The notes under the pieces were generated by a model that did not search any database, was not told the origin of the DNA, and worked only from the letters and a program-made list of their open reading frames with translations. Made by a program: the position numbers and the translations under genes. Shown piece by piece: positions 1 through 64,000 of a DNA stretch of 64,000 nucleotides. The DNA comes from Synechococcus sp. 8F6 (lineage in GTDB: Bacteria; Cyanobacteriota; Cyanobacteriia; PCC-6307; Cyanobiaceae): the NCBI RefSeq assembly GCF_002252665.1, contig NZ_NQKZ01000005.1:1-64000 (forward strand), read 5' to 3'. Position 1 is the stretch's first letter, and every line of letters starts with the position of its first letter.

Positions 1-33
1 CCCCCCGGTTGTCGTCCAGCGACAACCTGGGGG
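1..33. other. Strong inverted repeat at the left edge
   Basis: The arms GGTTGTCG (7-14) and CGACAACC (20-27) match perfectly around a TCCAG loop. The stem extends outward through one C/T mismatch into CCCCC/GGGGG, giving about 14 paired positions. No T-run follows on either visible side, so it is not a clear intrinsic terminator. It could be a terminator half cut by the window edge, an operator, or an element boundary. Confidence 0.6.
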
Positions 34-89
34 CGATCAGTTCCCCTAACCGGCCAACTTGATTGACGCCAATCGGCCAAGGGGCTTGA

Positions 90-278
90 CGCGGGACAAC
101 CAACCGCGGACTGGCGGCCTGCGGCCTGCAGGTGCGCAATGACCTGGATGACTGGCAGCTCACCGAAGTCGGACGCGACTGGGGCCAGCCCCTGCCCACC
201 TGCGCACGGGGCCAACGCGGCCAGCAAATCCTCTGGGATGCCGCAGTGATGGCGGTGCTGCGGGAGGCGTTGCCATGA
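90..278 (+). pseudogene. Remnant of an antirepressor-like protein (C-terminal part)
   Basis: An open frame without a convincing start begins right after a stop codon and ends about 75 bases before the KilA-N gene. The readable part includes GLQVRNDLDDWQLTEVGRDW, then a run ending in ILWDAAVMAVLREALP. The pattern 'G-L-Q-V-R ... W-x-L-T-E-x-G ... W' resembles the C-terminal region of phage antirepressor and KilA-N-associated proteins, in which a conserved L-T-E-x-G turn is common. No ATG fits and the N-terminal half is missing, so I read it as a truncated gene. A GTG at 132 could start a very short protein instead. The family assignment rests on weak pattern likeness. Confidence 0.3.
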
Positions 279-351
279 CGTTGCCGTCACCACAGGCAGC
301 TGGGGCCTCACCCCACCACGCCTGGCCCAGTTCACCGAAGCTTTCATTCCC

Positions 352-1110
352 ATGAAGACGCACACCCTGGTGTCCCGTTCCTGGAACGGCACCCCGATCG
401 CACGGCGCAGCACCGATGGCTACGTCAACGCCACGGCCATGTGCAAGGCCAATGGCAAGCGCTGGAAGGACTACCGCGAGTCAGACCGGTGCCAGCTGTA
501 TCTGGACGCCCTGGAGAGCGTGGCCGGAATTTCCGTCCACGCCCTTGTTGAGTCCCGCTCCGGCGGTGCCGGTGGCGGCGGCACCTGGGTCCATCCCCAG
601 GTCGCGGTCGACCTGGCCCGCTGGATCAGCGCACCGTTTGCGGTGTGGATGGACGGCTGGTTTCTGGAGAGCCTCCAGCAGGCTCAGCCGGCGCCGGTGA
701 TGACGCCCCCACCCAGGCTCAGGGAAGCCGAGGTGATCGCCTTGGTGGAGCAGAGCGTCGCCCTGTTCGAGAAGCTCGGCGGCCTCGATCAGCGGGACGA
801 GCTCCTGTTCAAGGACATCGTGCGCAGCAGCGTTCTCACCGCGAGTTCAGGGGGTGTGCCCGCCATCAATGCAGACGATGAGCTGACCCTGGGCGATGCC
901 TGGCTGGAGGTGTTCCAGCAGGTGCTGCCGCGCACAAAGTTCTGCTCAGCAGGCAAGCTCGTAGCCCAGGCCTACCGCCAGGAGTTCGGCAAGGAGCCGC
1001 CATGCCGCCAGCAGTTCGTCGATGGCGCTCCCCGTCAAGTGAAGAGCTACCGCCGTTCCTGGCTCCTCGACACGCTGAAGGGATTCAAAGCACAGCTGGC
1101 GGGGAGCTGA
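352..1110 (+). CDS. KilA-N domain protein
   Basis: A 252-residue protein whose first ~105 residues form a KilA-N (APSES-related DNA-binding) domain. Visible marks are the N-terminal strand region, G-Y-V-N-A-T-A-M-C-K (about residues 23-32), a W-K-D-Y stretch, and G-G-T-W-V-H-P-Q-V-A-V-D-L-A-R-W-I-S followed by F-x-V-W-M-D-G-W. This domain occurs in phage antirepressors and in DNA-virus and satellite proteins. Residues ~120-250 do not match a family I recognise; they are helical with a charged end. The stop overlaps the start of the next gene (TGATG), so the two are probably translated together. DNA binding is family knowledge; the target is unknown. Confidence 0.85.
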   Translation: MKTHTLVSRSWNGTPIARRSTDGYVNATAMCKANGKRWKDYRESDRCQLYLDALESVAGISVHALVESRSGGAGGGGTWVHPQVAVDLARWISAPFAVWMDGWFLESLQQAQPAPVMTPPPRLREAEVIALVEQSVALFEKLGGLDQRDELLFKDIVRSSVLTASSGGVPAINADDELTLGDAWLEVFQQVLPRTKFCSAGKLVAQAYRQEFGKEPPCRQQFVDGAPRQVKSYRRSWLLDTLKGFKAQLAGS

Positions 1111-1346
1111 TGGACAGCACCGCAACACCGGCCCGTCAGCGGGTCTGGATGAGCACCCCAGAAGCGTGTGCATCCCTGGGCATGAGCCGTGAAACCCTCC
1201 GCAAGCTGAGGCTGCGGGGGGTTCTGGTTCCTGGCAAGCACTACCGCCGCTGGGGATGCACTCAAGGCCGAGGCCCGTTGCAGTGGCATCTGGAGAACGT
1301 GGAGTCAACCATCACCGGCTGGAGCCGGCGGAATCTGCCCCAATAG
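1110..1346 (+). CDS. Small helix-turn-helix (excisionase/MerR-like) protein
   Basis: A 78-residue basic protein. The ATG overlaps the KilA-N stop codon by one base, which decides the start and implies translational coupling. The core reads M-S-T-P-E-A-C-A-S-L-G-M-S-R-E-T-L-R-K-L-R-L-x-G, the layout of a winged helix-turn-helix as in excisionases and MerR-type DNA-binding domains, followed by 'G-K-H-Y-R-R-W' where a wing would sit. No metal-binding or effector domain follows, so it is a stand-alone DNA binder. Next to a KilA-N protein and a tRNA attachment-type site, an excisionase or regulator of the element is likely, but this is inference. Confidence 0.7.
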   Translation: MDSTATPARQRVWMSTPEACASLGMSRETLRKLRLRGVLVPGKHYRRWGCTQGRGPLQWHLENVESTITGWSRRNLPQ

Positions 1347-1866
1347 GGGAGGGCGCTGCTCACATGGGTGAGCAAATCCCAGATGAATTTCGATTCAGCG
1401 CTCTGCGTTGAGCGACCTCACGACTGAAGGACCTGGCTAGTTGGCGTTGCTCGCGGAGCCAGAGGGTTGTGCCCTGTTGCAGGACATCCACGTGGGCAGA
1501 ACCCAACCGCTCGTATCGGCCTTTGCCGTGGCCAGAGTCAGCTGAATCTGGAGCTGAGCTTCCCACTGCCGCCAGAGGCTGCTTCTCCGGATTCCTCGTG
1601 CAAACGTTCCGGAGCACTGGGCGAGAAGCCCTGCCACGAAAGGCCTGGCACCGGATATGCACGACACCACCATTGGCTGGCGCGAGGCTCAACGACTGGT
1701 CGACTTGGCCACTGCCGCGGCCATGCTCACAAGCAGAGCGAAGCCAAGGGCTGGAACCAAGGCCGGCCAGACCAGGAAAGGAGTTTCATTGAACGGGAGG
1801 CGTGCAAACCGGTGATTTGCTCACCTGTTTGCTCACATGGCCCTTGGTCGATCGGTGAAAAGTCAG
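1347..1866. other. Gene-poor 520-bp stretch with repeated motif copies
   Basis: I see no convincing gene. A 52-codon open frame (1657-1815, plus) starts with MHDTTIGWREAQRLVDLA but has no recognisable family. The notable content is repeats: TGCTCACATGG at 1357-1367 and again at 1830-1840; GTGAGCAAATC at 1368-1378 and its exact reverse complement at 1814-1824; and a 7-bp inverted repeat TGCTCAC/GTGAGCA at 1357-1374. The copies bracket the stretch and cluster near the tRNA end, as arm-type recombinase or excisionase sites do. Confidence 0.5.
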
Positions 1867-1940
1867 TCGGGGCGACAGGATTCGAACCTGCGACCTAGTG
1901 CTCCCAAAGCACCCGCGCTACCAAGCTGCGCCACGCCCCG
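1867..1940 (-). tRNA. tRNA-Pro (anticodon UGG)
   Basis: Read on the minus strand, the sequence folds as a 74-base tRNA. The 7-bp acceptor stem CGGGGCG pairs with CGCCCCG (1868-1874) and is followed by an A discriminator. The anticodon stem GGTGC/GCACT closes a 7-base loop TTTGGGA with anticodon TGG, and the T-loop is GGTTCGAATCC-like. The acceptor pair C1-G72 is typical of bacterial tRNA-Pro. CCA is not encoded. Its 3' end faces the KilA-N segment, which fits use as an integration site. Confidence 0.96.
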
Positions 1941-2003
1941 TTGCTGGGAGCTTAGGGGGGCGGCGTGCGCCAGGCGACAGCGGTGGAGCCGATGCGGCAG
2001 GGC

Positions 2004-2192
2004 TCAACCACCGCCCAAAAAACGGAACGCATCCCAGAGGCTGCCCCCAGGGGCAGGGCGCGCCACGTCCCGATCAAGAAACCACAGGCCACCAGCCAGG
2101 ACATTGAGAACCAGCACCAGCAACCACACACGCCAGCCCTCGAGCAGCTTCACACCAAAACCTGAGCCATTCCTCTCCATCATCCCGGACAA
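2004..2192 (-). CDS. Small single-pass membrane protein, unknown
   Basis: A 62-residue frame with one clear hydrophobic segment at about residues 18-38 (W-R-V-W-L-L-V-L-V-L-N-V-L-A-G-G-L-W-F-L), preceded by a short polar N-terminus and followed by an arginine/proline-containing tail. Three ATG codons near the start (2192, 2183 and 2180) are all possible. I do not recognise the family. Its support is membrane-protein-like composition and the absence of a better gene on either strand. It lies just beyond tRNA-Pro, outside the suspected element. Confidence 0.45.
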   Translation of the reverse strand: MSGMMERNGSGFGVKLLEGWRVWLLVLVLNVLAGGLWFLDRDVARPAPGGSLWDAFRFLGGG

Positions 2193-2254
2193 GCCAACGG
2201 TGCTTGACGGTGATAGCCAAAGCTGCTAGTACAGGTGTACCGATTGCAGGCGCC

Positions 2255-2470
2255 ATGACCATCTCCTCTCCCTACGCCGTGTTCAGAGCTAATCCATGGC
2301 TGCGCACGGAGCCCGATCTGCCGCCCAAGCCCGCTGCCTCGCGGCGCCGGGTCGCAAAGGCCTTAGCGCCAATCAAGGCTCCTGCCGCCTGGGCAACGCT
2401 GATCCAGGGGAACCTGTTTGATCAGCTGCCCCCGCTCCGAGGGGCAGACAACCCTCCACTCCCTGGCTAG
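2255..2470 (+). CDS. Small hypothetical protein
   Basis: A possible 71-residue protein starting MTISSPYAVFRANPWLRTE, proline- and alanine-rich, with a basic centre (R-R-R-V-A-K) and no recognised domain. The frame is also open 51 bases further upstream (to 2204), but the ATG at 2255 gives the more protein-like start. It ends 30 bases before the next small gene. Codon use is mildly GC-rich at third positions, but less so than in the neighbouring enzymes. It could be an orphan gene or a chance frame. Confidence 0.35.
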   Translation: MTISSPYAVFRANPWLRTEPDLPPKPAASRRRVAKALAPIKAPAAWATLIQGNLFDQLPPLRGADNPPLPG

Positions 2471-2471
2471 T

Positions 2472-2499
2472 GTTGAAACCGACACACGGAGGTTTCAAC
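2472..2499 (+). promoter_or_regulatory. Hairpin enclosing a Shine-Dalgarno sequence
   Basis: A perfect 9-bp inverted repeat, GTTGAAACC (2472-2480) and GGTTTCAAC (2491-2499), surrounds a 10-base loop ending in CGGA. The Shine-Dalgarno GGAGG (2488-2492) lies partly in the loop and partly in the 3' arm, and the arm ends one base before the ATG of the next gene. This arrangement could hide the ribosome binding site, act as an operator, or both. Confidence 0.55.
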
Positions 2500-2500
2500 C

Positions 2501-2692
2501 ATGGCGATGGACTCCGGCAATGGTTTCTCCACTCGGGCCGGCGACTCCACGGACATCGGCCGATCCGTCATGAAGTGGGGGCGGGATGGGGAACTTTCAG
2601 CGCTCGACCTGCAATCGATCCTCGAGCGCCTCAGGGCCGTCGACGACCAGGCCGCCAGCCTGATGGACTGTCCCCTCGATCTGCCTGGTTGA
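2501..2692 (+). CDS. Small hypothetical protein behind a ribosome-binding-site hairpin
   Basis: A 63-residue acidic protein starting MAMDSGNGFSTRAG. The second half, A-L-D-L-Q-S-I-L-E-R-L-R-A-V-D-D-Q-A-A-S-L-M, looks like one amphipathic helix. A GGAGG ribosome binding site lies 8 bases before the ATG, embedded in a perfect hairpin, which supports expression. No known domain is visible. It ends 21 bases from the convergent ridA gene. Role unknown. Confidence 0.5.
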   Translation: MAMDSGNGFSTRAGDSTDIGRSVMKWGRDGELSALDLQSILERLRAVDDQAASLMDCPLDLPG

Positions 2693-2713
2693 GCAACATC
2701 CGCCTTTCTGGAA

Positions 2714-3115
2714 TCAGGCGCTGAGGGCGATGGCGTCGATCTCCACCCGGGCGCCCTTCGGCAACGCTGCCACCTCGACGCACGCCCTGGCCGGGGACAC
2801 CCCATCGCCGAACATCTCCGCATAAATCGCATTCACCCGTGCGAAATCGCCCAGATCGGCCAGAAACACCGTGGTGCGCAGCACCTGCTGGGGGCTACTG
2901 CCGCCGGCTTCCAGCACGGCCTTGAGGTTGGTGAGCACCTGGCGGGTTTCAGCCTCCACGTCACCACCGCCCACCATGCCCCCAGTGGCTGGATCCAGGG
3001 CGATCTGGCCGGAGCAATACAGCACACCGCTGGCTTTCACGGCTTGGTTGTAAGGGCCCACGGGCGCCGGGGCTTCGGCGGTGATCACGGCTTCCAGCTG
3101 CATCGATGGGCTCAT
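2714..3115 (-). CDS. ridA: RidA family reactive enamine/imine deaminase
   Basis: 133 residues, the usual length of the RidA/YjgF/UK114 family. These trimeric cytosolic enzymes hydrolyse reactive enamine/imine intermediates released by PLP enzymes such as threonine dehydratase. Family marks are G-P-Y-N-Q-A-V near residue 19, Y-C-S-G-Q-I-A-L-D-P, the helix T-N-L-K-A-V-L-E-A-G-G, and P-A-R-A-C-V-E-V with the conserved arginine that binds the substrate carboxylate. An internal ATG (MQLEA) four codons later is an alternative start. It is transcribed divergently from the ABC ATPase gene, so the two share a very short promoter region. Confidence 0.95.
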   Translation of the reverse strand: MSPSMQLEAVITAEAPAPVGPYNQAVKASGVLYCSGQIALDPATGGMVGGGDVEAETRQVLTNLKAVLEAGGSSPQQVLRTTVFLADLGDFARVNAIYAEMFGDGVSPARACVEVAALPKGARVEIDAIALSA

Positions 3116-3141
3116 GCCAGGTCAGGATGAAGGGAGAGCTT

Positions 3142-4308
3142 ATGGCCCTTGCTGGCCCTGCGCCGATCGCCAGCCCCCTCACCGAGCTGATCCCTGCTGA
3201 GTTGCCGCTGCGTGAGCACGTGCAACTCAAAGACATCTGGCACCGCTACGCCAACGCCGCCCCCGACGAGTGGACCCTCCAGGGAATCGATCTGGCCCTG
3301 GGCCAGGGGGAGCTGGTGGGCCTGCTAGGCCCGTCGGGCTGCGGCAAGACCACCCTGCTGCGGCTGATCGCCGGCTTTGAGCGGCCCGAGCGCGGCTCGG
3401 TGTCGATCGATGGCCGCACCGTCGCCGGAGCTGGCCGCTGGCTGCCACCCGAGCGCCGCGGCGTTGGCATGGTGTTTCAGGACTACGCCCTGTTCCCCCA
3501 CCTCGATGCCTGGCGCAATGCCTGCTTCGGGCTGCGGCGCGGCCAGGACAGCAGCCGGGCCAGCTGGTTGCTGGAGTTGCTCGGGCTCAAGGGGCTTGAA
3601 AGCCGCTATCCCCACGAACTCTCCGGCGGCCAACGCCAGCGCCTCGCCCTGGCCCGCGCCCTGGCTCCAGGGCCGTCGGTGGTGCTGCTCGATGAACCCT
3701 TCTCCAACCTCGATGTGGAGGTGCGGCTGCGCCTGCGCAGCGAACTACCCGCCGTGCTCTCCCGCTGTGGCGCCAGCGGTCTGATCGTCACCCACGACCC
3801 AGAAGAGGCGTTGGCGATCTGCGATCGGGTGGCGGTGCTGCGCGATGGGGTACTGCACCAGTGCGCCAGTCCACGGCAGCTGGTGCAGCAGCCCGCCACG
3901 GCCTTCGTGGGACGGTTCGTGCTCCAAGGCAACCTGCTGCCAGCCGAGCGCCAGGGCGATCGCCTCCACACAGTCCTCGGCTGCCTGATCGCCAGCCCAG
4001 GCGAAGCGAGCCTGGCGACGGGCACGACACAGCAAGCCCAGGAGCCGCTGGAGGTGCTGATCAGCCCCGAGGCCATCCAGCTCCGCCCCGACCCCGACGG
4101 CCAGGCCTGGGTGCAGGGGCGTGAGTTTCTGGGCCGGGAATGGCTCTATCAAGTACAGCTCGATCACCTGAGGCTGCGGCTGCGGCTGCCCCTCGACGCC
4201 GAATACAACCGCGGGGTGCGCTGCCAGCTGTCCTTACGGCCCGGGGCCCCAGGGGTGCTCTTCCCGACCCGCGTGCCGCTGCAGGTGCTGGCCGCCCCCC
4301 AGCCCTGA
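3142..4308 (+). CDS. ABC transporter ATP-binding protein (iron/polyamine type)
   Basis: The start at 3142 has a GGGAG ribosome binding site five bases upstream, giving 388 residues; an in-frame ATG at 3127 is less likely. The ATPase domain (about residues 25-260) shows Walker A GPSGCGKT (about 63-70), Q-loop F-Q-D-Y-A-L-F-P-H, signature L-S-G-G-Q-R-Q-R, Walker B V-V-L-L-D-E-P and switch histidine V-T-H-D. Residues ~265-385 look like a TOBE substrate-control domain. Length and layout match FbpC/PotA-type importers of Fe(III) or polyamines. No permease or binding protein is adjacent, so the substrate is open. Confidence 0.9.
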   Translation: MALAGPAPIASPLTELIPAELPLREHVQLKDIWHRYANAAPDEWTLQGIDLALGQGELVGLLGPSGCGKTTLLRLIAGFERPERGSVSIDGRTVAGAGRWLPPERRGVGMVFQDYALFPHLDAWRNACFGLRRGQDSSRASWLLELLGLKGLESRYPHELSGGQRQRLALARALAPGPSVVLLDEPFSNLDVEVRLRLRSELPAVLSRCGASGLIVTHDPEEALAICDRVAVLRDGVLHQCASPRQLVQQPATAFVGRFVLQGNLLPAERQGDRLHTVLGCLIASPGEASLATGTTQQAQEPLEVLISPEAIQLRPDPDGQAWVQGREFLGREWLYQVQLDHLRLRLRLPLDAEYNRGVRCQLSLRPGAPGVLFPTRVPLQVLAAPQP

Positions 4309-4315
4309 CCCGCCC

Positions 4316-5059
4316 CTAGGCCGCCCAGTGGTCCTTGCTGCTGCGCAGGACAGCCAACTGCTCAGCGCTGCCGGCACGCAGAAACAGGTTGGTGGCGCGC
4401 TCCAGCCCCACCGTGCTGGGGATGGTGGGCTCCCCCTGAGCCCGGGCTGTCAACACCTCCGCAAGCCGCTGCTGGATCGCCGCAGCGCAGGGATCGCCGG
4501 GCGCCACGGTGGCGGCGGCCCAACGCAGGTTGGAGGTGGTGTACTCGTGGGCGCACCACACCCGGGTGGCCTCGGGCAGCTGGCCGAGGCGCTGCAGCGA
4601 GGCCTGCATCTGGGCCGGGCTGCCTTCGAACAACCGCCCGCAGCCTGCGGCAAACAGAGTGTCGCCACAGAACAGATGCCCCGAAATGGGCAAGTAGTAG
4701 GCGATATGGGCGCGGGTGTGCCCCGGCACGGCCAGCACCTCCACCGTCTCACCCAACAGGTCAAACCGGTCGCCATCCACCAACCCCTGGGTCTGGAGCG
4801 GGATGCGAGCCTGGTCGTCGCGGCTGGCCAGCACCGCCGCACCGGGCCAGCGGGCCAGCAGCCCCGGCGTGCCGCCAATGTGATCGCTGTGGTGGTGGGT
4901 GTGCAGGATCGCCACCAACTTCAGCCCCTGCTGCTCCAAGGCGGCCAACACAGGCTCAGCCACGGCGGGATCCACCACGGCGGCCTGGCCCTGGCGCTGC
5001 AACACAAACACGTAGTTGTCGTGCAGCACCGGGATCAGGCCGACGCGGAGTTGGGGCAT
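4316..5059 (-). CDS. gloB: Hydroxyacylglutathione hydrolase (glyoxalase II)
   Basis: A 247-residue metallo-beta-lactamase-fold enzyme. It hydrolyses S-lactoylglutathione to lactate and glutathione in methylglyoxal detoxification. The binuclear metal motif [10 protein letters not shown] sits at about residues 54-63, followed by the expected G-H-T-R-A-H histidine, the F-C-G-D-T-L-F aspartate and C-A-H-E-Y-T histidine. The C-terminal helical region carries the glutathione-binding part (N-P-F-L-R is replaced by T-N-L-F-L-R). It is convergent with the ABC ATPase gene (7 bases apart) and divergent from hisG. Confidence 0.95.
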
Positions 5060-5111
5060 CGTTAAAGTCCAGCCTGTGGCGTTCCCCCATGATCACCGCT
5101 GCAGCCCAGGC

Positions 5112-5762
5112 ATGATCACCGTTGCCCTGGCCAAAGGCGCCCTGCTGAAGGATTCGGTGGCCCGCTTTGCCGCCGCCGGCTTGGATTTCTCGGCCCTGCT
5201 CGAGCCTGGCAACCGCCAACTGATGGTGCCCAGTGCCTGCGGGCAGGCCCGGGCGCTGCTGGTGCGCAATGCCGATGTGCCCGTGTATGTGGCCTACGGC
5301 CAGGCCCAGCTGGGCGTGGTGGGCTACGACGTGATCCGTGAGCACCAGCTGCCGGTTGCCCAGCTGCTGGATCTGGGCTTCGGCGGCTGCCGCATGAGTG
5401 TGGCGGTGAAGGCCAGCAGCGGCTATCGCCGCGCCGCCGATCTGCCCGCCCATTGCCGCGTCGCCAGCAAGTTCACCGGCTGCGCCCAGGCCTTCTTCGA
5501 TGCCCTCGATCTGCCAGTGGAGCTGATCCACCTAGCCGGATCGGTGGAGCTCGGCCCGATCACTGGCATGAGTGAGGCGATCGTCGACCTGGTGGCCACC
5601 GGCCGCACCTTGGAGGAAAACGGCCTGGTGGCGATTGAAGATCTGTTCCACAGCACCGCCCGGCTGGTGGGTCACCCCCTGGCCCTCCGGCTCGACGACG
5701 GCCCACTCCAGGGGATCATCGATCGGCTCGGACTGGTGGCCGCAGCACCCCAGGGCCGCTGA
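5112..5762 (+). CDS. hisG: ATP phosphoribosyltransferase, short (HisG_S) form
   Basis: 216 residues from the ATG that begins [12 protein letters not shown], the first step of histidine synthesis (ATP + PRPP). The length and the absence of the ~80-residue C-terminal regulatory domain mark the short form, which needs the HisZ subunit; no hisZ is in this window. Visible features are the N-terminal periplasmic-binding-like fold (G-Y-D-V-I) and the PRPP-binding stretch [13 protein letters not shown] near residue 155. The stop overlaps the next ATG (TGATG), so it is coupled to an ABC exporter, an odd partner for a biosynthetic enzyme. Confidence 0.95.
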
Positions 5763-7561
5763 TGGCGCGCCTCGACCGCCAGCGCCTGCTGCGCCTGCTG
5801 CCCTACCTGAGCCTGGACCGCCGACGCCTGGGCCTCACCCTGCTGCTGCTGATTCCGGTGGCCTTCGCCGCCGCCGTGCAGCCCCTGCTGGTGGGCCAGG
5901 CGATCGCCGTGCTGCGGCGCGAGCCCACCCTCGGCTGGCTCGACGGCCTGCCGGTGCCCGAGGCCATGAGGCTGCTGGTGCTGCTGCTGCTGCTGGCGGT
6001 GCTGCTGCGCCTGGGCCTGCAGGGCATCCAGACCTTCAACGTTCAGGCCGTCGGCCAGCGGCTCACCGCCCGGATCCGCAACGACCTGTTCGCCCACGCC
6101 ATGGCGCTGTCGTTGCGGTTCCACGACCGCACCCCTGTGGGCAAGTTGCTCACCCGGCTCACCAGCGACGTCGATGCCCTGGCCGAGGTGTTCGGCAGCG
6201 GCGCCGTGGGCGTGCTCGCCGACCTGGTGACCCTGCTGGTGATCGCCGTCACGATGATCTCGATCGAGTGGCGCCTGGGCCTGTTGCTGCTCGTGAGCCA
6301 GGTGCCGGTGGTGCTGGGCATCCTCTGGCTGCAGGGGCGCTACCGCAAGGCCAACTACCGCGTGCGCGAGGAGCTCAGCCAGCTCAACGCCGATCTGCAG
6401 GAAAACCTCCAGGGCCTCGAGGTGGTGCAGATGTTCCGGCGGGAGGCCACCAACAGCGCCCGCTTTGCCCAGGTCACGGCCGCCTACCGCGAAGCAGTCG
6501 GCGGCACGATCCTCTACGACAGCGCCATCTCGGCCTTCATCGAATGGGTGGCCCTCAGCGCCGTCGCGGTGGTGCTGGCCCTGGGCGGCTGGATGGTGCT
6601 GGGCAGCGCCATGGGCCTGGGCACGCTCACCACCTTCATCCTCTATTCCCAGCGCCTGTTCGACCCTCTGCGCCAGCTGGCCGAGCGCTTCACCCAGATC
6701 CAAGGCGGGCTCACCGCTGTGGAACGCATCGGCGAATTGCTCGATCAGCCGATCGAGATTGCCGAGCTTCCCTCGGCTCAACGCACGGCGGCGGCGATTG
6801 CCAGCGGCAGCCAGCGTGCCAGTGCCGGCGAGGTGATCTTCGAGAACGTGTCGTTCTCCTACCGCGACGACGACCCGATCCTCACCGACCTTTCGTTCCG
6901 CATTGCCCCTGGGGAGCACGTGGCCCTGGTGGGCCCCACCGGCTCCGGCAAAACCACCGTGATCCGTCTGCTCTGCCGGCTTTATGAGCCCCAGCGCGGG
7001 CGCATCCTGCTCGATGGCATCGATATCCGGCAGCTGCCCATCCCCACCCTGCGCCAGCGCCTCGGGGTGGTGTTGCAAGACACCTTCCTGTTCAGCGGCA
7101 ACGTGGCCGACAATCTGCGCCTTGATGCCCAGATCAGCAGCGACGAACTGCAACGGATCTGCGGCGAGCTGGGCCTCCAGCCCCTGCTGCGGCGCCTGCC
7201 CGACGGCCTGGCCACGGCGTTGCGCGAACGGGGCGGCAACCTCTCCTCGGGCGAGCGCCAGCTGCTCTCCGTGGCGAGGGTGGCGATCCGGGATCCATCC
7301 GTGCTGGTGATGGACGAGGCCACCGCCTTCATGGATCCCTCCACCGAGGCGACCCTGCAGCGCGATCTGGCGCGACTGCTCCAGCAGCGCACCGCCATTG
7401 TCATCGCCCACCGCCTGGCCACGGTGGAAACCTCCGACAGCATCCTGGTGCTGCGCAAGGGCCACCTGATCGAGCAGGGCACCCACGCCGAACTGCAGCG
7501 GGCGGGCGGTCTCTATGCCCAGCTGGCCGACCTGCAGGAGCGAGGGCTGGCGGCCCTCTAA
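5762..7561 (+). CDS. ABC exporter half-transporter (permease-ATPase fusion)
   Basis: 599 residues with the transmembrane domain first (about residues 20-310, six expected helices, including L-L-L-L-I-P-V-A-F-A-A-A and L-V-L-L-L-L-L-L-A-V-L-L) and the ATPase domain after it. ATPase motifs are Walker A GPTGSGKT near 391, signature L-S-S-G-E-R-Q near 493, Walker B V-L-V-M-D-E-A near 515 and I-A-H-R-L near 546. This is the type I exporter layout of MsbA/MDR-like half-transporters, which work as dimers in the inner membrane. The canonical Walker B glutamate is present. Substrate (drug, lipid or peptide) cannot be told from sequence. It is translationally coupled to hisG. Confidence 0.93.
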   Translation: MARLDRQRLLRLLPYLSLDRRRLGLTLLLLIPVAFAAAVQPLLVGQAIAVLRREPTLGWLDGLPVPEAMRLLVLLLLLAVLLRLGLQGIQTFNVQAVGQRLTARIRNDLFAHAMALSLRFHDRTPVGKLLTRLTSDVDALAEVFGSGAVGVLADLVTLLVIAVTMISIEWRLGLLLLVSQVPVVLGILWLQGRYRKANYRVREELSQLNADLQENLQGLEVVQMFRREATNSARFAQVTAAYREAVGGTILYDSAISAFIEWVALSAVAVVLALGGWMVLGSAMGLGTLTTFILYSQRLFDPLRQLAERFTQIQGGLTAVERIGELLDQPIEIAELPSAQRTAAAIASGSQRASAGEVIFENVSFSYRDDDPILTDLSFRIAPGEHVALVGPTGSGKTTVIRLLCRLYEPQRGRILLDGIDIRQLPIPTLRQRLGVVLQDTFLFSGNVADNLRLDAQISSDELQRICGELGLQPLLRRLPDGLATALRERGGNLSSGERQLLSVARVAIRDPSVLVMDEATAFMDPSTEATLQRDLARLLQQRTAIVIAHRLATVETSDSILVLRKGHLIEQGTHAELQRAGGLYAQLADLQERGLAAL

Positions 7562-7562
7562 C

Positions 7563-8267
7563 TCAACCAAGCCAATCCTGCAGCCAGTCGCCGATCGTGC
7601 CTGCGAGCTGCTCGGGCATCTGGAGCATCGGCAGATGCCCCGCTCCGGCCAGCTCCACAAACTGGTGCTGGTTGGCATAGCCGGCCAGATGGCGCACATA
7701 ACGCGGCGCCATCACCTGATCGCGGCTTCCGGCAATCCAGAGGCTGGGCACCTGCAGTTGGGCGGTGAGCTGGGGGATCTGACGCACGGCGCCGCGGTTT
7801 GTGCTGCAGGCCAGCAGCCCCTGGGCGGCACGGCGCTCGGCCAGCAGCGGGCTGCGCAGGGGGTCAGTGCCGGGCAGCTCGGCCAGCCAGCTGGGGCGCC
7901 AGCGCAGAAACAGGGCACCGCCGCGTCGCACCTGGGCAAAAGCCCGCGGTTGGTAGACGCCACCCCCGGCGGCGATCTGCACCAGGCCCACCAGCTGCGG
8001 CCCCAGATGGGGCGCGGCGTGCAAGGCGACGCTGCCCCCCAGGGAATGGCCCAGCAACACGATCGGGCGCTCGCCGGCCTGCTCCCGGGCCGCCTGGGCC
8101 AGCCAGCGGCCGTAGCTGGCCAGATTGGCGTGCAGCCTCAGCGGCCGAGGCCGTTGGCCAAAGCCGGGCAGATCGGGGGCCCAGAGCTCCCAGCTCGGCG
8201 CCAGCTCGGCGGCCAGCGGCCGCCAGAGCCGCCCGGCCAGCAACCAGCCATGCAGGGCCACCAGCAA
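7563..8267 (-). CDS. Alpha/beta hydrolase
   Basis: About 234 residues of the alpha/beta-hydrolase fold. Visible elements are the oxyanion region V-A-L-H-G-W near the N-terminus, nucleophile elbow G-H-S-L-G-G (Ser), the acid in G-S-R-D-Q-V-M-A-P and the catalytic histidine in G-A-G-H-L-P. It resembles BioH/MhpC-like esterases; the substrate is unknown. The start is unclear. No in-frame ATG exists near the fold's beginning, so a TTG at 8267 (or a GTG two codons later) is chosen. A longer frame reaches back through an 18-bp tandem duplication. It is convergent with and one base from the ABC exporter. Confidence 0.85.
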   Translation of the reverse strand: MLVALHGWLLAGRLWRPLAAELAPSWELWAPDLPGFGQRPRPLRLHANLASYGRWLAQAAREQAGERPIVLLGHSLGGSVALHAAPHLGPQLVGLVQIAAGGGVYQPRAFAQVRRGGALFLRWRPSWLAELPGTDPLRSPLLAERRAAQGLLACSTNRGAVRQIPQLTAQLQVPSLWIAGSRDQVMAPRYVRHLAGYANQHQFVELAGAGHLPMLQMPEQLAGTIGDWLQDWLG

Positions 8268-8281
8268 CGGACGTGAGACAT

Positions 8282-8317
8282 CGTGCTCCAGAAGATCGAC
8301 GTGCTCCAGAAGATCGA
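8282..8317. repeat. Perfect 2 x 18-bp tandem duplication
   Basis: CGTGCTCCAGAAGATCGA occurs twice head to tail between the divergent hydrolase and acetyltransferase genes. Eighteen bases keep every reading frame, so it would insert six codons into either gene's possible N-terminal extension. It looks like a recent slippage or duplication event. Confidence 0.9.
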
Positions 8318-8402
8318 CGATCGGGGGCACCAGGCTGGCCCGGCGAGCGCCCCCTGGGCGGCCATCGGGCAGGATCGTTCCATTGCGTTGCACCCGCCCG
8401 TC

Positions 8403-8891
8403 GTGGCCTCGGCCGAGCTCCTCACCAGCCTCTACGGGGAGCAGCACCGGCTCTGCCCCACGCCCAATCCCCAGCTCAGCCTGGTGCTCAGCTGCGATCG
8501 CGAGATCGACCTGATCGAGCTGGAGCAGCTCTGTGACGCGGTGGGCTGGAGCCGCCGCCCCCTGCGGCGGGTGCGCAAGGCGCTGCAACACAGCCTGCTG
8601 CGGGTGGGCCTGTGGCGTCACGACCCACGCCTTCCCAAGCTGGTGGGCTTCGCCCGCTGCACCGGCGATGGCGTGGTGGAAGCCACGGTCTGGGATGTGG
8701 CAGTGCACCCCCTCTACCAGGGGGCCGGGCTGGGCAAGCAGCTGATGGTCTACGTGCTCGACCAGCTGCAAACGATGGAGGTGGATCGGGTCAGCCTGTT
8801 CGCCGACCCCGACGTGGTGGACTTCTACGCCGCCCAGGGCTGGGAGCTCGAACCGCTGCAACGGCGCTGCGCCTTCTGGTACGCCCGCTAA
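8403..8891 (+). CDS. GNAT family N-acetyltransferase
   Basis: About 162 residues from a GTG at 8403; the frame is open back to a GTG at 8283, but those 40 codons read like non-coding sequence. The GNAT core shows G-F-A-R-C-T-G-D-G, strand V-W-D-V-A-V-H-P-L-Y-Q-G, and the acetyl-CoA pyrophosphate loop Q-G-A-G-L-G-K-Q-L (the Q/R-x-x-G-x-G/A motif), ending with F-Y-A-A-Q-G-W-E-L. The acceptor substrate is unknown. It is divergent from the hydrolase and overlaps by four bases the 3' end of the convergent glycosyltransferase. Confidence 0.85.
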   Translation: MASAELLTSLYGEQHRLCPTPNPQLSLVLSCDREIDLIELEQLCDAVGWSRRPLRRVRKALQHSLLRVGLWRHDPRLPKLVGFARCTGDGVVEATVWDVAVHPLYQGAGLGKQLMVYVLDQLQTMEVDRVSLFADPDVVDFYAAQGWELEPLQRRCAFWYAR

Positions 8892-9625
8892 CCCCGCCGC
8901 CGCTCCCGCACTGCGCTGCCGTAGTAGCGGGCCGCCAAGGCTTCGGGCGGAATGCCCCGCCGCCAGGAGCGCCGCAGCTGGGCATTGGCCAGCGCCGTTT
9001 GCCACACCCCGAGCGCCTGCCAGCGGCGCCCATCCACCTGCAGCCGGGCCCCCAGCGGCCGCAGCTGGCTGAAGTGCCGCAGGCGCAGCACCAGCTCCAG
9101 ATCCTCCATCAACGGGATCAGCGCCACCCCCCCGGCCCGCGCCAGCAGGCGACGCGGCACCAGCAGACCCTGATCGCCATAGGGCAGTTGGCGCCAGCGG
9201 CTGCGCAGGGCCACGGCCAGCTCCACCAGTCGCAGGGCGGGCTGGGCAGCGGCGATGGCCAGATCGAAATACCAGGCGGCGTCTGGCAGGCCCAGGGCCA
9301 CCCTCACCGCCCGATCCCAGCCCGGCTCAAACCGGGCATCGGCATGCAGCAACAACAGCCAGGGGGATTCGGTGCTCGCCACACCCAGGGCCAACTGCCG
9401 GCCCCGGCCAGGGGAGCTGGCTTGCACCGCCGCCCCCGCAAGCGCGGCGACCCGGGCGGTGGCGTCGTCGCTGGCGCCGTCCACCACCAGGATCTCCCCC
9501 ACCAGCTGGGGAGCAGCGGCCAGGTCGGCCAGCAACAGCGGCAACCGTGGCGCCTCGTTGCGCGCGGCGATCACCACCGCAATCGGCGAACCGCTCAGCG
9601 CCACGGCCGCAGATCCATCGCCCAA
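8888..9625 (-). CDS. Family 2 glycosyltransferase, TIGR04283 (arsenosugar-biosynthesis type)
   Basis: 245 residues with a GT-A fold start: I-A-V-V-I-A-A-R-N-E-A near residue 15, I-L-V-V-D-G-A-S-D-D and L-L-H-A-D-A-R-F (the D-x-D-like metal site), then P-Y-G-D-Q-G-L-L-V and the conserved L-M-E-D-L-E-L-V. This is the TIGR04283 pattern, a family genomically linked to radical-SAM/selenodomain proteins and named for arsenosugar biosynthesis. It overlaps by 31 bases the upstream TIGR04282-type gene on the same strand, so they form one unit. The radical SAM partner (arsS) and arsM are not in this window. Confidence 0.85.
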   Translation of the reverse strand: MGDGSAAVALSGSPIAVVIAARNEAPRLPLLLADLAAAPQLVGEILVVDGASDDATARVAALAGAAVQASSPGRGRQLALGVASTESPWLLLLHADARFEPGWDRAVRVALGLPDAAWYFDLAIAAAQPALRLVELAVALRSRWRQLPYGDQGLLVPRRLLARAGGVALIPLMEDLELVLRLRHFSQLRPLGARLQVDGRRWQALGVWQTALANAQLRRSWRRGIPPEALAARYYGSAVRERRRG

Positions 9626-10224
9626 TCGAGGTCGCCCCGTGGCGCCAGCAGTGCCGGTTCCAGCCCCAGACGGTCGATCGCCGCCAGCGTCTGCGTGAGC
9701 ACCCTGGGAGTGCCCCAGGCGATGCCCGCCATCAAGGCGGGCTGCGGCTGGCGCAGCCCGAGCAACCAGTAGCCCCCATCATGAGCCGGGCCGAGCACCG
9801 CCGCGCGGCTCTCCAGGGCCGCAAACGCCGCCACCAGGTCATCGCCATCCAACTGGGGCAGATCACTACCGATCACCACCACCTGCCGGGCCCCGGCGCG
9901 GAACGCCCGCTGAACCTGGCGCTGCATCCGCAAACCCAGCCCGCCGGGGCCCTGCAGCTGCACGCGATCGGCTCCCAGCTCCACACCCCAGCGGCGAGCG
10001 GCCCGCCCCGCCAACCCATCCACCGCGAGCACCAGCTCAAAGCCCAGCCGTCGGCGCCCGCCGCGGGCCACCGCCAGGGTGTGGCTGGTGAGCCGAGACT
10101 GGATCCGGGCCGCCGCCGCTGCGCCGAGGGAACCCGCCAGTCGGCGCTTGCAGCGCCCCGGGGCTGGCCAACGGGCCATCACGATCAATTGACTGCCAGC
10201 GGGTTGGCCCATCCCCGCCCTCAC
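9595..10224 (-). CDS. TIGR04282-type glycosyltransferase (DUF2064)
   Basis: 209 residues. Family marks are I-V-M-A-R-W-P-A-P-G-R-C-K-R-R-L near the N-terminus (the A-R-x-P-x-x-G-x-x-K-x-R-L nucleotide-sugar site), I-G-S-D-L-P-Q-L mid-protein, and L-G-P-A-H-D-G-G-Y-W-L-L-G. This is the companion of TIGR04283 in clusters making arsenosugars or related glycosides. The GTG start overlaps the stop of the htrA-like gene (GTGA); an ATG four codons in is an alternative. The order on the minus strand, protease then two glycosyltransferases, suggests shared transcription. Confidence 0.85.
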   Translation of the reverse strand: MRAGMGQPAGSQLIVMARWPAPGRCKRRLAGSLGAAAAARIQSRLTSHTLAVARGGRRRLGFELVLAVDGLAGRAARRWGVELGADRVQLQGPGGLGLRMQRQVQRAFRAGARQVVVIGSDLPQLDGDDLVAAFAALESRAAVLGPAHDGGYWLLGLRQPQPALMAGIAWGTPRVLTQTLAAIDRLGLEPALLAPRGDLDWAMDLRPWR

Positions 10225-11345
10225 CCCTGGCGCGGCAGCTCCGCCGGCTTGAGCTGCAGGGTCAGCCGCTCATCGCCACGGCGCAGCGACACAGCTAAAG
10301 GCTGGCCCACCCGGCCCTGATCCACCGCCAGCTGCACCTCGGAGGGGTTCTTCACTGCCTTGCCGCCCACCTGATCGATCAGGTCGCAGGGCTTGAGTCC
10401 GCCTTTGGCCGCCGGGCTGCCGGGAATCACCTCCACCACCACCACGCCATTCACCTCCGGCAGGCGGCACTCATCGGTGCTGGCGTTGATCTCCCGGGCG
10501 AGCTGGGGCGTCAGGGCCTGCAGCCGCACGCCGATGTAGGGGTGGCTGGCGGAGCCCTTCTCCAGGATCTGTGCCGCAATCTGGCGCGCCACATTGATCG
10601 GGATCGCGAAGCTCAGGCCCGCCCCAGGTGCCTGGCGAATCGCCGTGTTGATGCCGATCACCTGACCACGGTCGTTGATCAGGGGTCCGCCGCTGTTGCC
10701 GGGGTTCACGGCCGCGTCGGTCTGGATGTAGGGCACCCGCTGTCCTTCACCCACCGCATTGGTGCGCTGGATGGCACTGATGATCCCAGCGGTCACGGTG
10801 TTGTCGAGGCCGAGGGGGTTGCCGATGGCGATGGCCCACTCGCCAGGCCGCACCTTGGCGGAATCGCCCAGGGGAGCCACCGGCAGCTTGGAGGCCACCA
10901 CCTTCACCACGGCCACATCGGTGAGGGGATCAGTGCCCAGCACCTTGCCATTGAAGCTGCGGCCATCGGGCAGGGTCACCGTCACCTCACTGGCCCCCTC
11001 CACCACGTGGGCATTGGTGAGCAGCACCCCGTCGGAGCGGGTGATGAAGCCCGAGCCCTGACCCTGCTGCTGCTGGATGGTGGGCCCGCGGCCGAACAGC
11101 CCACCCAGGGGGTTCACCAGGCGCTTGACGGTGTCGATCCGCACCACCGCCGGCCCCACCTTGGCCACCGCATCCACGATCAAGGTGTTGCCCTGCTGCA
11201 GCGGCGGCGTGGGAGCCGCATCACTGATCGGCGTCTGGGCACCAGGGCGGCCCGGCAGACCAGGCAGACCCTGGCTGCAACCCACCAGCAGCAGCGCAAC
11301 GGGAGCAATCAGCGCAGCTCGGCACGGGGGGGAAAGGCGCGGCAT
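10221..11345 (-). CDS. htrA: HtrA/Deg-type serine protease, predicted lipoprotein
   Basis: 374 residues from the ATG at 11345; an upstream ATG at 11381 would add 12. The N-terminus is a lipoprotein signal ending L-L-L-V-G-C (Cys23), so the mature protein is probably lipid-anchored facing the periplasm or lumen. The trypsin-like domain has His113 (T-N-A-H-V-V), Asp143 (L-T-D-V-A) and Ser218 (G-N-S-G-G-P). One PDZ domain follows (about 265-370, starting Y-I-G-V-R-L). The role is degradation or refolding of damaged envelope proteins. It is divergent from dnaA with a 96-base intergenic region. Confidence 0.93.
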   Translation of the reverse strand: MPRLSPPCRAALIAPVALLLVGCSQGLPGLPGRPGAQTPISDAAPTPPLQQGNTLIVDAVAKVGPAVVRIDTVKRLVNPLGGLFGRGPTIQQQQGQGSGFITRSDGVLLTNAHVVEGASEVTVTLPDGRSFNGKVLGTDPLTDVAVVKVVASKLPVAPLGDSAKVRPGEWAIAIGNPLGLDNTVTAGIISAIQRTNAVGEGQRVPYIQTDAAVNPGNSGGPLINDRGQVIGINTAIRQAPGAGLSFAIPINVARQIAAQILEKGSASHPYIGVRLQALTPQLAREINASTDECRLPEVNGVVVVEVIPGSPAAKGGLKPCDLIDQVGGKAVKNPSEVQLAVDQGRVGQPLAVSLRRGDERLTLQLKPAELPRQG

Positions 11346-11441
11346 GGGGGCGGCGTGGGGCCAGGTCGGAATCCGTTTCATTAAAGACGGCTCGGCCGCC
11401 ACACCACGCGTAGATTCAGCACCCACGAAACGGCGCGGTCG

Positions 11442-12833
<1,392 letters not shown>

Positions 12834-12840
12834 TCGGGCC

Positions 12841-13791
12841 TTAGGTGAGCGGCCGGGCAGGATCAAGCCCTTCCACTTCACCGGCAAACACGCGGCTGGC
12901 GGTGATGTCTTCGGCCTCAATCGTCATCAGATCGAGCTTGGTGAGCGGCGTGCCCATGCGGCTGAACAGCCGATTGGCCTGGCGCATCCGAGCCCGGTCG
13001 ATGGCATTACGAATGGAGCGGGCGTTGGCAAAAAACGGCAACTGCATGCGCCGCTGGATGTAGTCAGCAAAGGCAGCTGCCGCCTCCTCACTGAACCGAT
13101 AATTTTCAGCGGCAAGAATCAACTGGGCGATGGCCAACAGTTCAGCGGCGCTGTAGTCGGGAAAATCGATGTGGTTGGCCACCCGCGAGGAAAGGCCAGG
13201 ATTGGATTGGTAGAACACATCCATCCGCTCCTTGTAGCCTGCAAAGATCACGACCAGATCGTCGCGATTGCTCTCCATCACCTGCAGCAGGATTTCGATC
13301 GCCTCGGCGCCATAGTCACGCTCATTTTCAGGGCGATAGAGATAGTAAGCCTCATCAATGAACAGCACCCCACCCATCGCCTTTTTGAGCATCTCACGAG
13401 TCTTGGGAGCGGTGTGGCCGATGTACTGACCCACCAGGTCGTCGCGGGTGGCGGTCACCACGTGGCCTTTGCGCACGTAGCCCAGCCCATGCAGGATCTT
13501 GCTCATCCGCGCGGCCACGGTGGTTTTGCCCGTGCCCGGCCGTCCCGTGAACGACATGTGCAGGCTGGGCGGGGTGGTCTCCAGCCCCACCTGGTGGCGG
13601 GCCCGATCCACCACCAGCAGGGCGGCGATCTCGCGGATGCGGGCCTTGACGGGCCGCAGACCGATCAATTCCCGATCGAGCTGATCGAGCATCTCCTGAA
13701 TCCCGGCACTCTCGTAGGCCAACTGCAGGTCGATGGCGGTGTCGTCCGAGACTGTCGGAGCGGCAATCGGGCTGTCGGGATCAGATCCCAT
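12841..13791 (-). CDS. cbbX: RuBisCO activase CbbX (AAA+)
   Basis: 316 residues of the red/proteobacterial-type CbbX family, a hexameric AAA+ that pulls on the RuBisCO large-subunit C-terminus to release inhibitory sugar phosphates. Walker A GRPGTGKT lies at 83-90, Walker [13 protein letters not shown] near 140-151, and the pore-loop region L-V-G-Q-Y-I-G-H-T between them. A sensor/arginine-finger region follows (S-S-R-V-A-N-H-I). The leading ~20 acidic residues are unremarkable. It is the last gene of the long carboxysome transcript, 7 bases after the assembly factor, and a dedicated activase for the form IA enzyme is known in alpha-carboxysome systems. Confidence 0.95.
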
Positions 13792-13798
13792 AAGGGGT

Positions 13799-14056
13799 TC
13801 AGGCGATCAGGGCATCGATGGCGGCGCTGAAGGACCACTCGGGCGCTCCGATCAGGCTGCCTTCGGCCTCCGCCCGCACTGTGAGATTGACGTAGGTGCG
13901 CCCGAAGCTGATATCCGGGAAGCGTTGCTGCGCCTCGCAGAGGGCATTGAGCCGCTCCAGAAAATCCCTGGTGCTGGCGTAATCCTCGAATTCCAGGCGC
14001 CGCTCCAGCCGCTCAGGCTGCTCGGACTTGGGACGTGCAATCCAGGCTTGATCCAT
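13799..14056 (-). CDS. RuBisCO assembly factor of pterin-carbinolamine-dehydratase fold (acRAF)
   Basis: 85 residues from the ATG beginning [10 protein letters not shown]. It belongs to the PCD/DCoH-like family found next to alpha-carboxysome genes: the helix [20 protein letters not shown] and strand T-Y-V-N-L-T-V-R fit the fold. True dehydratases carry a catalytic H-H-P motif in this helix-strand region. It is replaced here by F-P-D-I-S, so dehydratase activity is unlikely. The family is reported to help form IA RuBisCO assemble. It sits between chpX (10 bases upstream) and cbbX (7 bases downstream). Confidence 0.88.
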
Positions 14057-14066
14057 GCCTTCGACG

Positions 14067-15209
14067 CTACGCCTCCAAGCAATCCGTGCGGGCAATACCC
14101 AGGCGCTGGGCCCAGGCGCCTGCATAGGCCTGATTGGCCGCCCGGGCCTCTGGATCGCTGCTGTCGAGCGGATGGGGCATGGTGCCATTGATGGCCGCGT
14201 TGGTGACACAGAACATCGATTTCTGAAAGCTCATGCAGATCTTCACGCGCACGTCGCCTTCGCCGCGCGTGCGCTCCAGGTACCACTGGTGCAACCGCTC
14301 CGGCAGGTGGCGGTACATGTCCTGCATTAGCAGGCTGGGCGGAATGCCGGAGCCCATGCTCGGCAGCGGATCGGCGTAGAGCGCCCCATAGGTGAACTGA
14401 GCCTGGTCGGGCGAGATCTGCTGAGCCTGGGCGTTGAAGCTCACCGTGCCCAGGAAGGGCATGCCTCGCAGAAACACCGCTTCCACATAGGGCACCGCCA
14501 CATCCACCAGGAAGGTGAGTTCCGCTTCCGGCGGAAGCACCCAGTAGCTCTGGCCGCCGACCTCCACTCCGTAGTGAATCGGGTTGGCGGCTGCGGCCAC
14601 CAGGCCGTTCTTGATGAACTCCACGACATCGGCAATGGTGCACACCCGTCCGTCGGCTTCAGCTGCGGCCAGATCCAGGAACAGATCGCTCATCACCCGC
14701 CAGAACTGGCCCAGGGCATGGGTGGTGGCGGCCGAACGGATCAATTCGGGCAGGAAGCCGGGGAACAGCGGGTTGAGGACGGCCAGCAGCGGATCACGCC
14801 GGCTCTTGGCCGCAATGATGCGGCGGCAATTGGTTGCAAAAGCCTCGGAATCAAAGTAGGCATCCATGCCACCGGTGGCATGCCAGAACATCGCCTTCTG
14901 GCAATACTCCGCATATTCGAAGTTGATGCGGTCGTGGTTGAGATGGCGCCAGATCTTGGCAGGGTTCAGATCCCCATCGAGGTATTTGAAGATCGGAAAA
15001 GGGTTGAGAAATTGATGCTCGGCCTGGTAGATCAGGTTGATGCTGTAGGCATCCAGCACCTCGCCATAGCTCTTGAGCACATCCACCACCTCCACCAGGT
15101 GATCGGCGCTCTCACCCAGAAGGGTTTCACCGGCCAGCAGGCGGCGCTGCACCTCCTCTCGGTCGATCGAGAGGTTGGCATGCACCAGCTCGGCGGGAAC
15201 GATCGGCAT
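14067..15209 (-). CDS. chpX: CO2 hydration protein of the NDH-1 CO2-uptake complex
   Basis: 380 residues of the ChpX/CupA/CupB family. It starts MPIVPAELVHANLSIDREEV and carries the family-wide helical core, including Y-Q-A-E-H-Q-F-L-N-P-F-P-I-F-K-Y and the late K-I-C-M-S-F-Q-K-S-M-F-C-V-T-N-A-A-I. CupA/CupB sit on the cytosolic face of specialised NDH-1 complexes and are thought to be zinc-dependent carbonic anhydrase-like converters of CO2 to bicarbonate, driven by plastoquinone reduction. It lies one base after ndhD4, so the three genes are co-translated. The partner subunits are of the F4/D4 (constitutive) type, hence a CupB-like role. Confidence 0.93.
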   Translation of the reverse strand: MPIVPAELVHANLSIDREEVQRRLLAGETLLGESADHLVEVVDVLKSYGEVLDAYSINLIYQAEHQFLNPFPIFKYLDGDLNPAKIWRHLNHDRINFEYAEYCQKAMFWHATGGMDAYFDSEAFATNCRRIIAAKSRRDPLLAVLNPLFPGFLPELIRSAATTHALGQFWRVMSDLFLDLAAAEADGRVCTIADVVEFIKNGLVAAAANPIHYGVEVGGQSYWVLPPEAELTFLVDVAVPYVEAVFLRGMPFLGTVSFNAQAQQISPDQAQFTYGALYADPLPSMGSGIPPSLLMQDMYRHLPERLHQWYLERTRGEGDVRVKICMSFQKSMFCVTNAAINGTMPHPLDSSDPEARAANQAYAGAWAQRLGIARTDCLEA

Positions 15210-15210
15210 C

Positions 15211-16728
15211 TCAGCCCAGCCCTCCCGGTATCGCTGTGATGCTGGCCAGCGCGGTGGTGGCCACCTCGCTCAGCCGGCCGAGAGTACTGGGCACCAGACC
15301 CAGCACCACCACTGCGGCCGCCAGGGCCACGGCGGGGACGGTTTCCCGCGGCGCGACTGGCGCCAGCTGCACATCCAGGCGCGCATCAGCAACCGCATCC
15401 GCACTGGGGGGCGTGATCGCCAAGCGACCGAAGAAGGCCCGGTTCACCAGCAGCAGGAAATACACCGCCGTGAGACCGGAGCCGACCATCGAAAGCAAGG
15501 TGGCTACCGGGTATTCGGCAATGCTGCCGCGGAACACCAGAAATTCCGAAATGAAGCCGGCCATGCCAGGCAAACCGGCACTGGCCATCACCGCCACGAT
15601 CATCAGCGAGCCGGTGAACGGCAGACCCCTCTCAAGATTGAGCAGGCCGCGCAACACCGCCAGATCACGGGTGCCCGTCTTGCGATACACAATCCCCACC
15701 AGCAGGAACAGCAGAGCCGAGATCAGGCCGTGGCTCACCATCTGGAACACCGCGCCCAGCAGGCTCACGGGCGTGTCAGATGCAGCTGCCAGCAGCACAT
15801 AGCCCATGTGGCCCACGGAGCTGTAGGCCACCATTCGTTTCATGTCGGTCTGGGCGATGGCGGCCAGGGAGCCGTACAGCACCGAAATCGCGGCCCAGAT
15901 CGCCAGCACCGGCGCCAGCTTCGCCCAGGCCTCGGGGAACAGTTGCAGGCCGAAGCGCAACATGCCGTAGGTGCCCAGCTTGAGCAAGACGCCCGCCAGC
16001 AGCACCGACACCGGCGTGGAGGCCTGGGTGTGGGTGTCGGGCAACCAGTTGTGCAGCGGCACCAGCGGAATCTTGATGCCGAACCCGATCAGCAAGGCCC
16101 CCAGCAGCCACAGCTGGCCGCCCATGGCCAGTCGGTCGCTGAGCACCGGCGTGAGGCTGAAATCCACACTGCCGGTGAGCAGGGCCAGCCCCAGGAAGGC
16201 CCCCAGGATCAACATGCCCGAGGCAGCGGTGAAGATCAGAAATTTGGTGGCCGCATAGGCCCGGTTCACCCCACCCCACACCGAAACCAGCAACCAGAGC
16301 GGAATCAGCTCCAGCTCGTAGAAGAGGAAGAACAGCAGCAGGTTTTCCGACAGAAAGGCCCCGTTCACCGCGCCGCTGATCAGCAGCAGCATGGCGAAGT
16401 AGATGCGCGGTCGCTTCTCGATGTCGCGGGTGATCACCGCTGACACCAGGGTGAGGGCGCCGTTGATCAGCACCAACGGCAGCGACAGCCCATCCACGCC
16501 CAGGGCATAGTCGAGGCCGATCCCCGGCAGCCAGGCGTGCCGCTCCTGCAGCTGCATGCCGGCCTGGGCCGTATCAAAGGCCAGGGCCACCGCCACGCTC
16601 ATCCCCAGTTGCAGCACCAGGATGGCGATGGTGATCAGCCGGAGCCGCGAGGGGCTGGGGCCGCCCGGCCAGAGCAACAAAGCCAGGGTCCCGGCGAAGG
16701 GAATCAGCAGAAGGCTGGTGAGCAGCAT
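15211..16728 (-). CDS. ndhD4: NAD(P)H-quinone oxidoreductase chain 4 (CO2-uptake type)
   Basis: 505 residues and about 14 membrane helices, a proton-pumping antiporter-like subunit of NDH-1. Landmarks are the buried glutamate in F-Y-E-L-E-L-I-P-L-W near 135, K-I-P-L-V-P-L-H-N-W-L-P-D-T-H (lysine and broken-helix region) and D-M-K-R-M-V-A-Y-S-S-V-G-H-M. Placement directly before chpX and after ndhF4 assigns it to the CO2-uptake complex in the thylakoid rather than respiratory NDH-1. The spacers on both sides are only 1-2 bases. Chain 4 identity is certain; the D4 class comes from context. Confidence 0.95.
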   Translation of the reverse strand: MLLTSLLLIPFAGTLALLLWPGGPSPSRLRLITIAILVLQLGMSVAVALAFDTAQAGMQLQERHAWLPGIGLDYALGVDGLSLPLVLINGALTLVSAVITRDIEKRPRIYFAMLLLISGAVNGAFLSENLLLFFLFYELELIPLWLLVSVWGGVNRAYAATKFLIFTAASGMLILGAFLGLALLTGSVDFSLTPVLSDRLAMGGQLWLLGALLIGFGIKIPLVPLHNWLPDTHTQASTPVSVLLAGVLLKLGTYGMLRFGLQLFPEAWAKLAPVLAIWAAISVLYGSLAAIAQTDMKRMVAYSSVGHMGYVLLAAASDTPVSLLGAVFQMVSHGLISALLFLLVGIVYRKTGTRDLAVLRGLLNLERGLPFTGSLMIVAVMASAGLPGMAGFISEFLVFRGSIAEYPVATLLSMVGSGLTAVYFLLLVNRAFFGRLAITPPSADAVADARLDVQLAPVAPRETVPAVALAAAVVVLGLVPSTLGRLSEVATTALASITAIPGGLG

Positions 16729-16730
16729 GA

Positions 16731-18596
16731 TCAGCCCGCTCCTGGCAACAGCTGGAGCGAACCCAGCAGCAGCACGATCGCCACGATCACCGTGAGCACG
16801 TAGCTCTGCAGTTGACCACTGATGCTGAGCTTGAGCCCTTCCGCCGTGGTCAGCGACAACCGGCCGACCCCATCCGCCAACCCCTTGATCACGGTGACGT
16901 CAAACCAGCGGGTGAGGCGGGCCAGGGAAGCCACCAACAAGACAACGGTGCGCTGGTAGATCTCAGGGGTATAGAAGTCGTAGGCGAGCAGGTCCTGCAG
17001 CACGCGCAGGCTGGACTTGGTGGAGCGCGACCAGAACTCATCAAGGTGCACCACAGAGCCGATCAGCAGGCCCACCAGGCCGCTGCCAGCCACCGCCAGA
17101 CCCACGGGCAGCGGGAAGGCGGCAATGCCGGGCACCGTATCGATGCGCTGCATGATCCAGGGCAGCAGCACCACCAGCACCGAAAGGCTCACCATGGGCA
17201 GGGCCATCAACCAGTTGGCCTCAGGTGCCCGCTTGGTTTTGGGCAGCACGGGTCCAAGAAACACCGAGCGGAACACCCGGGTGACATTGGCGGTAGCCAG
17301 CAGATTGGTGAGCAGGAAAACCAGGGCAAACAGCGGCTCATCGGAGCGCAGATTTTCCACCATCAGCCCCATGCACCAGAAGCTGCCCAGGGGCACCAGC
17401 CCCAACAGGCCGGCACTGCCCAGCAGGAAGGCCATGGTGGTGGCGGGCATGCGGGTGCCCAGCCCTCCCAGCTCGGTCAGGTCCTGGCAGTTGCTGGTGG
17501 CGATGATGCTGCCCACGCCCATGAACTGCAGTGCCCTGGCCAGACCATGGGCAAACAGCAGCAGCAGGGCGATGCCGGGGAGTTGCAGGGCGATGGCGAT
17601 GAACACCAGGCCCAGAGAGGAAGTGGTGGAGTAACTGAACGCGCGCTTGATGTCCACTTGGGCCAGCGCCACCAGGGCACCACCCACGGCGCTGATCGTG
17701 CCAACCGCCAGCAACACATCCGTGGCCAGGGGAGAAAGGGCCACGATCGGCATCAGCTTCATCAGCACGATGGCACCGCAGGTCACCACCACTGAGTTGC
17801 GCAGAATCGAGGCGGGGTTCGGACCCTCCATCGCCTCATCCAGCCAGAGGTGCATGGGGAACTGAGCGCACTTGCCCATCGGCCCTGCGATCAGCCCCAG
17901 CCCCAGCAGGGTGCCGGCCAGGGGGGTGATCAGGTGCTGCTCACGGGCGTTGCCGGCCCAGGCATAGAGGTCGTTGAATTCCATCGAGCCCGCCCAGGCC
18001 GACAGCGCCACCACCCCCATCAGCAGCAGCACATCCCCCACCCGTTTGGTGAGAAAGGCATCGCGGGCAGCGGTGACCACCAGGGGCTGGGCATACCAGA
18101 ACCCCACCAGCAGATAGGTGGAGAGGGTGAGCATCTCCAGCAGGAAATAGCTCATGAACAGGTTGCTGCTCAGCACAACCCCGCTCATCGCCCCTTCGAA
18201 GAAACCAACCAGGGCATAGAAACGGGCGAGAGACCACTCCTTGTCCATGTAGCCCAGGGCGAACACCTGGCAGACCAGGCTCATGGTGGTCACCAGCTCC
18301 AACGCCGCCAGGTTGGTCAGGGAGAGATCGAAACCGATGCGCAGGTTGAGATCGGCCGCCTGGAACCAGGGAAACTCGAAGTGCTGGGGACCGAGGGTCC
18401 AAACTTGCTTCAGGATGACTGAGCTGTGCCCCACGGCCAGCAGGGTGACCAGCAGATTGAGGTAGGCCGCCGGCCGCGGACCGTTGCGCTTGAACCAGCC
18501 CGCTGCCCACGGCAAAGACAAGACCATGCCGCTGAACCCATACAAGGGGAGCATCCAGGCCAGCTGGATCGGGAGTGGCAAGGAGGGGGCGAACAA
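16731..18596 (-). CDS. ndhF4: NAD(P)H-quinone oxidoreductase chain 5 (CO2-uptake type)
   Basis: 621 residues, membrane-embedded, chain 5/NuoL-like. Visible elements are the conserved W-L-D-E-A-M-E-G-P-N-P (where respiratory NdhF has W-L-P-D-A-M-E-G-P-T-P), V-D-I-K-R-A-F-S-Y-S-T-T-S-S-L-G, and a long C-terminal region including the lateral-helix part. The altered P-D to D-E motif and the partnership with chpX fit the F4 class of CO2-uptake complexes. The start is a TTG; an ATG 14 codons later is possible. It lies 81 bases after the ferritin-like gene, the longest gap in this half of the operon, where a weak internal promoter could sit. Confidence 0.95.
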   Translation of the reverse strand: MFAPSLPLPIQLAWMLPLYGFSGMVLSLPWAAGWFKRNGPRPAAYLNLLVTLLAVGHSSVILKQVWTLGPQHFEFPWFQAADLNLRIGFDLSLTNLAALELVTTMSLVCQVFALGYMDKEWSLARFYALVGFFEGAMSGVVLSSNLFMSYFLLEMLTLSTYLLVGFWYAQPLVVTAARDAFLTKRVGDVLLLMGVVALSAWAGSMEFNDLYAWAGNAREQHLITPLAGTLLGLGLIAGPMGKCAQFPMHLWLDEAMEGPNPASILRNSVVVTCGAIVLMKLMPIVALSPLATDVLLAVGTISAVGGALVALAQVDIKRAFSYSTTSSLGLVFIAIALQLPGIALLLLFAHGLARALQFMGVGSIIATSNCQDLTELGGLGTRMPATTMAFLLGSAGLLGLVPLGSFWCMGLMVENLRSDEPLFALVFLLTNLLATANVTRVFRSVFLGPVLPKTKRAPEANWLMALPMVSLSVLVVLLPWIMQRIDTVPGIAAFPLPVGLAVAGSGLVGLLIGSVVHLDEFWSRSTKSSLRVLQDLLAYDFYTPEIYQRTVVLLVASLARLTRWFDVTVIKGLADGVGRLSLTTAEGLKLSISGQLQSYVLTVIVAIVLLLGSLQLLPGAG

Positions 18597-18677
18597 GGGG
18601 AGAGGGTGTCGATCGGCAGTGTTCGAGATGAACAGATCGGCCGCCGGACTCTAGGCATCAGCCGCGGAATCCTGGAA

Positions 18678-19145
18678 CTAGAAGGTGGCCCGCTCCATCG
18701 ACGGATCGTGGTTGGGGCCAAGGCTGCGCAACCAGTCACCCAGATCCTCACCGTGGTGTTGTTCGTCCGACCAGAGGCCACGGAAGAAGGCCTCGTTGTC
18801 GCCGTCACCGACCAGCACACAGAAGCGCACGGCCTCGGCGTAGTGGTTGATGAGGTCCGTTTCCAGAGAAAGGTTGAGCCGCAACAAGCCGACCAAGTCC
18901 GCGGCATGGGAGACGGGCCGCAATTGAGATGCGGCCGGTGCCACCCCAAGGGCCAACATGCGCTGAATGATCCGCTCGGCGTGTTGCAGTTCCTCCACGG
19001 TTTCGCGGCGGAACCGTTCAGCGGCATCGCCATCACCCCAGAGCTCCACGAGGGAGGCCTGGGTCATGTACTGCTGAACCGCAGAGAGTTCAAGACTCAG
19101 AGCGCGACCGAGGTATCCCAGGACGCGCGGATGAACGGCGCCCAT
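18678..19145 (-). CDS. Ferritin-like (bacterioferritin-type) protein in the carboxysome operon
   Basis: 155 residues with a four-helix ferritin-like arrangement: helix A with L-E-L-S-A-V-Q-Q-Y, helix B with E-E-L-Q-H-A-E-R-I (an E-x-x-H pair), helix C with S-L-E-T-D-L-I-N-H-Y, and helix D with S-D-E-Q-H-H-G-E-D-L. These are the expected di-iron ligands, so metal binding or ferroxidase activity is plausible. A bacterioferritin-like gene is commonly found in alpha-carboxysome loci, but its function there is unsettled. It follows csoS1E by 5 bases and precedes ndhF4. Confidence 0.88.
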   Translation of the reverse strand: MGAVHPRVLGYLGRALSLELSAVQQYMTQASLVELWGDGDAAERFRRETVEELQHAERIIQRMLALGVAPAASQLRPVSHAADLVGLLRLNLSLETDLINHYAEAVRFCVLVGDGDNEAFFRGLWSDEQHHGEDLGDWLRSLGPNHDPSMERATF

Positions 19146-19150
19146 GGCGA

Positions 19151-19783
19151 TCAGAGACGGCGGGTGGTGGCGGTGGCGATCAGGGCAGGCTCCACTTCGC
19201 TGTGGGGGCGGGCAATGATGTGGGCGGCAACCAGGCCATCACCCACGCGCTCACAGGCATCGGCACCAGCGCGCACGGCCGCGTTCACAGCACCGGTTTC
19301 ACCGCGCACCATCACGGTGACGTAGCCACCACCAACGAATTCGCGGGCGATCAGGGTCACCTCAGCTGCCTTGGTCATGGCGTCGGCGGCTTCAATCGCC
19401 GGCACCAGGCCACGGGTTTCGATCATGCCGAGGGCGATGCCCTGAATGGAAGGAGCCATGGCGTTGCTGCGCGAAGGGGTGGTGGGGGGTTTGGTGCCGG
19501 CACCGCGGCCGCCGCTTCCAGAACGGGAGCTAGCGGAGGTGGCAGTGGAGCGGCGGGTGGTGCTGGAGGCACGGGGCGTCGCCTTGGCGGCCGGCTTGGC
19601 CACGGCTTTCGCCGCGACGGGCTTGGCCGCTGCCGCCGGCAGCGCCTTGGGGGCAACTGCTGGTACGGCTGAGCCGGCCGCCGCTCCCGTCGCCGGCGGG
19701 GCGCTGACTGCCGTTGCCGCCGGAGGGGCGGGTTTGGCAGCGGACGCTGTGCTGGGGGTGGGTCGGGGAGTGGGGGTGGCCAT
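19151..19783 (-). CDS. csoS1E: Carboxysome shell protein CsoS1E (BMC-H with basic N-terminal tail)
   Basis: 210 residues. The C-terminal ~100 (from about residue 112, I-Q-G-I-A-L-G-M-I-E-T-R-G-L-V-P-A-I) form a BMC-H domain nearly identical to CsoS1, including the pore-side H-I-I-A-R-P-H-S. The first ~108 residues are a low-complexity Ala/Pro/Lys/Arg/Ser tail with no acidic residues, hence strongly basic and probably disordered. CsoS1E proteins with such extensions are known in cyanobacterial cso operons and are minor shell parts. The tail could contact RuBisCO, CsoS2 or nucleic acid; that is inference. It lies 64 bases after csoS4B, with a short GGATCG/CGATCC hairpin between them. Confidence 0.92.
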   Translation of the reverse strand: MATPTPRPTPSTASAAKPAPPAATAVSAPPATGAAAGSAVPAVAPKALPAAAAKPVAAKAVAKPAAKATPRASSTTRRSTATSASSRSGSGGRGAGTKPPTTPSRSNAMAPSIQGIALGMIETRGLVPAIEAADAMTKAAEVTLIAREFVGGGYVTVMVRGETGAVNAAVRAGADACERVGDGLVAAHIIARPHSEVEPALIATATTRRL

Positions 19784-19823
19784 GGCTCAGGGGTGTAGGA
19801 GCTGGTGAGAGGACAGAACGGGT

Positions 19824-19839
19824 GGATCGCGAACGATCC
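19824..19839. other. Short hairpin between csoS4B and csoS1E
   Basis: A perfect 6-bp stem GGATCG (19824-19829) / CGATCC (19834-19839) with a CGAA tetraloop lies in the 64-base spacer. There is no T-run after it on the transcribed strand, so it is more likely an RNA-stability or processing element than a terminator, if it has a role at all. Confidence 0.4.
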
Positions 19840-19847
19840 GAGCCGCC

Positions 19848-20099
19848 CTAACCGTCGGGCTCCCAGAAGTCGATGATTCCGCCGATCGTCAGATCGGTCT
19901 GCACCTCAGGGTTACCGCAGGCGAAACGGGCTGCTGAACCGCTAGCGGTGAACACCCAATTGCCCGGGGAGGCACCCACCGGATCAACAGCCACGCTGAG
20001 CTTGCCCTTGGTCGTACGCAACACGCGCAGGTTGGAGTGGTCGAGACCAGGCACACGCTGGGTGCACACCAAAGAGCCCGTGACCTGCATGATCTCCAT
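19848..20099 (-). CDS. csoS4B: Carboxysome vertex protein CsoS4B
   Basis: 83 residues of the BMC-P (EutN/CcmL) family, whose pentamers close the twelve vertices of the icosahedral shell. It begins M-E-I-M-Q-V-T-G-S-L-V-C-T-Q-R and contains A-V-D-P-V-G-A-S-P-G-N-W-V-F and the family ending T-D-L-T-I-G-G-I-I-D-F-W. Its ATG overlaps the csoS4A stop (TAATG), so the two pentamer proteins are translationally coupled. Assignment as B rather than A follows its position second in the pair and its shorter tail. Confidence 0.95.
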   Translation of the reverse strand: MEIMQVTGSLVCTQRVPGLDHSNLRVLRTTKGKLSVAVDPVGASPGNWVFTASGSAARFACGNPEVQTDLTIGGIIDFWEPDG

Positions 20100-20380
20100 T
20101 ACTTGGGCCCTCCCGCTGGGGCTGGGGCTTTGCCGGCATCAGGATCCCAGTGGTCAATGATGCCGACGATGGTCAGGTCGCTCGGATAGGACTTGCTGCC
20201 AGCGGCTTCGCGAGCTGCCGAGCTGCCGACGCAGATCACCCAGTCACCGGGGATGCAGCCGACGGCATCGACCGCCACTTTCTGGGTGCTGCCATCGAGC
20301 ACCACCTGCAGGTGCTTGTGCTCGAAGTCAGGGATTCGGTTGGTGGAGACCAGTGGCTTGACCACTTTGCAGATCAACAT
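20099..20380 (-). CDS. csoS4A: Carboxysome vertex protein CsoS4A
   Basis: 93 residues, BMC-P family. It begins M-L-I-C-K-V-V-K-P-L-V-S-T-N-R and has the conserved V-D-A-V-G-C-I-P-G-D-W-V-I-C and D-L-T-I-V-G-I-I-D-H-W endings, plus a proline/glycine-rich tail of about 15 residues. Pentamers plug shell vertices and keep the shell gas-tight. It starts one base after the csoSCA stop and overlaps csoS4B by one base, so expression of the low-copy vertex proteins is tied to csoSCA translation. Confidence 0.96.
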   Translation of the reverse strand: MLICKVVKPLVSTNRIPDFEHKHLQVVLDGSTQKVAVDAVGCIPGDWVICVGSSAAREAAGSKSYPSDLTIVGIIDHWDPDAGKAPAPAGGPK

Positions 20381-20381
20381 G

Positions 20382-21950
20382 TCAGTGGCCTCCTCCGCTC
20401 GCGAATGTGATGGTGGAACCTACCGCTTCGGCAGGGATGTACCGATCCTGGTCCCGAACGGTCAGGAGAGCATGGAGCAGGCCCTGCTGGAACAGGTCGG
20501 GGTAGCGGTTTTCCATGGCGGCCTGGACCCGCTGGCAGTGGCGGATCGCCCGTTCCCGCGCGCCGGGCACCTGGCCGTTGTAGTCGAAGCGGACCACCAC
20601 AGGCACCGGTAGACCGCGCGACACATTCAGACCCTTGAAGATCTTGACACCCACGTCGAGATCGGGAGCCCCCTCCTCCACTGTGTCCATGTAGGCGAAG
20701 TAGGTGAGGTTGCGCAAGTGGATCTCCTTGAAGCCGATGCCCACACCGATGAACCGCTCCGCATGGCCAGCGTCGGCATAGTGGCCGCCGTGCACCTGAC
20801 GCACGTAGTCGATCTGGGACAAGTTGTGCTCTAAGAAGCGACTCACCAGGCGCACCATGCCGGGATCAGGGCTGCTGGCAGCTGATTGCTCCACCATCGC
20901 CTGGATGCGGGCGCGGCCCTCCTCGGGGTTGAGGTGACGGGTCGCGTCATAAACCGCCTGGGCATCCAACCAACGTTCGAGGTTGGTGCTGCCATCGAGG
21001 CCAGGCACATGCACGCGGATGGCATCGGTGTCGGTGTCGATGCCCATCAACAGCAAATCCACCGAGGCCCCGCAGCAGAAGCTGTTCTCCACCGCCTGCT
21101 GAAAGTCCTTGAGGCGCGAGAGGCCGCAGCTGGCAGCCAAGCCATCGTCGCTGCCGTGAGCCGCGCAGCCTTCGTGCTGAGGATCCTGAGAACTGAAGTG
21201 ATACAGCACCACCTTGAGGTAGCGCGTGTCGGCATGGGCGGGATTGGGCAGCCCTTCGCGGTAGCGGCGGTGCTCCGTTTTGACCCAGCGATTCACCGTG
21301 TTTTCCACATCAAACAGGGCGCCGGCGTGGGGGCGACGCCGCACCGAACTGAAGGGCACGCGCAAGGCATAGGCCACCGCGTGGGCCAAGCGTCCGTCGG
21401 CGCAGGGGGTGATGTCGAGCAGGTGGAAGCCGCAGGAGAGCACAAAATCGTTGAAGGCTTCCGCGGAACGACTGCCGGGTTGGCCCTCCAGCGGATCGTG
21501 CTGAAAGAAGCCGTCGCTGGTCTGCTCGTAGGTCTCGAACACGCACCAGGCAAACAGGGTGCGCATGTCGAGTTGGCTCACCCATGCCGTCTCCAGAATC
21601 GGCAAGGGCAGCTCAAAACCGAGCTCAGCCTTGGCCAGGCGTTGAGCCTGCTCGATAAAGTCGGCCTCGTGTTGCAGGGCCGACAGGCGCTTGAGCACCG
21701 GCACGATCCGATCAAAGGCGCCCTTCACCTGCTCGTCGTAGGCCTGCAGCGCCGCATTGCCCTGGCGATCGCTGAGGGGGTGTAGGCCCACCGATGCGGC
21801 GGAGCGAGAGCCGCCAGCGAATCTGCGACCTCCCGCCGAGCCAGCGTTCGGGGTGAATGGAGTCTCGCTCGAGGTAGCCACACCGGGCCGGCGGCGAGGA
21901 GCCGTCGGAGCCAGAGGGCGATAGGGAGTAGCGAGCGGGCGTCGGGGCAT
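20382..21950 (-). CDS. csoSCA: Carboxysomal carbonic anhydrase (epsilon-type beta-CA)
   Basis: 522 residues, matching CsoSCA (CsoS3). Zinc and active-site residues are all visible: Cys183-x-Asp185-x-Arg187 in P-C-A-D-G-R, then His251 (L-Y-H-F) and Cys262 (E-G-C-A-A-H-G), with the characteristic 11-residue His-to-Cys spacing. The first ~55 residues are basic, disordered and Arg/Pro-rich, the region known to tether CsoSCA to RuBisCO in other systems. The C-terminal third is the degenerate second half of the duplicated fold. It converts bicarbonate to CO2 inside the shell. It starts 7 bases after csoS2 and ends one base before csoS4A. Confidence 0.97.
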   Translation of the reverse strand: MPRRPLATPYRPLAPTAPRRRPGVATSSETPFTPNAGSAGGRRFAGGSRSAASVGLHPLSDRQGNAALQAYDEQVKGAFDRIVPVLKRLSALQHEADFIEQAQRLAKAELGFELPLPILETAWVSQLDMRTLFAWCVFETYEQTSDGFFQHDPLEGQPGSRSAEAFNDFVLSCGFHLLDITPCADGRLAHAVAYALRVPFSSVRRRPHAGALFDVENTVNRWVKTEHRRYREGLPNPAHADTRYLKVVLYHFSSQDPQHEGCAAHGSDDGLAASCGLSRLKDFQQAVENSFCCGASVDLLLMGIDTDTDAIRVHVPGLDGSTNLERWLDAQAVYDATRHLNPEEGRARIQAMVEQSAASSPDPGMVRLVSRFLEHNLSQIDYVRQVHGGHYADAGHAERFIGVGIGFKEIHLRNLTYFAYMDTVEEGAPDLDVGVKIFKGLNVSRGLPVPVVVRFDYNGQVPGARERAIRHCQRVQAAMENRYPDLFQQGLLHALLTVRDQDRYIPAEAVGSTITFASGGGH

Positions 21951-21957
21951 CAGGGAT

Positions 21958-24345
21958 TCAGCCGCGGGCCCCGCCGGAAACGGTGATCAGGGAGCCGGCC
22001 GTGGTGTTGCCACTGGAGCCCGTGACACGGCTCACGGGTTCGGGGCGCTCCTCGTTGCGCTTGGACTGGAAAACGGGCATGGCAGCCATCGCACCCGGAC
22101 GGGTCGGATTGCGGCGGCGAGCCGAAACGCCCTCCGTGCCGGTGACACGTTCGCCGCGGTCCCAGTCGTCGCCGGTGATCTTCAAACCGGCCGAGATGCC
22201 TTCACCGGTAACCCGAGATGTAGGACGTGCATCCTCATCGACGCTCACGGGAGCAGCGATCGGGCTGGGGTGAATCGGAGCACGCTCAATCGGACCGCGA
22301 GACAGCTGGGTACCGCGGCGGTCAAAGCGGAATTGCTCGGTGCCGGTGACTTTGTCACCGGCCAAGTCAAAAGGGCCGGTAATCCTGCTGCCTTGTTCGT
22401 AGCTGGTGCCAGTGACGGCCCCCGTACGCTCCCGACCCACCTGGGCGACGCGAGCCGGGGATTGGATGCTGAACTGCTGCCAGGGCTGGCTACCAGCCAG
22501 GGGTTGGGGGAAATCAGGATCGTGACCTGCGGCAGAACCGCAGGCTTCAACCAGCTGGTCGTTGCCGATGTAAGGGGTGCCCGTCACGGCCTCACAGGCG
22601 CCGCGCTCGGCCCCGGTCATCACACCTCCAATACCCGGCTGGATGCCGCTCATGCGGTTGGCACCGCGCATGGGTGTGCGCTGGCGGATGTGGGCAACGG
22701 CCTTACCGGTGCAGAAATCGCCGGCCTGCTCGAGCCCGGCGTAGGGGGTGCCGGTCACGACCTTGCAAGTGCCGGGCTCATCGCCGGTCACGTTGGAGGA
22801 GCGGCCGGTGCGGGTACCGCTCACCACTTGGGCCTTGTTGGTAACGCTGAAGCCCACCTTGGGAGCCTCAGGAGCGGGCTTGCTACCGCAGAAATCAGCA
22901 TATTGCTGGGAGCCAACGTATTCATCGCCGGTCACCAGGCGGCAGCTACCGGGTTCGTCACCGGTGACGTGCTCACTGCGGCCCACATGGGTGCCGGTGA
23001 TCCCGGTGCCCCGCAGGGTGTGCAGGCTGGCCACCTTGGTGGGGGCTCGACCGGTCACCTGGCTCTGGTCGGCCACGTATTGGGTGCCGGTGAGCTGCTT
23101 GCCGGAACCGGGCTCATCACCGGTCACCTTGTCAGAGCGACCCACCATCACACCGGAAACGGGCTGGCCGCCCTGGGTCTGACTGCGGCCCACCTTGCGG
23201 GGGCTGGGCTTGCTGCCACCGCAATAGGCGGCGGACTGGTTAGCCGACACATATTCCGTGCCGGTGACGTTCTTGCAGGTGCCGGGCTCATCGCCGGTCA
23301 CCTTTTCAGACCGCCCCACCTCATTGCCGGTGACACGGTTGCCGTGGCTGGTGGCGCTCACGCGCACCTTGGCGGGCTGGGTGGCCACCGGGCCGCTCTG
23401 GCAGAAGGTCTGGAACACTTCGGCACCGAGATATTCGGTGCCGGTGATGGCGCGGCAGGTGGCAGCTTCATTGCCGGTGGTCTTGGGGGAGCGGTTGGCC
23501 TGGGTGCCGGTGACCACCTGGCCGGTGCTGGTTTCACTCACACCCACCTTCCAATGGGCATCAACAGTGGCAGCGGCCTGCTTGGCGCCGTGGCGGTTGG
23601 GGCCGGAGGGGCGAGTGCCGCCGCTGCGGCTGGAGCCAGCACTACCAACCTTGGCTCGCAGCTCACGCACTTTCTGAGAGAGCTCGCGCGCACTCATATC
23701 GGGGTTGCCCTGACGGGACACTGAAGCCGCCGTGGTGCTCTTGGGTGCATTGGCCGCCTTGCCGCGCTTGGAGAGCACTTCGCGGCGGGCCAGCACCAAA
23801 GCACGGCTGGGATCGCGTTGAGCAGAACGCTTGGGGGTGGAACGCCGCTCGGCGCCCTGAGCGCCTCGGCTGCTGAGGCTCGACAGAGCCGGAGCAGGAG
23901 TGGCAACGATCTCAGGCTTTGGCGCTGGGGACTGGGCAGGGGCGGCAACCTGAGCCTTGGGTGTGGCCTTGGCCAGATCGGTGCGGGTGCGATCGCTGGA
24001 ATTGTCGGCCCTCTTGCCACGCTTCGAGAGAGCTTCGCGCCGGGCCAGCACGAGATCGCGGCTGGGGTTGGCGATCGGGCGGGCCTGGCTGCGATGGCCA
24101 GCGCCCGAAGGAGCCGAAAGGGTTCGGCTTTGGGTGGGGGCAGGAGCCCGGTTCACGGCTGCCGGTGCAGAAGAGATCGCAGGCGCGGATTCCGCCGCAG
24201 CAGCTGCCGTGCGGGTGGGCCGGGCATCTTCGAGCGAGCGCACACGGCTCGGCCCGGAGGTGAACCGGCTGGCGGCCTTCTTGCCGCCGTTGGTGAGGGC
24301 CCTGCGGCGCTCCAGAGCTGCTTCCCGGCTGGATGTGCTGGCCAT
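21958..24345 (-). CDS. csoS2: Carboxysome scaffold protein CsoS2
   Basis: 795 residues from the ATG starting MASTSSREAA; the frame is open 22 codons further, but that part reads like spacer. The N-region has four RuBisCO-binding helical repeats (about 8-24, 97-113, 181-198 and 219-234; consensus R-R-E-A-L-S-K-R-G-K). The M-region (about 267-602) has six repeats of the [VI]-[TS]-G-rich unit that contacts the shell. The C-region ends with the conserved V-S-R-V-T-G-S-S-G-N-T and L-I-T-V-S-G-G-A-R-G peptide anchored inside the shell. The third M-repeat (384-432) lacks the cysteine pair found in the other five. I see no in-frame break suggesting the frameshifted short form known from Halothiobacillus. 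Confidence 0.97.
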   Translation of the reverse strand: MASTSSREAALERRRALTNGGKKAASRFTSGPSRVRSLEDARPTRTAAAAAESAPAISSAPAAVNRAPAPTQSRTLSAPSGAGHRSQARPIANPSRDLVLARREALSKRGKRADNSSDRTRTDLAKATPKAQVAAPAQSPAPKPEIVATPAPALSSLSSRGAQGAERRSTPKRSAQRDPSRALVLARREVLSKRGKAANAPKSTTAASVSRQGNPDMSARELSQKVRELRAKVGSAGSSRSGGTRPSGPNRHGAKQAAATVDAHWKVGVSETSTGQVVTGTQANRSPKTTGNEAATCRAITGTEYLGAEVFQTFCQSGPVATQPAKVRVSATSHGNRVTGNEVGRSEKVTGDEPGTCKNVTGTEYVSANQSAAYCGGSKPSPRKVGRSQTQGGQPVSGVMVGRSDKVTGDEPGSGKQLTGTQYVADQSQVTGRAPTKVASLHTLRGTGITGTHVGRSEHVTGDEPGSCRLVTGDEYVGSQQYADFCGSKPAPEAPKVGFSVTNKAQVVSGTRTGRSSNVTGDEPGTCKVVTGTPYAGLEQAGDFCTGKAVAHIRQRTPMRGANRMSGIQPGIGGVMTGAERGACEAVTGTPYIGNDQLVEACGSAAGHDPDFPQPLAGSQPWQQFSIQSPARVAQVGRERTGAVTGTSYEQGSRITGPFDLAGDKVTGTEQFRFDRRGTQLSRGPIERAPIHPSPIAAPVSVDEDARPTSRVTGEGISAGLKITGDDWDRGERVTGTEGVSARRRNPTRPGAMAAMPVFQSKRNEERPEPVSRVTGSSGNTTAGSLITVSGGARG

Positions 24346-24422
24346 GTCCGCCCGTCGAATGGAATATCTGAAAAAGTGCTGATCCACCCGCAACGCGGAC
24401 AGATCAGCCAAGAAAAGGAGTT

Positions 24423-24454
24423 GGGGTTCCGCCTTCAGCGAGAACCCCTGAAGG
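24423..24454. other. Two interleaved inverted repeats in the cbbS-csoS2 spacer
   Basis: Repeat A is GGGGTTC (24423-24429) with GAACCCC (24442-24448). Repeat B is CCTTCAG (24432-24438) with CTGAAGG (24448-24454). The arms alternate a-b-a'-b' and share one base, so the RNA could form a pseudoknot or switch between two hairpins. It lies about 80 bases before the csoS2 start on the transcribed strand. It may set the ratio of RuBisCO to CsoS2 through stability or attenuation; that is inference. Confidence 0.5.
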
Positions 24455-24462
24455 GCTGATGA

Positions 24463-24804
24463 TCAGCGGCCTTCAAACACCACGAAGCAAGCACCCTGAC
24501 TTTGGGTGTAGGCGTCGTAACCCACCAGACGCACGTGGTGGTCGGGATAGGCGCGGTGGCAAGCCTCCAGCTCGCTCACGATCACACCCAGATCCTTCTC
24601 ACCAAAGAAGGGCAGCTTCCAGAACGACCAGTAGGTCGCCATGGAGTTGCTGGGATGGACGTGCTCAACGAGCGGGCTCCAACCCTGGGCAATGATGTAA
24701 GCAATTTGGTCGTAGATCTCGTCCTGGGTCATCGGCGGGAGGAAGCCGAAGGTCTCCAGAGTGGCGACTGTTTGGTAGTCACCCACGGTGCTCTTGAAAG
24801 GCAT
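24463..24804 (-). CDS. cbbS: RuBisCO small subunit, form IA
   Basis: 113 residues from the ATG starting MPFKSTVGDYQTVATLETFG, the usual form IA length. Family marks are F-G-F-L-P-P-M-T, the Y-W-S-F-W-K-L-P-F-F strand, C-H-R-A-Y-P-D-H-H-V-R-L-V-G-Y-D and the end F-V-V-F-E-G-R. Eight copies cap the L8S8 holoenzyme and, with CbbL, form the CsoS2-binding surface. It follows cbbL by 126 bases containing a long hairpin and precedes csoS2 by 117 bases with interleaved repeats, the two longest spacers of the operon. Confidence 0.98.
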   Translation of the reverse strand: MPFKSTVGDYQTVATLETFGFLPPMTQDEIYDQIAYIIAQGWSPLVEHVHPSNSMATYWSFWKLPFFGEKDLGVIVSELEACHRAYPDHHVRLVGYDAYTQSQGACFVVFEGR

Positions 24805-24882
24805 GGGGATCCTGTTGTGGATGGAATGGTTGAACCCTGAAGGCAAGGGCTCGGATCGCGTTCACTGAAGCGTTCCGGGAGA

Positions 24883-24916
24883 GAAAGGGGGAGTGGCAAT
24901 CACCACGCCTCCTTTC
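24883..24916 (-). other. 14-bp hairpin between cbbL and cbbS
   Basis: The arms at 24883-24896 and 24903-24916 pair over 14 positions with one G-T wobble and one mismatch, around a 6-base loop. On the transcript it begins about 14 bases after the cbbL stop codon. Only a few pyrimidines follow and cbbS must be read through, so it is more likely an mRNA stabiliser or processing site than a full terminator. A partial terminator would lower cbbS relative to cbbL. Confidence 0.65.
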
Positions 24917-24930
24917 TGCACCGATGGACT

Positions 24931-26343
24931 TCAGTTGACGTCGAGCTTGTCGACGGTGTCGAACTCGAACTTGATTTCCTTCCAGGTCTCCAGGGCGATG
25001 GCCAGCTCAGGACTGTGCTTCGCAGCTTCCAGAAGGATGTCGCGACCTTCGCGCTCGATCTCACGACCGGCGTTACGGGCCTTGACGCAGGCCTCAAGAG
25101 CCACACGGTTGGCAGCAGCACCAGCAGCGGAGCCCCAGGGGTGGCCGTGGGTACCACCACCGAACTGCAGCACCGAGTCGTCGCCAAAGATGGCCACGAG
25201 GGCAGGCATGTGCCAGACGTGGATACCACCGGAGGCCACGGCGAACACGCCGCCCATGGAACCCCAGTCTTGGTCGAAGAAGTTGCCGCGGCTGCGATCT
25301 TCGGGAACGAAGGATTCACGCAGCTGGTCGATGTAGCCGAGGGTCGACTGACGGTCGCCTTCGAGCTTGCCGACCACGGTGCCGGTGTGCAGCTGGTCAC
25401 CACCCGAGAGGCGCAGGCACTTGGCCAGCACACGGAAGTGGATGCCGTGCTTGGGGTGACGGTCGATCACCGCGTGCATGGCGCGGTGAATGTGCAGCAG
25501 CATGCCGTTCTTACGGCACCACTTGGCCAGACCGGTATTCGCGGTGAAGCCCCCGGTGATGTAGTCGTGCATGATGATGGGCTGGCCCAGTTCCTTGGCG
25601 AACTCAGCGCGCTCATACATCTCCTCAGGAGTTGCGGCGGTGCAGTTGAGGTAGTGCCCTTTCTTTTCGCCGGTTTCCTGCTGGGCCAGGTTGGTGGCTT
25701 CAGCAACGAACTCGAAACGGTTCTGCCAGCGCTGGAAGGGCTGCGAGTTGATGTTCTCGTCGTCCTTGGTGAAGTCAAGACCACCGCGGAGGCACTCGTA
25801 CACAACCCGGCCGTAGTTCTTACCGCTCAGGCCGAGCTTCGGCTTGATGGTGCAACCCAGCAGCGGACGGCCGTACTTGTTCATCCGGTCGCGCTCGACC
25901 ACGATGCCGTTCGGGGGACCCATGCAGGTCTTGATGAACGCCATCGGGAAGCGGATATCTTCCAGACGCAGGTTGCGCAGGGCCTTAAAGCCGAACACGT
26001 TGCCGACCAGGGAGGTCAGCACGTTGGTGATCGAGCCTTCCTCGAACAGGTCGAGGGGATAGGCGATGAAGGCGTAGAAGGCGTCCTTGTCGCCAGGAAC
26101 GTCTTCGATGCGGTAGCAGCGGCCTTTGTAGAAGTCGAGATCGGTGAGGAGCTCGGACCACACGGTGGACCAGGTGCCGGTGGAGGATTCAGCAGCCACA
26201 GCAGCGGCCACTTCTTCTTTGGGAACACCTTCCTGGCCGGTGCATTTGAAGCAGGCCAGCAGGTCGGTGTCGAGGGGAACGTAATCAGGAGTCCAATAGG
26301 TGTCGCGGTACTCCTTGACCCCGGCGTCGTACTTCTTGCTCAT
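24931..26343 (-). CDS. cbbL: RuBisCO large subunit, form IA
   Basis: 470 residues, complete. Catalytic landmarks are all present: T-I-K-P-K-L-G-L-S, the carbamylated lysine region [11 protein letters not shown], the H-I-H-R-A-M-H histidine region, loop 6 G-K-L-E-G-D-R and the S-G-G-I-H phosphate site. Form IA and the alpha-carboxysome context agree. It fixes CO2 onto ribulose bisphosphate within the shell. A GGAG ribosome binding site lies about 8 bases before the ATG. It is 64 bases after csoS1 and is the first enzyme gene of the transcript. Confidence 0.99.
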
Positions 26344-26407
26344 GGAGTTTCTCCGGTTGGGGCGGGTAAGGGGGTGAGATCGATCAGGGCGTCAGACGCC
26401 GATCGGC

Positions 26408-26719
26408 TCAGTCCTTTTGACCGGCGTAGTTGCCGTTGCCCAGAGCAGGCTCAACTTCGCGGTGGGGGCGAGCAATGATGTGGGCAGCCACGAGGCCGTC
26501 GCCCACGCGCTCACATGCATCAGCGCCGGCGCGCACAGCTGCGTTCACAGCACCGGTTTCGCCACGCACCATGACGGTGACGTAACCGCCGCCGACGAAT
26601 TCACGACCGATGAGGCGCACTTCGGCGGCCTTGGTCATGGCGTCAGCCGCTTCGATCGCGGGGACCAGACCCCGGGTTTCGATCATGCCGAGGGCGATGC
26701 CCATGGTTTCAGTTGCCAT
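26408..26719 (-). CDS. csoS1: Major hexameric carboxysome shell protein CsoS1
   Basis: 103 residues from the ATG (MATETMGIALGMIETRG). A single BMC-H domain covers the protein, with I-A-L-G-M-I-E-T-R-G-L-V-P-A-I-E-A-A-D-A-M, the pore-lining region, and H-I-I-A-R-P-H-R. Hexamers tile the shell facets. An AGGAG ribosome binding site sits 8 bases before the start, and a second frame start 15 codons upstream is not needed. As first gene of the operon it is expected to be the most abundant shell part. It differs from the CsoS1E domain by only a few residues. Confidence 0.97.
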   Translation of the reverse strand: MATETMGIALGMIETRGLVPAIEAADAMTKAAEVRLIGREFVGGGYVTVMVRGETGAVNAAVRAGADACERVGDGLVAAHIIARPHREVEPALGNGNYAGQKD

Positions 26720-26915
26720 TACCTGCTCCTGGAGGAGGGGGGTGGAATGTTCGCTCGCAACCATGGTCGCCAGCCAAACCTCCCGTCAAGCCATTTCGGC
26801 CCGTCTGCCCATCACCGTTACCTCGCCTTCAGATAAGGCAGCCTGATCAGTGCATCACAAAACGTTAGGCAATGCTTGCCAGTGCAGTGCTGGCAAGGGT
26901 TTTGGGGGACGCGCC
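26720..26915 (-). promoter_or_regulatory. Region upstream of csoS1, likely main cso promoter
   Basis: This 196-base gap separates sbtB from csoS1 on the minus strand. It contains a perfect 8-bp hairpin CTTGCCAG (26875-26882) / CTGGCAAG (26890-26897) soon after the sbtB stop, and a small GCCTT/AAGGC hairpin (26825-26839). The first could end or attenuate sbtAB transcription, though no clear T-run follows. I cannot pick confident -35/-10 boxes. The size, the position before the first shell gene and the lack of any other gap this large make it the natural operon promoter. Confidence 0.45.
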
Positions 26916-27197
26916 TCAGAGAGGATCGGCGGCGGTCACGTAGGCCACTCCGCCGTAGTAATTGAGCAGCGGTTGCAAGCCTTGGCGCAGTTTGGGCAGA
27001 AGGGCGTCCTCACAGAAGACGATCACGTGGGCGTTGGCCCCCAGTCCGCTGAACTCCAACCCATCGGACACGGCGCCATGGGGCCCCCGACCGCTCACGT
27101 GTTTGATCACGGAATAGCCCGCCGCCCCGGCAGCGTCGATGGCTTTGAGCACCCCGTCGAGTTCCCGCTCACTGAAAATCAGATCCACACGTTTCAT
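26916..27197 (-). CDS. sbtB: PII-like regulator SbtB
   Basis: 93 residues, PII-like ferredoxin fold: K-R-V-D-L-I-F-S-E-R-E-L-D-G-V-L-K-A-I-D at the start, a T-loop-like stretch G-R-G-P-H-G-A-V-S-D-G, and the late strand G-G-V-A-Y-V-T-A-A-D-P-L. SbtB trimers bind adenine nucleotides (cAMP, AMP, ADP, ATP) and control SbtA. The protein ends at D-P-L and lacks the C-terminal Cys-Gly-Pro-x-Gly-Cys redox loop described in beta-cyanobacterial SbtB. It begins 4 bases after the sbtA stop, so the pair is co-translated. Confidence 0.9.
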   Translation of the reverse strand: MKRVDLIFSERELDGVLKAIDAAGAAGYSVIKHVSGRGPHGAVSDGLEFSGLGANAHVIVFCEDALLPKLRQGLQPLLNYYGGVAYVTAADPL

Positions 27198-27201
27198 CGA
27201 T

Positions 27202-28197
27202 TCAGCCAGGAGCGGAGAGAATGGTGTTAACCAGCAGCATGTACAACGGAATCCCCAAAATGATGTTGAAGGGGAAGGTGATCCCCAACGCCGCCGAGAT
27301 GTAGAGACTGGGATTCGCTTCAGGCACCGTCATCCGCATCGCCGCGGGCACAGCGATATAAGAGGCGCTGGCACACAACACCACAAACAGCAGGCCATTG
27401 CCGGGGCTCAGCTGCAGGCCCCAAACGATCAAGGCCCCTAGGAGGGCATTGAAAAGGGGCATCAGCACCGAAAAGGCGATCAGGAAAGCCCCTGCCTCGC
27501 GGAGTTCCCGGATCCGCTGAGCCGCCACGATGCCCATGTCGAGCAGAAAGAAAGTCAGGGCTCCATAGAAGAGCTTGTCGCTGAAGGGCTCCATCTTGCC
27601 AATGCCGGCTGGGCTATACGCCGCCACCAGCAGGCCGATCACCAGGCTTCCCACCAGCAGAAACACCGAGCTGTTCAGGAAGGCTTCGCGCAACACCGAA
27701 CCCCAGCGCATCGGCTGGGCGCCAGGCCGATTCTGGGGAGCCGCCAGCTTCACCAGAATCAGGCCAACGATGATGGCCGGGGACTCCATCAATGCCAAGG
27801 CCGCCACCATGAAGCCATCAAAAGGTTGATTCTGGGTTTCCAGAAAGCTTTCGGCGGTGATGAACGTGACCGCACTGATTGAACCGTAGGTGGCGGCAAT
27901 TGCCGCGGCATTAAAAGCATCAAACTGCAGCTGCAGCACCAGAAAGCTGACGATCGGCACCAGCAGCGACATGGCCACGGCGGCACCAATCGTGGGGAGC
28001 ACCTGGCCGCCCAGACCGCTGTGCTGCAGCTCCAAGCCGCCTTTGAAGCCGATCGAAAGCAGGAGATAGAGCGAAAAGAGCTTTGGCAGTGGTGCTGGGA
28101 TTTCTAGGTCGGAGCCCACCAACACCGCTGCAACCCCGAGAAAAAAGAACAGCACCGGAGGGGTGAGCAGGTTCTGAAGGATCAGGCTTGACTCCAT
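27202..28197 (-). CDS. sbtA: Sodium-dependent bicarbonate transporter SbtA
   Basis: 331 residues, about ten membrane helices in two inverted halves of five (one half starting near L-T-P-P-V-L-F-F-F-L-G-V). Family signs are G-F-K-G-G-L-E-L, A-T-Y-G-S-I-S-A-V-T-F (substrate/sodium site with conserved serines and threonine) and C-A-S-A-S-Y-I-A-V-P-A-A-M-R. It imports bicarbonate with sodium across the plasma membrane at high affinity. It is immediately followed by its regulator sbtB and then the carboxysome operon, so uptake and fixation genes share one locus. It is divergent from rdgB with ~117 bases between. Confidence 0.95.
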   Translation of the reverse strand: MESSLILQNLLTPPVLFFFLGVAAVLVGSDLEIPAPLPKLFSLYLLLSIGFKGGLELQHSGLGGQVLPTIGAAVAMSLLVPIVSFLVLQLQFDAFNAAAIAATYGSISAVTFITAESFLETQNQPFDGFMVAALALMESPAIIVGLILVKLAAPQNRPGAQPMRWGSVLREAFLNSSVFLLVGSLVIGLLVAAYSPAGIGKMEPFSDKLFYGALTFFLLDMGIVAAQRIRELREAGAFLIAFSVLMPLFNALLGALIVWGLQLSPGNGLLFVVLCASASYIAVPAAMRMTVPEANPSLYISAALGITFPFNIILGIPLYMLLVNTILSAPG

Positions 28198-28314
28198 CCG
28201 CCGACACTCCCGTCTTCAAGCGCGTTGGTGGGCTCCGAGAGGCCCGGAGCAACCGTAGGCGTCCTGCCCGCCGCCGCCCCTTGCAGCACAATGGGAGTCC
28301 CCGCTCCCTTGTGG

Positions 28315-28896
28315 ATGCCGACCTTGGTGATCGCCAGCGGCAATCCCCACAAGGTGGCCGAAATCAGCGCCATGCTCGAGCTGGTTGAGCTGGAGGTGCT
28401 GCCCCAGCCACCGGGGCTTGAGATCGAGGAAACCGGGTCGACCTACCTCGAAAATGCGCGGCTCAAAGCTGAAGCCGTGGCCCAGCTCACGGGCCATTGG
28501 GCCCTGGCCGACGATTCCGGCATCGAGGTGGATGCCCTGGGCGGCGCCCCTGGCATTTACTCCGCCCGCTACGCCCCCACCGACCATGAACGCATCCACC
28601 GGCTGCTGAAGGAACTGGACGATTCGCTCTACCGGGGCGCCAGCTTCCGCTCGGCGATGGTGCTGGCCGACCCCTCCGGCATCACCCGGGCCGAGGCTGA
28701 GGGCATCTGCCGAGGCCAGATCCTGCGCGCAGCCCAGGGGCATGGGCCTGGCTACGACAGCATCTTCTATGTGCGGGAGGCGGGCAGCTCCTATGCCCAG
28801 ATGGGGCCCCACCTCAAGGCCAAGCTTGGTAGTCGCGGCAAAGCAGCCCGCCAGCTGGCCCCCCAGTTGCGCCGCTGGCTGGAGCTTCCCGGCTGA
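28315..28896 (+). CDS. rdgB: XTP/dITP diphosphatase (RdgB/HAM1 family)
   Basis: 193 residues from the ATG starting MPTLVIASGNPHKVAEI; an ATG at 28291 would add eight. The N-terminal S-G-N-x-x-K nucleotide motif, E-E-T-G-S-T-Y-L-E-N-A-R-L-K-A, A-D-D-S-G-I-E-V-D-A-L and G-P-G-Y-D-S-I-F-Y (for the usual G-x-G-Y-D-P-I-F) are intact. It removes deaminated purine triphosphates such as dITP and XTP from the nucleotide pool. The gene interrupts the CCM locus between sbtA and csoS1D on the opposite strand and has no link to carbon fixation that I can see. Confidence 0.95.
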   Translation: MPTLVIASGNPHKVAEISAMLELVELEVLPQPPGLEIEETGSTYLENARLKAEAVAQLTGHWALADDSGIEVDALGGAPGIYSARYAPTDHERIHRLLKELDDSLYRGASFRSAMVLADPSGITRAEAEGICRGQILRAAQGHGPGYDSIFYVREAGSSYAQMGPHLKAKLGSRGKAARQLAPQLRRWLELPG

Positions 28897-28904
28897 GGGC
28901 AGGA

Positions 28905-29675
28905 TCAGCGAGCGCTGCTGTTGATGTGTGAGATAGCCCGCATCGCAGCAGCGGCGGCCTCCTCCACATCCCCTTCCTTCCCAGCCAGAGTGAGACGTCC
29001 GAAGGCTCCGACGGCCTTGACATCCACCACAGTGATGTTGGAGGCCTTTTCCGCCTCGTTGGCAGCAATCAACACGTAGCCGGCGGGCTCCGTTTCGAGA
29101 ATGAACATGCTCATACCCGCCTGAATCATCGAGCCGCGACGGTTCTGGCGGTTGATCAGCACGGCATGGTCGGGGGTGATCGCCCGGATGATCTCCGTCC
29201 AGCTCACCTCGGCGCGGCTGCGGTCCTCCTTGCGGTTGCCGATGGCTTCCAGCACCACATCGCCGGAGTGGAGCACATTGCTCTGGTCGCGGTGGTAGAG
29301 CGCCAGCGAGCCGAAAGCCCGCTCCACAATCATCTGGCCGAGCCGCACCGTGCTGGCCTTGAGGGCGATATCGGTGACCCGGTGCACGGCCATACCTGGG
29401 GACACCTCCAGCCACAGGCAGGCATCGCCAGGGATCGGCAGGAAGCCCTGGCTCACCGTGCCCATGTAGGCCGCCAGCTGGGGCTGCAGGGAGTCGAGAA
29501 AGACGTAGGTGCGCAGTTCAATCGACTGCACCTGGCTGGTCTGGCGTGCCAGACGGGAGCCTTCGCTGTCGGTGGTGATCACGCAGCTGGCCCCATCGCT
29601 GTCGAAGTCGACCTGGGTGCCGGTGATCAAGGATCCTGATCGCGGGGATCCACCAGCCGGCCTCGCTGATCCCAT
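28905..29675 (-). CDS. csoS1D: Tandem-domain shell protein CsoS1D (BMC-T)
   Basis: 256 residues from the ATG starting [10 protein letters not shown]; a TTG at 29753 would extend it by 26 basic residues. After a ~30-residue tail it contains two BMC domains in series: about residues 40-145 ([12 protein letters not shown]) and 150-250 ([13 protein letters not shown], ending [10 protein letters not shown]). CsoS1D trimers stack and carry a large pore that opens and closes, proposed to gate metabolites such as RuBP. It lies outside the main cso operon beyond rdgB, an arrangement known in other picocyanobacteria. Confidence 0.93.
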
Positions 29676-29881
29676 GCCGGTTGAAGGGCCCGACAAACTC
29701 TCCCGTCTCCGACGGGTCGCCAGGTCTTCACGCGATGGCTGGCGGGCTGGCAAGGGAGTGTCCTTCAGGCAACTGCCCGTTCATCGGCTCAGCTGCGGCA
29801 GGATCTTAACCCTGATGCCCCCGCCCCTTGCCCATCGGGATGGAGCCGGTACCGTCCAGCCAACGTTGATGGGACGGGTTC

Positions 29882-30370
29882 ATGGCCACCAGACGCACCA
29901 CCTCCAACTCCCCTGACTCAAGCCCCAGCAGCCGGGCCAAAGCCGCCCAGGCCGAACCCATGCCCCCCGCCGACACCACTGGCGACGCCGCGATCCCCGA
30001 GTGGATGGCCCAGGCGGCCGCCCAGGGGGTGAAGCCTGAACAGGCCCTGGCGTTCATTGGTTTGGGGCTGATGCAGAAGATGGCCGGCTCGGGGCAGGAC
30101 TTGCCCTGGATCTGGTCGGAGGCCGAAGACGGCGGCCAAGCTGATCTGGCCGCCCTGCGGCAGCGCCTCGAGCTCACCCAGCTGGCCCTGCAAACCGGCG
30201 CCCCCCTGACAACGGCGGACGTGAGCCAGTTGCTGGGAGTCAGGCCCACCAGTGAGGCCGTGGAGCGCGGTGGTCTCAAGGCCCGGCGGCTGAGCCGCAA
30301 TGTGTGGAAGCTGAGCCGGCTCGACGACACGGACAACCGCAGCGACGACGCGTTCCGTCGCCGCTTCTAA
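29882..30370 (+). CDS. Hypothetical protein with a helix-turn-helix-like C-terminus
   Basis: 162 residues, no family I recognise. The first ~35 residues are Ser/Ala/Pro-rich and probably disordered. The middle has helices (E-W-M-A-Q-A-A-A-Q-G and A-L-R-Q-R-L-E-L-T-Q-L-A-L). Residues ~115-150 read L-T-T-A-D-V-S-Q-L-L-G-V-R-P, then G-G-L-K-A-R-R-L-S-R-N-V-W-K-L, which looks like a short helix-turn-helix with a basic wing. It is divergent from csoS1D with a ~205-base shared upstream region, so a regulatory link to the carboxysome is worth testing but is not shown. Confidence 0.75.
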   Translation: MATRRTTSNSPDSSPSSRAKAAQAEPMPPADTTGDAAIPEWMAQAAAQGVKPEQALAFIGLGLMQKMAGSGQDLPWIWSEAEDGGQADLAALRQRLELTQLALQTGAPLTTADVSQLLGVRPTSEAVERGGLKARRLSRNVWKLSRLDDTDNRSDDAFRRRF

Positions 30371-30392
30371 GTCGAGCCGGTCAGGGGCTGGA

Positions 30393-31376
<984 letters not shown>

Positions 31377-31395
31377 CTAAACAGCGGGCCCCAAC

Positions 31396-31911
31396 TTACG
31401 GGGTGGGCTGGCTGGCTTCAGGGGTTTGCCACACCACCCGCAGGCGGTTGGGAGCGATCCACTGGTTTTGCTCGCGGATCAGACGCTGCTCCCCCTCCAC
31501 CATGAACAAATGATCAAACCGGTCACGGGCCTTGGACAACTTGGCCTGCTCCAGATCGAGCACGGCGGAGAGCTCACCCTGCCGCTCCATGCGCTCCTGG
31601 TAAGCCGAAGCCAGGCGGGCCAGGCTCACGCCCGCCACCACCACCAATCCCACCTTCACGGCAAGGCCAATCAAGCTGCAGAGCAGCTCCTGGCGCTCGG
31701 TGGAGAGGGCTTGCAATGCAGCCGTTTCGCCCCCCGAAGCGACAGGGGGGGGCGAGCGATCCAATCCCGTCGATTTGGAGACACGTGGCACGGAGCTTGC
31801 TCGTGCGGAATCACGTGAAACAGCTCCCCGAGCGGACATGTCTGCAGCGTGCTTGACCGCAGTTGGTCTGGATGCAGCCGGCCTGAATGCAGAGGGGGGC
31901 GGAGAGGGCAT
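31396..31911 (-). CDS. Single-pass membrane protein with coiled coil, unknown
   Basis: 171 residues. The N-terminal ~65 are Ser/Arg/Pro/Ala-rich and probably disordered. One membrane helix follows (about 80-100, L-I-G-L-A-V-K-V-G-L-V-V-V-A-G-V), then a charged helix with heptad-like spacing (Y-Q-E-R-M-E-R-Q-G-E-L-S-A-V-L-D-L-E-Q-A-K-L). The end is R-L-R-V-V-W-Q-T-P. A bitopic protein with a coiled coil resembles cell-division or septum proteins such as FtsL/FtsB in layout only; no sequence signature supports that. It lies 28 bases upstream of por on the same strand and may be co-transcribed with it. Confidence 0.7.
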   Translation of the reverse strand: MPSPPPSAFRPAASRPTAVKHAADMSARGAVSRDSARASSVPRVSKSTGLDRSPPPVASGGETAALQALSTERQELLCSLIGLAVKVGLVVVAGVSLARLASAYQERMERQGELSAVLDLEQAKLSKARDRFDHLFMVEGEQRLIREQNQWIAPNRLRVVWQTPEASQPTP

Positions 31912-31997
31912 GCTGGCACCGATGGGGCAGGGCCCGGCAGGTCTTGCACGCTTCTAGCGGCCCAGCCCCCGCTTGCCAAGGGGATGGATGCGATGCC

Positions 31998-32102
31998 TCA
32001 AGCCTTGTAAAGACTGAAGCACAGACGAACGGCCAGCACGCCCGCATGGGCGGCCACCACCAGGGCAATCAGAATTTCGGCCTGGCTGAGTGCAGAAACC
32101 AT
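31998..32102 (-). CDS. psaM: Photosystem I subunit XII, PsaM
   Basis: 34 residues, one membrane helix. It starts MVSALSQAEILIALVVAAHA and ends with the PsaM hallmark R-L-C-F-S-L-Y-K-A (family consensus F/L-R-L-x-x-S-L-Y-K). PsaM sits at the trimer-facing edge of photosystem I near PsaB and PsaI in the thylakoid. It is easily missed because of its size. It lies 86 bases upstream of the membrane coiled-coil protein on the same strand and 103 bases from the divergent crr6, close to por. Confidence 0.9.
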   Translation of the reverse strand: MVSALSQAEILIALVVAAHAGVLAVRLCFSLYKA

Positions 32103-32205
32103 CGGGCTGTGAACGCAACAGGGTGCGCCCCATTCTTTGCCCTGCGGTGGCTACGGTCCAGCCTCACCCGCCCTGCTGTCACAGCTCTTGATGGCTGCTG
32201 TCTTG

Positions 32206-32679
32206 ATGGATTCCGTGGAGATCACCGCGTCGCAAATCCGCAATCTGGATCTGGGCGGCCTGCAGCCCTGGGCCCGACTCAACCCTGCCGTCCTGGTGCA
32301 GCAGGCCGGCAGCCTCACGCTCAACGTCGACTGGCCGCGGGCCGACGATGACCCCCGGGAGCTCTCGGAGATTCCCGAGCTGCGCCTCTGGTCGCTGCGG
32401 GCCGATGCCGAACTCCCCTGGCTGCCGCTGGTGCTGGAGCGCAGCAGCGGTCAACTCACCCGCCATGTCGCGATGCTGGTGCCCCATCACTTCAGCCGCA
32501 CCGAGGGCATTCGCTTTGCCCCCGAAGCCCTGGAGCTGTGGATTACCCACCGCCTGTTCGGCCTGGATGCCTGGGCCCGCAGCCATGGGCTGCAGTGCCG
32601 CCAGGGATTGGGTCAAATGGCTGCCGTGCTCGGCTTTGAGCTGGATGCCGAGTTTTGGGCGCCGCTGCCCCCGAGCTGA
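32206..32679 (+). CDS. crr6: CRR6-like NDH-1 maturation factor (DUF1817)
   Basis: 157 residues from the ATG starting MDSVEITASQIRNLDLGGLQPW; ATGs at 32191 and upstream are possible. It matches the CRR6/DUF1817 pattern: the N-terminal strand plus D-L-x-x-L, S-E-I-P-E-L-R-L-W, R-H-V-A-M-L-V-P-H-H-F-S-R-T-E-G-I-R-F and P-E-A-L-E-L-W-I-T-H-R-L-F. CRR6 is needed to assemble NdhI into the NDH-1 subcomplex in chloroplasts and cyanobacteria, so it supports the CO2-uptake NDH-1 genes in this window indirectly. It is convergent with the TauE/SafE gene (2 bases apart). Confidence 0.85.
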   Translation: MDSVEITASQIRNLDLGGLQPWARLNPAVLVQQAGSLTLNVDWPRADDDPRELSEIPELRLWSLRADAELPWLPLVLERSSGQLTRHVAMLVPHHFSRTEGIRFAPEALELWITHRLFGLDAWARSHGLQCRQGLGQMAAVLGFELDAEFWAPLPPS

Positions 32680-32681
32680 CA

Positions 32682-33449
32682 TCAGCTGGGCGACCCCAAC
32701 AGCAGCAACAGGGCGCGACGGCCGCTATCCACAGCCAGCAGCAGGGTGAGACCCCGCAGCAACCACACCAGCTGGGCATCGCTGACGCGATCGAGCCGCG
32801 CTGCCGACCAGCGGGCTGCGATGGCGGCGGTGGCACCCAGGGCCAGGCCCACCGGTAGAACCCCTCGGCCATCGAACAGAAACGTGCTGGAGGCCACCGC
32901 AGCCGAAACCAGCACCGCCAAGGTGCTGAAGCGGATCGCCAGGTGGATCGGCACCCGCAGCACCTGAACCATCAGGGGCACCATCACCAGCCCACCGCCC
33001 AGCCCCAGCAGACCGGTGGCCAAGCCCGCCACCCAGCCCACCGTGGTGAGTCCGAGCTGATTGAGGTTTGGCGTCTCCACGGCCGCCAGAGCGGACTGGG
33101 GGCGGATCGTGAACGCAAGCACGCCGTACATCAGGGCCTGCAGGGCGAGCAGGTGCCAGCCCTGCAGGCCGAGGCCCATCTGGCTGAACAGGCCGGCTCC
33201 GAGGCAGGCCCCCAGCCCGATCGCCAGGCTGCCCCGGACCGGGAGACTGCGGCTGCGGAGGTGGGTCCAGGTGCCGCCCAGGGTGGTGGGCACGATCGCC
33301 AGGGTGCTGGTGGCGAGGGCCTGGTGCGGATCGAGTCCCGCCAGCAACAACAGGGGCGCAAACACCAACCCGCCACCGATGCCCAGCAACCCCGAGAGCA
33401 GCCCCGCCAGCAGGCCCAAGGGCAGATAGGGCAACAAACTCCACAGCAT
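32682..33449 (-). CDS. TauE/SafE family membrane permease
   Basis: 255 residues with about eight membrane helices in two related halves. The first half has L-A-G-L-L-S-G-L-L-G-I-G-G-G-L-V-F-A-P and the second A-G-L-A-T-G-L-L-G-L-G-G-G-L-V-M-V-P, the duplicated G-x-G-G-G motif of the family. Members export sulfite, sulfoacetate or other organic anions from the cytosol; the substrate here is unknown. The ATG starting MLWSLLPYLPLG is chosen; an ATG 12 codons earlier would overlap the divergent ligase gene 17 bases away. Confidence 0.9.
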   Translation of the reverse strand: MLWSLLPYLPLGLLAGLLSGLLGIGGGLVFAPLLLLAGLDPHQALATSTLAIVPTTLGGTWTHLRSRSLPVRGSLAIGLGACLGAGLFSQMGLGLQGWHLLALQALMYGVLAFTIRPQSALAAVETPNLNQLGLTTVGWVAGLATGLLGLGGGLVMVPLMVQVLRVPIHLAIRFSTLAVLVSAAVASSTFLFDGRGVLPVGLALGATAAIAARWSAARLDRVSDAQLVWLLRGLTLLLAVDSGRRALLLLLGSPS

Positions 33450-33466
33450 CCGGGCAATCTGGGGCG

Positions 33467-34258
33467 ATGGCGGTTTCCTCAGCATCCCCCATACCCCGCC
33501 TGCGCACCCTGCCCAGCAGCTGCCTGGCGGGCGACTGGCAGATGGCCATCGATGGGTGGCTGCTGGAGCAACGGGCACCGGCGTTTCGGCTCTACCGCTG
33601 GCAGCGGCCAACGCTGTCGCTTGGATTTCACCAGCACCACCTCGAGCCCCACTGGGGCGAGCTGGCGGCTGGCGGGCTGATCGAGCTGGTGCGCCGACCG
33701 AGTGGGGGCCGGGCGGTGCTTCATGCCGGGGAGATCACCTATGCACTGGTCTGGCCCGATGCGCCCCGGCAACGCCAGCGGGCCTACGCCCTGGCCTGCG
33801 GCTGGCTCCTCGACGCCTTTGCCAGCCTGGGGCTACCCCTGGAGCCGGGTCGTCAGGCCGCCAGCCTGCAACGCAGCAACTGCTTCGCCAGCAGCACCGC
33901 CGCCGATCTGGTGCATGCCGGAGGAGCCAAGCGAATCGGCAGCGCCCAGCTGTGGCGCCAGGGGTGCCTGCTGCAGCATGGCTCGATCCTGGTGGAGCCA
34001 CCCGCCGAGCTCTGGCAGCTGGTGTTCGGCGCCAACCCGCCCGCCTTGCCCGACCTGCCGCTGGACCCCAGGGAGCTGGAGGCACTGCTGCAGCAATGCG
34101 CGGCGGCAGCTCTGCCCACGGCCACCGCTGGGGTTGTGCCCCTGCCGCTGAGCGCCGCGGAATGGGCCCGCATCGCCGCGGGCCGTGCCCCCTATTGGGT
34201 CAACGGGTCGACGCCGCCCTTGGCCTCGCCGGAGGCCAGCATCGAGCGCACCACCTGA
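33467..34258 (+). CDS. Lipoate-protein ligase / octanoyltransferase family protein
   Basis: 263 residues of the biotin/lipoate A/B ligase fold. The core shows R-R-P-S-G-G-R-A-V-L-H near residue 76 (the R-R-x-S-G-G-x-x-V lipoyl-AMP loop), G-E-I-T-Y-A-L-V, and the conserved lysine in G-A-K-R-I-G-S-A-Q followed by L-L-Q-H-G-S-I-L-V. These fit LplA/LipM-type enzymes that attach or transfer lipoyl groups to dehydrogenase E2 and glycine-cleavage H proteins. I cannot separate ligase from octanoyltransferase by eye. Its last 67 bases overlap the convergent protease gene. Confidence 0.85.
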   Translation: MAVSSASPIPRLRTLPSSCLAGDWQMAIDGWLLEQRAPAFRLYRWQRPTLSLGFHQHHLEPHWGELAAGGLIELVRRPSGGRAVLHAGEITYALVWPDAPRQRQRAYALACGWLLDAFASLGLPLEPGRQAASLQRSNCFASSTAADLVHAGGAKRIGSAQLWRQGCLLQHGSILVEPPAELWQLVFGANPPALPDLPLDPRELEALLQQCAAAALPTATAGVVPLPLSAAEWARIAAGRAPYWVNGSTPPLASPEASIERTT

Positions 34259-35451
34259 GGCAGAGCCAGGCCCAGGGGATAGGTGCCGTGGCGCCGAGCC
34301 GTGGCCAGCAGCGGTGCCGGTAGGCGCAGGCCCAGTTTGGCGAGCACGGCTTCGCCCAGCTCAGGGCGCTCGATCGTGCCGCAGGGCAATCCGGCTGGGC
34401 TGAGCACGAGCAATCGGTTGGCACCGCTGTCTTCAAGCTGCTGCACCGCCTGCCACAGGGGCGCTGACTCGCGGATGGCCGGCAGGCTGGAAAGGGGCTG
34501 CATGTGATCACCAATGCGGTCGCTGTCCCAGCGCTGCACCGGCAGCTGCTGCAGTGGCGTGTCGTCGATGACCCCCTGCCAACGGCCGCGGTCGCACACC
34601 AGCAGCCAGTCGTCCTGGTCGGCCTCGGTGGCCTGGGAGAGTCGAATCTGGCTGAGCTCCCGCAGCCGACCAGCCGCCTCCAGCACCCGAAACCGTCGCC
34701 CCGCCGCATCCCGCACTTTCAAGGCATTGAGGGTTTGCTGCAGGGCCAGCATCTGCCGCTGGTTGCGGGACGCCCCTAAACCGAACCAGCCCAGCAGCAT
34801 CAACCAGGCGCCACTGAGGCCGCCGCCCCGCAACAGCACCACCGTGCCCAAACCGATCGCAAGCAGCGACAGCAGGCGACCGCAGCTGTTGGCAACCTCC
34901 ACACCCCGCCGCTGGCTGCCGCTGGCCTGCCACACCAGAGCCTTGACGATCAGCCCGCCATCGAGGGGCAGACCCGGCAGCAGGTTGAACAGGCCCAGCA
35001 CCAGGTTGAGGGAGCCCAGCTGAGCCACCATCGCCCCCAGCAAGGGCGAGACGTGGTCCGCCGTGTGGGTGCCAGCCAACAGAGCCCCGCCCAGCAGCAA
35101 GCTTACCGCGGGCCCTGCCGCGGCCACCAGCAGGGCACCCATGGCCGTGCTGCATTCCCGCTCGACGCTGGCGACACCGCCCAGCAAAAAGAGCGTGATG
35201 CTGCGCACCTGCACCCCCTGGGCCAGGGCCACCAGGGAATGGCCCAGCTCGTGCAGCAGCACGGACACAAACAACAGCACCGCCGTCGCCAGGCCCAGGC
35301 CCCAGAGCGCTGCCGCGCCAACCGGATCCTTAAGGCTGAGGCTGTAGTGCTGCTGGAAGGCGGCAGTGGCCAACGCCAGGATCACAAACCAGCTGGGATG
35401 AATGCGCAGGGGAATTCCCCTGATCTTGAACAGCTGCCAGCCCTCTCCCAC
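34192..35451 (-). CDS. Site-2-protease-type M50 metallopeptidase with C-terminal CBS-like region
   Basis: 419 residues, GTG start. The membrane domain (about 1-230) has the zinc motif V-L-L-H-E-L-G-H-S near residue 65 and the distal ligand N-L-L-P-G-L-P-L-D-G-G near 165, typical of intramembrane S2P/RIP proteases. Residues ~260-390 contain two repeats like CBS domains (D-D-W-L-L-V-C-D-R-G-R-W-Q-G-V-I and N-R-L-L-V-L-S-P-A-G-L-P-C-G-T-I). Such proteases with CBS pairs are common in cyanobacteria and may sense nucleotides. The substrate is unknown. Its 3' end overlaps the ligase gene by 67 bases. Confidence 0.92.
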   Translation of the reverse strand: MGEGWQLFKIRGIPLRIHPSWFVILALATAAFQQHYSLSLKDPVGAAALWGLGLATAVLLFVSVLLHELGHSLVALAQGVQVRSITLFLLGGVASVERECSTAMGALLVAAAGPAVSLLLGGALLAGTHTADHVSPLLGAMVAQLGSLNLVLGLFNLLPGLPLDGGLIVKALVWQASGSQRRGVEVANSCGRLLSLLAIGLGTVVLLRGGGLSGAWLMLLGWFGLGASRNQRQMLALQQTLNALKVRDAAGRRFRVLEAAGRLRELSQIRLSQATEADQDDWLLVCDRGRWQGVIDDTPLQQLPVQRWDSDRIGDHMQPLSSLPAIRESAPLWQAVQQLEDSGANRLLVLSPAGLPCGTIERPELGEAVLAKLGLRLPAPLLATARRHGTYPLGLALPQVVRSMLASGEAKGGVDPLTQ

Positions 35452-35538
35452 GGCCCCTCCACCCGAGTGTCTGCCCAGGCCAGGCCCGAAGCGTCAGAAC
35501 ATGAATCCTAGAAAGGCCCAACGGCACGCGCCCAAGCC

Positions 35539-36189
35539 ATGACGTCCCCCCTGCTGAAGATTTGCGGCCTGCGGGATCCCGAGCAGGCGGCGGCGGTGGC
35601 CTGCCTGGGGGTCGATGCGATCGGCGTGATCGGCGTGCCCGGATCACCGCGCTACCTGGAGCCAGGCCAACGGCCACCCCTGTTTGCCGCCGTTCAGGCG
35701 GCCGCCCCCCTCTGCCAGAGGGTGTTGGTGGTGGCCGATCCCGACGACCGGCAGCTGGCGGAGCTGGCCGGCGGCCAAGGCCATGGGGTGGTGCAGCTAC
35801 ACGGCTCGGAAACGCCGGAGCGCTGCCACCAGCTGCGGGCGAGCCTGGGCTGCACGGTTTGGAAGGCCCTGCGGATCCGCAGCCCCCACGACCTGAAACA
35901 GGCGTGGGACTACGCCCACGCCGTGGATGCCCTGCTCCTGGATGCCTGGGTGCCCGACCAGCTGGGGGGGACGGGCCACCGCATTCCCAGCGAGTGGCTG
36001 GCGGGTTTCACTCCGCCCCTGCCCTGGTGGCTGGCGGGGGGCATCCGGGCCGATCGGGTGGCGCCGCTGCTGGCCCAGCTGACGCCCACGGGGCTGGATG
36101 CGTCCAGCGGTGTGGAGCGGGCTCCTGGCGACAAGGATCTGGCGTTGGTGCAGGCGCTGGTGGCTGCCGTTCGGGGAGAACTTGGCTGA
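35539..36189 (+). CDS. trpF: Phosphoribosylanthranilate isomerase
   Basis: 216 residues, a TIM-barrel enzyme of tryptophan synthesis. The first strand K-I-C-G-L-R-D carries the catalytic cysteine. Further marks are G-V-V-Q-L-H-G-S-E near residue 88, the catalytic aspartate in L-L-L-D-A-W, W-L-A-G-G-I-R and G-L-D-A-S-S-G-V-E (phosphate site). It converts phosphoribosylanthranilate to the enol carboxyphenylamino sugar. No other trp gene is near, consistent with the scattered trp genes of cyanobacteria. It is divergent from the S2P-type protease, 87 bases apart. Confidence 0.95.
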   Translation: MTSPLLKICGLRDPEQAAAVACLGVDAIGVIGVPGSPRYLEPGQRPPLFAAVQAAAPLCQRVLVVADPDDRQLAELAGGQGHGVVQLHGSETPERCHQLRASLGCTVWKALRIRSPHDLKQAWDYAHAVDALLLDAWVPDQLGGTGHRIPSEWLAGFTPPLPWWLAGGIRADRVAPLLAQLTPTGLDASSGVERAPGDKDLALVQALVAAVRGELG

Positions 36190-36231
36190 GGTCGGCCTTT
36201 GCGGCCAAGATCAGGCTGTGTTCACGACGCG

Positions 36232-36762
36232 ATGATGGGCTGCCTCTCTGGTTTCGCTCCCCTGCCCCTGCTGCTCGCTCTGGCCGGTGCAGCGACGCCC
36301 GCCCTGATGCTGCCCCTGCAGGCCCAGGACCTGGTGGGCTGCCAGCTGGTGGACGGTCAGCTCTCCTGCGTGCCGGGGGTAAGCGCCGATCCCCAGGCCC
36401 AGATCAGCGCGCTGCGCCAGCAGATCAGCGCCGACCTGGCCCAGGAAAGCGCGGTGCAGCAGCAGATCGATGGCTTGCAACAACTGGTGCTGCAGGGAGA
36501 GGCGGTGCAGGGCCAGGTGCTCCAGGCCGCCGCCGTTGCCGACCTCTTGGCCGCCTTGCCGCCGCAGGCCTTCCACTGGTACCGCCGCACTCCTGGTGCC
36601 AGCCAGTGGCTGCTGATCAGCGGGGCCAGCGGCCCCACTTATGTGCTCCAGCCCCAGGACGTTTCGAGCGAAGTGATGGTGGTCGTGACGGTGTCCACAC
36701 CAGAGGGAGGCGCCAACCGCCAGGCCTCAACCCCTCTTGGCCCGGTGCGGCCGACTCCTTAA
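36232..36762 (+). CDS. Secreted hypothetical protein
   Basis: 176 residues from the ATG at 36232 (a second ATG follows directly). The N-terminus has a signal peptide (hydrophobic L-P-L-L-L-A-L-A-G-A-A with cleavage likely after L-Q-A). A short region with two cysteines (G-C-Q-L and L-S-C-V) is followed by a glutamine-rich helical stretch (I-S-A-L-R-Q-Q-I, Q-Q-Q-I-D-G-L-Q-Q-L) suggesting a coiled coil, and a strand-rich end (F-H-W-Y-R-R-T, W-L-L-I-S-G). No known domain. It probably acts in the periplasm. It follows trpF by 42 bases. Confidence 0.7.
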   Translation: MMGCLSGFAPLPLLLALAGAATPALMLPLQAQDLVGCQLVDGQLSCVPGVSADPQAQISALRQQISADLAQESAVQQQIDGLQQLVLQGEAVQGQVLQAAAVADLLAALPPQAFHWYRRTPGASQWLLISGASGPTYVLQPQDVSSEVMVVVTVSTPEGGANRQASTPLGPVRPTP

Positions 36763-36780
36763 CGGCGAGAGCCCAGAGAC

Positions 36781-37524
36781 TCAGGTGGACAACAACGCTT
36801 CCTGCTGCTTGACCAACTCGAAGAACTCAGCCTTGAGGCTGGGATCCAACCGGAAATCGCCCCGCATCACGGAATTGACCATGCTGGTTTGGGGTTCTTT
36901 CACGCCCCGCCACTTCATGCAGTAGTGCTGGGCTTTCACCAGGATCGCAAGGCCCTGGGGCTCACAGAGACGCTCAATCTCATCGGCCAAAATCATCACC
37001 GCTTCTTCTTGGATGTGGGGGCGAGAAAACACCCAATCAGCCACCCGTGAGAATTTCGACAGCCCGATGACCCGATCGCCAGGCTTGATGCCGATCCAGC
37101 AATTGCCGAGAATCGGCACCAAGTGGTGGGAACAGGCCGAGCGCACCGAAATGGGTCCAACGGTGTAGATCTCGTCGAGCTTCTTGACGTTGGGGAAGCT
37201 GGCGATCTTGGGCTGGTGGTGATAACGGCCCTTGAACACTTCGTGGAGGTACATCCGGGCAACCCGCTCGGCCGTCTCCTCGGTGTTGTGATCATTGTCG
37301 ATATCGATCACCAAGCTGCGCAGCAGCTCGCGCACCTTGCCGGCCACTTCAATTTCCAGCTGATCGAGCTCGCCCTCCTTGAGATGCTCGGCGATGTTGT
37401 CGTTGGCGAGATACGCCACACCTGCTGCATCCAAGCGCTCACGGATCCGCAGACTCACTGGCAACGGACCCGCGTCCGGGGCACTTGCGCGGGAGGGAAG
37501 ACTTGAAGGCAGGGTCGAGGTCAT
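36781..37524 (-). CDS. folE: GTP cyclohydrolase I
   Basis: 247 residues from the ATG at 37524; a TTG at 37536 is the other option and would overlap the upstream dehydrogenase stop. The C-terminal two-thirds form the conserved core: D-P-x-type N-terminus replaced by H-N-T-E-E-T-A-E-R-V-A-R-M-Y, V-R-S-A-C-S-H-H-L-V-P zinc/catalytic site (Cys and two His) and G-L-S-K-F-S-R-V-A-D-W, then Q-H-Y-C-M-K-W-R-G-V with the second cysteine. It makes dihydroneopterin triphosphate for folate and pterins. It is transcribed after, and nearly fused to, a short-chain dehydrogenase that might act on pterins. Confidence 0.95.
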   Translation of the reverse strand: MTSTLPSSLPSRASAPDAGPLPVSLRIRERLDAAGVAYLANDNIAEHLKEGELDQLEIEVAGKVRELLRSLVIDIDNDHNTEETAERVARMYLHEVFKGRYHHQPKIASFPNVKKLDEIYTVGPISVRSACSHHLVPILGNCWIGIKPGDRVIGLSKFSRVADWVFSRPHIQEEAVMILADEIERLCEPQGLAILVKAQHYCMKWRGVKEPQTSMVNSVMRGDFRLDPSLKAEFFELVKQQEALLST

Positions 37525-37532
37525 GGAGGGGC

Positions 37533-38270
37533 TCAAAACGCGCCGGCGGCCGGCATGAGGGTGAGGTCTTCCACCACCAGAGTGGCGGGCTGTTGGGCCA
37601 GATACAGCAGGGCTTCGGCCGCCCGCTCAACCTCAAGCATGGCACGGCGATCAAAGGAGCTGTGGACGGTTTCACTCTCCCAGAGGGGCGTATTCACCGC
37701 ACCCAGGGTGAGGGTGCTGACCCGTATCCCGTGGGAGCGTTCTTCAGCCGCCAGGCAGCGGCTCAAGGAGACCAAGGCGGCCTTGCTGATGCAGTAGGCA
37801 CCCCAGTCGGGAAAGGCGTTGTGGGCAGCATGGCTGCTGACATTGATGATGTGACCACCACCAGCCGCCCGCAGGCGCGGCACCAGCGCCTGACACAGCT
37901 GAAACACGGCCGTGAGGTTGAGCTGCATCACCTGCTGCCACTGCGCCAGCGGCATCTCCGCCAGGGAGCCGGTATAGGCCATGCCGGCGTTGTTGATCAC
38001 CACGGAAGGGATGAGACCACGGCTGCAGAGGTCTTCGAGACCGGGGCCCACGGCTGTGGAATCGCCCAAATCAAGGCCGATGGTCTCAACGCGGCGACCG
38101 CTCTGGCCCAGCTCGCTCGTCAGGGCATCGAACTCCTGCGACGGGCGGGCCAGCAACAGCAGGTCGTAGCCGGCGGCGGCGAACAGCCGTGCCGCCGTGG
38201 CCCCGATTCCCCGGGAGGCTCCGGAGATCAGGGCCACAGGCGCCTTAGGCGTTGGATCAGACAAGGGCAA
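37533..38270 (-). CDS. Short-chain dehydrogenase/reductase
   Basis: 245 residues, classical SDR. The cofactor loop S-G-A-S-R-G-I-G lies near residue 17, N-N-A-G near 92, the catalytic serine in N-V-S-S-H-A-A-H near 145, and Y-C-I-S-K (Tyr-x-x-x-Lys) near 160. The arginine after the first beta strand suggests NADP(H). The stop lies just inside the possible TTG start of folE, so the two form a pair. A role as a pteridine or general ketone reductase fits the neighbour, but the substrate is not predictable. Confidence 0.88.
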   Translation of the reverse strand: MPLSDPTPKAPVALISGASRGIGATAARLFAAAGYDLLLLARPSQEFDALTSELGQSGRRVETIGLDLGDSTAVGPGLEDLCSRGLIPSVVINNAGMAYTGSLAEMPLAQWQQVMQLNLTAVFQLCQALVPRLRAAGGGHIINVSSHAAHNAFPDWGAYCISKAALVSLSRCLAAEERSHGIRVSTLTLGAVNTPLWESETVHSSFDRRAMLEVERAAEALLYLAQQPATLVVEDLTLMPAAGAF

Positions 38271-38302
38271 ACGCCAGGACGTCGATGGAACCGAAGGAAA
38301 CC

Positions 38303-39292
38303 TTAAGAGCTGCGGGAGGGATCTGGGGTCTCACTCTCCAGGACGCGCCCCATACGCCGGAACTTGGCGTAGCGCTGCTCAATCAATTGGGTCTCGCTGA
38401 GGGTTTGCAGCTCGGCGAGTTGCTCCAGCAGGGCGGTCTTGAGGGTTTCGGCGGCTTGCAAGGGGGCCCAGTGGTTGCCGCCGGAGGGCTCCGGCAGCAC
38501 CAGATCCACAATCCCAAGTTGGAGCAGATCGGGGCCGGTGATCTTCAAGGCTTCAGCGGCAGTTGACGCCTTGCCTGCATCCCGCCAGAGGATCGAGGCA
38601 CAGGCTTCCGGGCTGGCCACGGTGTAAACGCTGTGCTCGAACATCAGCAGCCGATCGGCCACACCGATGCCAAGAGCTCCACCGGAGCCTCCTTCTCCAA
38701 TCACCGTGGCAAGGATGGGCACCCGCAGCCGGAACATTTCGCGCAGGTTCACCGCAATGGCTTCGCCCTGACCTTGCTCCTCCGCCAGCACCCCCGCATA
38801 GGCGCCTGGGGTGTCGATGAAGCTCAGGATCGGCAGACGGAAGCGGTCGGCATGCTCCATCAGCCGCATTGCCTTGCGGTAGCCCCCGGGTGAGGCCATC
38901 CCGAAGTTGCGGGCCACATTTTCCTTGGTGTCGCGCCCCTTCTGGTGGCCCAGCAGCACCACGCCCTGGTCACCGATACGGCCCACGCCACCCACCAGCG
39001 CCTGGTCGTCGCTGCCACGGCGATCGCCGTGCAGCTCCAGCCACTCATCGGTGATCACCTGGATGTAGTCCAGGGTGCTGGGGCGCTGGGGGTGGCGAGC
39101 CACCTGGATTTTCTGAGAGGGCGTCAGGGCATCGAAGATGTCCTTGCGGCGCCGGGTCGCGAGGGTTTCGAGCTGCAGCAGCTGCTGGCTCACGTCCACT
39201 TCCGAATCACGGGCCAGTTGGCGGATCTGCTCGATCTGTTCCTCGAGCTCAACCAGCGGTTTTTCGAACTCCAGCAGGGCGCGGCGAGCCAT
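38303..39292 (-). CDS. accA: Acetyl-CoA carboxylase carboxyltransferase alpha subunit
   Basis: 329 residues, full length. It shows the N-terminal helical region ([15 protein letters not shown]), [14 protein letters not shown], the crotonase-like core [10 protein letters not shown], and [12 protein letters not shown], the oxyanion/CoA site. With AccD it moves the carboxyl group from biotin to acetyl-CoA, the first step of fatty acid synthesis. It is 37 bases after aar on the same strand, so acyl supply and acyl reduction to hydrocarbon share a transcript. Confidence 0.97.
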
Positions 39293-39329
39293 GGCAAGGA
39301 TGTTGGGAGGGAAGAGGAGGAGGGATGAA

Positions 39330-40382
39330 CTAGGCCGTGGTTAGCGCTGGGCTGGGATCGGACTGCAGGGCCAGACCCAGGGCCCGAAAACCGTGGCGCT
39401 CGGAGGCGGCTCCAATCAGATCCATTTTGTCGAGGGTGATGTTGTTGCGCCCCCAACTGAAATTGGTGTGAATCCCTTCAAACTCCAACAGAATCGCTTC
39501 AGCGAAACAAGCAAACATCTGACGCTTGGGATTGTCCATTTCGGCCATTTCCATCATCTGCCAGGTGATGTCGCTGAAAAATTCAACGATGCCCCCTTTC
39601 AGCACATGGATGCCAGCACCGCTGGCCTTGGTGTCGAGATTTTTTGGATAGCCCCCGTCGATCATCAGGCAGGGCGACTTGAGGTTGGCCGCATCGATGC
39701 TGAGGGTCTGGGGCAGGCTGGCCACCCACACCACCACATCCGCTTCCGGCAGGGCTTCCTCGAGGCTGAGAATCCGCCCGCCGCACAGCTCCTGCTGTAG
39801 ATGAAGCAGAGGTTGCGGCTGACGGGCCACCAGCAGCAGCTCCTTGACACCGGTGCGCTGGCTGAGCCAGCGACACACCGCGCTGCCAATGTCACCGGTG
39901 GCGCCCACCACGGCCACCCGGGCCTGGCGTAGATCAATTCCCAGCAACGGGGCATTGGTTTCCACCTGGCGGCAGATCACCCAGGCGGTGTGGGTGTTGC
40001 CGGTGGTGAAGCGATCCCACTCCAGGGTTGTGGAGCGGATCTGCTGCTCTTTGAGCAGATTGAAATTCTCGAAAATGATCGAGGTGAAGCCGCCCAGGGC
40101 CGTGATGTCAAGGCCATTTTTCTGGGCCAGCTCCATGGCACTGAGCACCTTGCGCCGAGCGGTTTTGAACCGGCTCAACATTTCAGGAACGAAACAGGAG
40201 TCGATGTAGGCCCCTTCGATCGTTTTCCCGGTGGCACTCGTCACCTCGAGCCGCTCCACCAATTGGGGAGGGGCACTGCACCACACATCCAAGTCGCCCT
40301 CAGCGAACTCCTCAAAGCCGAGGCTGCGGGCTTTGGCACGGGCCTCCTCAAAGCTTGTGGAGTGACCGATGAGGCCGAACAT
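39330..40382 (-). CDS. aar: Long-chain acyl-ACP reductase (alkane pathway)
   Basis: 350 residues from the ATG starting [14 protein letters not shown], the standard start of this family. A Rossmann NADPH loop [11 protein letters not shown] lies near residue 160, and the active-site cysteine is expected in C-x-x-P region [10 protein letters not shown] near 78 or nearby. The end [10 protein letters not shown] is also conserved. It reduces fatty acyl-ACP to fatty aldehyde, used by the oxygenase encoded just upstream. The aar-ado pair is the cyanobacterial hydrocarbon pathway. Confidence 0.96.
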
Positions 40383-40457
40383 GGGCAATCCCCAGGGGAT
40401 GTCGCCGACGCTACATCCCGCCAGGATCGGCCTGGCGGGATGGTTAGCCAACGCGGG

Positions 40458-41189
40458 TTAGCCGATCAAGGCCGCCGCTGCCATCTTGGCGATCTCACGG
40501 GAGGTGAGGCCCACATCCATGAGTGCTTCCTGGTACGACGTGAGGAAATCCGCCATCAGATCTTCCTGGTCCATGTGAAGAACAGACGCATCACCAGCCA
40601 CCTGCTCGAGCATCTTGCGCACCAGAGGCAGGTTGTCGCGGTTGGCCTGCTCAAGCTCTTCACGGCAGGTCTCGAGGTTGGCCTTCAACCACTCCTGTCC
40701 ATAGTTGAGGTGGGTGTATTCATCTTTGACAACTCCCTCGGTGATCTTGCGGGCGAAGGGATCAGCGACAGGGATATAGATGTGGTAGGCCGAAATGGCG
40801 AAGGCCTCAATCAAAATCGCCTGGATCAGCAGGCAGGTGGTCACCTTGCCCTCGGCTAGGGCCTTCTGGAAATTGCCGTGAAGCGGTGCGAAGAACTCCT
40901 TGGCAAAAGGCATGTCGGCGGTGACGCCCAGGTTGTTGGCGCAGGCCGTGAACCCTTTCATGTGCTTGAGCTCCATGCGGGCCAGCCGGGCAAGCTCCTC
41001 AGCCTGGTCGGGGATCAGCGTGCCGATGGCGATGTAGTTATCGTGCGCTTCCTGCTCACCCTCGATCACGATGGCGTTGATGCGGCTGTAGGCGTCTTTG
41101 TAGGCGTCGGTGCTGAAGTCGGGCAGTTGATCGGGCAGTTGCTGGGCGGAAGTCGCCTCGGAAACTGCAGGGGAGGCGAGGGTTGCCAT
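40458..41189 (-). CDS. ado: Aldehyde-deformylating oxygenase (alkane synthase)
   Basis: 243 residues from the ATG starting [14 protein letters not shown]; the frame upstream reads like spacer. It has the ferritin-like di-iron fold with ligands in [18 protein letters not shown] (E-x-x-H), [11 protein letters not shown] and K-D-E-Y-T-H-L-N-Y (E-x-x-H). It converts fatty aldehydes to odd-chain alkanes or alkenes plus formate. It is 75 bases upstream of aar on the same strand, the known gene order for the pair, and accA follows. Confidence 0.97.
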
Positions 41190-41232
41190 GGCTGCCGTGC
41201 ACTTGGAACAGATCCCCCAACTGTAGCTACCC

Positions 41233-42051
41233 TTACCGGGCACCTGTCCGGCTGGGTGGTGGGGTCTCCGTCGTTGGCCACGGGCTACGTAGCAGAGCGT
41301 CGAAGCGTTGCAGCCATCCCTCCACCAGACGCTCAAACAACTGGGCCCCCAGCGCCGCCGAAGCACCCCGAGCATCGCCGATCACACCGGAATCGCTCAG
41401 GTCTTGGGTAAGCCAGGCCAGCGGGGCAGCCCCCTCCAAACTCCATCCCGCCGGGCTGGGGCCAGCCTTGCGTCCATCGCAGGGGCGCTCCTCGCCCACC
41501 AGCTCAGGAGCCAGATGCAGCATCAGGCTGGTTTCCACCAGGCCGGCATGCAATCCGACGGAGCGCTCCGGCTCCGGGATCAGCTCGGCGATTCCCTCCG
41601 GACCACTCCACAAAAAGCAAGGCAACACCACGAGCTCGGGGCACTCCGCCCGGAGTTGGCGCGCGGCCGTTTGCAACAGGGCGATCTGGCCCCCATGGGC
41701 GTTGAACAGCACCAACCGCCGAAACCCGGTGGCAGCCAGTTCACGGCCAACGGCCACCACCTGGTCGATCACCAGACCGGGCGGGAGGCTGAGGGTGCCG
41801 CAGAAGCCGCGATGCTCGGGTGAAAAGCCGATGGCCTGCAGCGGCAGCCGCAGGATCGGCAGGTCCGCATCCAGGGCGGCGAGCGCCGCATCCAGCACCC
41901 GTTCGGCAAATAGGCCATCAGTGCCCAAGGGGAGATGGGGCCCGTGTTGCTCCACCGCACCCCAGGGCCATACCACCGTGCTTCCCCACCGGGCTGCAAT
42001 CTGCTCGACCTGGGGCCAGGCCAGTTGTTGCACGTGGCGCCGAGACTCCAT
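41233..42051 (-). CDS. Creatininase family protein
   Basis: 272 residues from the ATG starting [17 protein letters not shown]. The creatininase fold is marked by [17 protein letters not shown] near residue 30 (metal-binding Glu, His and Asp), N-A-H-G-G-Q near 120, and [10 protein letters not shown] near 175. Family members are zinc/manganese amidohydrolases acting on creatinine, formamidopyrimidines or mycofactocin peptides; the substrate here is unknown. It lies 43 bases upstream of ado on the same strand and could be read with the hydrocarbon genes, though no functional tie is clear. Confidence 0.88.
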
Positions 42052-42100
42052 TGCATCAGAACGGATCTCTACAGTGTGAGGCTCACAGCCCCCAGTGGAG

Positions 42101-43402
42101 ATGGCCGGTACCGGCAGCCAACCGCCCTCGTCTGCGTCATCTCCCGCGCCAGCACCGGGTTCATCGCGCCCGGTGCCCCCTGGAGCCGCCCAGCCGCAGC
42201 CCGTGGCCCCGCTGCGCAAGCCGCCCCAGGTGTTGATGATCCGCAAGGATCAGCCCGTCGTGGCAGCGCCCGAGCCCGTCGTGGCGCCGCCCAAGCCGGA
42301 ATCCGTCCGAACTCCGGAACCCCCGGCCGCCGCCGCTCCACCCCCCAGCCCGGTGCGGACCCCAGCCCGCAACGACGACGACCTCTTCGACCTGGGGGGC
42401 ATGGAAGGCCTCACCATGGCCGACCTGCTGGGGCCAGACTCCAATCAGCAGCGGCAGTCGCGCCGCACCTCGAGCGCCGATCAGGCTGGCAGCGCACCGG
42501 CCCGCAGCGTCGACGATTTCGAATTTGACGAGGAGGCGTTCCTGGCCGCCCTCGACGAGCACGAACCCCACGGCACCACCGGGGAAGTGGTGCGCGGCAC
42601 GGTGATAGGCCTGGAGAGTGATGGGGTGTACGTGGACATCGGTGGCAAGGCCCCGGGGTTCATGCCGAAAGCGGAATGCGGCCTTGGTGTGATCACCGAT
42701 CTCAAGGAGCGCTTTCCCAAGGGGCTCGAGCTCGAGGTGCTGGTGACCCGCGAGCAGAATGCCGACGGGATGGTGACCATCAGCGCCCGGGCCCTCGCCC
42801 TGCGCCAGAGCTGGGAGAAGGTGCGCGCCCTGGAAAAGGAGGGCAAGGTGGTGCAGGTGAAGGTGAACGGCTTCAATCGCGGCGGCGTCACCTGCGATCT
42901 GGAGGGACTGCGCGGCTTCATTCCCCGCTCCCAGCTGCAGGAGGGTGAAAACCATGAAGCCCTGGTGGGCAAAACCCTCGGGGCGGCGTTCCTGGAGGTC
43001 AACCCCGAAACCCGCAAGTTGGTGCTGTCGGAGAAGAGAGCCGCTACCGCCGCCCTGTTCCAGAACCTGGAGGTGGGTCAATTGGTGGAAGGGCAGGTGG
43101 TGTCGATCAAGCCCTACGGCCTGTTTGTGGACCTGGGGGGCGTGAGCGGCCTGCTGCACCAGTCGGCGATCACCGGCGGTCAATTGCGCGAGCTGCGCGA
43201 GGTGTTCGGCCAAGGCGATCGGCTCAAGGCCCTGATCACCGAGCTCGATCCAGGCCGCGGTCGCATCGCCCTCAACACCGCCCTGCTGGAAGGCCAGCCG
43301 GGCGAACTGCTGATCGACAAAGACAAGGTGATGGACGAAGCCACCGACCGTGCCAACCGCGCCCGCTCGGTGCTCCGCCAGCAGGAGCAACAGGCCGGAT
43401 GA
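42101..43402 (+). CDS. S1-domain RNA-binding protein (ribosomal protein S1-like)
   Basis: 433 residues from the ATG at 42101; a GTG two codons earlier is equally possible. The first ~150 residues are Pro/Ala/Val-rich with repeats of P-V-V-A-x-P and an acidic patch. Three S1 domains follow (about 160-230, 245-315 and 330-400), recognisable from G-x-V-I-G-L-E-S-D-G-V-Y-V-D-I-G, V-N-G-F-N-R-G-G-V-T-C-D and V-S-I-K-P-Y-G-L-F-V-D-L-G. Cyanobacteria carry a short three-domain S1 and a second S1 homologue; the long tail suggests this is the second. It may bind mRNA leaders. Its stop overlaps the Tab2 start (ATGA). Confidence 0.9.
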   Translation: MAGTGSQPPSSASSPAPAPGSSRPVPPGAAQPQPVAPLRKPPQVLMIRKDQPVVAAPEPVVAPPKPESVRTPEPPAAAAPPPSPVRTPARNDDDLFDLGGMEGLTMADLLGPDSNQQRQSRRTSSADQAGSAPARSVDDFEFDEEAFLAALDEHEPHGTTGEVVRGTVIGLESDGVYVDIGGKAPGFMPKAECGLGVITDLKERFPKGLELEVLVTREQNADGMVTISARALALRQSWEKVRALEKEGKVVQVKVNGFNRGGVTCDLEGLRGFIPRSQLQEGENHEALVGKTLGAAFLEVNPETRKLVLSEKRAATAALFQNLEVGQLVEGQVVSIKPYGLFVDLGGVSGLLHQSAITGGQLRELREVFGQGDRLKALITELDPGRGRIALNTALLEGQPGELLIDKDKVMDEATDRANRARSVLRQQEQQAG

Positions 43403-44328
43403 GCAAGGCCCCTGTTCCAGCGGAGCCAGTGGAGGCCCCAGTGACAACCGCCCTCTCCCCCGACTGGGAGCTCGACTACTACTCACGGCCCATCCTCGAG
43501 CCCGACGGCAAGAAGCGCTGGGAGCTGCTGATCTGCTCCACGCCCCAGGTGCAGACCGCAGAACAGCCCTCCGCTGCAATCTTTCGCTGGGTGCAGGCCT
43601 GCCCCGCCTCCAGCGTCAACTCGATCTGGCTGAAGGACGCCCTCGAGCAAGCCCTGGCCGCTGCTGCCGCCAAGGGCTTCGGGCCCCCACGGCGGCTGCG
43701 CTGCTGGCGGGCCTCGATGCGCACCATGGTGCAACGGGCCGCCGAGGGTCTGGGCCTGGAACTGGTGCCCAGCCGGCGCACCTATGCGCTGGTGACCTGG
43801 CTGCAGGAGCGGGAGCGTGACGTTTACCCCCAGGAGAGCGGCTACATGGCCGGCCCCCTGGCACCGCCACCCCAGCCGATCCGCCCGATCGCCGTACCCC
43901 TGCCAGAAGCGGCTCGGGGCGAGAGCTGGGGCTGGGCCACCCTGCCCGTGGGCGCCCTCGCCAGCGCGGCCGACTGGGAGCTGGGATTTGCCGGCCTGGT
44001 GCCTCTGCCGGAAGACCTCTCCCCAGAGGTGCCGGTGCCAGGGATTCGCCTGTTCAGTGCCTCCCGGGCCCTGGCCCTGGCCGGTTGGCTGGCGGGGTTG
44101 GAGCCGGTGCGCCTGGACATCAGCGGGCAACAGCTGGTGCTTGAGGCCGGATTGGAAGACCGCTGGCTACTGAGCGATCTTCCGGCCGATGAGGCGAAGG
44201 CGGCGGTAACGGCCTTCGCCGCGGCCCGCCAGCAGGCCGGAGGGCTGCAATTTCTCGCCGTCCAGGCCCGCGAAGACGACCAGCGCTTCGAGGGCTTCTG
44301 GCTGCTGCGCGACCTCCCCGACGCCTGA
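43399..44328 (+). CDS. Tab2/Atab2-family RNA-binding protein
   Basis: 309 residues, DUF1092. Markers are W-E-L-D-Y-Y-S-R-P-I-L near residue 23, K-R-W-E-L-L-I-C, R-C-W-R-A-S-M-R-T-M, and the C-terminal L-S-D-L-P ... G-L-Q-F-L-A-V-Q followed by F-E-G-F-W-L-L-R-D. In algae and plants Tab2/Atab2 binds psaB mRNA and activates photosystem I translation; in cyanobacteria a similar role is supposed. Its ATG overlaps the S1 protein stop, so two RNA-binding proteins are made together, which supports a joint translational role. Confidence 0.88.
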   Translation: MSKAPVPAEPVEAPVTTALSPDWELDYYSRPILEPDGKKRWELLICSTPQVQTAEQPSAAIFRWVQACPASSVNSIWLKDALEQALAAAAAKGFGPPRRLRCWRASMRTMVQRAAEGLGLELVPSRRTYALVTWLQERERDVYPQESGYMAGPLAPPPQPIRPIAVPLPEAARGESWGWATLPVGALASAADWELGFAGLVPLPEDLSPEVPVPGIRLFSASRALALAGWLAGLEPVRLDISGQQLVLEAGLEDRWLLSDLPADEAKAAVTAFAAARQQAGGLQFLAVQAREDDQRFEGFWLLRDLPDA

Positions 44329-44352
44329 CACCACTGGCACCCGGCACCGACC

Positions 44353-45165
44353 ATGGCCGAAGCGCTCGATCCCCCTTTTGACCGTCCCGACCGGGACTTC
44401 AACAGCCTGCCGGGCTGGACCTGGGTGGGCACCTATGGCGGCCACTACCTCCAGTGCGACCTGCTCGGCAGCTTTGAGCACGCCTTTTTCACCCGCCAGT
44501 GGCAGGGTCGGGGGCCTGAGGTGCTGGCCGGCTACGTGAGTGCCGGGGTGAGCGTGCACCGTCTGCGCCAGGTGCACAGTGCCGTGGTGCTGCCGGCCAG
44601 CCAGGCCACGGCCGAGCCCTGGCCCGAGGCCGATGGCCTGGTGAGCGATGGCGGCGGCCAGTGTCTCTGGGCCTGCGGCGCCGATTGCACGCCGGTGCTG
44701 ATCGCCGATCCGGTTTCGGGCCGGGTGGCCACCTGCCATGCGGGTTGGCGGGGTGTGGCCGGCGGCATCCTGGCCGCGGCCGTGCAACAACTGCAAGCCA
44801 GCGGCAGCCGCGCCGCCGAGCTGCTGGTGGCCCTGGGTCCGGCGATCAGTGGGTCTTGCTACCAGGTGGAGCGGGCGGTGAGCGAGCAGGTGGCGGCGGC
44901 CCTGGCGCCCAACGAGCCGGAACACCTGCCGGACCTGTTGGAGGCCTTGCGCTGCTGCGGCGCCCTGCAAGATGACCCCGATCCCCAGCGCGATCGGCTG
45001 GACATTCGCGCCGCTGCCCGCCGCCAACTCGAGAACCTCGGCGTTGCGACTGAACGCATTGCAATCTGCCCCCTTTGCACAGCCACTGAGCCACTGCTAT
45101 TTCACTCCTGGCGCCGTGATCAAGTGAAAGCGGTGCAGTGGAGCGGGATTGTTTCCCAGACCTGA
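44353..45165 (+). CDS. pgeF: Peptidoglycan editing factor / purine nucleoside phosphorylase PgeF (YfiH/laccase-domain family)
   Basis: 270 residues. The zinc-site motifs are present: H-R-L-R-Q-V-H-S near residue 75, the C-G-A-D-C-T-P-V-L region near 112 (catalytic Cys), and T-C-H-A-G-W-R-G near 132, then S-G-S-C-Y-Q-V. The family cleaves adenosine/inosine phosphorolytically and, in E. coli, edits peptidoglycan precursors by removing misincorporated serine. It is 24 bases after tab2 and probably in the same transcript. A T-rich stretch right after it could end transcription. Confidence 0.9.
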   Translation: MAEALDPPFDRPDRDFNSLPGWTWVGTYGGHYLQCDLLGSFEHAFFTRQWQGRGPEVLAGYVSAGVSVHRLRQVHSAVVLPASQATAEPWPEADGLVSDGGGQCLWACGADCTPVLIADPVSGRVATCHAGWRGVAGGILAAAVQQLQASGSRAAELLVALGPAISGSCYQVERAVSEQVAAALAPNEPEHLPDLLEALRCCGALQDDPDPQRDRLDIRAAARRQLENLGVATERIAICPLCTATEPLLFHSWRRDQVKAVQWSGIVSQT

Positions 45166-45327
45166 TGTTCGAAACCAAATTTTTTTTCGCCGCCCATGCG
45201 ACTGGATGTGACGAAATCCATGCGTCTTGGCGCAGCACCGATCCGGATTTACGCCGGATTCCCACCCCTTCGCTTGCAGTCGGGACAGATCCTGCGCAAT
45301 AATGCAGATGTTGCATAAATCTCATCC
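45166..45327 (+). promoter_or_regulatory. Upstream region of the cyAbrB gene with palindromes
   Basis: A run of eight T's soon after the pgeF stop may help end that transcript. Further on are ATCCGG/CCGGAT (45241-45259) and ATGCA/TGCAT (45302-45316), the latter just before the cyAbrB start. A possible promoter is TTGCAG (45274-45279), an 18-base spacer and AATAAT (45298-45303). Placement of the second palindrome over the possible -10 and start region suggests an operator. These calls are tentative. Confidence 0.35.
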
Positions 45328-45690
45328 ATGCTCACTGGCGCTGACCTCCTCGCAAAGGTCAAGGAACATGGAGATGTGAGCAAGTCCGATCTCGTCCGAG
45401 CTTGCGGCTATGTCTCCCACAAGAAAGATGGCTCTGAGCGGCTGAATTTCACGGCCTTTTACGAGGCCCTGCTCAACGCCAAAGGTGTTGATTTCGGTAG
45501 CACCGCCAAAACCGGCAAAGGCGGCCGCAAGCTCAGCTTCAACACCAAGGTTCAGTTCAACGGCAACCTGATGGTGGGCAAGGCCTACACCGGCATGCTC
45601 GATCTCAAACCCGGCGACGAATTTGAGATCAAACTGGGTCGCAAGCAGATCCGACTGGTTCCCCTGGGCGCTGAAGACGAGGACGAGTGA
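45328..45690 (+). CDS. Cyanobacterial AbrB-like transcription regulator (cyAbrB)
   Basis: 120 residues of the cyanobacteria-specific AbrB family (CalA/CalB). The N-terminal part (L-T-G-A-D-L-L-A-K-V-K) is followed by G-Y-V and the family sequence L-N-F-T-A-F-Y-E-A-L-L-N-A-K-G. The C-terminal half has the swapped-hairpin DNA-binding region near V-G-K-A-Y-T-G-M-L-D-L-K-P-G-D-E-F-E-I-K-L-G-R-K. Family members tune carbon/nitrogen balance, hydrogenase and CO2-acclimation genes, so the carbon-uptake genes here are natural targets, but that is inference. Its last 62 bases overlap the convergent oxidoreductase gene. Confidence 0.93.
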   Translation: MLTGADLLAKVKEHGDVSKSDLVRACGYVSHKKDGSERLNFTAFYEALLNAKGVDFGSTAKTGKGGRKLSFNTKVQFNGNLMVGKAYTGMLDLKPGDEFEIKLGRKQIRLVPLGAEDEDE

Positions 45691-47353
45691 TCGCCAAGGC
45701 GACCTGCTCGGCCACCTTGATGCCATCGATGGCCGCAGAGAGGATCCCGCCCGCATAACCGGCCCCCTCTCCCGCCGGATAGAGCCCTGGGGTGTTGCAA
45801 CACTCCAGGGCTGTTTTGTCTCGGGGCAGCCGCAGTGGCGAGGAGGTGCGCGTTTCCACCCCCGTCAGCAGGGCATCGTCCATCGCGAAACCGGGGATGC
45901 GACGTTCAAACACCGGTAGGGCCTCCCTAATGGCCTCCAGCACAAACGCTGGCAGGCAACCCTCAAGCGTGCCAAAGCGCACCCCAGGCTGGTACGACGG
46001 GTGCACAGCCCTGGCGCCGCCGCTGCTGGGGCGACCGGCCAGGAAATCCCCCACCCGCTGGGTGGGGGCCTGGTAGCTGGACCCACCGGCGATGAAGGCA
46101 CGGCCCTCCCAGTGCCGCTGGAAGGCCACCCCGGCCAGGGGATCGTTGGGTCCATCGCCGTAGGGGGCCAGATCGTCGAGGTCGACCGTCACAACAATGC
46201 CGCTGTTGGCGTTGCGCTCATTGCGGGAGTGCTGGCTCATGCCATTGGTCACCACCCGGCCCGCTTCTGAGGTGGCACCCACCACCAAGCCGCCCGGACA
46301 CATGCAAAAGCTGTAGACGCTGCGGCCCTGGCTGGCTTCGCCGCTGCAGTGATGCACAAGCTTGTACTCGGCGGCGCCCAGGCGCGGATGGCCGGTGGCC
46401 TCACCCCAACGGGCGCGGTCGATCAGGCTCTGGGGATGTTCGATGCGCAGGCCCACCGCGAAGGGCTTGGGCTGCATTGCGACACCGGCGTCCTTCAGCA
46501 TCGCGAAGCTGTCGCGGGCGCTGTGGCCGAGGGCCAGCACCACATGGCTGGCCGCAATCCGCTCGCCGCTCTGGAGCCGTAGGGCCTGCACGGAGCGATC
46601 CCCATCCGCCAACTCCAGGCGGTCCACCCGAGCCTGAAAGCGCACCTCACCCCCCAGGGCCTCAATCCGCTGGCGCAGGCCTCGCACCACCGTGGCCAAC
46701 TTGAACGTGCCGATGTGGGGGTGATGCAAGGTGAGGATGTCTGGGTTGGCACCGGCGGCCACCAGCGCTTCCAGCACCTTGCGCACGTAGGGCTTCGCCT
46801 CGCTCACCTGGCTGTAAAGCTTGCCGTCGGAAAAGGTGCCTGCTCCCCCCTCCCCAAACTGAGCATTGGAGTTGGGGTCGAAGGGGCGGTTGCCTTTCCA
46901 GAAGCCGAAGGTGTCGGCCGTGCGCTCCTTAACAGCTTTGCCGCGCTCCAACAGCAGGGGCCGGAAGCCCATCTGGGCGAGCAGCAGGGCCGCGAAGTAG
47001 CCACAGGGGCCAGCCCCCACCACCACCGGACGCGGTACGGCCACCCCTGGATTGGTCCCAGCGCCGGGGGCCTGGGCCACCGGGTGGTACGTCGTATCGG
47101 GGCTGGGCCGCAGATGGGGATCCCCCGCGAAGCGCTGCAGCAGGCGGGCCTCCGCCCGCGGATCGAGGGCCAAGTCCAGATCGAGGCTGTACACCAGGGC
47201 GATGGCCTGGGGCTTGCGGGCATCGACGCTGCGCTTCACCAACCGCACCGCTCGCAGCTGGTCGGGAGCAATCCGCAACCGCCGGCACGCCGCCGCCTCC
47301 AGCTCGGCGTCGCTGTGGTCGAGGGGAAGTTTCAGCTCACTCAGGCGCAGCAC
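45629..47353 (-). CDS. FAD-dependent dehydrogenase (COG2509-type)
   Basis: 574 residues, GTG start. An N-terminal ~100-residue segment precedes the FAD-binding loop V-V-G-A-G-P-C-G-Y-F-A-A near residue 111. G-E-G-G-A-G-T-F-S-D-G-K-L, F-C-M-C-P-G-G-L-V-V and the final G-E-G-A-G-Y-A-G-G-I are the conserved parts of the COG2509 'uncharacterised FAD-dependent dehydrogenase' family. The substrate is unknown. The C-terminal 20 codons run antisense into the cyAbrB gene, so the two transcripts overlap at their 3' ends. Confidence 0.9.
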   Translation of the reverse strand: MLRLSELKLPLDHSDAELEAAACRRLRIAPDQLRAVRLVKRSVDARKPQAIALVYSLDLDLALDPRAEARLLQRFAGDPHLRPSPDTTYHPVAQAPGAGTNPGVAVPRPVVVGAGPCGYFAALLLAQMGFRPLLLERGKAVKERTADTFGFWKGNRPFDPNSNAQFGEGGAGTFSDGKLYSQVSEAKPYVRKVLEALVAAGANPDILTLHHPHIGTFKLATVVRGLRQRIEALGGEVRFQARVDRLELADGDRSVQALRLQSGERIAASHVVLALGHSARDSFAMLKDAGVAMQPKPFAVGLRIEHPQSLIDRARWGEATGHPRLGAAEYKLVHHCSGEASQGRSVYSFCMCPGGLVVGATSEAGRVVTNGMSQHSRNERNANSGIVVTVDLDDLAPYGDGPNDPLAGVAFQRHWEGRAFIAGGSSYQAPTQRVGDFLAGRPSSGGARAVHPSYQPGVRFGTLEGCLPAFVLEAIREALPVFERRIPGFAMDDALLTGVETRTSSPLRLPRDKTALECCNTPGLYPAGEGAGYAGGILSAAIDGIKVAEQVALAITRPRLQRPGEPVGSACDPV

Positions 47354-47638
47354 AACCGTCTCCTGGGGGGCCCAACCGGAGATGGCGGCCGATGTATGGC
47401 GTTATTTCAGCAGTTTCGAGGTCCGCCGTCAGGACAACGCCTCGGCCTGCCAGGGTGAGAACTGATACGGCGCCAGCCCCATGGGGATCACCCACTGCCC
47501 CCTCTGCATGGCCCTGGCGGTGCTGTGCGTGGTGCGAGCCATGGCCCACGGCACCCTGTTGTGGCGCCTAGCGGCTTGATTGATCCCCCTTGCCCCGGGC
47601 GCTAAGCAGGGGGCAGTCCTTTGCCTGCAGACCATCCC
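47354..47638. other. 285-bp gap, divergent promoter region
   Basis: It lies between the FAD dehydrogenase and the metallophosphoesterase, which point away from each other, so both promoters should be here. Apart from one small possible frame (47481-47579), I see no gene, repeat or clear promoter boxes. Confidence 0.5.
47481..47579 (+). CDS. Possible tiny membrane peptide
   Basis: A 32-codon frame reading MGITHCPLCMALAVLCVVRA and then a short tail with C-terminal W-R-L-A-A. It has a C-x-x-C near the N-terminus and a hydrophobic centre long enough for one membrane helix. No family is recognised, no strong ribosome binding site is visible, and chance is a fair explanation in such GC-rich sequence. 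Confidence 0.2.
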   Translation: MGITHCPLCMALAVLCVVRAMAHGTLLWRLAA

Positions 47639-48742
47639 ATGGATGAGCGCCCCATGCACCAGTGGCCAGGCTCCTCCTTGCGGCGGCGGGATGTTTTGGG
47701 TCTGGCGGGGCTGGCCTTGGGGGCCTGGGCGACTACCAGCCTGCCCTCAAGGCCTGCTGCAGCCAGCTCCAACAGGGTCGGGGCATCCGCACTGCCACCG
47801 CGGGGCGACCTGCGGCTGGTGGCCATCAGCGACCTCAACAGCAGCTATGGCTCCACGAGCTACCTGCCGGAGGTGCTGCGGGCTGTCGAGCTGATTCCCA
47901 GCTGGAAACCCGACCTGGTGCTCTGCGGCGGCGACATGGTGGCCGGCCAGAAGCAGGGGCTCAGCCGCGTGCACCTGAGTGCCATGTGGGCCTCCTTCCA
48001 CCGCCAGCTGCTGGCGCCGCTGCGGCGGGCGGGGCTGCCGGTGGCGATCACCATGGGCAATCACGATGCCTCCTCCGCCCGCTCCGGCGGGCGCTACGCG
48101 TTCGAGCTCGACCGGCAGGAGGCCGAGCGCTACTGGCGCGGGCAGGAAGACGGGCTGGGGCTGTCCTTCGTGGATGCCAGCCGGTTCCCGTTCGCCTACA
48201 GCGTGCGCCAACACAACCTGTTCCTGCTGGTGTGGGATGCCTCCTCCGCCACCGTGCCGGCTGAGCAGGTGGCCTGGGCCGAGCGCCAGCTGAGCAGCCC
48301 GGCGGCGCAGTCGGCCCGGCTGCGCCTGGTGCTGGGCCATCTGCCCTTCTATGCGGTGGGGCAGGGCAGGGACACCCCTGGCAACGTGCTGCAACAGAGC
48401 GACGCCCTGCGCCAACTGCTGGAGCGCACCGGTGCCCACGCCTACATCAGTGGCCACCACCACGCCTACTTCCCCGGCCGGGTGGGCCAGCTGGATCTGC
48501 TCAACCTCGGCGCCCTGGGCAGTGGGCCGCGCCGTCGGCTGCAGGATCCCTCGCCACCGGTGCAGACGCTCACCCTGATCGATGCCTTCTGGCCCCGGGG
48601 CGAGGGCACCGGAGAGGGCAGCACGACGGGCCGCACCGTTTACACCACCTACAACATGCGCACCCTGCAGCCGATCGCCAGCCAGCAGCTGCCGGCCCAG
48701 ATCCGCCCCAGCCAGGGGCCGGTACTGCGGCGAATCGGCTAA
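47639..48742 (+). CDS. Exported metallophosphoesterase with Tat signal
   Basis: 367 residues from the ATG at 47639. A twin-arginine signal (S-L-R-R-R-D-V-L-G-L-A-G-L-A-L-G) at about 13-29 and A-A-A-S cleavage region indicate folded export. The calcineurin-like core has I-S-D-L-N-S-S-Y, C-G-G-D-M-V, M-G-N-H-D-A, G-H-L-P-F and S-G-H-H-H-A-Y. In the first motif the usual D-x-H is D-x-N, which leaves one metal ligand altered; this variant may be typical of its subfamily. Likely a periplasmic phosphodiesterase or monoesterase; the substrate is unknown. It is divergent from the FAD dehydrogenase. Confidence 0.88.
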   Translation: MDERPMHQWPGSSLRRRDVLGLAGLALGAWATTSLPSRPAAASSNRVGASALPPRGDLRLVAISDLNSSYGSTSYLPEVLRAVELIPSWKPDLVLCGGDMVAGQKQGLSRVHLSAMWASFHRQLLAPLRRAGLPVAITMGNHDASSARSGGRYAFELDRQEAERYWRGQEDGLGLSFVDASRFPFAYSVRQHNLFLLVWDASSATVPAEQVAWAERQLSSPAAQSARLRLVLGHLPFYAVGQGRDTPGNVLQQSDALRQLLERTGAHAYISGHHHAYFPGRVGQLDLLNLGALGSGPRRRLQDPSPPVQTLTLIDAFWPRGEGTGEGSTTGRTVYTTYNMRTLQPIASQQLPAQIRPSQGPVLRRIG

Positions 48743-48773
48743 ACGGATTGGAGAGGCGAATCTGGTCGGGCGC

Positions 48774-51221
48774 TCAGCCCAGGCTCGCCTCGATACGGGC
48801 CACCTCCAGCCGGGTGGAGATCAGGGCGTCGGGGTTGAGGCTGATCGAATTGATGCCCTCCTCCACCAGGAAGCGGGCAAAATCGGGGTAATCGCTGGGG
48901 GCCTGGCCGCAGATGCCGATCTTGCGGCCGCAGCGCCGGGCCGTTTGGATCGCAAGCCGGATCATGGCCTTCACGGTGGCGTGGCGCTCATCAAACAGCT
49001 CCGCCACCAGCGCCGAATCGCGATCCAGGCCCAGGGTGAGCTGGGTGAGGTCGTTGGAGCCGATCGAAAAGCCGTCAAAACGCTCCGCAAACGCTTCGGC
49101 CCCGATCACATTGCTGGGTAGCTCGCACATCACATACACCTCCAGCCCGTTCTCGCCCCGCACCAGGCCGGAGCGGGCCATCTCAGCCAGCACCTTGTCG
49201 CCCTCCTCGGGGGTGCGGCAGAAGGGCACCATCGGGATCACGTTGGTCAGGCCCATGCCCTCGCGCACCCGCTTGAGGGCCTGGCATTCCAGGGCGAAGG
49301 CGTCACGGAAGGCGGGAGCGTAATAACGGGAGGCGCCCCGCCAGCCGAGCATCGGGTTCTCCTCGCTGGGCTCGAAAGCGGCGCCCCCCAGCAACTTGGC
49401 GTACTCGTTGCTCCTGAAATCGGACAAGCGCAGGATCACTGGCCGGGGATAGAAGGCCGCCGCGATGCGGGCCATGCCCTGGGCCAGCAGATCCACGTAG
49501 TACTCGGCCGGGCTGGCGTAGCCGGCCGTCAGCTGGGCGATCGCCATGCGTTCCGCTGGATCGGCAACCCGGTCCGGCTGGAGCAGGGCCATCGGGTGCA
49601 CCTTGATGTGATTGGCAATGATGAACTCAAGCCGGGCCAGCCCCACCCCATCGCAGGGGATGGCCGCCAGGTTGAAGGCCTCCTCCGGGTTGCCCACGTT
49701 CATCAGGATCTGGGTGCGGGTGGCGGGCAGATCGCCGATGGGCTGCTCCGTCACCGAGAACGGCAGGGTGCCGCGGTACACCCGGCCCACATCGCCTTCG
49801 CAGCAGCTGATCGTGATGGGGTCACCGTCGTGGATGCGGCGGGTGGCGTCCCCGGTGCCAACGATGGCGGTGATGCCCATCTCCCGGGCAATGATCGCCG
49901 CATGGCAGGTGCGGCCGCCCTGGTCGGTCACCACCCCGCTAGCCCGCTTGAGGATCGGCTCCCAGTCGGGATCGGTGCGCTCGGTGATCAGCAGATCGCC
50001 GCTCTCGAAGCGCTCAATCTCGGAGGGGTGGCGGATCACCCGTGCCACGCCGCTGCTCACGGAGGCGCCGATGGCACGGCCGCTCACCAGGGTTTCGGCC
50101 TGGTGAGGCTCCAGGTGCCAGCTGCGGAGCACCGCCTGTTGCTGCTGCGACTGCACGGTTTCGGGGCGGGCCTGGAGGATGAATAGCTCCCCCGTCAGGC
50201 CGTCTTTGGCCCACTCGATGTCCATCGGGGTGGGGGACCCGCTCTGGGCGCTGTAGTGGCGCTCAATCCGGCAGGCCCAGCGGGCCAGGGTGAGGCACTC
50301 GTTGTCGCTGAGGGCGAAGCGATCGCGCTCGGCCTGGGGCACCGGCTCGTTGTGCACGGGCGCGCCACCCTCGCCACTCCCCGCCTGGCCAACCACCATC
50401 CGGATCGCCTTGCTGCCCAGCCGCTTGCTCAGGATCGGCGCGAAACCCTGCTCCAGCGTGGGCTTGAAGATCAGCACCTCGTCGGGGTTGACAGCCCCCT
50501 GCACCACGTTTTCGCCCAGGCCGTAGGCGGCCGTGAGCAGCACCGCATCGCGGAAGCCGGTTTCGGTGTCGATGCTGAACATCACCCCGGCACAGGCGCG
50601 GTCGGAGCGCACCATCCGCTGCACCCCGATCGAGAGGGCCACCTCGAGGTGATCGAAGCCGTTGAGCTGGCGGTAGGAGATCGCCCGATCGGTGAACAGC
50701 GACGCGTAGCAACGCCGGCAGGCATCGAGCAGGGCCGCCTCACCCTCGATGTTCAAGTAGGTCTCCTGCTGCCCGGCAAAGCTGGCGTTGGGAAGGTCTT
50801 CGGCGGTGGCACTGGAGCGCACCGCAACGGCTGGGAAACCGCCATCTGGTGTTGCCAGCTCCCGATAGGCCGCCAGGATCGCCTCGGCCAAATCGGCGGG
50901 CAGCTCGGCATCCAGCAGCAGGCTACGGGCGGCCTTGCCAGCGCTCTGCAAGGCGCCGAGGTCGTCAGCATCCAGCCCCGTGAGCAGCTCCGCCAGCGGT
51001 GCCATGAGGCCATTGCTGCGCAACAGGTGGCGATAGGCAGCGGCGGTGGTAGCGAAGCCTCCCGGCACCCGCACCCCCGCGCTGGCGAGCTCGCGGATCA
51101 TCTCGCCCAGGGAGGCGTTTTTGCCCCCCACCTGGGCAATCGCCCCAAGACCCACCGCCGCGAATGGCACCACCAGGGGAGCAGCCAGGGTTTCGGCAGG
51201 CAGGGGATTGACGGTGCGCAT
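48774..51221 (-). CDS. ppsA: Phosphoenolpyruvate synthase
   Basis: 815 residues from the ATG starting MRTVNPLPAE. The order is the N-terminal ATP-binding domain (G-G-K-N-A-S-L-G-E-M near residue 32, V-R-S-S-A-T-A-E-D-L), the phosphohistidine domain with G-G-R-T-C-H-A-A-I-I-A-R-E near 430, and the C-terminal PEP-binding TIM barrel (G-S-N-D-L-T-Q-L and G-I-C-G-Q-A-P-S). It makes PEP from pyruvate and ATP, feeding gluconeogenesis and anaplerotic carboxylation. It is convergent with the metallophosphoesterase (31 bases) and divergent from a secreted orphan. Confidence 0.96.
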   Translation of the reverse strand: MRTVNPLPAETLAAPLVVPFAAVGLGAIAQVGGKNASLGEMIRELASAGVRVPGGFATTAAAYRHLLRSNGLMAPLAELLTGLDADDLGALQSAGKAARSLLLDAELPADLAEAILAAYRELATPDGGFPAVAVRSSATAEDLPNASFAGQQETYLNIEGEAALLDACRRCYASLFTDRAISYRQLNGFDHLEVALSIGVQRMVRSDRACAGVMFSIDTETGFRDAVLLTAAYGLGENVVQGAVNPDEVLIFKPTLEQGFAPILSKRLGSKAIRMVVGQAGSGEGGAPVHNEPVPQAERDRFALSDNECLTLARWACRIERHYSAQSGSPTPMDIEWAKDGLTGELFILQARPETVQSQQQQAVLRSWHLEPHQAETLVSGRAIGASVSSGVARVIRHPSEIERFESGDLLITERTDPDWEPILKRASGVVTDQGGRTCHAAIIAREMGITAIVGTGDATRRIHDGDPITISCCEGDVGRVYRGTLPFSVTEQPIGDLPATRTQILMNVGNPEEAFNLAAIPCDGVGLARLEFIIANHIKVHPMALLQPDRVADPAERMAIAQLTAGYASPAEYYVDLLAQGMARIAAAFYPRPVILRLSDFRSNEYAKLLGGAAFEPSEENPMLGWRGASRYYAPAFRDAFALECQALKRVREGMGLTNVIPMVPFCRTPEEGDKVLAEMARSGLVRGENGLEVYVMCELPSNVIGAEAFAERFDGFSIGSNDLTQLTLGLDRDSALVAELFDERHATVKAMIRLAIQTARRCGRKIGICGQAPSDYPDFARFLVEEGINSISLNPDALISTRLEVARIEASLG

Positions 51222-51341
51222 CCGACAAGGGCAGCCAAACCAACTCTGGCGCCACTGGACGGGCCTGGGGCCAACTGTGAAGGCGGCCACCCAAGCGCAG
51301 CTCCCCTATCACGGGCCCGACACGGATGCCACAGTGGAAGG

Positions 51342-51842
51342 ATGCTGTTTACCCGTCCGACGGTTTCTGTGTCTCGTTTTTCCCTGGCCCGGTTCACTGC
51401 TTCCGCCCTTAGCGCCACGGCTTTCGCTGGCGTCACGGCTGTAGCGGGAGCAACGGCGTTGCTCGGAGCGCCCGGCCTGGCCCAGTCGTCAGCCCCTGCC
51501 GCGGCGGCCGCCAAGCCCGCCAGCCTGGAGACGATGAACGACATGGCTCTGGCCGCCGCCGTCAACGTCTGCGAACTGGCAGTCGAGCAGAAGGTGCCCG
51601 TGCAGAACGCTGTGATCTCCAACGCCAAGGCGATCACCTACGTGGTCACCGCCACCCACGGCGGCCAGATCGCCGGTGCAGGCAAGCTGGAGGCCTCCCA
51701 GATCATCAACGGCACCATCGTGCAGATCGTGGGCCGCGTGAAGCAAGGCTGCTACCCGAAGATCACCACCGCCGACAAGAAATTCGTCGATGACGTGATC
51801 GCCCAGTTCTCGGCCCAGGCCAAGCAGCAGCAAAAGAAGTAG
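51342..51842 (+). CDS. Secreted hypothetical protein
   Basis: 166 residues from the ATG starting MLFTRPTVSVSRFSLARF. The first ~45 residues form an unusually long, basic then hydrophobic signal region ending G-A-P-G-L-A-Q-S-S-A. The mature part has two cysteines (N-V-C-E-L-A and Q-G-C-Y-P-K) that could form a disulfide and a helical core (M-N-D-M-A-L-A-A-A-V-N). The tail is glutamine/lysine-rich. I do not recognise a domain. It is probably periplasmic or outer-membrane associated. Confidence 0.7.
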   Translation: MLFTRPTVSVSRFSLARFTASALSATAFAGVTAVAGATALLGAPGLAQSSAPAAAAAKPASLETMNDMALAAAVNVCELAVEQKVPVQNAVISNAKAITYVVTATHGGQIAGAGKLEASQIINGTIVQIVGRVKQGCYPKITTADKKFVDDVIAQFSAQAKQQQKK

Positions 51843-51881
51843 GAAGGCCGCGGCTGGGGGGCTAACCGGTGGGGGGCCTCT

Positions 51882-52088
51882 TCAATCGGGATCTGACTCT
51901 TCCGGCTGGCTGTCGGGCAACAATTGGGCCAGCAAGCCGGCGGCCATCAACACCCCCCCGAGGCTCAGGGCCAACATCTTGTTGCTGGCTGCGGGTCCGT
52001 CGCTCCATACGCCGGCCGCCAGGAAGGCTCCGCCCAGCAGCAGGGAAGGCACCAGCACAATGCCTTTCGCAGTGCGGTTCAAACTCAC
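51882..52088 (-). CDS. Small two-helix membrane protein
   Basis: 68 residues from a GTG (V-S-L-N-R-T-A-K-G-I-V). Two hydrophobic segments (about 10-27, I-V-L-V-P-S-L-L-L-G-G-A-F-L-A-A-G-V, and 38-60, L-A-L-S-L-G-G-V-L-M-A-A-G-L-L-A-Q-L-L) are joined by a short polar loop, and the end is acidic. No family recognised. It is 22 bases downstream of the nuclease-like gene on the same strand, so it is probably in the ilvB transcript. The start codon is uncertain. Confidence 0.55.
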   Translation of the reverse strand: MSLNRTAKGIVLVPSLLLGGAFLAAGVWSDGPAASNKMLALSLGGVLMAAGLLAQLLPDSQPEESDPD

Positions 52089-52110
52089 GGAATCAGCCCA
52101 AGCAACAGGA

Positions 52111-52521
52111 TCAGGCGCCGAGATTGGCACAATCCCCACTGGGATCGGCGTCAGCGGCAACCTGAGCCAGGCCGGCGGCAACCAAACCGCTGGCCAGATC
52201 CGTGCTGCCGGAAGCGCTGCCTGATCGGTATTGGGGAGCCGAGAGGGTCTGCACCCGGGCCAGCAGAACCCCCTGGTTCTGGCCCATGGGCCGCAGATTG
52301 ACCCGAGTGCGGCGGGGGGCGGCCTGACGCAGCCAATCCACCGCCTCGCTCTGCTGGGCCTCGGGCACCACGATGCAAGCCAACTGGACGGTGTAGCTGC
52401 GGTTCTGATCACCCAGTTGCAACAGGGTGGCGCCCCGTACCTGCAGCATCTCAGCCGCCAGCGCCGCACCAGGCCAGAACAACAGGACGAGGGCCGCGAT
52501 CAGTGCCGCAAGCCACCTCAA
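52111..52521 (-). CDS. Secreted nuclease-fold-like protein lacking catalytic arginines
   Basis: 136 residues with a signal peptide ([17 protein letters not shown]). The mature part resembles the staphylococcal nuclease OB-fold: [13 protein letters not shown], a helix [15 protein letters not shown], and [10 protein letters not shown]. The two catalytic arginines of the nuclease (in R-L and G-R) are replaced by Q and V, so enzyme activity is doubtful. It starts four bases inside the ilvB end (ATGA), so it is co-translated with acetolactate synthase. Fold assignment is tentative. Confidence 0.6.
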
Positions 52522-54404
52522 AGCTTGGCGCCGCAGTTGGGGCAGAACAGATGGGCGCTTTCGGTGGTGCTGCCACAGGCATGGCAGTGGCGGGTGGTGT
52601 CGATGGCCAGCTCGGGATGGCTGGGCAAGCCCACCATCTGGGCGTTGCTGGCGCCGGGGGGCACCATCGGGTAGCAGTTTTCGTTGCGGCGCACCTTGAC
52701 GTCAATGAACACCGGGCCCGGATGGTCGAGGGCCGCCTGGAGCTGCTGGCGCAGGCTGGCCCGATCGTCGATCAGCACGCCCCGCACCCCGAAGGATTCC
52801 GCCAGGGCCGCGAAGTTGGGCATGCCACCGGTCATCTCGGAGGCAGAATAGCGCTCGCCGTAGAAGCTTTCCTGCCACTGACGCACCATGCCCTGCCAGC
52901 CGTTGTTGAGCACCACCACCTTCACCAGCAGGTTGTACTGGCTGAGGGTGCCCAACTCCTGGATGTTCATCAGGATGCTGGCGTCGCCAGCCACGCAGAT
53001 CACCTGCTCGTGGGGGAAGGCCGTTTGCACACCCATGGCGGCAGGCATGCCGAAGCCCATGGTGCCTAGGCCCGCCGAGCTGATCCAGCGGCGGGGACCG
53101 TTGTGGAGAAACTGGGCCGCCCACATCTGATGCTGACCCACATCCGTGGTGTAGAAGGCATCGGGCGCCAGCTCGCGCAGGGCCACCACCACCTCCTGGG
53201 GGGCGATGTCGCCCTCGGGAGCGGGCACCACCAGGGGGTAGTGCTGCTTCCAGCTGTCGATCCGCTGCAACCAAGCTTCGGTGCGGCCTTCGCTGCTCTC
53301 CCCGGCAGACGCCGCCAGTAGAGCCTCCAGCGCGGCCTGCACATCGGCAACCAGCGCCACATCCGGCAGGCGGGTCTTGCCCATTTCAGCCGCATCGATG
53401 TCGATGTGAATCACCTGGGCCCGGGGCGCGAAGCCATCGAGCCGGCCGGTGACCCGATCGTCGAAGCGAGCGCCGGTGGCGATCAAAAGATCGCACTCGG
53501 TGACCGCGAAATTGGCGTAGGCGGTGCCATGCATGCCCAGCATGCCCACCGCCAGGGGATGCTTCTCATCGAAGGCCCCCTTGCCCATCAAGGTGGTGGT
53601 GACGGGCAACCGGAAGCGCTCAGCCAGTTGCTTGACGGCACCATGGGCACCGCTGCTGATAGCGCCACCTCCCACATACAGCAGGGGACGGCGAGCCTGA
53701 CGAATCAGCGTCAGGGCCGCGGCGATCGCCGCCGGATCGGGGCTGGGGGGCAGCTTGAAACCGGCGGGGATGGCCGTACCAGGGGCCACCGGGGTGTAGT
53801 CGAATTCCTCAAGGCCCACGTCCTTAGGCACATCGATCAGCACCGGGCCGGGGCGGCCGCTGGCGGCGATCAGGAAGGCCTCGGCCACGATTCGGCCGAT
53901 ACCAGCCGGGTCGCGCACCACCCAGGAGTGCTTCACGATCGGCAGGGTGATGCCGAAGATGTCGGTTTCCTGGAACGCATCCGTGCCGATGGAGGCCCGG
54001 GGGACCTGCCCGGTGATCACCACCATGGGCACCGAGTCCATCTGCGCGGTGGCGATGCCGGTAACCAGGTTGGTGGCGCCGGGGCCGGAGGTGCCGAAGC
54101 ACACACCCACCTTGCCGGTGGCGCGTGCATAGGCATCGGCGGCATGGGTGCCGCCCTGCTCATGGCGCACCAGGATGTGCTTGAGCCAGCCACGGGCCTC
54201 GGCCTTGTGCAGCTCGTCGTAAATCGGCAGGATCGCGCCGCCGGGGTAGCCGAAGATGTGCTCCACCCCATGGCGATGCAGCGCATCCATCAGGGCGTAG
54301 CCGCCACTAACGCGTTGCGGAGGGTTGGCCGCAACGGTGGAGCTGTCGCCATTGGAAACAGCAGGGGCGGACTGGGCCGCAGGAGTGAGGGGCGTCAGCG
54401 TCAC
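52518..54404 (-). CDS. ilvB: Acetolactate synthase large subunit with C-terminal zinc ribbon
   Basis: 628 residues from a GTG; the catalytic part starts near [18 protein letters not shown]. The TPP glutamate is in R-H-E-Q-G, the central FAD-binding region shows [10 protein letters not shown], and the C-terminal TPP motif is V-A-G-D-A-S-I-L ... L-V-V-V-L-N-N-like. It makes acetolactate and acetohydroxybutyrate for branched-chain amino acids. The last ~22 residues add C-H-A-C-G and, 12 residues later, C-P-N-C-G, a zinc ribbon absent from standard enterobacterial IlvB. No ilvN is adjacent. Confidence 0.96.
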
Positions 54405-54452
54405 GGCTGCAGCAGGCCAACCACTGAGGCTGGTTCACGAACTACGGCAACC

Positions 54453-55100
54453 CTAGGTGCCGGCGCGGCTTTTGACGCGGCCTGCCGCCATGGCCCGCAG
54501 AATCTGGGCGGGATCGAGCCAGCGCCCGCCGTGACGCATGCCCCAGTGCAGATGGGGGCCGGTGGTGCGACCACTCATGCCCACATGGCCGATCAACTGA
54601 CCGGTGCGCAGCCGTTGCCCCTGGCGCAGGGCGACGGGGCCGCTGCGATAGGTGCCGCCGGCCACGTGGCCGGCGAGATGGCAATAAATGTGCTCGTAGT
54701 CCCCCGAGCGGATCACCAGGCCGATGCCACAGGCTCCGTCGTGGATCACGTCCTGCACCACCCCGGCCCACCAGTTGCGGATCGGCGAGCCCATCGGGGC
54801 GGCGATATCGAGGCCGTAGTGGGGCTCCACCCGGCCCCAGGGCCCCGTGCGGGTGCCGAAGTGGCTGGTGTAGGCCAGGAAGTTGGCAACCGGAAACACC
54901 CCCATCTGCCAATGGGCTTGCGCGAGGGCCGTACCGCAAGCCAGCTGAACCGTGACAGCCACAGCCGCACAGATCAGACCGGGCCAGGCAGCGGTTCTTT
55001 CACCCCTGCAAAACCCTGTTGAGCAGCGTGTCAAACAACGTCTGAAAGGGCCTTTGAAACGTTTCGTCAGGGGGCGGTGCTTAAAGCAGGCCGAGCGCAT
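54453..55100 (-). CDS. M23-family (LytM) peptidase
   Basis: 215 residues. A basic N-terminus precedes a hydrophobic export segment ([20 protein letters not shown]). The LytM domain covers the rest: H-Y-G-L-D-I-A-A-P (H-x-x-x-D zinc motif), Y-C-H-L, and H-L-H-W-G (H-x-H). It is expected to be a zinc endopeptidase cleaving peptidoglycan cross-links in the periplasm, or a divisome helper. The ATG start lies 20 bases inside the hemH 3' end; non-ATG starts further in are possible. It follows hemH on the same strand. Confidence 0.88.
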
Positions 55101-56256
55101 GCAGGGGGCCCCGTCCGCTGATCAGTTCCAGCAGGAAAGCGGAAAAGCCCACCATCGCCAAGCGACCGTTCCACACTTCGGAGCTGTTGTTCCAGCCCCA
55201 GGCCCACTTGTCCTGGGGATAGAGCTTCACCTTGGTGGGCAACTCGGCGGCCTGATCCAGGTTGACCTCGGGGCCCTCCAGGGCGTGCTGCACGAGATCG
55301 GCCAGGCCGTGAATGAAAGCTGGGGTCGTGTCCAAGGCCGGGACGCGCCTGAAATTGATGATGCCCGCCTCGGTGGCGATTTCCCGGTATTCGATGTCGA
55401 TTTCTTCGAGCGTTTCGATGTGCTCACTGACGAAACTGATCGGCACCACCACCAGATCGGTCACACCGGCGGCCCCCAGCTCCTGCAGGGCGTCGTCGGT
55501 GTAGGGCTTGAGCCACTCCACCGGACCCACCCGGCTCTGGTAGGCCAGGGTGAACGGATTGGCGTGGCCCAGATCGCGCTCGAGCCGCTCCATGATCAGG
55601 CGCGCGCAGGCTTCGATCTCTTGCTGGTAGGGGTCGCCAGCCTCCTCCACGTAGCTCTTGGGCACCCCATGGGCACTGAAGAACACATGGGCCTGGGCCG
55701 GCTCGGGGCAGGCCTGGATCTCGCGGGCAATCAGGCCGGCCATAGCGCCGATGTAGCCGGGGTCGTCGTAGTAACTGCGGATGCAGCGGATCGGCAGGCG
55801 CGAAAAGCCTGTATCGGCCTGACGCAGCCGCTGCAGCTCCCGGAAACTCGAGCCGCTGGTGCTGATCGAAAAGTGGGGATAGAGGGGCAGCACCACCACC
55901 TCATCCACTCCGTCGGCCTTGATGTCGCCCACCGCCGATTCGGTGAAGGGGTGCCAATAGCGCATGGCCACGTAGCTGGTGGCCTCGATGCCCCTGGAGC
56001 GCAATTCACTCTGGAGCTCCCGGGCCTGCTGTTCGGTGATGCGCCGCAGGGGCGAGCCACCGCCGATCGAGCGGTAGGCCTCCTGGGATTTGCCGGCCCG
56101 CAGACTGCTGATCAACCAGGCCAGGGGCTTCTGGAGAGCAGGATTCGGCAGCCGGATGATCTCCGGATCGGAAAACAGGTTGTAGAGAAACGGACCGACG
56201 TCCTGAATACGCTCGGGCCCGCCGAGGTTCAGCAGCAGCACGCCAACCTTGGCCAT
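55081..56256 (-). CDS. hemH: Ferrochelatase with C-terminal chlorophyll-binding (HLIP-like) domain
   Basis: 391 residues. The chelatase domain (1-320) has L-L-N-L-G-G-P-E, the metal-site region F-S-A-H-G-V-P and the acidic C-terminal [12 protein letters not shown]. After a linker, residues ~355-391 form one membrane helix with the chlorophyll a/b-binding signature ([12 protein letters not shown]), as known for cyanobacterial and plastid ferrochelatase II. It inserts iron into protoporphyrin IX; the tail is thought to sense or bind chlorophyll and aid dimerisation, linking heme to chlorophyll supply. Confidence 0.97.
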
Positions 56257-56358
56257 GCCCTCGTTCCGTGCGGCTCAGGAAGGCCGAGCGTAACGCTGCC
56301 GCTACACCCCTAGCGGCTTCGGCGTCGGATCGATAACGTCGAGACCTGTGCAAGGGCC

Positions 56359-57588
56359 ATGGCAAGCGGAGCTGCGGTGCCCGATCTGGCGAGCCTGCAT
56401 GCCCAGCTGGCGCAGGAAAACAGCGCCCTGGCGCGGGCGGGGCTTTCGCTACGTCTAGAGCTGCGCGGCCAACGGCTGGGGCTGCGGGGGCCGCTGCCCT
56501 GCCGCCATGGGACGGGTCGGCACCCCGTGCAGCGCATCAGCCTGGGGCTGCCCGCCGACGCAGCGGGGTTGGATCAGGCCAAGGAGCGCCTCAAGGAGGT
56601 GCTGCGTCAGCTCCAGCAGGGCCGTTTCGACTGGTCGGTGTGGGCCCGGGCGCTGCCGGAACCGACCCCAGGAAGCCCTGTGACCGAGCGGGTGACGAGG
56701 CCGGTGGTGAAGGGCTGCGGCGATCCCCTCGGGCTGGAGAGCTTCGAGGCGGCCTTCTTTGCCGACCCCCGCCGCCGCCGCAACCCCGCCGGCTGCCGCA
56801 CCACCTGGATCAGCGCCTACCGTCCCTACCTGCGGCGCCTGGCGGCGGTGGCGGCGGAACGGAACTGGCCCCTGGTCCTGCCTTTGCTGGAGACGGTTCT
56901 GGAGAGCTATGCCCCAACCAGCCGCAGTCGCCAGCAGTGCGGCACCGCCCTGGCGGCCCTGGCCCGCCACCTGGGCCAGCCCTTGCCCGAGGACTGGGCC
57001 GAACGGGCGGCGGGCTACGGCCTGCATGCGGCCCAGTTCCGCAGGCTGCCCGGCGATCCGCAGATCCTCGCCCTGGCCGAACAGATCCCCAACCCCAGCT
57101 GGCGGCTGGCCTACGCGTTGATGGCCACCTATGGCCTACGCAACCACGAGATTTTTTTCTGCGACCTCTCGGCCCTGGCCCCCGGCGGCGACCGGGTGAT
57201 CCGGGTGCTGCCCACCTCCAAAACCGGGGAGCACCAGGTGTGGCCGTTCCAGCCGGAGTGGGTGGAACACTTCGGCCTGGAGCAACTGGGGAGCACCGCC
57301 CCACCTTTGCCCCCAGTGGCCACCGACCTACGCCGCACCACCCTGCAGCAGGTGGGCCGGCGGGTGGCGGAACAATTTCGCCGCTACGACCTGCCGATCA
57401 CCCCCTACGACCTGCGCCATGCCTGGGCGGTGCGCACCATCCACATCGGCCTGCCCGACACCGTGGCAGCCCGGATGATGGGTCACTCCGTGGCCATTCA
57501 CACCCGCACCTATCACCACTGGATCACCCGCCGCGACCAGCAGCAGGCGGTGGATGCGGCCCTGGCGCGCCGGCAGTCGGTGGCCTAA
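56359..57588 (+). CDS. Solitary tyrosine recombinase
   Basis: 409 residues. The N-terminal ~120 residues resemble an arm-type binding and SAM-like region. The catalytic domain (about 215-405) has all key parts: Arg in Y-G-L-R-N-H-E, a Lys-bearing beta hairpin (T-S-K-T-G), the D-L-R-H-A-W box, G-H-S histidine, and the nucleophile tyrosine in T-R-T-Y-H-H-W. It looks intact and active. It sits between the core genes hemH and cobO with no phage or element genes around it and host-like GC, so it is probably a resident cellular recombinase or an old, fixed integrase. Confidence 0.88.
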   Translation: MASGAAVPDLASLHAQLAQENSALARAGLSLRLELRGQRLGLRGPLPCRHGTGRHPVQRISLGLPADAAGLDQAKERLKEVLRQLQQGRFDWSVWARALPEPTPGSPVTERVTRPVVKGCGDPLGLESFEAAFFADPRRRRNPAGCRTTWISAYRPYLRRLAAVAAERNWPLVLPLLETVLESYAPTSRSRQQCGTALAALARHLGQPLPEDWAERAAGYGLHAAQFRRLPGDPQILALAEQIPNPSWRLAYALMATYGLRNHEIFFCDLSALAPGGDRVIRVLPTSKTGEHQVWPFQPEWVEHFGLEQLGSTAPPLPPVATDLRRTTLQQVGRRVAEQFRRYDLPITPYDLRHAWAVRTIHIGLPDTVAARMMGHSVAIHTRTYHHWITRRDQQQAVDAALARRQSVA

Positions 57589-57623
57589 GCCCGCCAGAGT
57601 GGCTGCCTTGCCGTTGCCCTGCC

Positions 57624-58331
57624 GTGAGCCAACCCGATCCCACCGCACCCCAGCCCGACGCCACTGCGCCAGGGTCGGCCCTCGATGCGGTGGCAGAGGA
57701 ACTCGGCCCCGGCGGCGCTCTGGCGCCAGAAGCGGATGCCGATGGCTACCGCCGCCGCATGGCACGGCGCAAGGAGGTGCAGCAGCAGCGAGTGGGTGAG
57801 CGCAACCTGGAGAAGGGGCTGGTGCTGGTGTTCACCGGCGATGGCAAAGGCAAGACCACCGCAGCCCTAGGGCTGGTGCTGCGCACCCTGGGCCACGGCG
57901 ACGCGGTGGCGGTGGTGCAGTTCATCAAGGGCGGCTGGCAGCCCGGCGAAGCCAAGGCCCTGGAGTTGTTTGGCGACGCGCTGGCCTGGCACGCCCTGGG
58001 CGAGGGCTTCACCTGGGAAACCCAGGACCGGGAGCGGGATCGTGTGTTGGTCCAGGCCGCCTGGGAGAGATCGCTCAGCTACCTCGCCGACGCCAACCGC
58101 AAGCTGGTGGTGCTCGATGAGGTGAATGTCGCCCTCAAGCTGGGCTACCTGGCGGTGGAACAGGTGCTGGAGGGCCTGACCCTGCGCCCCGAGCTCACCC
58201 ACGTGGCCCTCACCGGCCGCGGTGCCCCCCCGGCCCTGGTGGAGCGGGCCGATCTGGTGACGGAAATGAAATTGCTGCGCCATCCCTTCCGGGAGCAGGG
58301 CGTGAAAGCTCAGCGAGGGATTGAGTTTTAG
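57624..58331 (+). CDS. cobO: Corrinoid adenosyltransferase (CobO/BtuR)
   Basis: 235 residues from a GTG. After a ~65-residue acidic, Pro/Ala-rich extension, the enzyme core shows the Walker A-like G-D-G-K-G-K-T-T (about 73-80), V-V-Q-F-I-K-G-G-W, and V-V-L-D-E-V-N-V-A-L, the CobO marks. It transfers the adenosyl group of ATP to cob(I)yrinate or cobalamin to give the coenzyme form. The long N-terminal extension is unlike the E. coli enzyme. The gene starts 35 bases after the recombinase and is the only cobalamin gene here. Confidence 0.94.
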   Translation: MSQPDPTAPQPDATAPGSALDAVAEELGPGGALAPEADADGYRRRMARRKEVQQQRVGERNLEKGLVLVFTGDGKGKTTAALGLVLRTLGHGDAVAVVQFIKGGWQPGEAKALELFGDALAWHALGEGFTWETQDRERDRVLVQAAWERSLSYLADANRKLVVLDEVNVALKLGYLAVEQVLEGLTLRPELTHVALTGRGAPPALVERADLVTEMKLLRHPFREQGVKAQRGIEF

Positions 58332-58338
58332 GCACGGC

Positions 58339-58545
58339 TCAGCCCAGGTCGTCCTGGAGCTGGGCCAGGGCACTCACCAGCACGGTGAGGCCGCTGATCA
58401 ACACGGCCCGGTGCACATCGGGTTCGCGCCAGATCGCCGGGTCGGCGCTGGCCCGATCCAGGGCCGAAAGGGTGAGGCGCGCCATCACGCCACAGGATCG
58501 CGGCTGGCGGTAAGGCTGGGGCTGGCCGAGGGGAAGGTGGCCCAT
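58339..58545 (-). CDS. Small hypothetical protein
   Basis: 68 residues from the ATG starting [19 protein letters not shown]. The second half contains two likely amphipathic helices ([13 protein letters not shown] and [16 protein letters not shown]). Composition is protein-like, and it fills a gap between cobO and pyrH on the opposite strand. No recognised family. It is convergent with cobO (7 bases apart) and divergent from pyrH. Confidence 0.5.
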
Positions 58546-58628
58546 GGCGCTCACGCTTTGTGGCACTGAAGCGGTTGGGCGGGCAGGACGCAAGGGCGTT
58601 GCTACGGTGCGGCAAATCAGTGGGGTCG

Positions 58629-59336
58629 ATGGGTTACAAGCGCGTGCTGCTCAAACTCAGCGGCGAAGCGCTGATGGGGGAGCAGGGCTATGGCATCGAT
58701 CCGGCGATCGTGCAGTCCATTGCCTCCGATGTGGCCGCCTGCGTGGCCGGTGGCACCCAACTGGCGATCGTGGTGGGTGGTGGCAACATCTTCCGCGGCC
58801 TGAAAGGATCGGCCGCCGGTATGGACCGGGCCACCGCCGACTACGTCGGCATGCTCGCCACCGTGATGAACGCCATCACCCTGCAGGACGGCCTCGAGCG
58901 GGCTGGCGTGCCCACCCGGGTGCAGAGCGCCATCTCGATGCAGGAGGTAGCCGAGCCCTACATCCGCCGCAAGGCGATCCGCCACATGGAAAAGGGCAGG
59001 GTGGTGATCTTTGCCGCCGGCACCGGCAACCCCTTCTTCACCACCGATACCACCGCAGCCCTGCGGGCCGCTGAGATCGGCGCCGATGTGGTGTTCAAGG
59101 CCACCAAGGTGGATGGCGTCTACAACAAAGACCCCAACAAGCACACCGATGCTGTGCGCTACGAGAGCCTCTCGTTCCTGGAGGTGCTCAGCTCCGAGCT
59201 CGAGGTGATGGACGGCACGGCCATTTCCCTCTGCAAGGACAACGCCATTCCCATTGTGGTGTTTGATCTGTTCGGCGCCGGCAACATCGGCCGCGCCGTG
59301 GCCGGCGAGCCGATCGGCACCCGCATTCACCCCTGA
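58629..59336 (+). CDS. pyrH: UMP kinase
   Basis: 235 residues from the ATG starting [17 protein letters not shown], the standard bacterial start. The amino-acid-kinase fold shows K-L-S-G-E-A-L (phosphate loop), [10 protein letters not shown], and [13 protein letters not shown], then K-A-T-K-V-D-G-V-Y. It phosphorylates UMP to UDP, is controlled by UTP and GTP, and is essential. frr follows 8 bases later, the pairing conserved across bacteria. Confidence 0.97.
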
Positions 59337-59344
59337 CCCCCGCC

Positions 59345-59884
59345 ATGGATTTGGAAGCCAGCATGCGCAAGTCGCTCGAAGCGACCCAGCGCACCTTCAA
59401 CACCATCCGCACGGGCCGGGCCAACCCCTCCCTGCTCGACAAAATCAGTGTGGAGTACTACGGCGCTGAGACGCCGCTGAAGTCTCTGGCCACCCTGTCC
59501 ACCCCCGATTCCCAAACGATTCAGATCCAGCCGTTCGATACCGGCTCGATGGGACTGATTGAGAAGGCCATCTCCATGAGTGATCTGGGCCTGACCTGCA
59601 ACAACGACGGCAAGGTAATCCGGATCAACATCCCGCCCCTCACCGAAGATCGCCGCAAGGAGCTCTGCAAGCTGGCCGCGAAGTATGCCGAAGAGGGCAA
59701 GGTGGCCCTGCGCAACGTGCGCCGCGATGCCATCGACAAGGTGAAAAAGCAGGAGAAGGACGGCGAGCTCTCAGAAGATCAGAGCCGCGATGATCAGGAC
59801 AAGGTGCAGAAGCTCACCGATAAGTTCATCGCCGAGCTCGAGAAGCACCTGGCCGAGAAGGAAGCCGACATCCTCAAGGTGTGA
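59345..59884 (+). CDS. frr: Ribosome recycling factor
   Basis: 179 residues of typical length. It has the two-domain layout: long three-helix bundle ([12 protein letters not shown] near residue 27, C-terminal [11 protein letters not shown] and [10 protein letters not shown]) and a small beta domain ([15 protein letters not shown]). With EF-G it splits post-termination ribosomes. It follows pyrH closely, and its TGA overlaps the GTG of the next gene, so a FAD reductase is translated together with it. Confidence 0.97.
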
Positions 59885-61038
59885 ACGCCACGCCAGCTGA
59901 CGTGGTGGTGGTGGGGGCCGGCGCTGCTGGTGGCGCAGCGGCCTTCCACCTGGCGCAGCAGGGTCAGAAGGTGGTCCTCTTGGATCGCGCCGCCTTCCCA
60001 CGCCCCAAGCCCTGTGGGGGCGGCATGGCGGCCTCGATGCAGGCGCTGTTCCCCTTTGACCTGGGCCCGGCCGTGGATGCGGTGATCGACCAGGTGCGTT
60101 TCACCTGGTGCCTGGGCGACCCCGTGACGGCCGTGTTGCCCGGCGATGCCCCCTTCTGGATCGTGCGGCGTTCCGTGCTCGATTCCTACCTGGTGGAGCA
60201 GGCCACGGCAGCTGGGGTGGACTTCCAGCCGGGCGTGGCGGTGCAGAGCCTGCAGCGATCAGGGGATCACTGGCAGCTGCAGGCGATCGGGCCAACCGGC
60301 GCAGCCCTATCGCTCCAGGCGCGGGCGGTGGTGATCGCCGACGGCTCGGGATCGCAGTTGGCGGCCCGCCATGGCCTGGGGCCAGCCCGACCGCGCTTTG
60401 CCGACACGGTGTCGGTGGAGGTGGAATGTGCCGTGAGCGAGCCCAGCACCGCCCGCTTTGAATTCGGTTTGGTGCGCCATGGCTTCTGCTGGTCCTTCCC
60501 CCGCCAGGGGGGCTACAGCATCGGCGTGGGCACCTTCATCGGCCGCGATCCCGCCGATGCCGATGCGGTGCTGAGCCAATTACTGCCCAGCCTGGGCCTG
60601 CCCGCCGATGCCGGCGAGCGCCGTGCGGGCCAGCTGCGCATCTGGGATGGCCACCACCCGCTCCATGGCCAGGGGGAGAACACCGGGCTGGTGGTGGTAG
60701 GCGATGCCGCCTCGCTGTGCGATCCCTTCCTGGCCGAAGGTCTGCGTCCCGCCCTGATCAGCGGCTGCCGGGCCGCTGAGGCGATCGCAGCCTGGTTGGC
60801 CGGTGAGCCCTCGGCCCTGGCCGGCTACACGCGCCGCATGCGGGCCGAATGGGGCGAGTCGATGGCCTGGGGCAAACGCATCGCCCAGGTGTTCTACCGG
60901 GTGCCGCGGGTGGGCTACCAGCTGGGCATCAAGCGCCCCACCGCACCGCAGCGCATTGCCCAGATCCTTTCCGGCGAGATGGGCTATGGCGACATCGCCC
61001 AACGGGTGATCCGCCGCTTGCTGTTCCAGCGCTCCTGA
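59881..61038 (+). CDS. FAD-dependent geranylgeranyl-reductase-family oxidoreductase
   Basis: 385 residues, GTG start overlapping the frr stop. It has the N-terminal FAD loop [13 protein letters not shown], the early C-G-G-G-M cysteine motif typical of the geranylgeranyl reductase family, and the second FAD site [11 protein letters not shown]. True ChlP enzymes are somewhat longer, so this is likely a paralogue acting on prenyl or other unsaturated substrates. It is part of the pyrH-frr unit by position. Confidence 0.85.
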
Positions 61039-61047
61039 AGGCGGGCT

Positions 61048-61082
61048 TCAGATCTTGGTGCAAGCCTCAGATCTTGGTGCAA
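61048..61082. repeat. 16-bp direct repeat at the stop codon of the cyclic-nucleotide-domain gene
   Basis: TCAGATCTTGGTGCAA occurs at 61048-61063 and again at 61067-61082, separated by GCC (period 19). The second copy encodes the last residues (C-T-K-I) and stop of the minus-strand gene; the first is a duplicate just beyond it. It looks like a local duplication rather than a functional site. Confidence 0.85.
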
Positions 61083-61444
61083 TCCTTGAGTTGCCGCAGG
61101 CGCTGATCGATCGAGCCCAGCAGTTCGATCGCAAACATCGGCGACTCCTGCACAGCAAACAGAAACTTTTCGCGGTTCATCACCAGCAACCGGCAGGGGG
61201 TTAAAGCCCGGGCATTGCCGTAGCGGCGGTGATCGCTCGTCACCAGAGCACCGGCACCGAACACATCGCCTGCATTGATCTGCTCATGGCCCTGGTCGCC
61301 GTTCCAGCTCAACTGCACCGAGCCCTCCAGCAGGCCGAACATGCAATCGCCCGATTCCCCCGAGGCAAAAATCAGCTCCCCAGGCTCCACAGTGACCACC
61401 TCACCGTTGCTGGCCAGGGCGCGCATGGTGTCGAGGGCGTTCAC
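61067..61444 (-). CDS. Cyclic-nucleotide-binding domain protein (Crp-like sensor domain only)
   Basis: 125 residues from a GTG (V-N-A-L-D-T-M-R-A-L); an earlier GTG at 61486 is possible. A single cNMP-binding beta-roll is visible: E-P-G-E-L-I-F-A-S-G-E-S-G-D-C-M-F-G-L-L-E-G, then N-A-G-D-V-F-G-A-G-A-L-V, a phosphate-binding-cassette-like stretch in which the canonical R-x-A arginine is not obvious. There is no helix-turn-helix, so it is not a Crp regulator by itself. It may act as a partner subunit or bind another ligand. Confidence 0.85.
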   Translation of the reverse strand: MNALDTMRALASNGEVVTVEPGELIFASGESGDCMFGLLEGSVQLSWNGDQGHEQINAGDVFGAGALVTSDHRRYGNARALTPCRLLVMNREKFLFAVQESPMFAIELLGSIDQRLRQLKDCTKI

Positions 61445-61503
61445 GGTGCGACGGCTACGGACGGAGATGGGGCCAGTGTGCCCCACGCCGGTTAAGGCTG
61501 GCT

Positions 61504-62673
61504 CTAGCCAGCACCAACCAAGGCCGCTCCCAATCCACCCTTGATGTCGTCCGGGGCGAGCCGGCCATCTTTATCGGTGTCGAGAGCATCGAACACCGCA
61601 TCACTGCCCAGCCACTCCTCGCGGGTGATGCAGCCATCGCCATCGAGATCATTGAGCAGGAAGATCTCGTGCACGGCATGGCTGAACGCGGCACCACCCT
61701 CCAGCTCGGCCAGGCGATGGGCCAGCTGGGCCTCCAGGGCTTCGATCGCCTTGCAGAAGCCGCGGATCCCCTCATCCAACTTCTCGGTGGCCATCGGATC
61801 GGCCGCCAGCATCTGGCGGAAGTGGGCTTCATCGAGATGGATTTGGGCTTCGGTGGGAGCCGGATCAAAGGCGTTGAGTTTGCGCTCCAGTTCCCCTTCG
61901 GTGTGGCGCAACTGATCGAGCAGCGCCGGCGAGATGGTGAGCAGATCACAGCCCGCCAGCTCGATGATCTCCTCAATGTTGCGGAAGCTGGCTCCCATCA
62001 CCTCGGTTTTGTAGCCGTAGGTTTTGAAGTAGTTGAAGATCTGGCTCACGGAGATCACACCGGGATCTTCTGGGCCGGGGTAGACGTCGCGGCCGGTGCT
62101 CTTCTTGTACCAATCGAGGATGCGTCCCACGAAGGGGGAGATCAGGGTGACGCCGGCCTCGGCGCAAGCCACCGCCTGGGCAAAACCGAACAACAGGGTC
62201 AGGTTGCAGTGGATGCCCTCCTGCTCCAGTTGCTGGGCGGCACGAATGCCCTCCCAGGTGGACGCCACCTTGATCAGCACCCGGTCGTTGCTGATGCCCG
62301 CCTGGTTGTACAGGCCGATCAGTTTGCGGGCCTTGGCGATGGTGGCTTCGGTGTCGTAGCTGAGGCGGGCGTCCACTTCTGTGGACACGCGGCCGGGCAC
62401 GATCTTGAGGATCTCCTTGCCGAAGGTGACGCAGATTTCATCGAGGGCTTCCAGTACCACCGCGTCGGCGCCGGCATCGGCCCCCATCACCTGGCGCGAC
62501 TCCTGCAGGGAGCGGTCGATCAGGTTTTGGTAGGTGGGAATCTGGGCTGCGGCCAGGATCAGCGACGGGTTGGTGGTGGCGTCGCGGGGGGTGAACTGCT
62601 TGATCGCATCAATATCGCCGGTGTCGGACACCACCACGGTCATGGCAGCGAGTTGATCGAGCAGGTTGGCCAT
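61504..62673 (-). CDS. tal: Transaldolase with C-terminal EF-hand pair
   Basis: 389 residues from the ATG starting [12 protein letters not shown]. The transaldolase barrel (1-320) has [10 protein letters not shown] near 28, the Schiff-base lysine in V-L-I-K-V-A-S-T-W near 135, and G-A-S-F-R-N. Residues ~335-385 carry two EF-hands, [12 protein letters not shown] and [12 protein letters not shown], with intact calcium ligands. The enzyme works in the pentose phosphate pathway; the extension suggests calcium-dependent control and is known from other cyanobacterial transaldolases. Confidence 0.95.
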
Positions 62674-62789
62674 GGGCAGGGACGGGTCGAGCTGGCTGGG
62701 CATCAGCCCTGGGTGCCATCACGCTAGCCAGTGTGGACGGATTCACCCAGACGGCAGACCGATCCTTGAGGGAACGGCAACACGAGCCG

Positions 62790-64000
62790 TCAGGCCTTGG
62801 GGCGCGAGGGCGGAATCCGCTCCAGCACCAGCAGGGCGTCGATGATCTGGCGGGCGACCGGGGCCGCCACCGTGGAGCCGTAGATGTTGCCGCCCTTCGG
62901 TTCATCCACCACCACCAGCACGACGTAGCGCGGGTCGTCGATGGGCAGGTGCCCGACAAAGCTGGTGATCAGAGCCCCCGGGATGTACACACCCCGCTCC
63001 GCTTTCTGGGCGGTGCCCGTCTTGCCGCCGATCCGGTAACCGGGAATCTTGATGCCCAAGCCACTGCTGTTCTCCACCACCGACTCCATCCAGCCCATCA
63101 CCGTGCGGGTGACGGCGGGATCGAGCAACGGCATCCCGCTCCCACCCGGAGCGCTGGCCAGTGCATCTCCTGAGCGCAGACCTCGGGTGATGTGCGGGCT
63201 CACCAGCCGGCCCCCATTGGCCAACATGGCGTGCAGCTGCAGCAGCTTCAGCGGCGTCAAGGAGAAGCCCTGGCCAAAGGCAGCCACGGCCGGCTCAATC
63301 GCCTGGCTGGTAAAGGCATTGCGGGGCTTGAGTTCCCCGGCCACCGCCCCCGGCAGGTCGGTGTCGGGCCTTTCATCAATCCCGAAGGTGCGCAGCCACT
63401 GCCAGAAGCGGTCCCGCTTCACCTGAGCCATCGCCTTCACCATCGCCACGTTGCTCGACACCTGCAGCACGGTGGGGAAATCAATCAGGCCATTGGCCCG
63501 CTTGTCGTGGTTGAAGATCGGCCAGCCCCCGATCGTCAGCTGACCGGTGTCGGCCACCCGACCATTGGCCTGGATCGCCTTTTCCTGCAGGGCCAGGGCC
63601 AGGTTGATCGGCTTGAAGGTGGAGCCCGGTTCGTAGAGGTCCTGCACCGACCACTCGCGGAACAGACCGGGGTTGAACTTCCAGAAGGCGTTGGGGTCGT
63701 AGGTGGGGGTGGAAGCCAGCGCCAGCATTTCGCCGTTGCGCACGTCCATCACCAGGGCCGCACCGCGCTTGGCATTCCATTTCTTGACCTGCTTGACCAG
63801 GGCCTGCTGGGCCACCTGCTGCAGCCGGGCATCGAGGGTGAGCTGCAGGCGCAGGTCGTCGCCGTAGAGAGAGCCGGCTGTCAGGCCAGCGGGCAGTGGG
63901 GTGCCGTCGGCGCCGCGGCGCATCTGCAGGGCCGTTTCCTGGCGCTTGAGGTCGCCATCGCGGCTTTGCTCCAGGCCGGCCTGGGGCACGCGCTCCAGGT
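62790..64000 (-). CDS. ftsI: Penicillin-binding protein 2 / FtsI-type transpeptidase (partial, runs off right edge)
   Basis: At least 403 residues of the C-terminal portion; the N-terminus lies beyond the window. The transpeptidase motifs are complete: S-T-F-K (active-site serine) in E-P-G-S-T-F-K, S-S-N near V-L-Q-V-S-S-N, and K-T-G-T in I-G-G-K-T-G-T-A-Q. The sequence before the domain (L-T-L-D-A-R-L-Q-Q) is the usual linker of class B PBPs. It cross-links septal peptidoglycan. A class B cell-division PBP is most likely; the missing N-terminus prevents a final separation from elongation PBP2. Confidence 0.92.
   Translation of the reverse strand, partial: LERVPQAGLEQSRDGDLKRQETALQMRRGADGTPLPAGLTAGSLYGDDLRLQLTLDARLQQVAQQALVKQVKKWNAKRGAALVMDVRNGEMLALASTPTYDPNAFWKFNPGLFREWSVQDLYEPGSTFKPINLALALQEKAIQANGRVADTGQLTIGGWPIFNHDKRANGLIDFPTVLQVSSNVAMVKAMAQVKRDRFWQWLRTFGIDERPDTDLPGAVAGELKPRNAFTSQAIEPAVAAFGQGFSLTPLKLLQLHAMLANGGRLVSPHITRGLRSGDALASAPGGSGMPLLDPAVTRTVMGWMESVVENSSGLGIKIPGYRIGGKTGTAQKAERGVYIPGALITSFVGHLPIDDPRYVVLVVVDEPKGGNIYGSTVAAPVARQIIDALLVLERIPPSRPKA

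Follow-up and report, generated by a model that had tools for sequence, protein, structure and literature searches.

The window (the whole stretch of DNA analysed here, 64,000 nucleotides long) contains a gene for a tyrosine recombinase whose reading frame is open throughout and which lies between a divergent ferrochelatase gene and a downstream neighbour on its own strand (Table 1). Following the sequence-only reading, we take these neighbours to be hemH and cobO. The recombinase gene has a GC content of 71.4%, compared with 66.4% for the window (standard deviation of 1,230-bp windows, 3.1%), and a GC3 of 0.866, compared with 0.84 for hemH and cobO; it is therefore broadly host-like in composition, as the sequence-only reading had proposed. 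That reading had also reported no tRNA or att-like repeat near the gene, and both observations hold: the only tRNA of the window is a tRNA-Pro at 1866–1940, and the repeats around the recombinase gene are weak and, as judged without shuffles, such as GC-rich coding sequence would normally contain. A search of window positions 1–20000 with 14-nt seeds found no direct repeats of at least 22 nt. No inverted repeat stands out near the gene, and no link was found to the element at tRNA-Pro that it had been suggested to serve. The same genome holds three PF00589 matches: the hemH-linked recombinase, a second tyrosine recombinase broken over two frames (L001; C58, about 110 kb) and a 358-aa integrase (L002).

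Table 1 Features of the recombinase locus in the window, and paired homologues in other genomes
Feature	Position	Strand	Details
Resident tyrosine recombinase	56359..57588	+	409 aa, ATG start; arm-binding, core-binding and catalytic domains (predicted)
N-terminal arm-binding-type domain, residues 10–96	56386..56646	+	AlphaFold model; helix, three strands, helices
Core-binding helical domain, residues 126–217	56734..57009	+	AlphaFold model and structure comparison
Catalytic domain, residues 230–409	57046..57585	+	Alignments
Catalytic-domain residues	R261 (57139), K288 (57220), Y350 (57406), R353 (57415), H376 (57484), Y385 (57511)		Y385, nucleophile
hemH (ferrochelatase), divergent neighbour	55081..56256	-	
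cobO, downstream neighbour	57624..58331	+	
Conserved TCGATAACGTC element	56330..56340	+	Fits -10 box (TANNNT) of putative recombinase promoter
Conserved AGCGTAACGCTG element	56287..56298	-	Fits -10 box of putative divergent hemH promoter
f30 homologue pairs (L247–L249, L254–L257, L261)	G398 C1 4535233-4551701; G462 C1 213619-229697; G488 C6 48505-66414; G410 C2 82996-102182		

By its predicted fold, the encoded protein is a tyrosine recombinase. Pfam Phage_integrase matches residues 325–387 with 28.6 bits (cut-off 27.1), and the PHROGs matches are integrase families (best E value 1.1e-11). The NCBIfam XerC/D subfamily model NF001399 scores 13.8 bits against a cut-off of 279, and the XerD model TIGR02225 scores 14.4 bits against 329.6. 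An AlphaFold model computed with 43 orthologues as input (mean pLDDT 88.5, pTM 0.64) begins with an N-terminal unit of helix, strands and helices; a linker modelled with low confidence leads from it to the helical core-binding domain, and the catalytic domain comes last. The nearest solved structures are XerA, XerH, an integron integrase, the Tn1549 integrase and lambda integrase; XerH (5jjv_A) aligns over 266 residues (VIA Z 14.0, rmsd 4.8), and lambda Int aligns from residue 9–11 of the model onward. The fold matches also include phage phi3T SroF and YopR, which have the tyrosine-recombinase fold and regulatory titles, and the sole match in a sequence search against solved structures was archaeal Xer 4a8e (E value 7.1e-6). 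Arm-DNA-bind_2 (PF12167) matches 14 of the 43 aligned orthologues (best E value 1.1e-4) and not the window protein itself. The features expected of an arm-domain tyrosine integrase are thus present as a predicted arm-binding domain at residues 10–96, with PF12167 in orthologues only, and as the catalytic Arg, Lys, Arg, His/Trp and Tyr.

The open frame, the Pfam match and the predicted fold bear out the view of the sequence-only reading that the recombinase is intact. Its statement that all catalytic residues are present is correct for R261, K288, R353, H376 and Y385, whose roles we assign by likeness to known recombinases, but not for the first His of the HxxR box, which reads Y-D-L-R with Tyr350 in that place. 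None of the six active-site positions, not even Tyr350, varies among the 91 distinct Cyanobiaceae proteins or among the 43 rows of a class-wide alignment. Because Tyr350 is common to these orthologues and to all 28 mobile relatives described below, it is a trait of the family and not a sign of decay.

The intergenic region between hemH and the recombinase carries two conserved elements. Of 107 distinct intergenic stretches, 72 contain the TCGATAACGTC motif with up to two substitutions and 91 contain the core AGCGTAAC with up to one; mononucleotide shuffles give 2.7% and 4.2%, respectively. We considered an att site, but the TANNNT form and the variable spacing are better suited to two divergent promoters, which is what the elements probably represent. 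Synonymous-site conservation, calculated after dropping rows at least 95% alike, peaks at 0.274 in hemH codons 2–11 (95% permutation maximum 0.287) and at 0.266 within the recombinase (0.279); both peaks stay below the permutation maxima, so an overlapping site in either gene is not supported.

The recombinase is near-universal in Cyanobiaceae and patchy elsewhere in the class. Within the family it has a match in 288 of 300 genomes and in 195 of the 197 good ones, and a strong copy in 193 of the 197, match strength being read from the table of matches. Among the exceptions, G266 and G025 have an intact hemH and no recombinase-like sequence in the 1.5 kb upstream of it, and in G049 hemH and cobO lie less than 1 kb apart with no recombinase between them; these three are clean losses. 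Their XerC/D-like matches reach 119 bits (G025) and 31 bits (G266), with none in G049, and none passes the cut-off. The fourth exception, G087, in which the contig stops inside hemH, is not counted as a loss. The orthologue contains an internal stop codon in one family member (G108) and in G408 and G423 of the wider class, and G344 carries a decayed copy. Class-wide, 152 of 195 genomes have a match, about 110 of them strong (E value below 1e-70), which leaves about 85 without a strong copy. Together with the losses, the decayed copy and the stop codons, this shows that the gene is not universally essential.

The position of the gene is also conserved. We compared 110 loci from nearer relatives (the best 80 of one search and the best 30 of a Cyanobiaceae search, including the locus of the window), which encode 91 distinct proteins. 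In 108 of them hemH is divergent and adjacent, and the remaining two lie at a contig edge; counted as distinct loci, hemH is adjacent in 90 of 91, the last again being at a contig edge. cobO adjoins the recombinase in 98 of the 110 loci; in 9 others it lies at a greater distance downstream, and in the last 3 it was not seen. Another ten loci, from more remote Cyanobiaceae, have hemH in nine cases and cobO in all ten. The sequence-only reading had pictured the gene as stranded among core genes and had proposed a check of its conservation between hemH and cobO; the picture of a stranded gene is wrong, as both the recombinase and hemH beside it are conserved. Of 20 distant loci of the class, chosen from the strong matches, 8 have hemH as the adjacent divergent gene and 1 has it downstream, whereas in 11 it was not seen within about 5 kb. 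The hemH–recombinase pairing is therefore old but not general.

Compared with seven near relatives, of which two rows are identical and one pair has a dS near 1, the recombinase has a dN/dS of 0.13–0.21. Its protein distances track those of HemH (r = 0.94, Mantel p 0.001, 103 distinct loci; the same over 120 loci). An unrooted tree was built from 44 core and 28 mobile-type rows. A branch supported at 100/99 separates all core rows from the others, and the 24 Cyanobiaceae rows (100/100) sit beside two other core rows (100/98), which are presumably S. elongatus. L134 was counted among the core rows on account of its 50% identity to the window protein, and L166 forms a long basal branch of the core group and has no hemH beside it. 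Seven mobile rows that repeat others and L133 were omitted, as were L002, L114 and L132, which gave no match at 1e-5.

The mobile relatives are integrases at 34–44% identity with the same active site. In the 28 mobile rows, which include ten more distant rows from family f30, R261, Tyr350, R353, H376 and Y385 are present in all 28 and K288 in 27. In 13 of the 18 mobile loci outside f30, a same-strand tRNA ends 140–200 bp upstream of the start of the integrase match; one other locus has a tRNA downstream on the opposite strand, and four have none, including L291, for which about 225 bp upstream were covered. The one-strand layout of tRNA, 140–200 bp and integrase (13 of 18, L283–L300) involves seven kinds of tRNA. 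L281 and L282 share one genome, in which the two integrase copies (G459 C1 613812 and 629186) lie about 15 kb apart, one of them adjoining a tRNA-Leu. Four f30 genomes of different genera each carry two divergent recombinase homologues about 14–17 kb apart. No repeat of the tRNA end was found beside the mobile integrases within the fetched stretches, so the mobile elements are not delimited. At the core gene, neither the att repeats nor the tRNA target of a mobile-element integrase was found, and in the 30 core loci compared no tRNA lies within 4 kb of it. Viral contigs contain 37 loci with relatives at up to 45% identity in the best segment; when the 35 full-length viral rows were included in a FastTree tree (two rows short of full length being left out), the core group stayed intact except that the viral contig L304 falls inside it. 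Phage records gave three matches, all to Cyanophage PSS2 at 28% identity, and plasmids gave three at 28–38%. By these sequence comparisons the recombinase is intact, conserved and vertically inherited, and the best interpretation of the core gene is that of a domesticated sister to integrases that target tRNAs, a direction of change that we infer.

We then surveyed the Xer and FtsK proteins of cyanobacteria. None of 195 class genomes passes the NF001399 (XerC/D) cut-off, and 168 have matches at E values up to 0.001. The cut-off is strict: 13 of 14 control genomes match and 5 pass, so failing it does not prove that an Xer-type enzyme is absent. Ten genomes of families f12 and f27 (212–233 bits) and f17 (173–178 bits) have XerC/D-like matches and no strong recombinase copy. 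We take f12 to be Gloeobacter. The complementarity of the two genes is only suggestive, because G477, G464 and G466 carry a strong recombinase copy together with an XerC/D-like match near 1e-51, a match of this kind also occurs in G408 alongside a recombinase copy interrupted by one stop, and both genes are missing from G337 and G363. A 2016 survey, in the part available, describes xerC as rare, present in PCC 7942 and PCC 6803 and absent from Gloeobacter (PMC5101192); set against the f12 matches, this indicates that the naming of such genes differs between methods.

The FtsK gamma domain was found in none of 61 Cyanobiaceae genomes (8 of 14 controls positive), and an FtsK/SpoIIIE motor over the Pfam cut-off likewise in none of 61, where three matches are weak (8 of 14 controls exceed the cut-off); the FtsK motor with gamma domain that characterizes bacterial Xer dimer resolution was thus not detected. 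For Synechocystis and S. elongatus, the FtsK/SpoIIIE entries in the available part of a review are all footnoted as YjgR, HerA clade (PMC7766704). Some published statements differ from our Xer and FtsK negatives: in the portions available, XerCD is said to be present in five cyanobacteria tried (PMC3025954), xerC is reported by the survey above (PMC5101192), two XerD and an FtsK are listed for Halomicronema (PMC6416890) and ftsK transcripts are mentioned in Prochlorococcus (PMC5082946). These transcripts may come from a YjgR/HerA-type gene. As counted from the table of matches, 38 of 200 Cyanobiaceae genomes have a single PF00589 match. Among 18 genomes checked, mostly picked for having one match, 16 have one, so that a second partner recombinase as in XerC/XerD was not seen in these 16, and in 11 of them its location is tied to the hemH-linked recombinase; other genomes have more matches, and PF00589 can overlook divergent recombinases. 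The recombinase is the only match in single-contig genomes of 1.6–1.8 Mb, such as G095, G152 and G010.

A recombinase that resolves dimers would be expected to have a dif-like target. On G095 C1 the cumulative AT-skew minimum lies at 840,430, and in three relatives at 841,970, 845,232 and 849,194; a fifth genome, G317, was excluded as not collinear there. All four minima of these Prochlorococcus-like genomes (G095 and the relatives G152, G117 and G245) fall inside one intergenic stretch, between genes that we take to be leuS and dapF, despite an inversion of the region in G152. The stretch contains conserved AT-rich blocks; no clear palindrome was found in it in the four genomes, and GC skew shows no comparable switch there. 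Two marine Synechococcus-like genomes have their AT minimum at a distance of about 11 kb from leuS–dapF. No clear dif-like site was found in the 60–180 kb terminus stretches of the four Prochlorococcus-like and two marine Synechococcus-like genomes. A strong palindrome at 1,268,938 in G204 was set aside; it is absent from the window and is located immediately upstream of a gene that, judging from the pattern of its product, may encode a Fur-family regulator. The AT-skew minimum at leuS–dapF nevertheless gives a place to look for the target site. In the parts of the literature available, a 2011 attempt to predict dif was unsuccessful for each of the five cyanobacteria included (PMC3025954), and a genome paper from 2019 states that dif sites are not predicted in cyanobacteria (PMC6416890).

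Our leading interpretation, which we hold tentatively, is that a domesticated integrase has become a resident recombinase whose role is most likely chromosome dimer resolution without FtsK. An arm-domain integrase of a cyanobacterial family would have been domesticated long ago beside hemH, and its descendant, vertically inherited and with an intact active site, is presumably expressed and active. The enzyme would recombine one chromosomal site and so convert dimers that arise from homologous recombination into monomers. By analogy with XerS, XerH and XerA it may act as a homotetramer, but without FtsK, and the arm-binding domain would take the place of FtsK in giving the reaction its direction or topological selectivity. 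This interpretation draws on the near-universal presence in Cyanobiaceae, the invariant active site, purifying selection, HemH-like descent and the separate clade, on XerC/D and FtsK staying below their cut-offs, on the single PF00589 match of some genomes and the fold neighbours, and on the ten f12, f27 and f17 genomes that have XerC/D-like matches instead of a strong recombinase copy. XerS, which is said to lie nearer to phage recombinases than to XerC (PMC8987985, in the part available), offers a precedent for such an enzyme swap; another survey, also available in part, places XerS in its Xer subgroup (PMC8138268). Several observations count against dimer resolution: no dif-like site was found near the terminus or the gene, losses and stop codons are tolerated, and G477, G464, G466 and, with its stop, G408 carry both the recombinase and an XerC/D-like match. 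Many cyanobacteria are also polyploid and may tolerate dimers. The printed association of the arm domain with mobility (PMC8138268, in the part available) and the published reports of XerCD, xerC, FtsK or ftsK in cyanobacteria count against it as well. The XerC/D substitute proposed in the sequence-only reading thus stays the leading idea, with no XerC/D over the strict cut-off in 195 genomes, although the dif-like site that would go with it did not appear in the stretches examined. A wider claim, which we regard as rather doubtful, is that in much of the cyanobacterial class XerCD–FtsK has given way to a domesticated arm-domain integrase, which would resolve dimers independently of FtsK. Its arm domain and putative arm sites would then replace the translocase, and the terminus site would be invisible to dif predictors.

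Much of this evidence can be read in other ways. A housekeeping site-specific recombinase with another target, such as plasmid multimers, Holliday junctions at a conserved locus or a regulatory-segment switch, would leave identical evidence of conservation and would sit well with the tolerated losses and with the scanned stretches that yielded no terminus site. We nevertheless judge it unlikely, given that the gene is the only PF00589 match in the small single-contig genomes named above, that no striking inverted repeat lies near it and that a candidate target was not found. The tRNA-adjacent relatives (13 of 18 loci), which share the active-site motif, raise the idea of a resident integrase that acts in trans to mobilize islands without a recombinase of their own, for example elements at tRNA genes. 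This we find improbable: the 30 core loci have no such tRNAs within 4 kb, no element is tied to the recombinase, and purifying selection with vertical descent suggests a benefit to the host. Domestication into a regulator that binds DNA, perhaps at the divergent hemH promoter, has a similarly low probability in our view; neither the nucleophile nor any other catalytic residue varies in the 91 distinct proteins or the 43 class-wide rows, and in 12 of the 20 distant loci no divergent hemH was seen, even though divergent hemH is kept in some distant genomes and the fold matches include SroF and YopR. That the gene is a decaying prophage or island remnant, as integrase-like domains and the stops in some copies outside the family and one inside it might suggest, is very improbable, and for Cyanobiaceae it is contradicted by purifying selection, near-universal presence, the conserved neighbour and the separate clade. 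The sequence-only reading had expected canonical Xer proteins and a patchy gene in the case of a remnant. Cyanobiaceae do not show this combination; outside the family the gene is patchy, and three losses within it and weaker Xer matches in 168 of 195 genomes are to be set beside that.

We conclude that this integrase-like gene is an old, vertically inherited resident of many cyanobacteria that may replace the usual chromosome-separating enzymes. It provides a concrete candidate enzyme for the open question of how cyanobacteria, including Prochlorococcus, resolve chromosome dimers. Its predicted arm-binding domain is also at odds with the rule of thumb by which this domain signals a mobile element, so island finders may miscall the recombinase.

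In the literature covered (passages of papers, mostly outside subscription journals) we found no description of the hemH-linked recombinase; PMC12884075, PMC7381316 and PMC2410131, in the parts available, concern other genes. The predicted three-domain layout is shared with the IntBPP-1-type arm-domain integrases of phages and ICEs (PF12167, Smyshlyaev et al. 2021), in which the first catalytic His is less well conserved (PMC8138268, in the part available); the recombinase here also lacks that His. Likened by description, it differs from them in being vertically inherited, with no element, tRNA or att repeat detected. XerC and XerD are likewise chromosomal recombinases with a conserved active site, but the window protein matches XerD only weakly, far below the cut-off, and has an extra domain. 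XerS/difSL, XerH/difH and XerA/dif each have one resident tyrosine recombinase with a core-binding and a catalytic fold, as here; the recombinase adds a predicted arm domain, and no dif site and no FtsK motor over the Pfam cut-off were found with it. The available part of one survey proposes the Cyan subgroup of simple recombinases, usually without an arm domain, as a stand-in for Xer in Oscillatoriophycideae (PMC8138268). Compared by description, the predicted arm domain speaks against membership of our recombinase in that subgroup. Prochlorococcus and Synechococcus have another tyrosine integrase, cluster158946, described in the part available as present in some of the genomes, where its usual place is in variable islands, upstream of tRNA-Phe or tRNA-Cys (PMC10187409). 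In contrast, the recombinase described here is near-universal and stands beside hemH.
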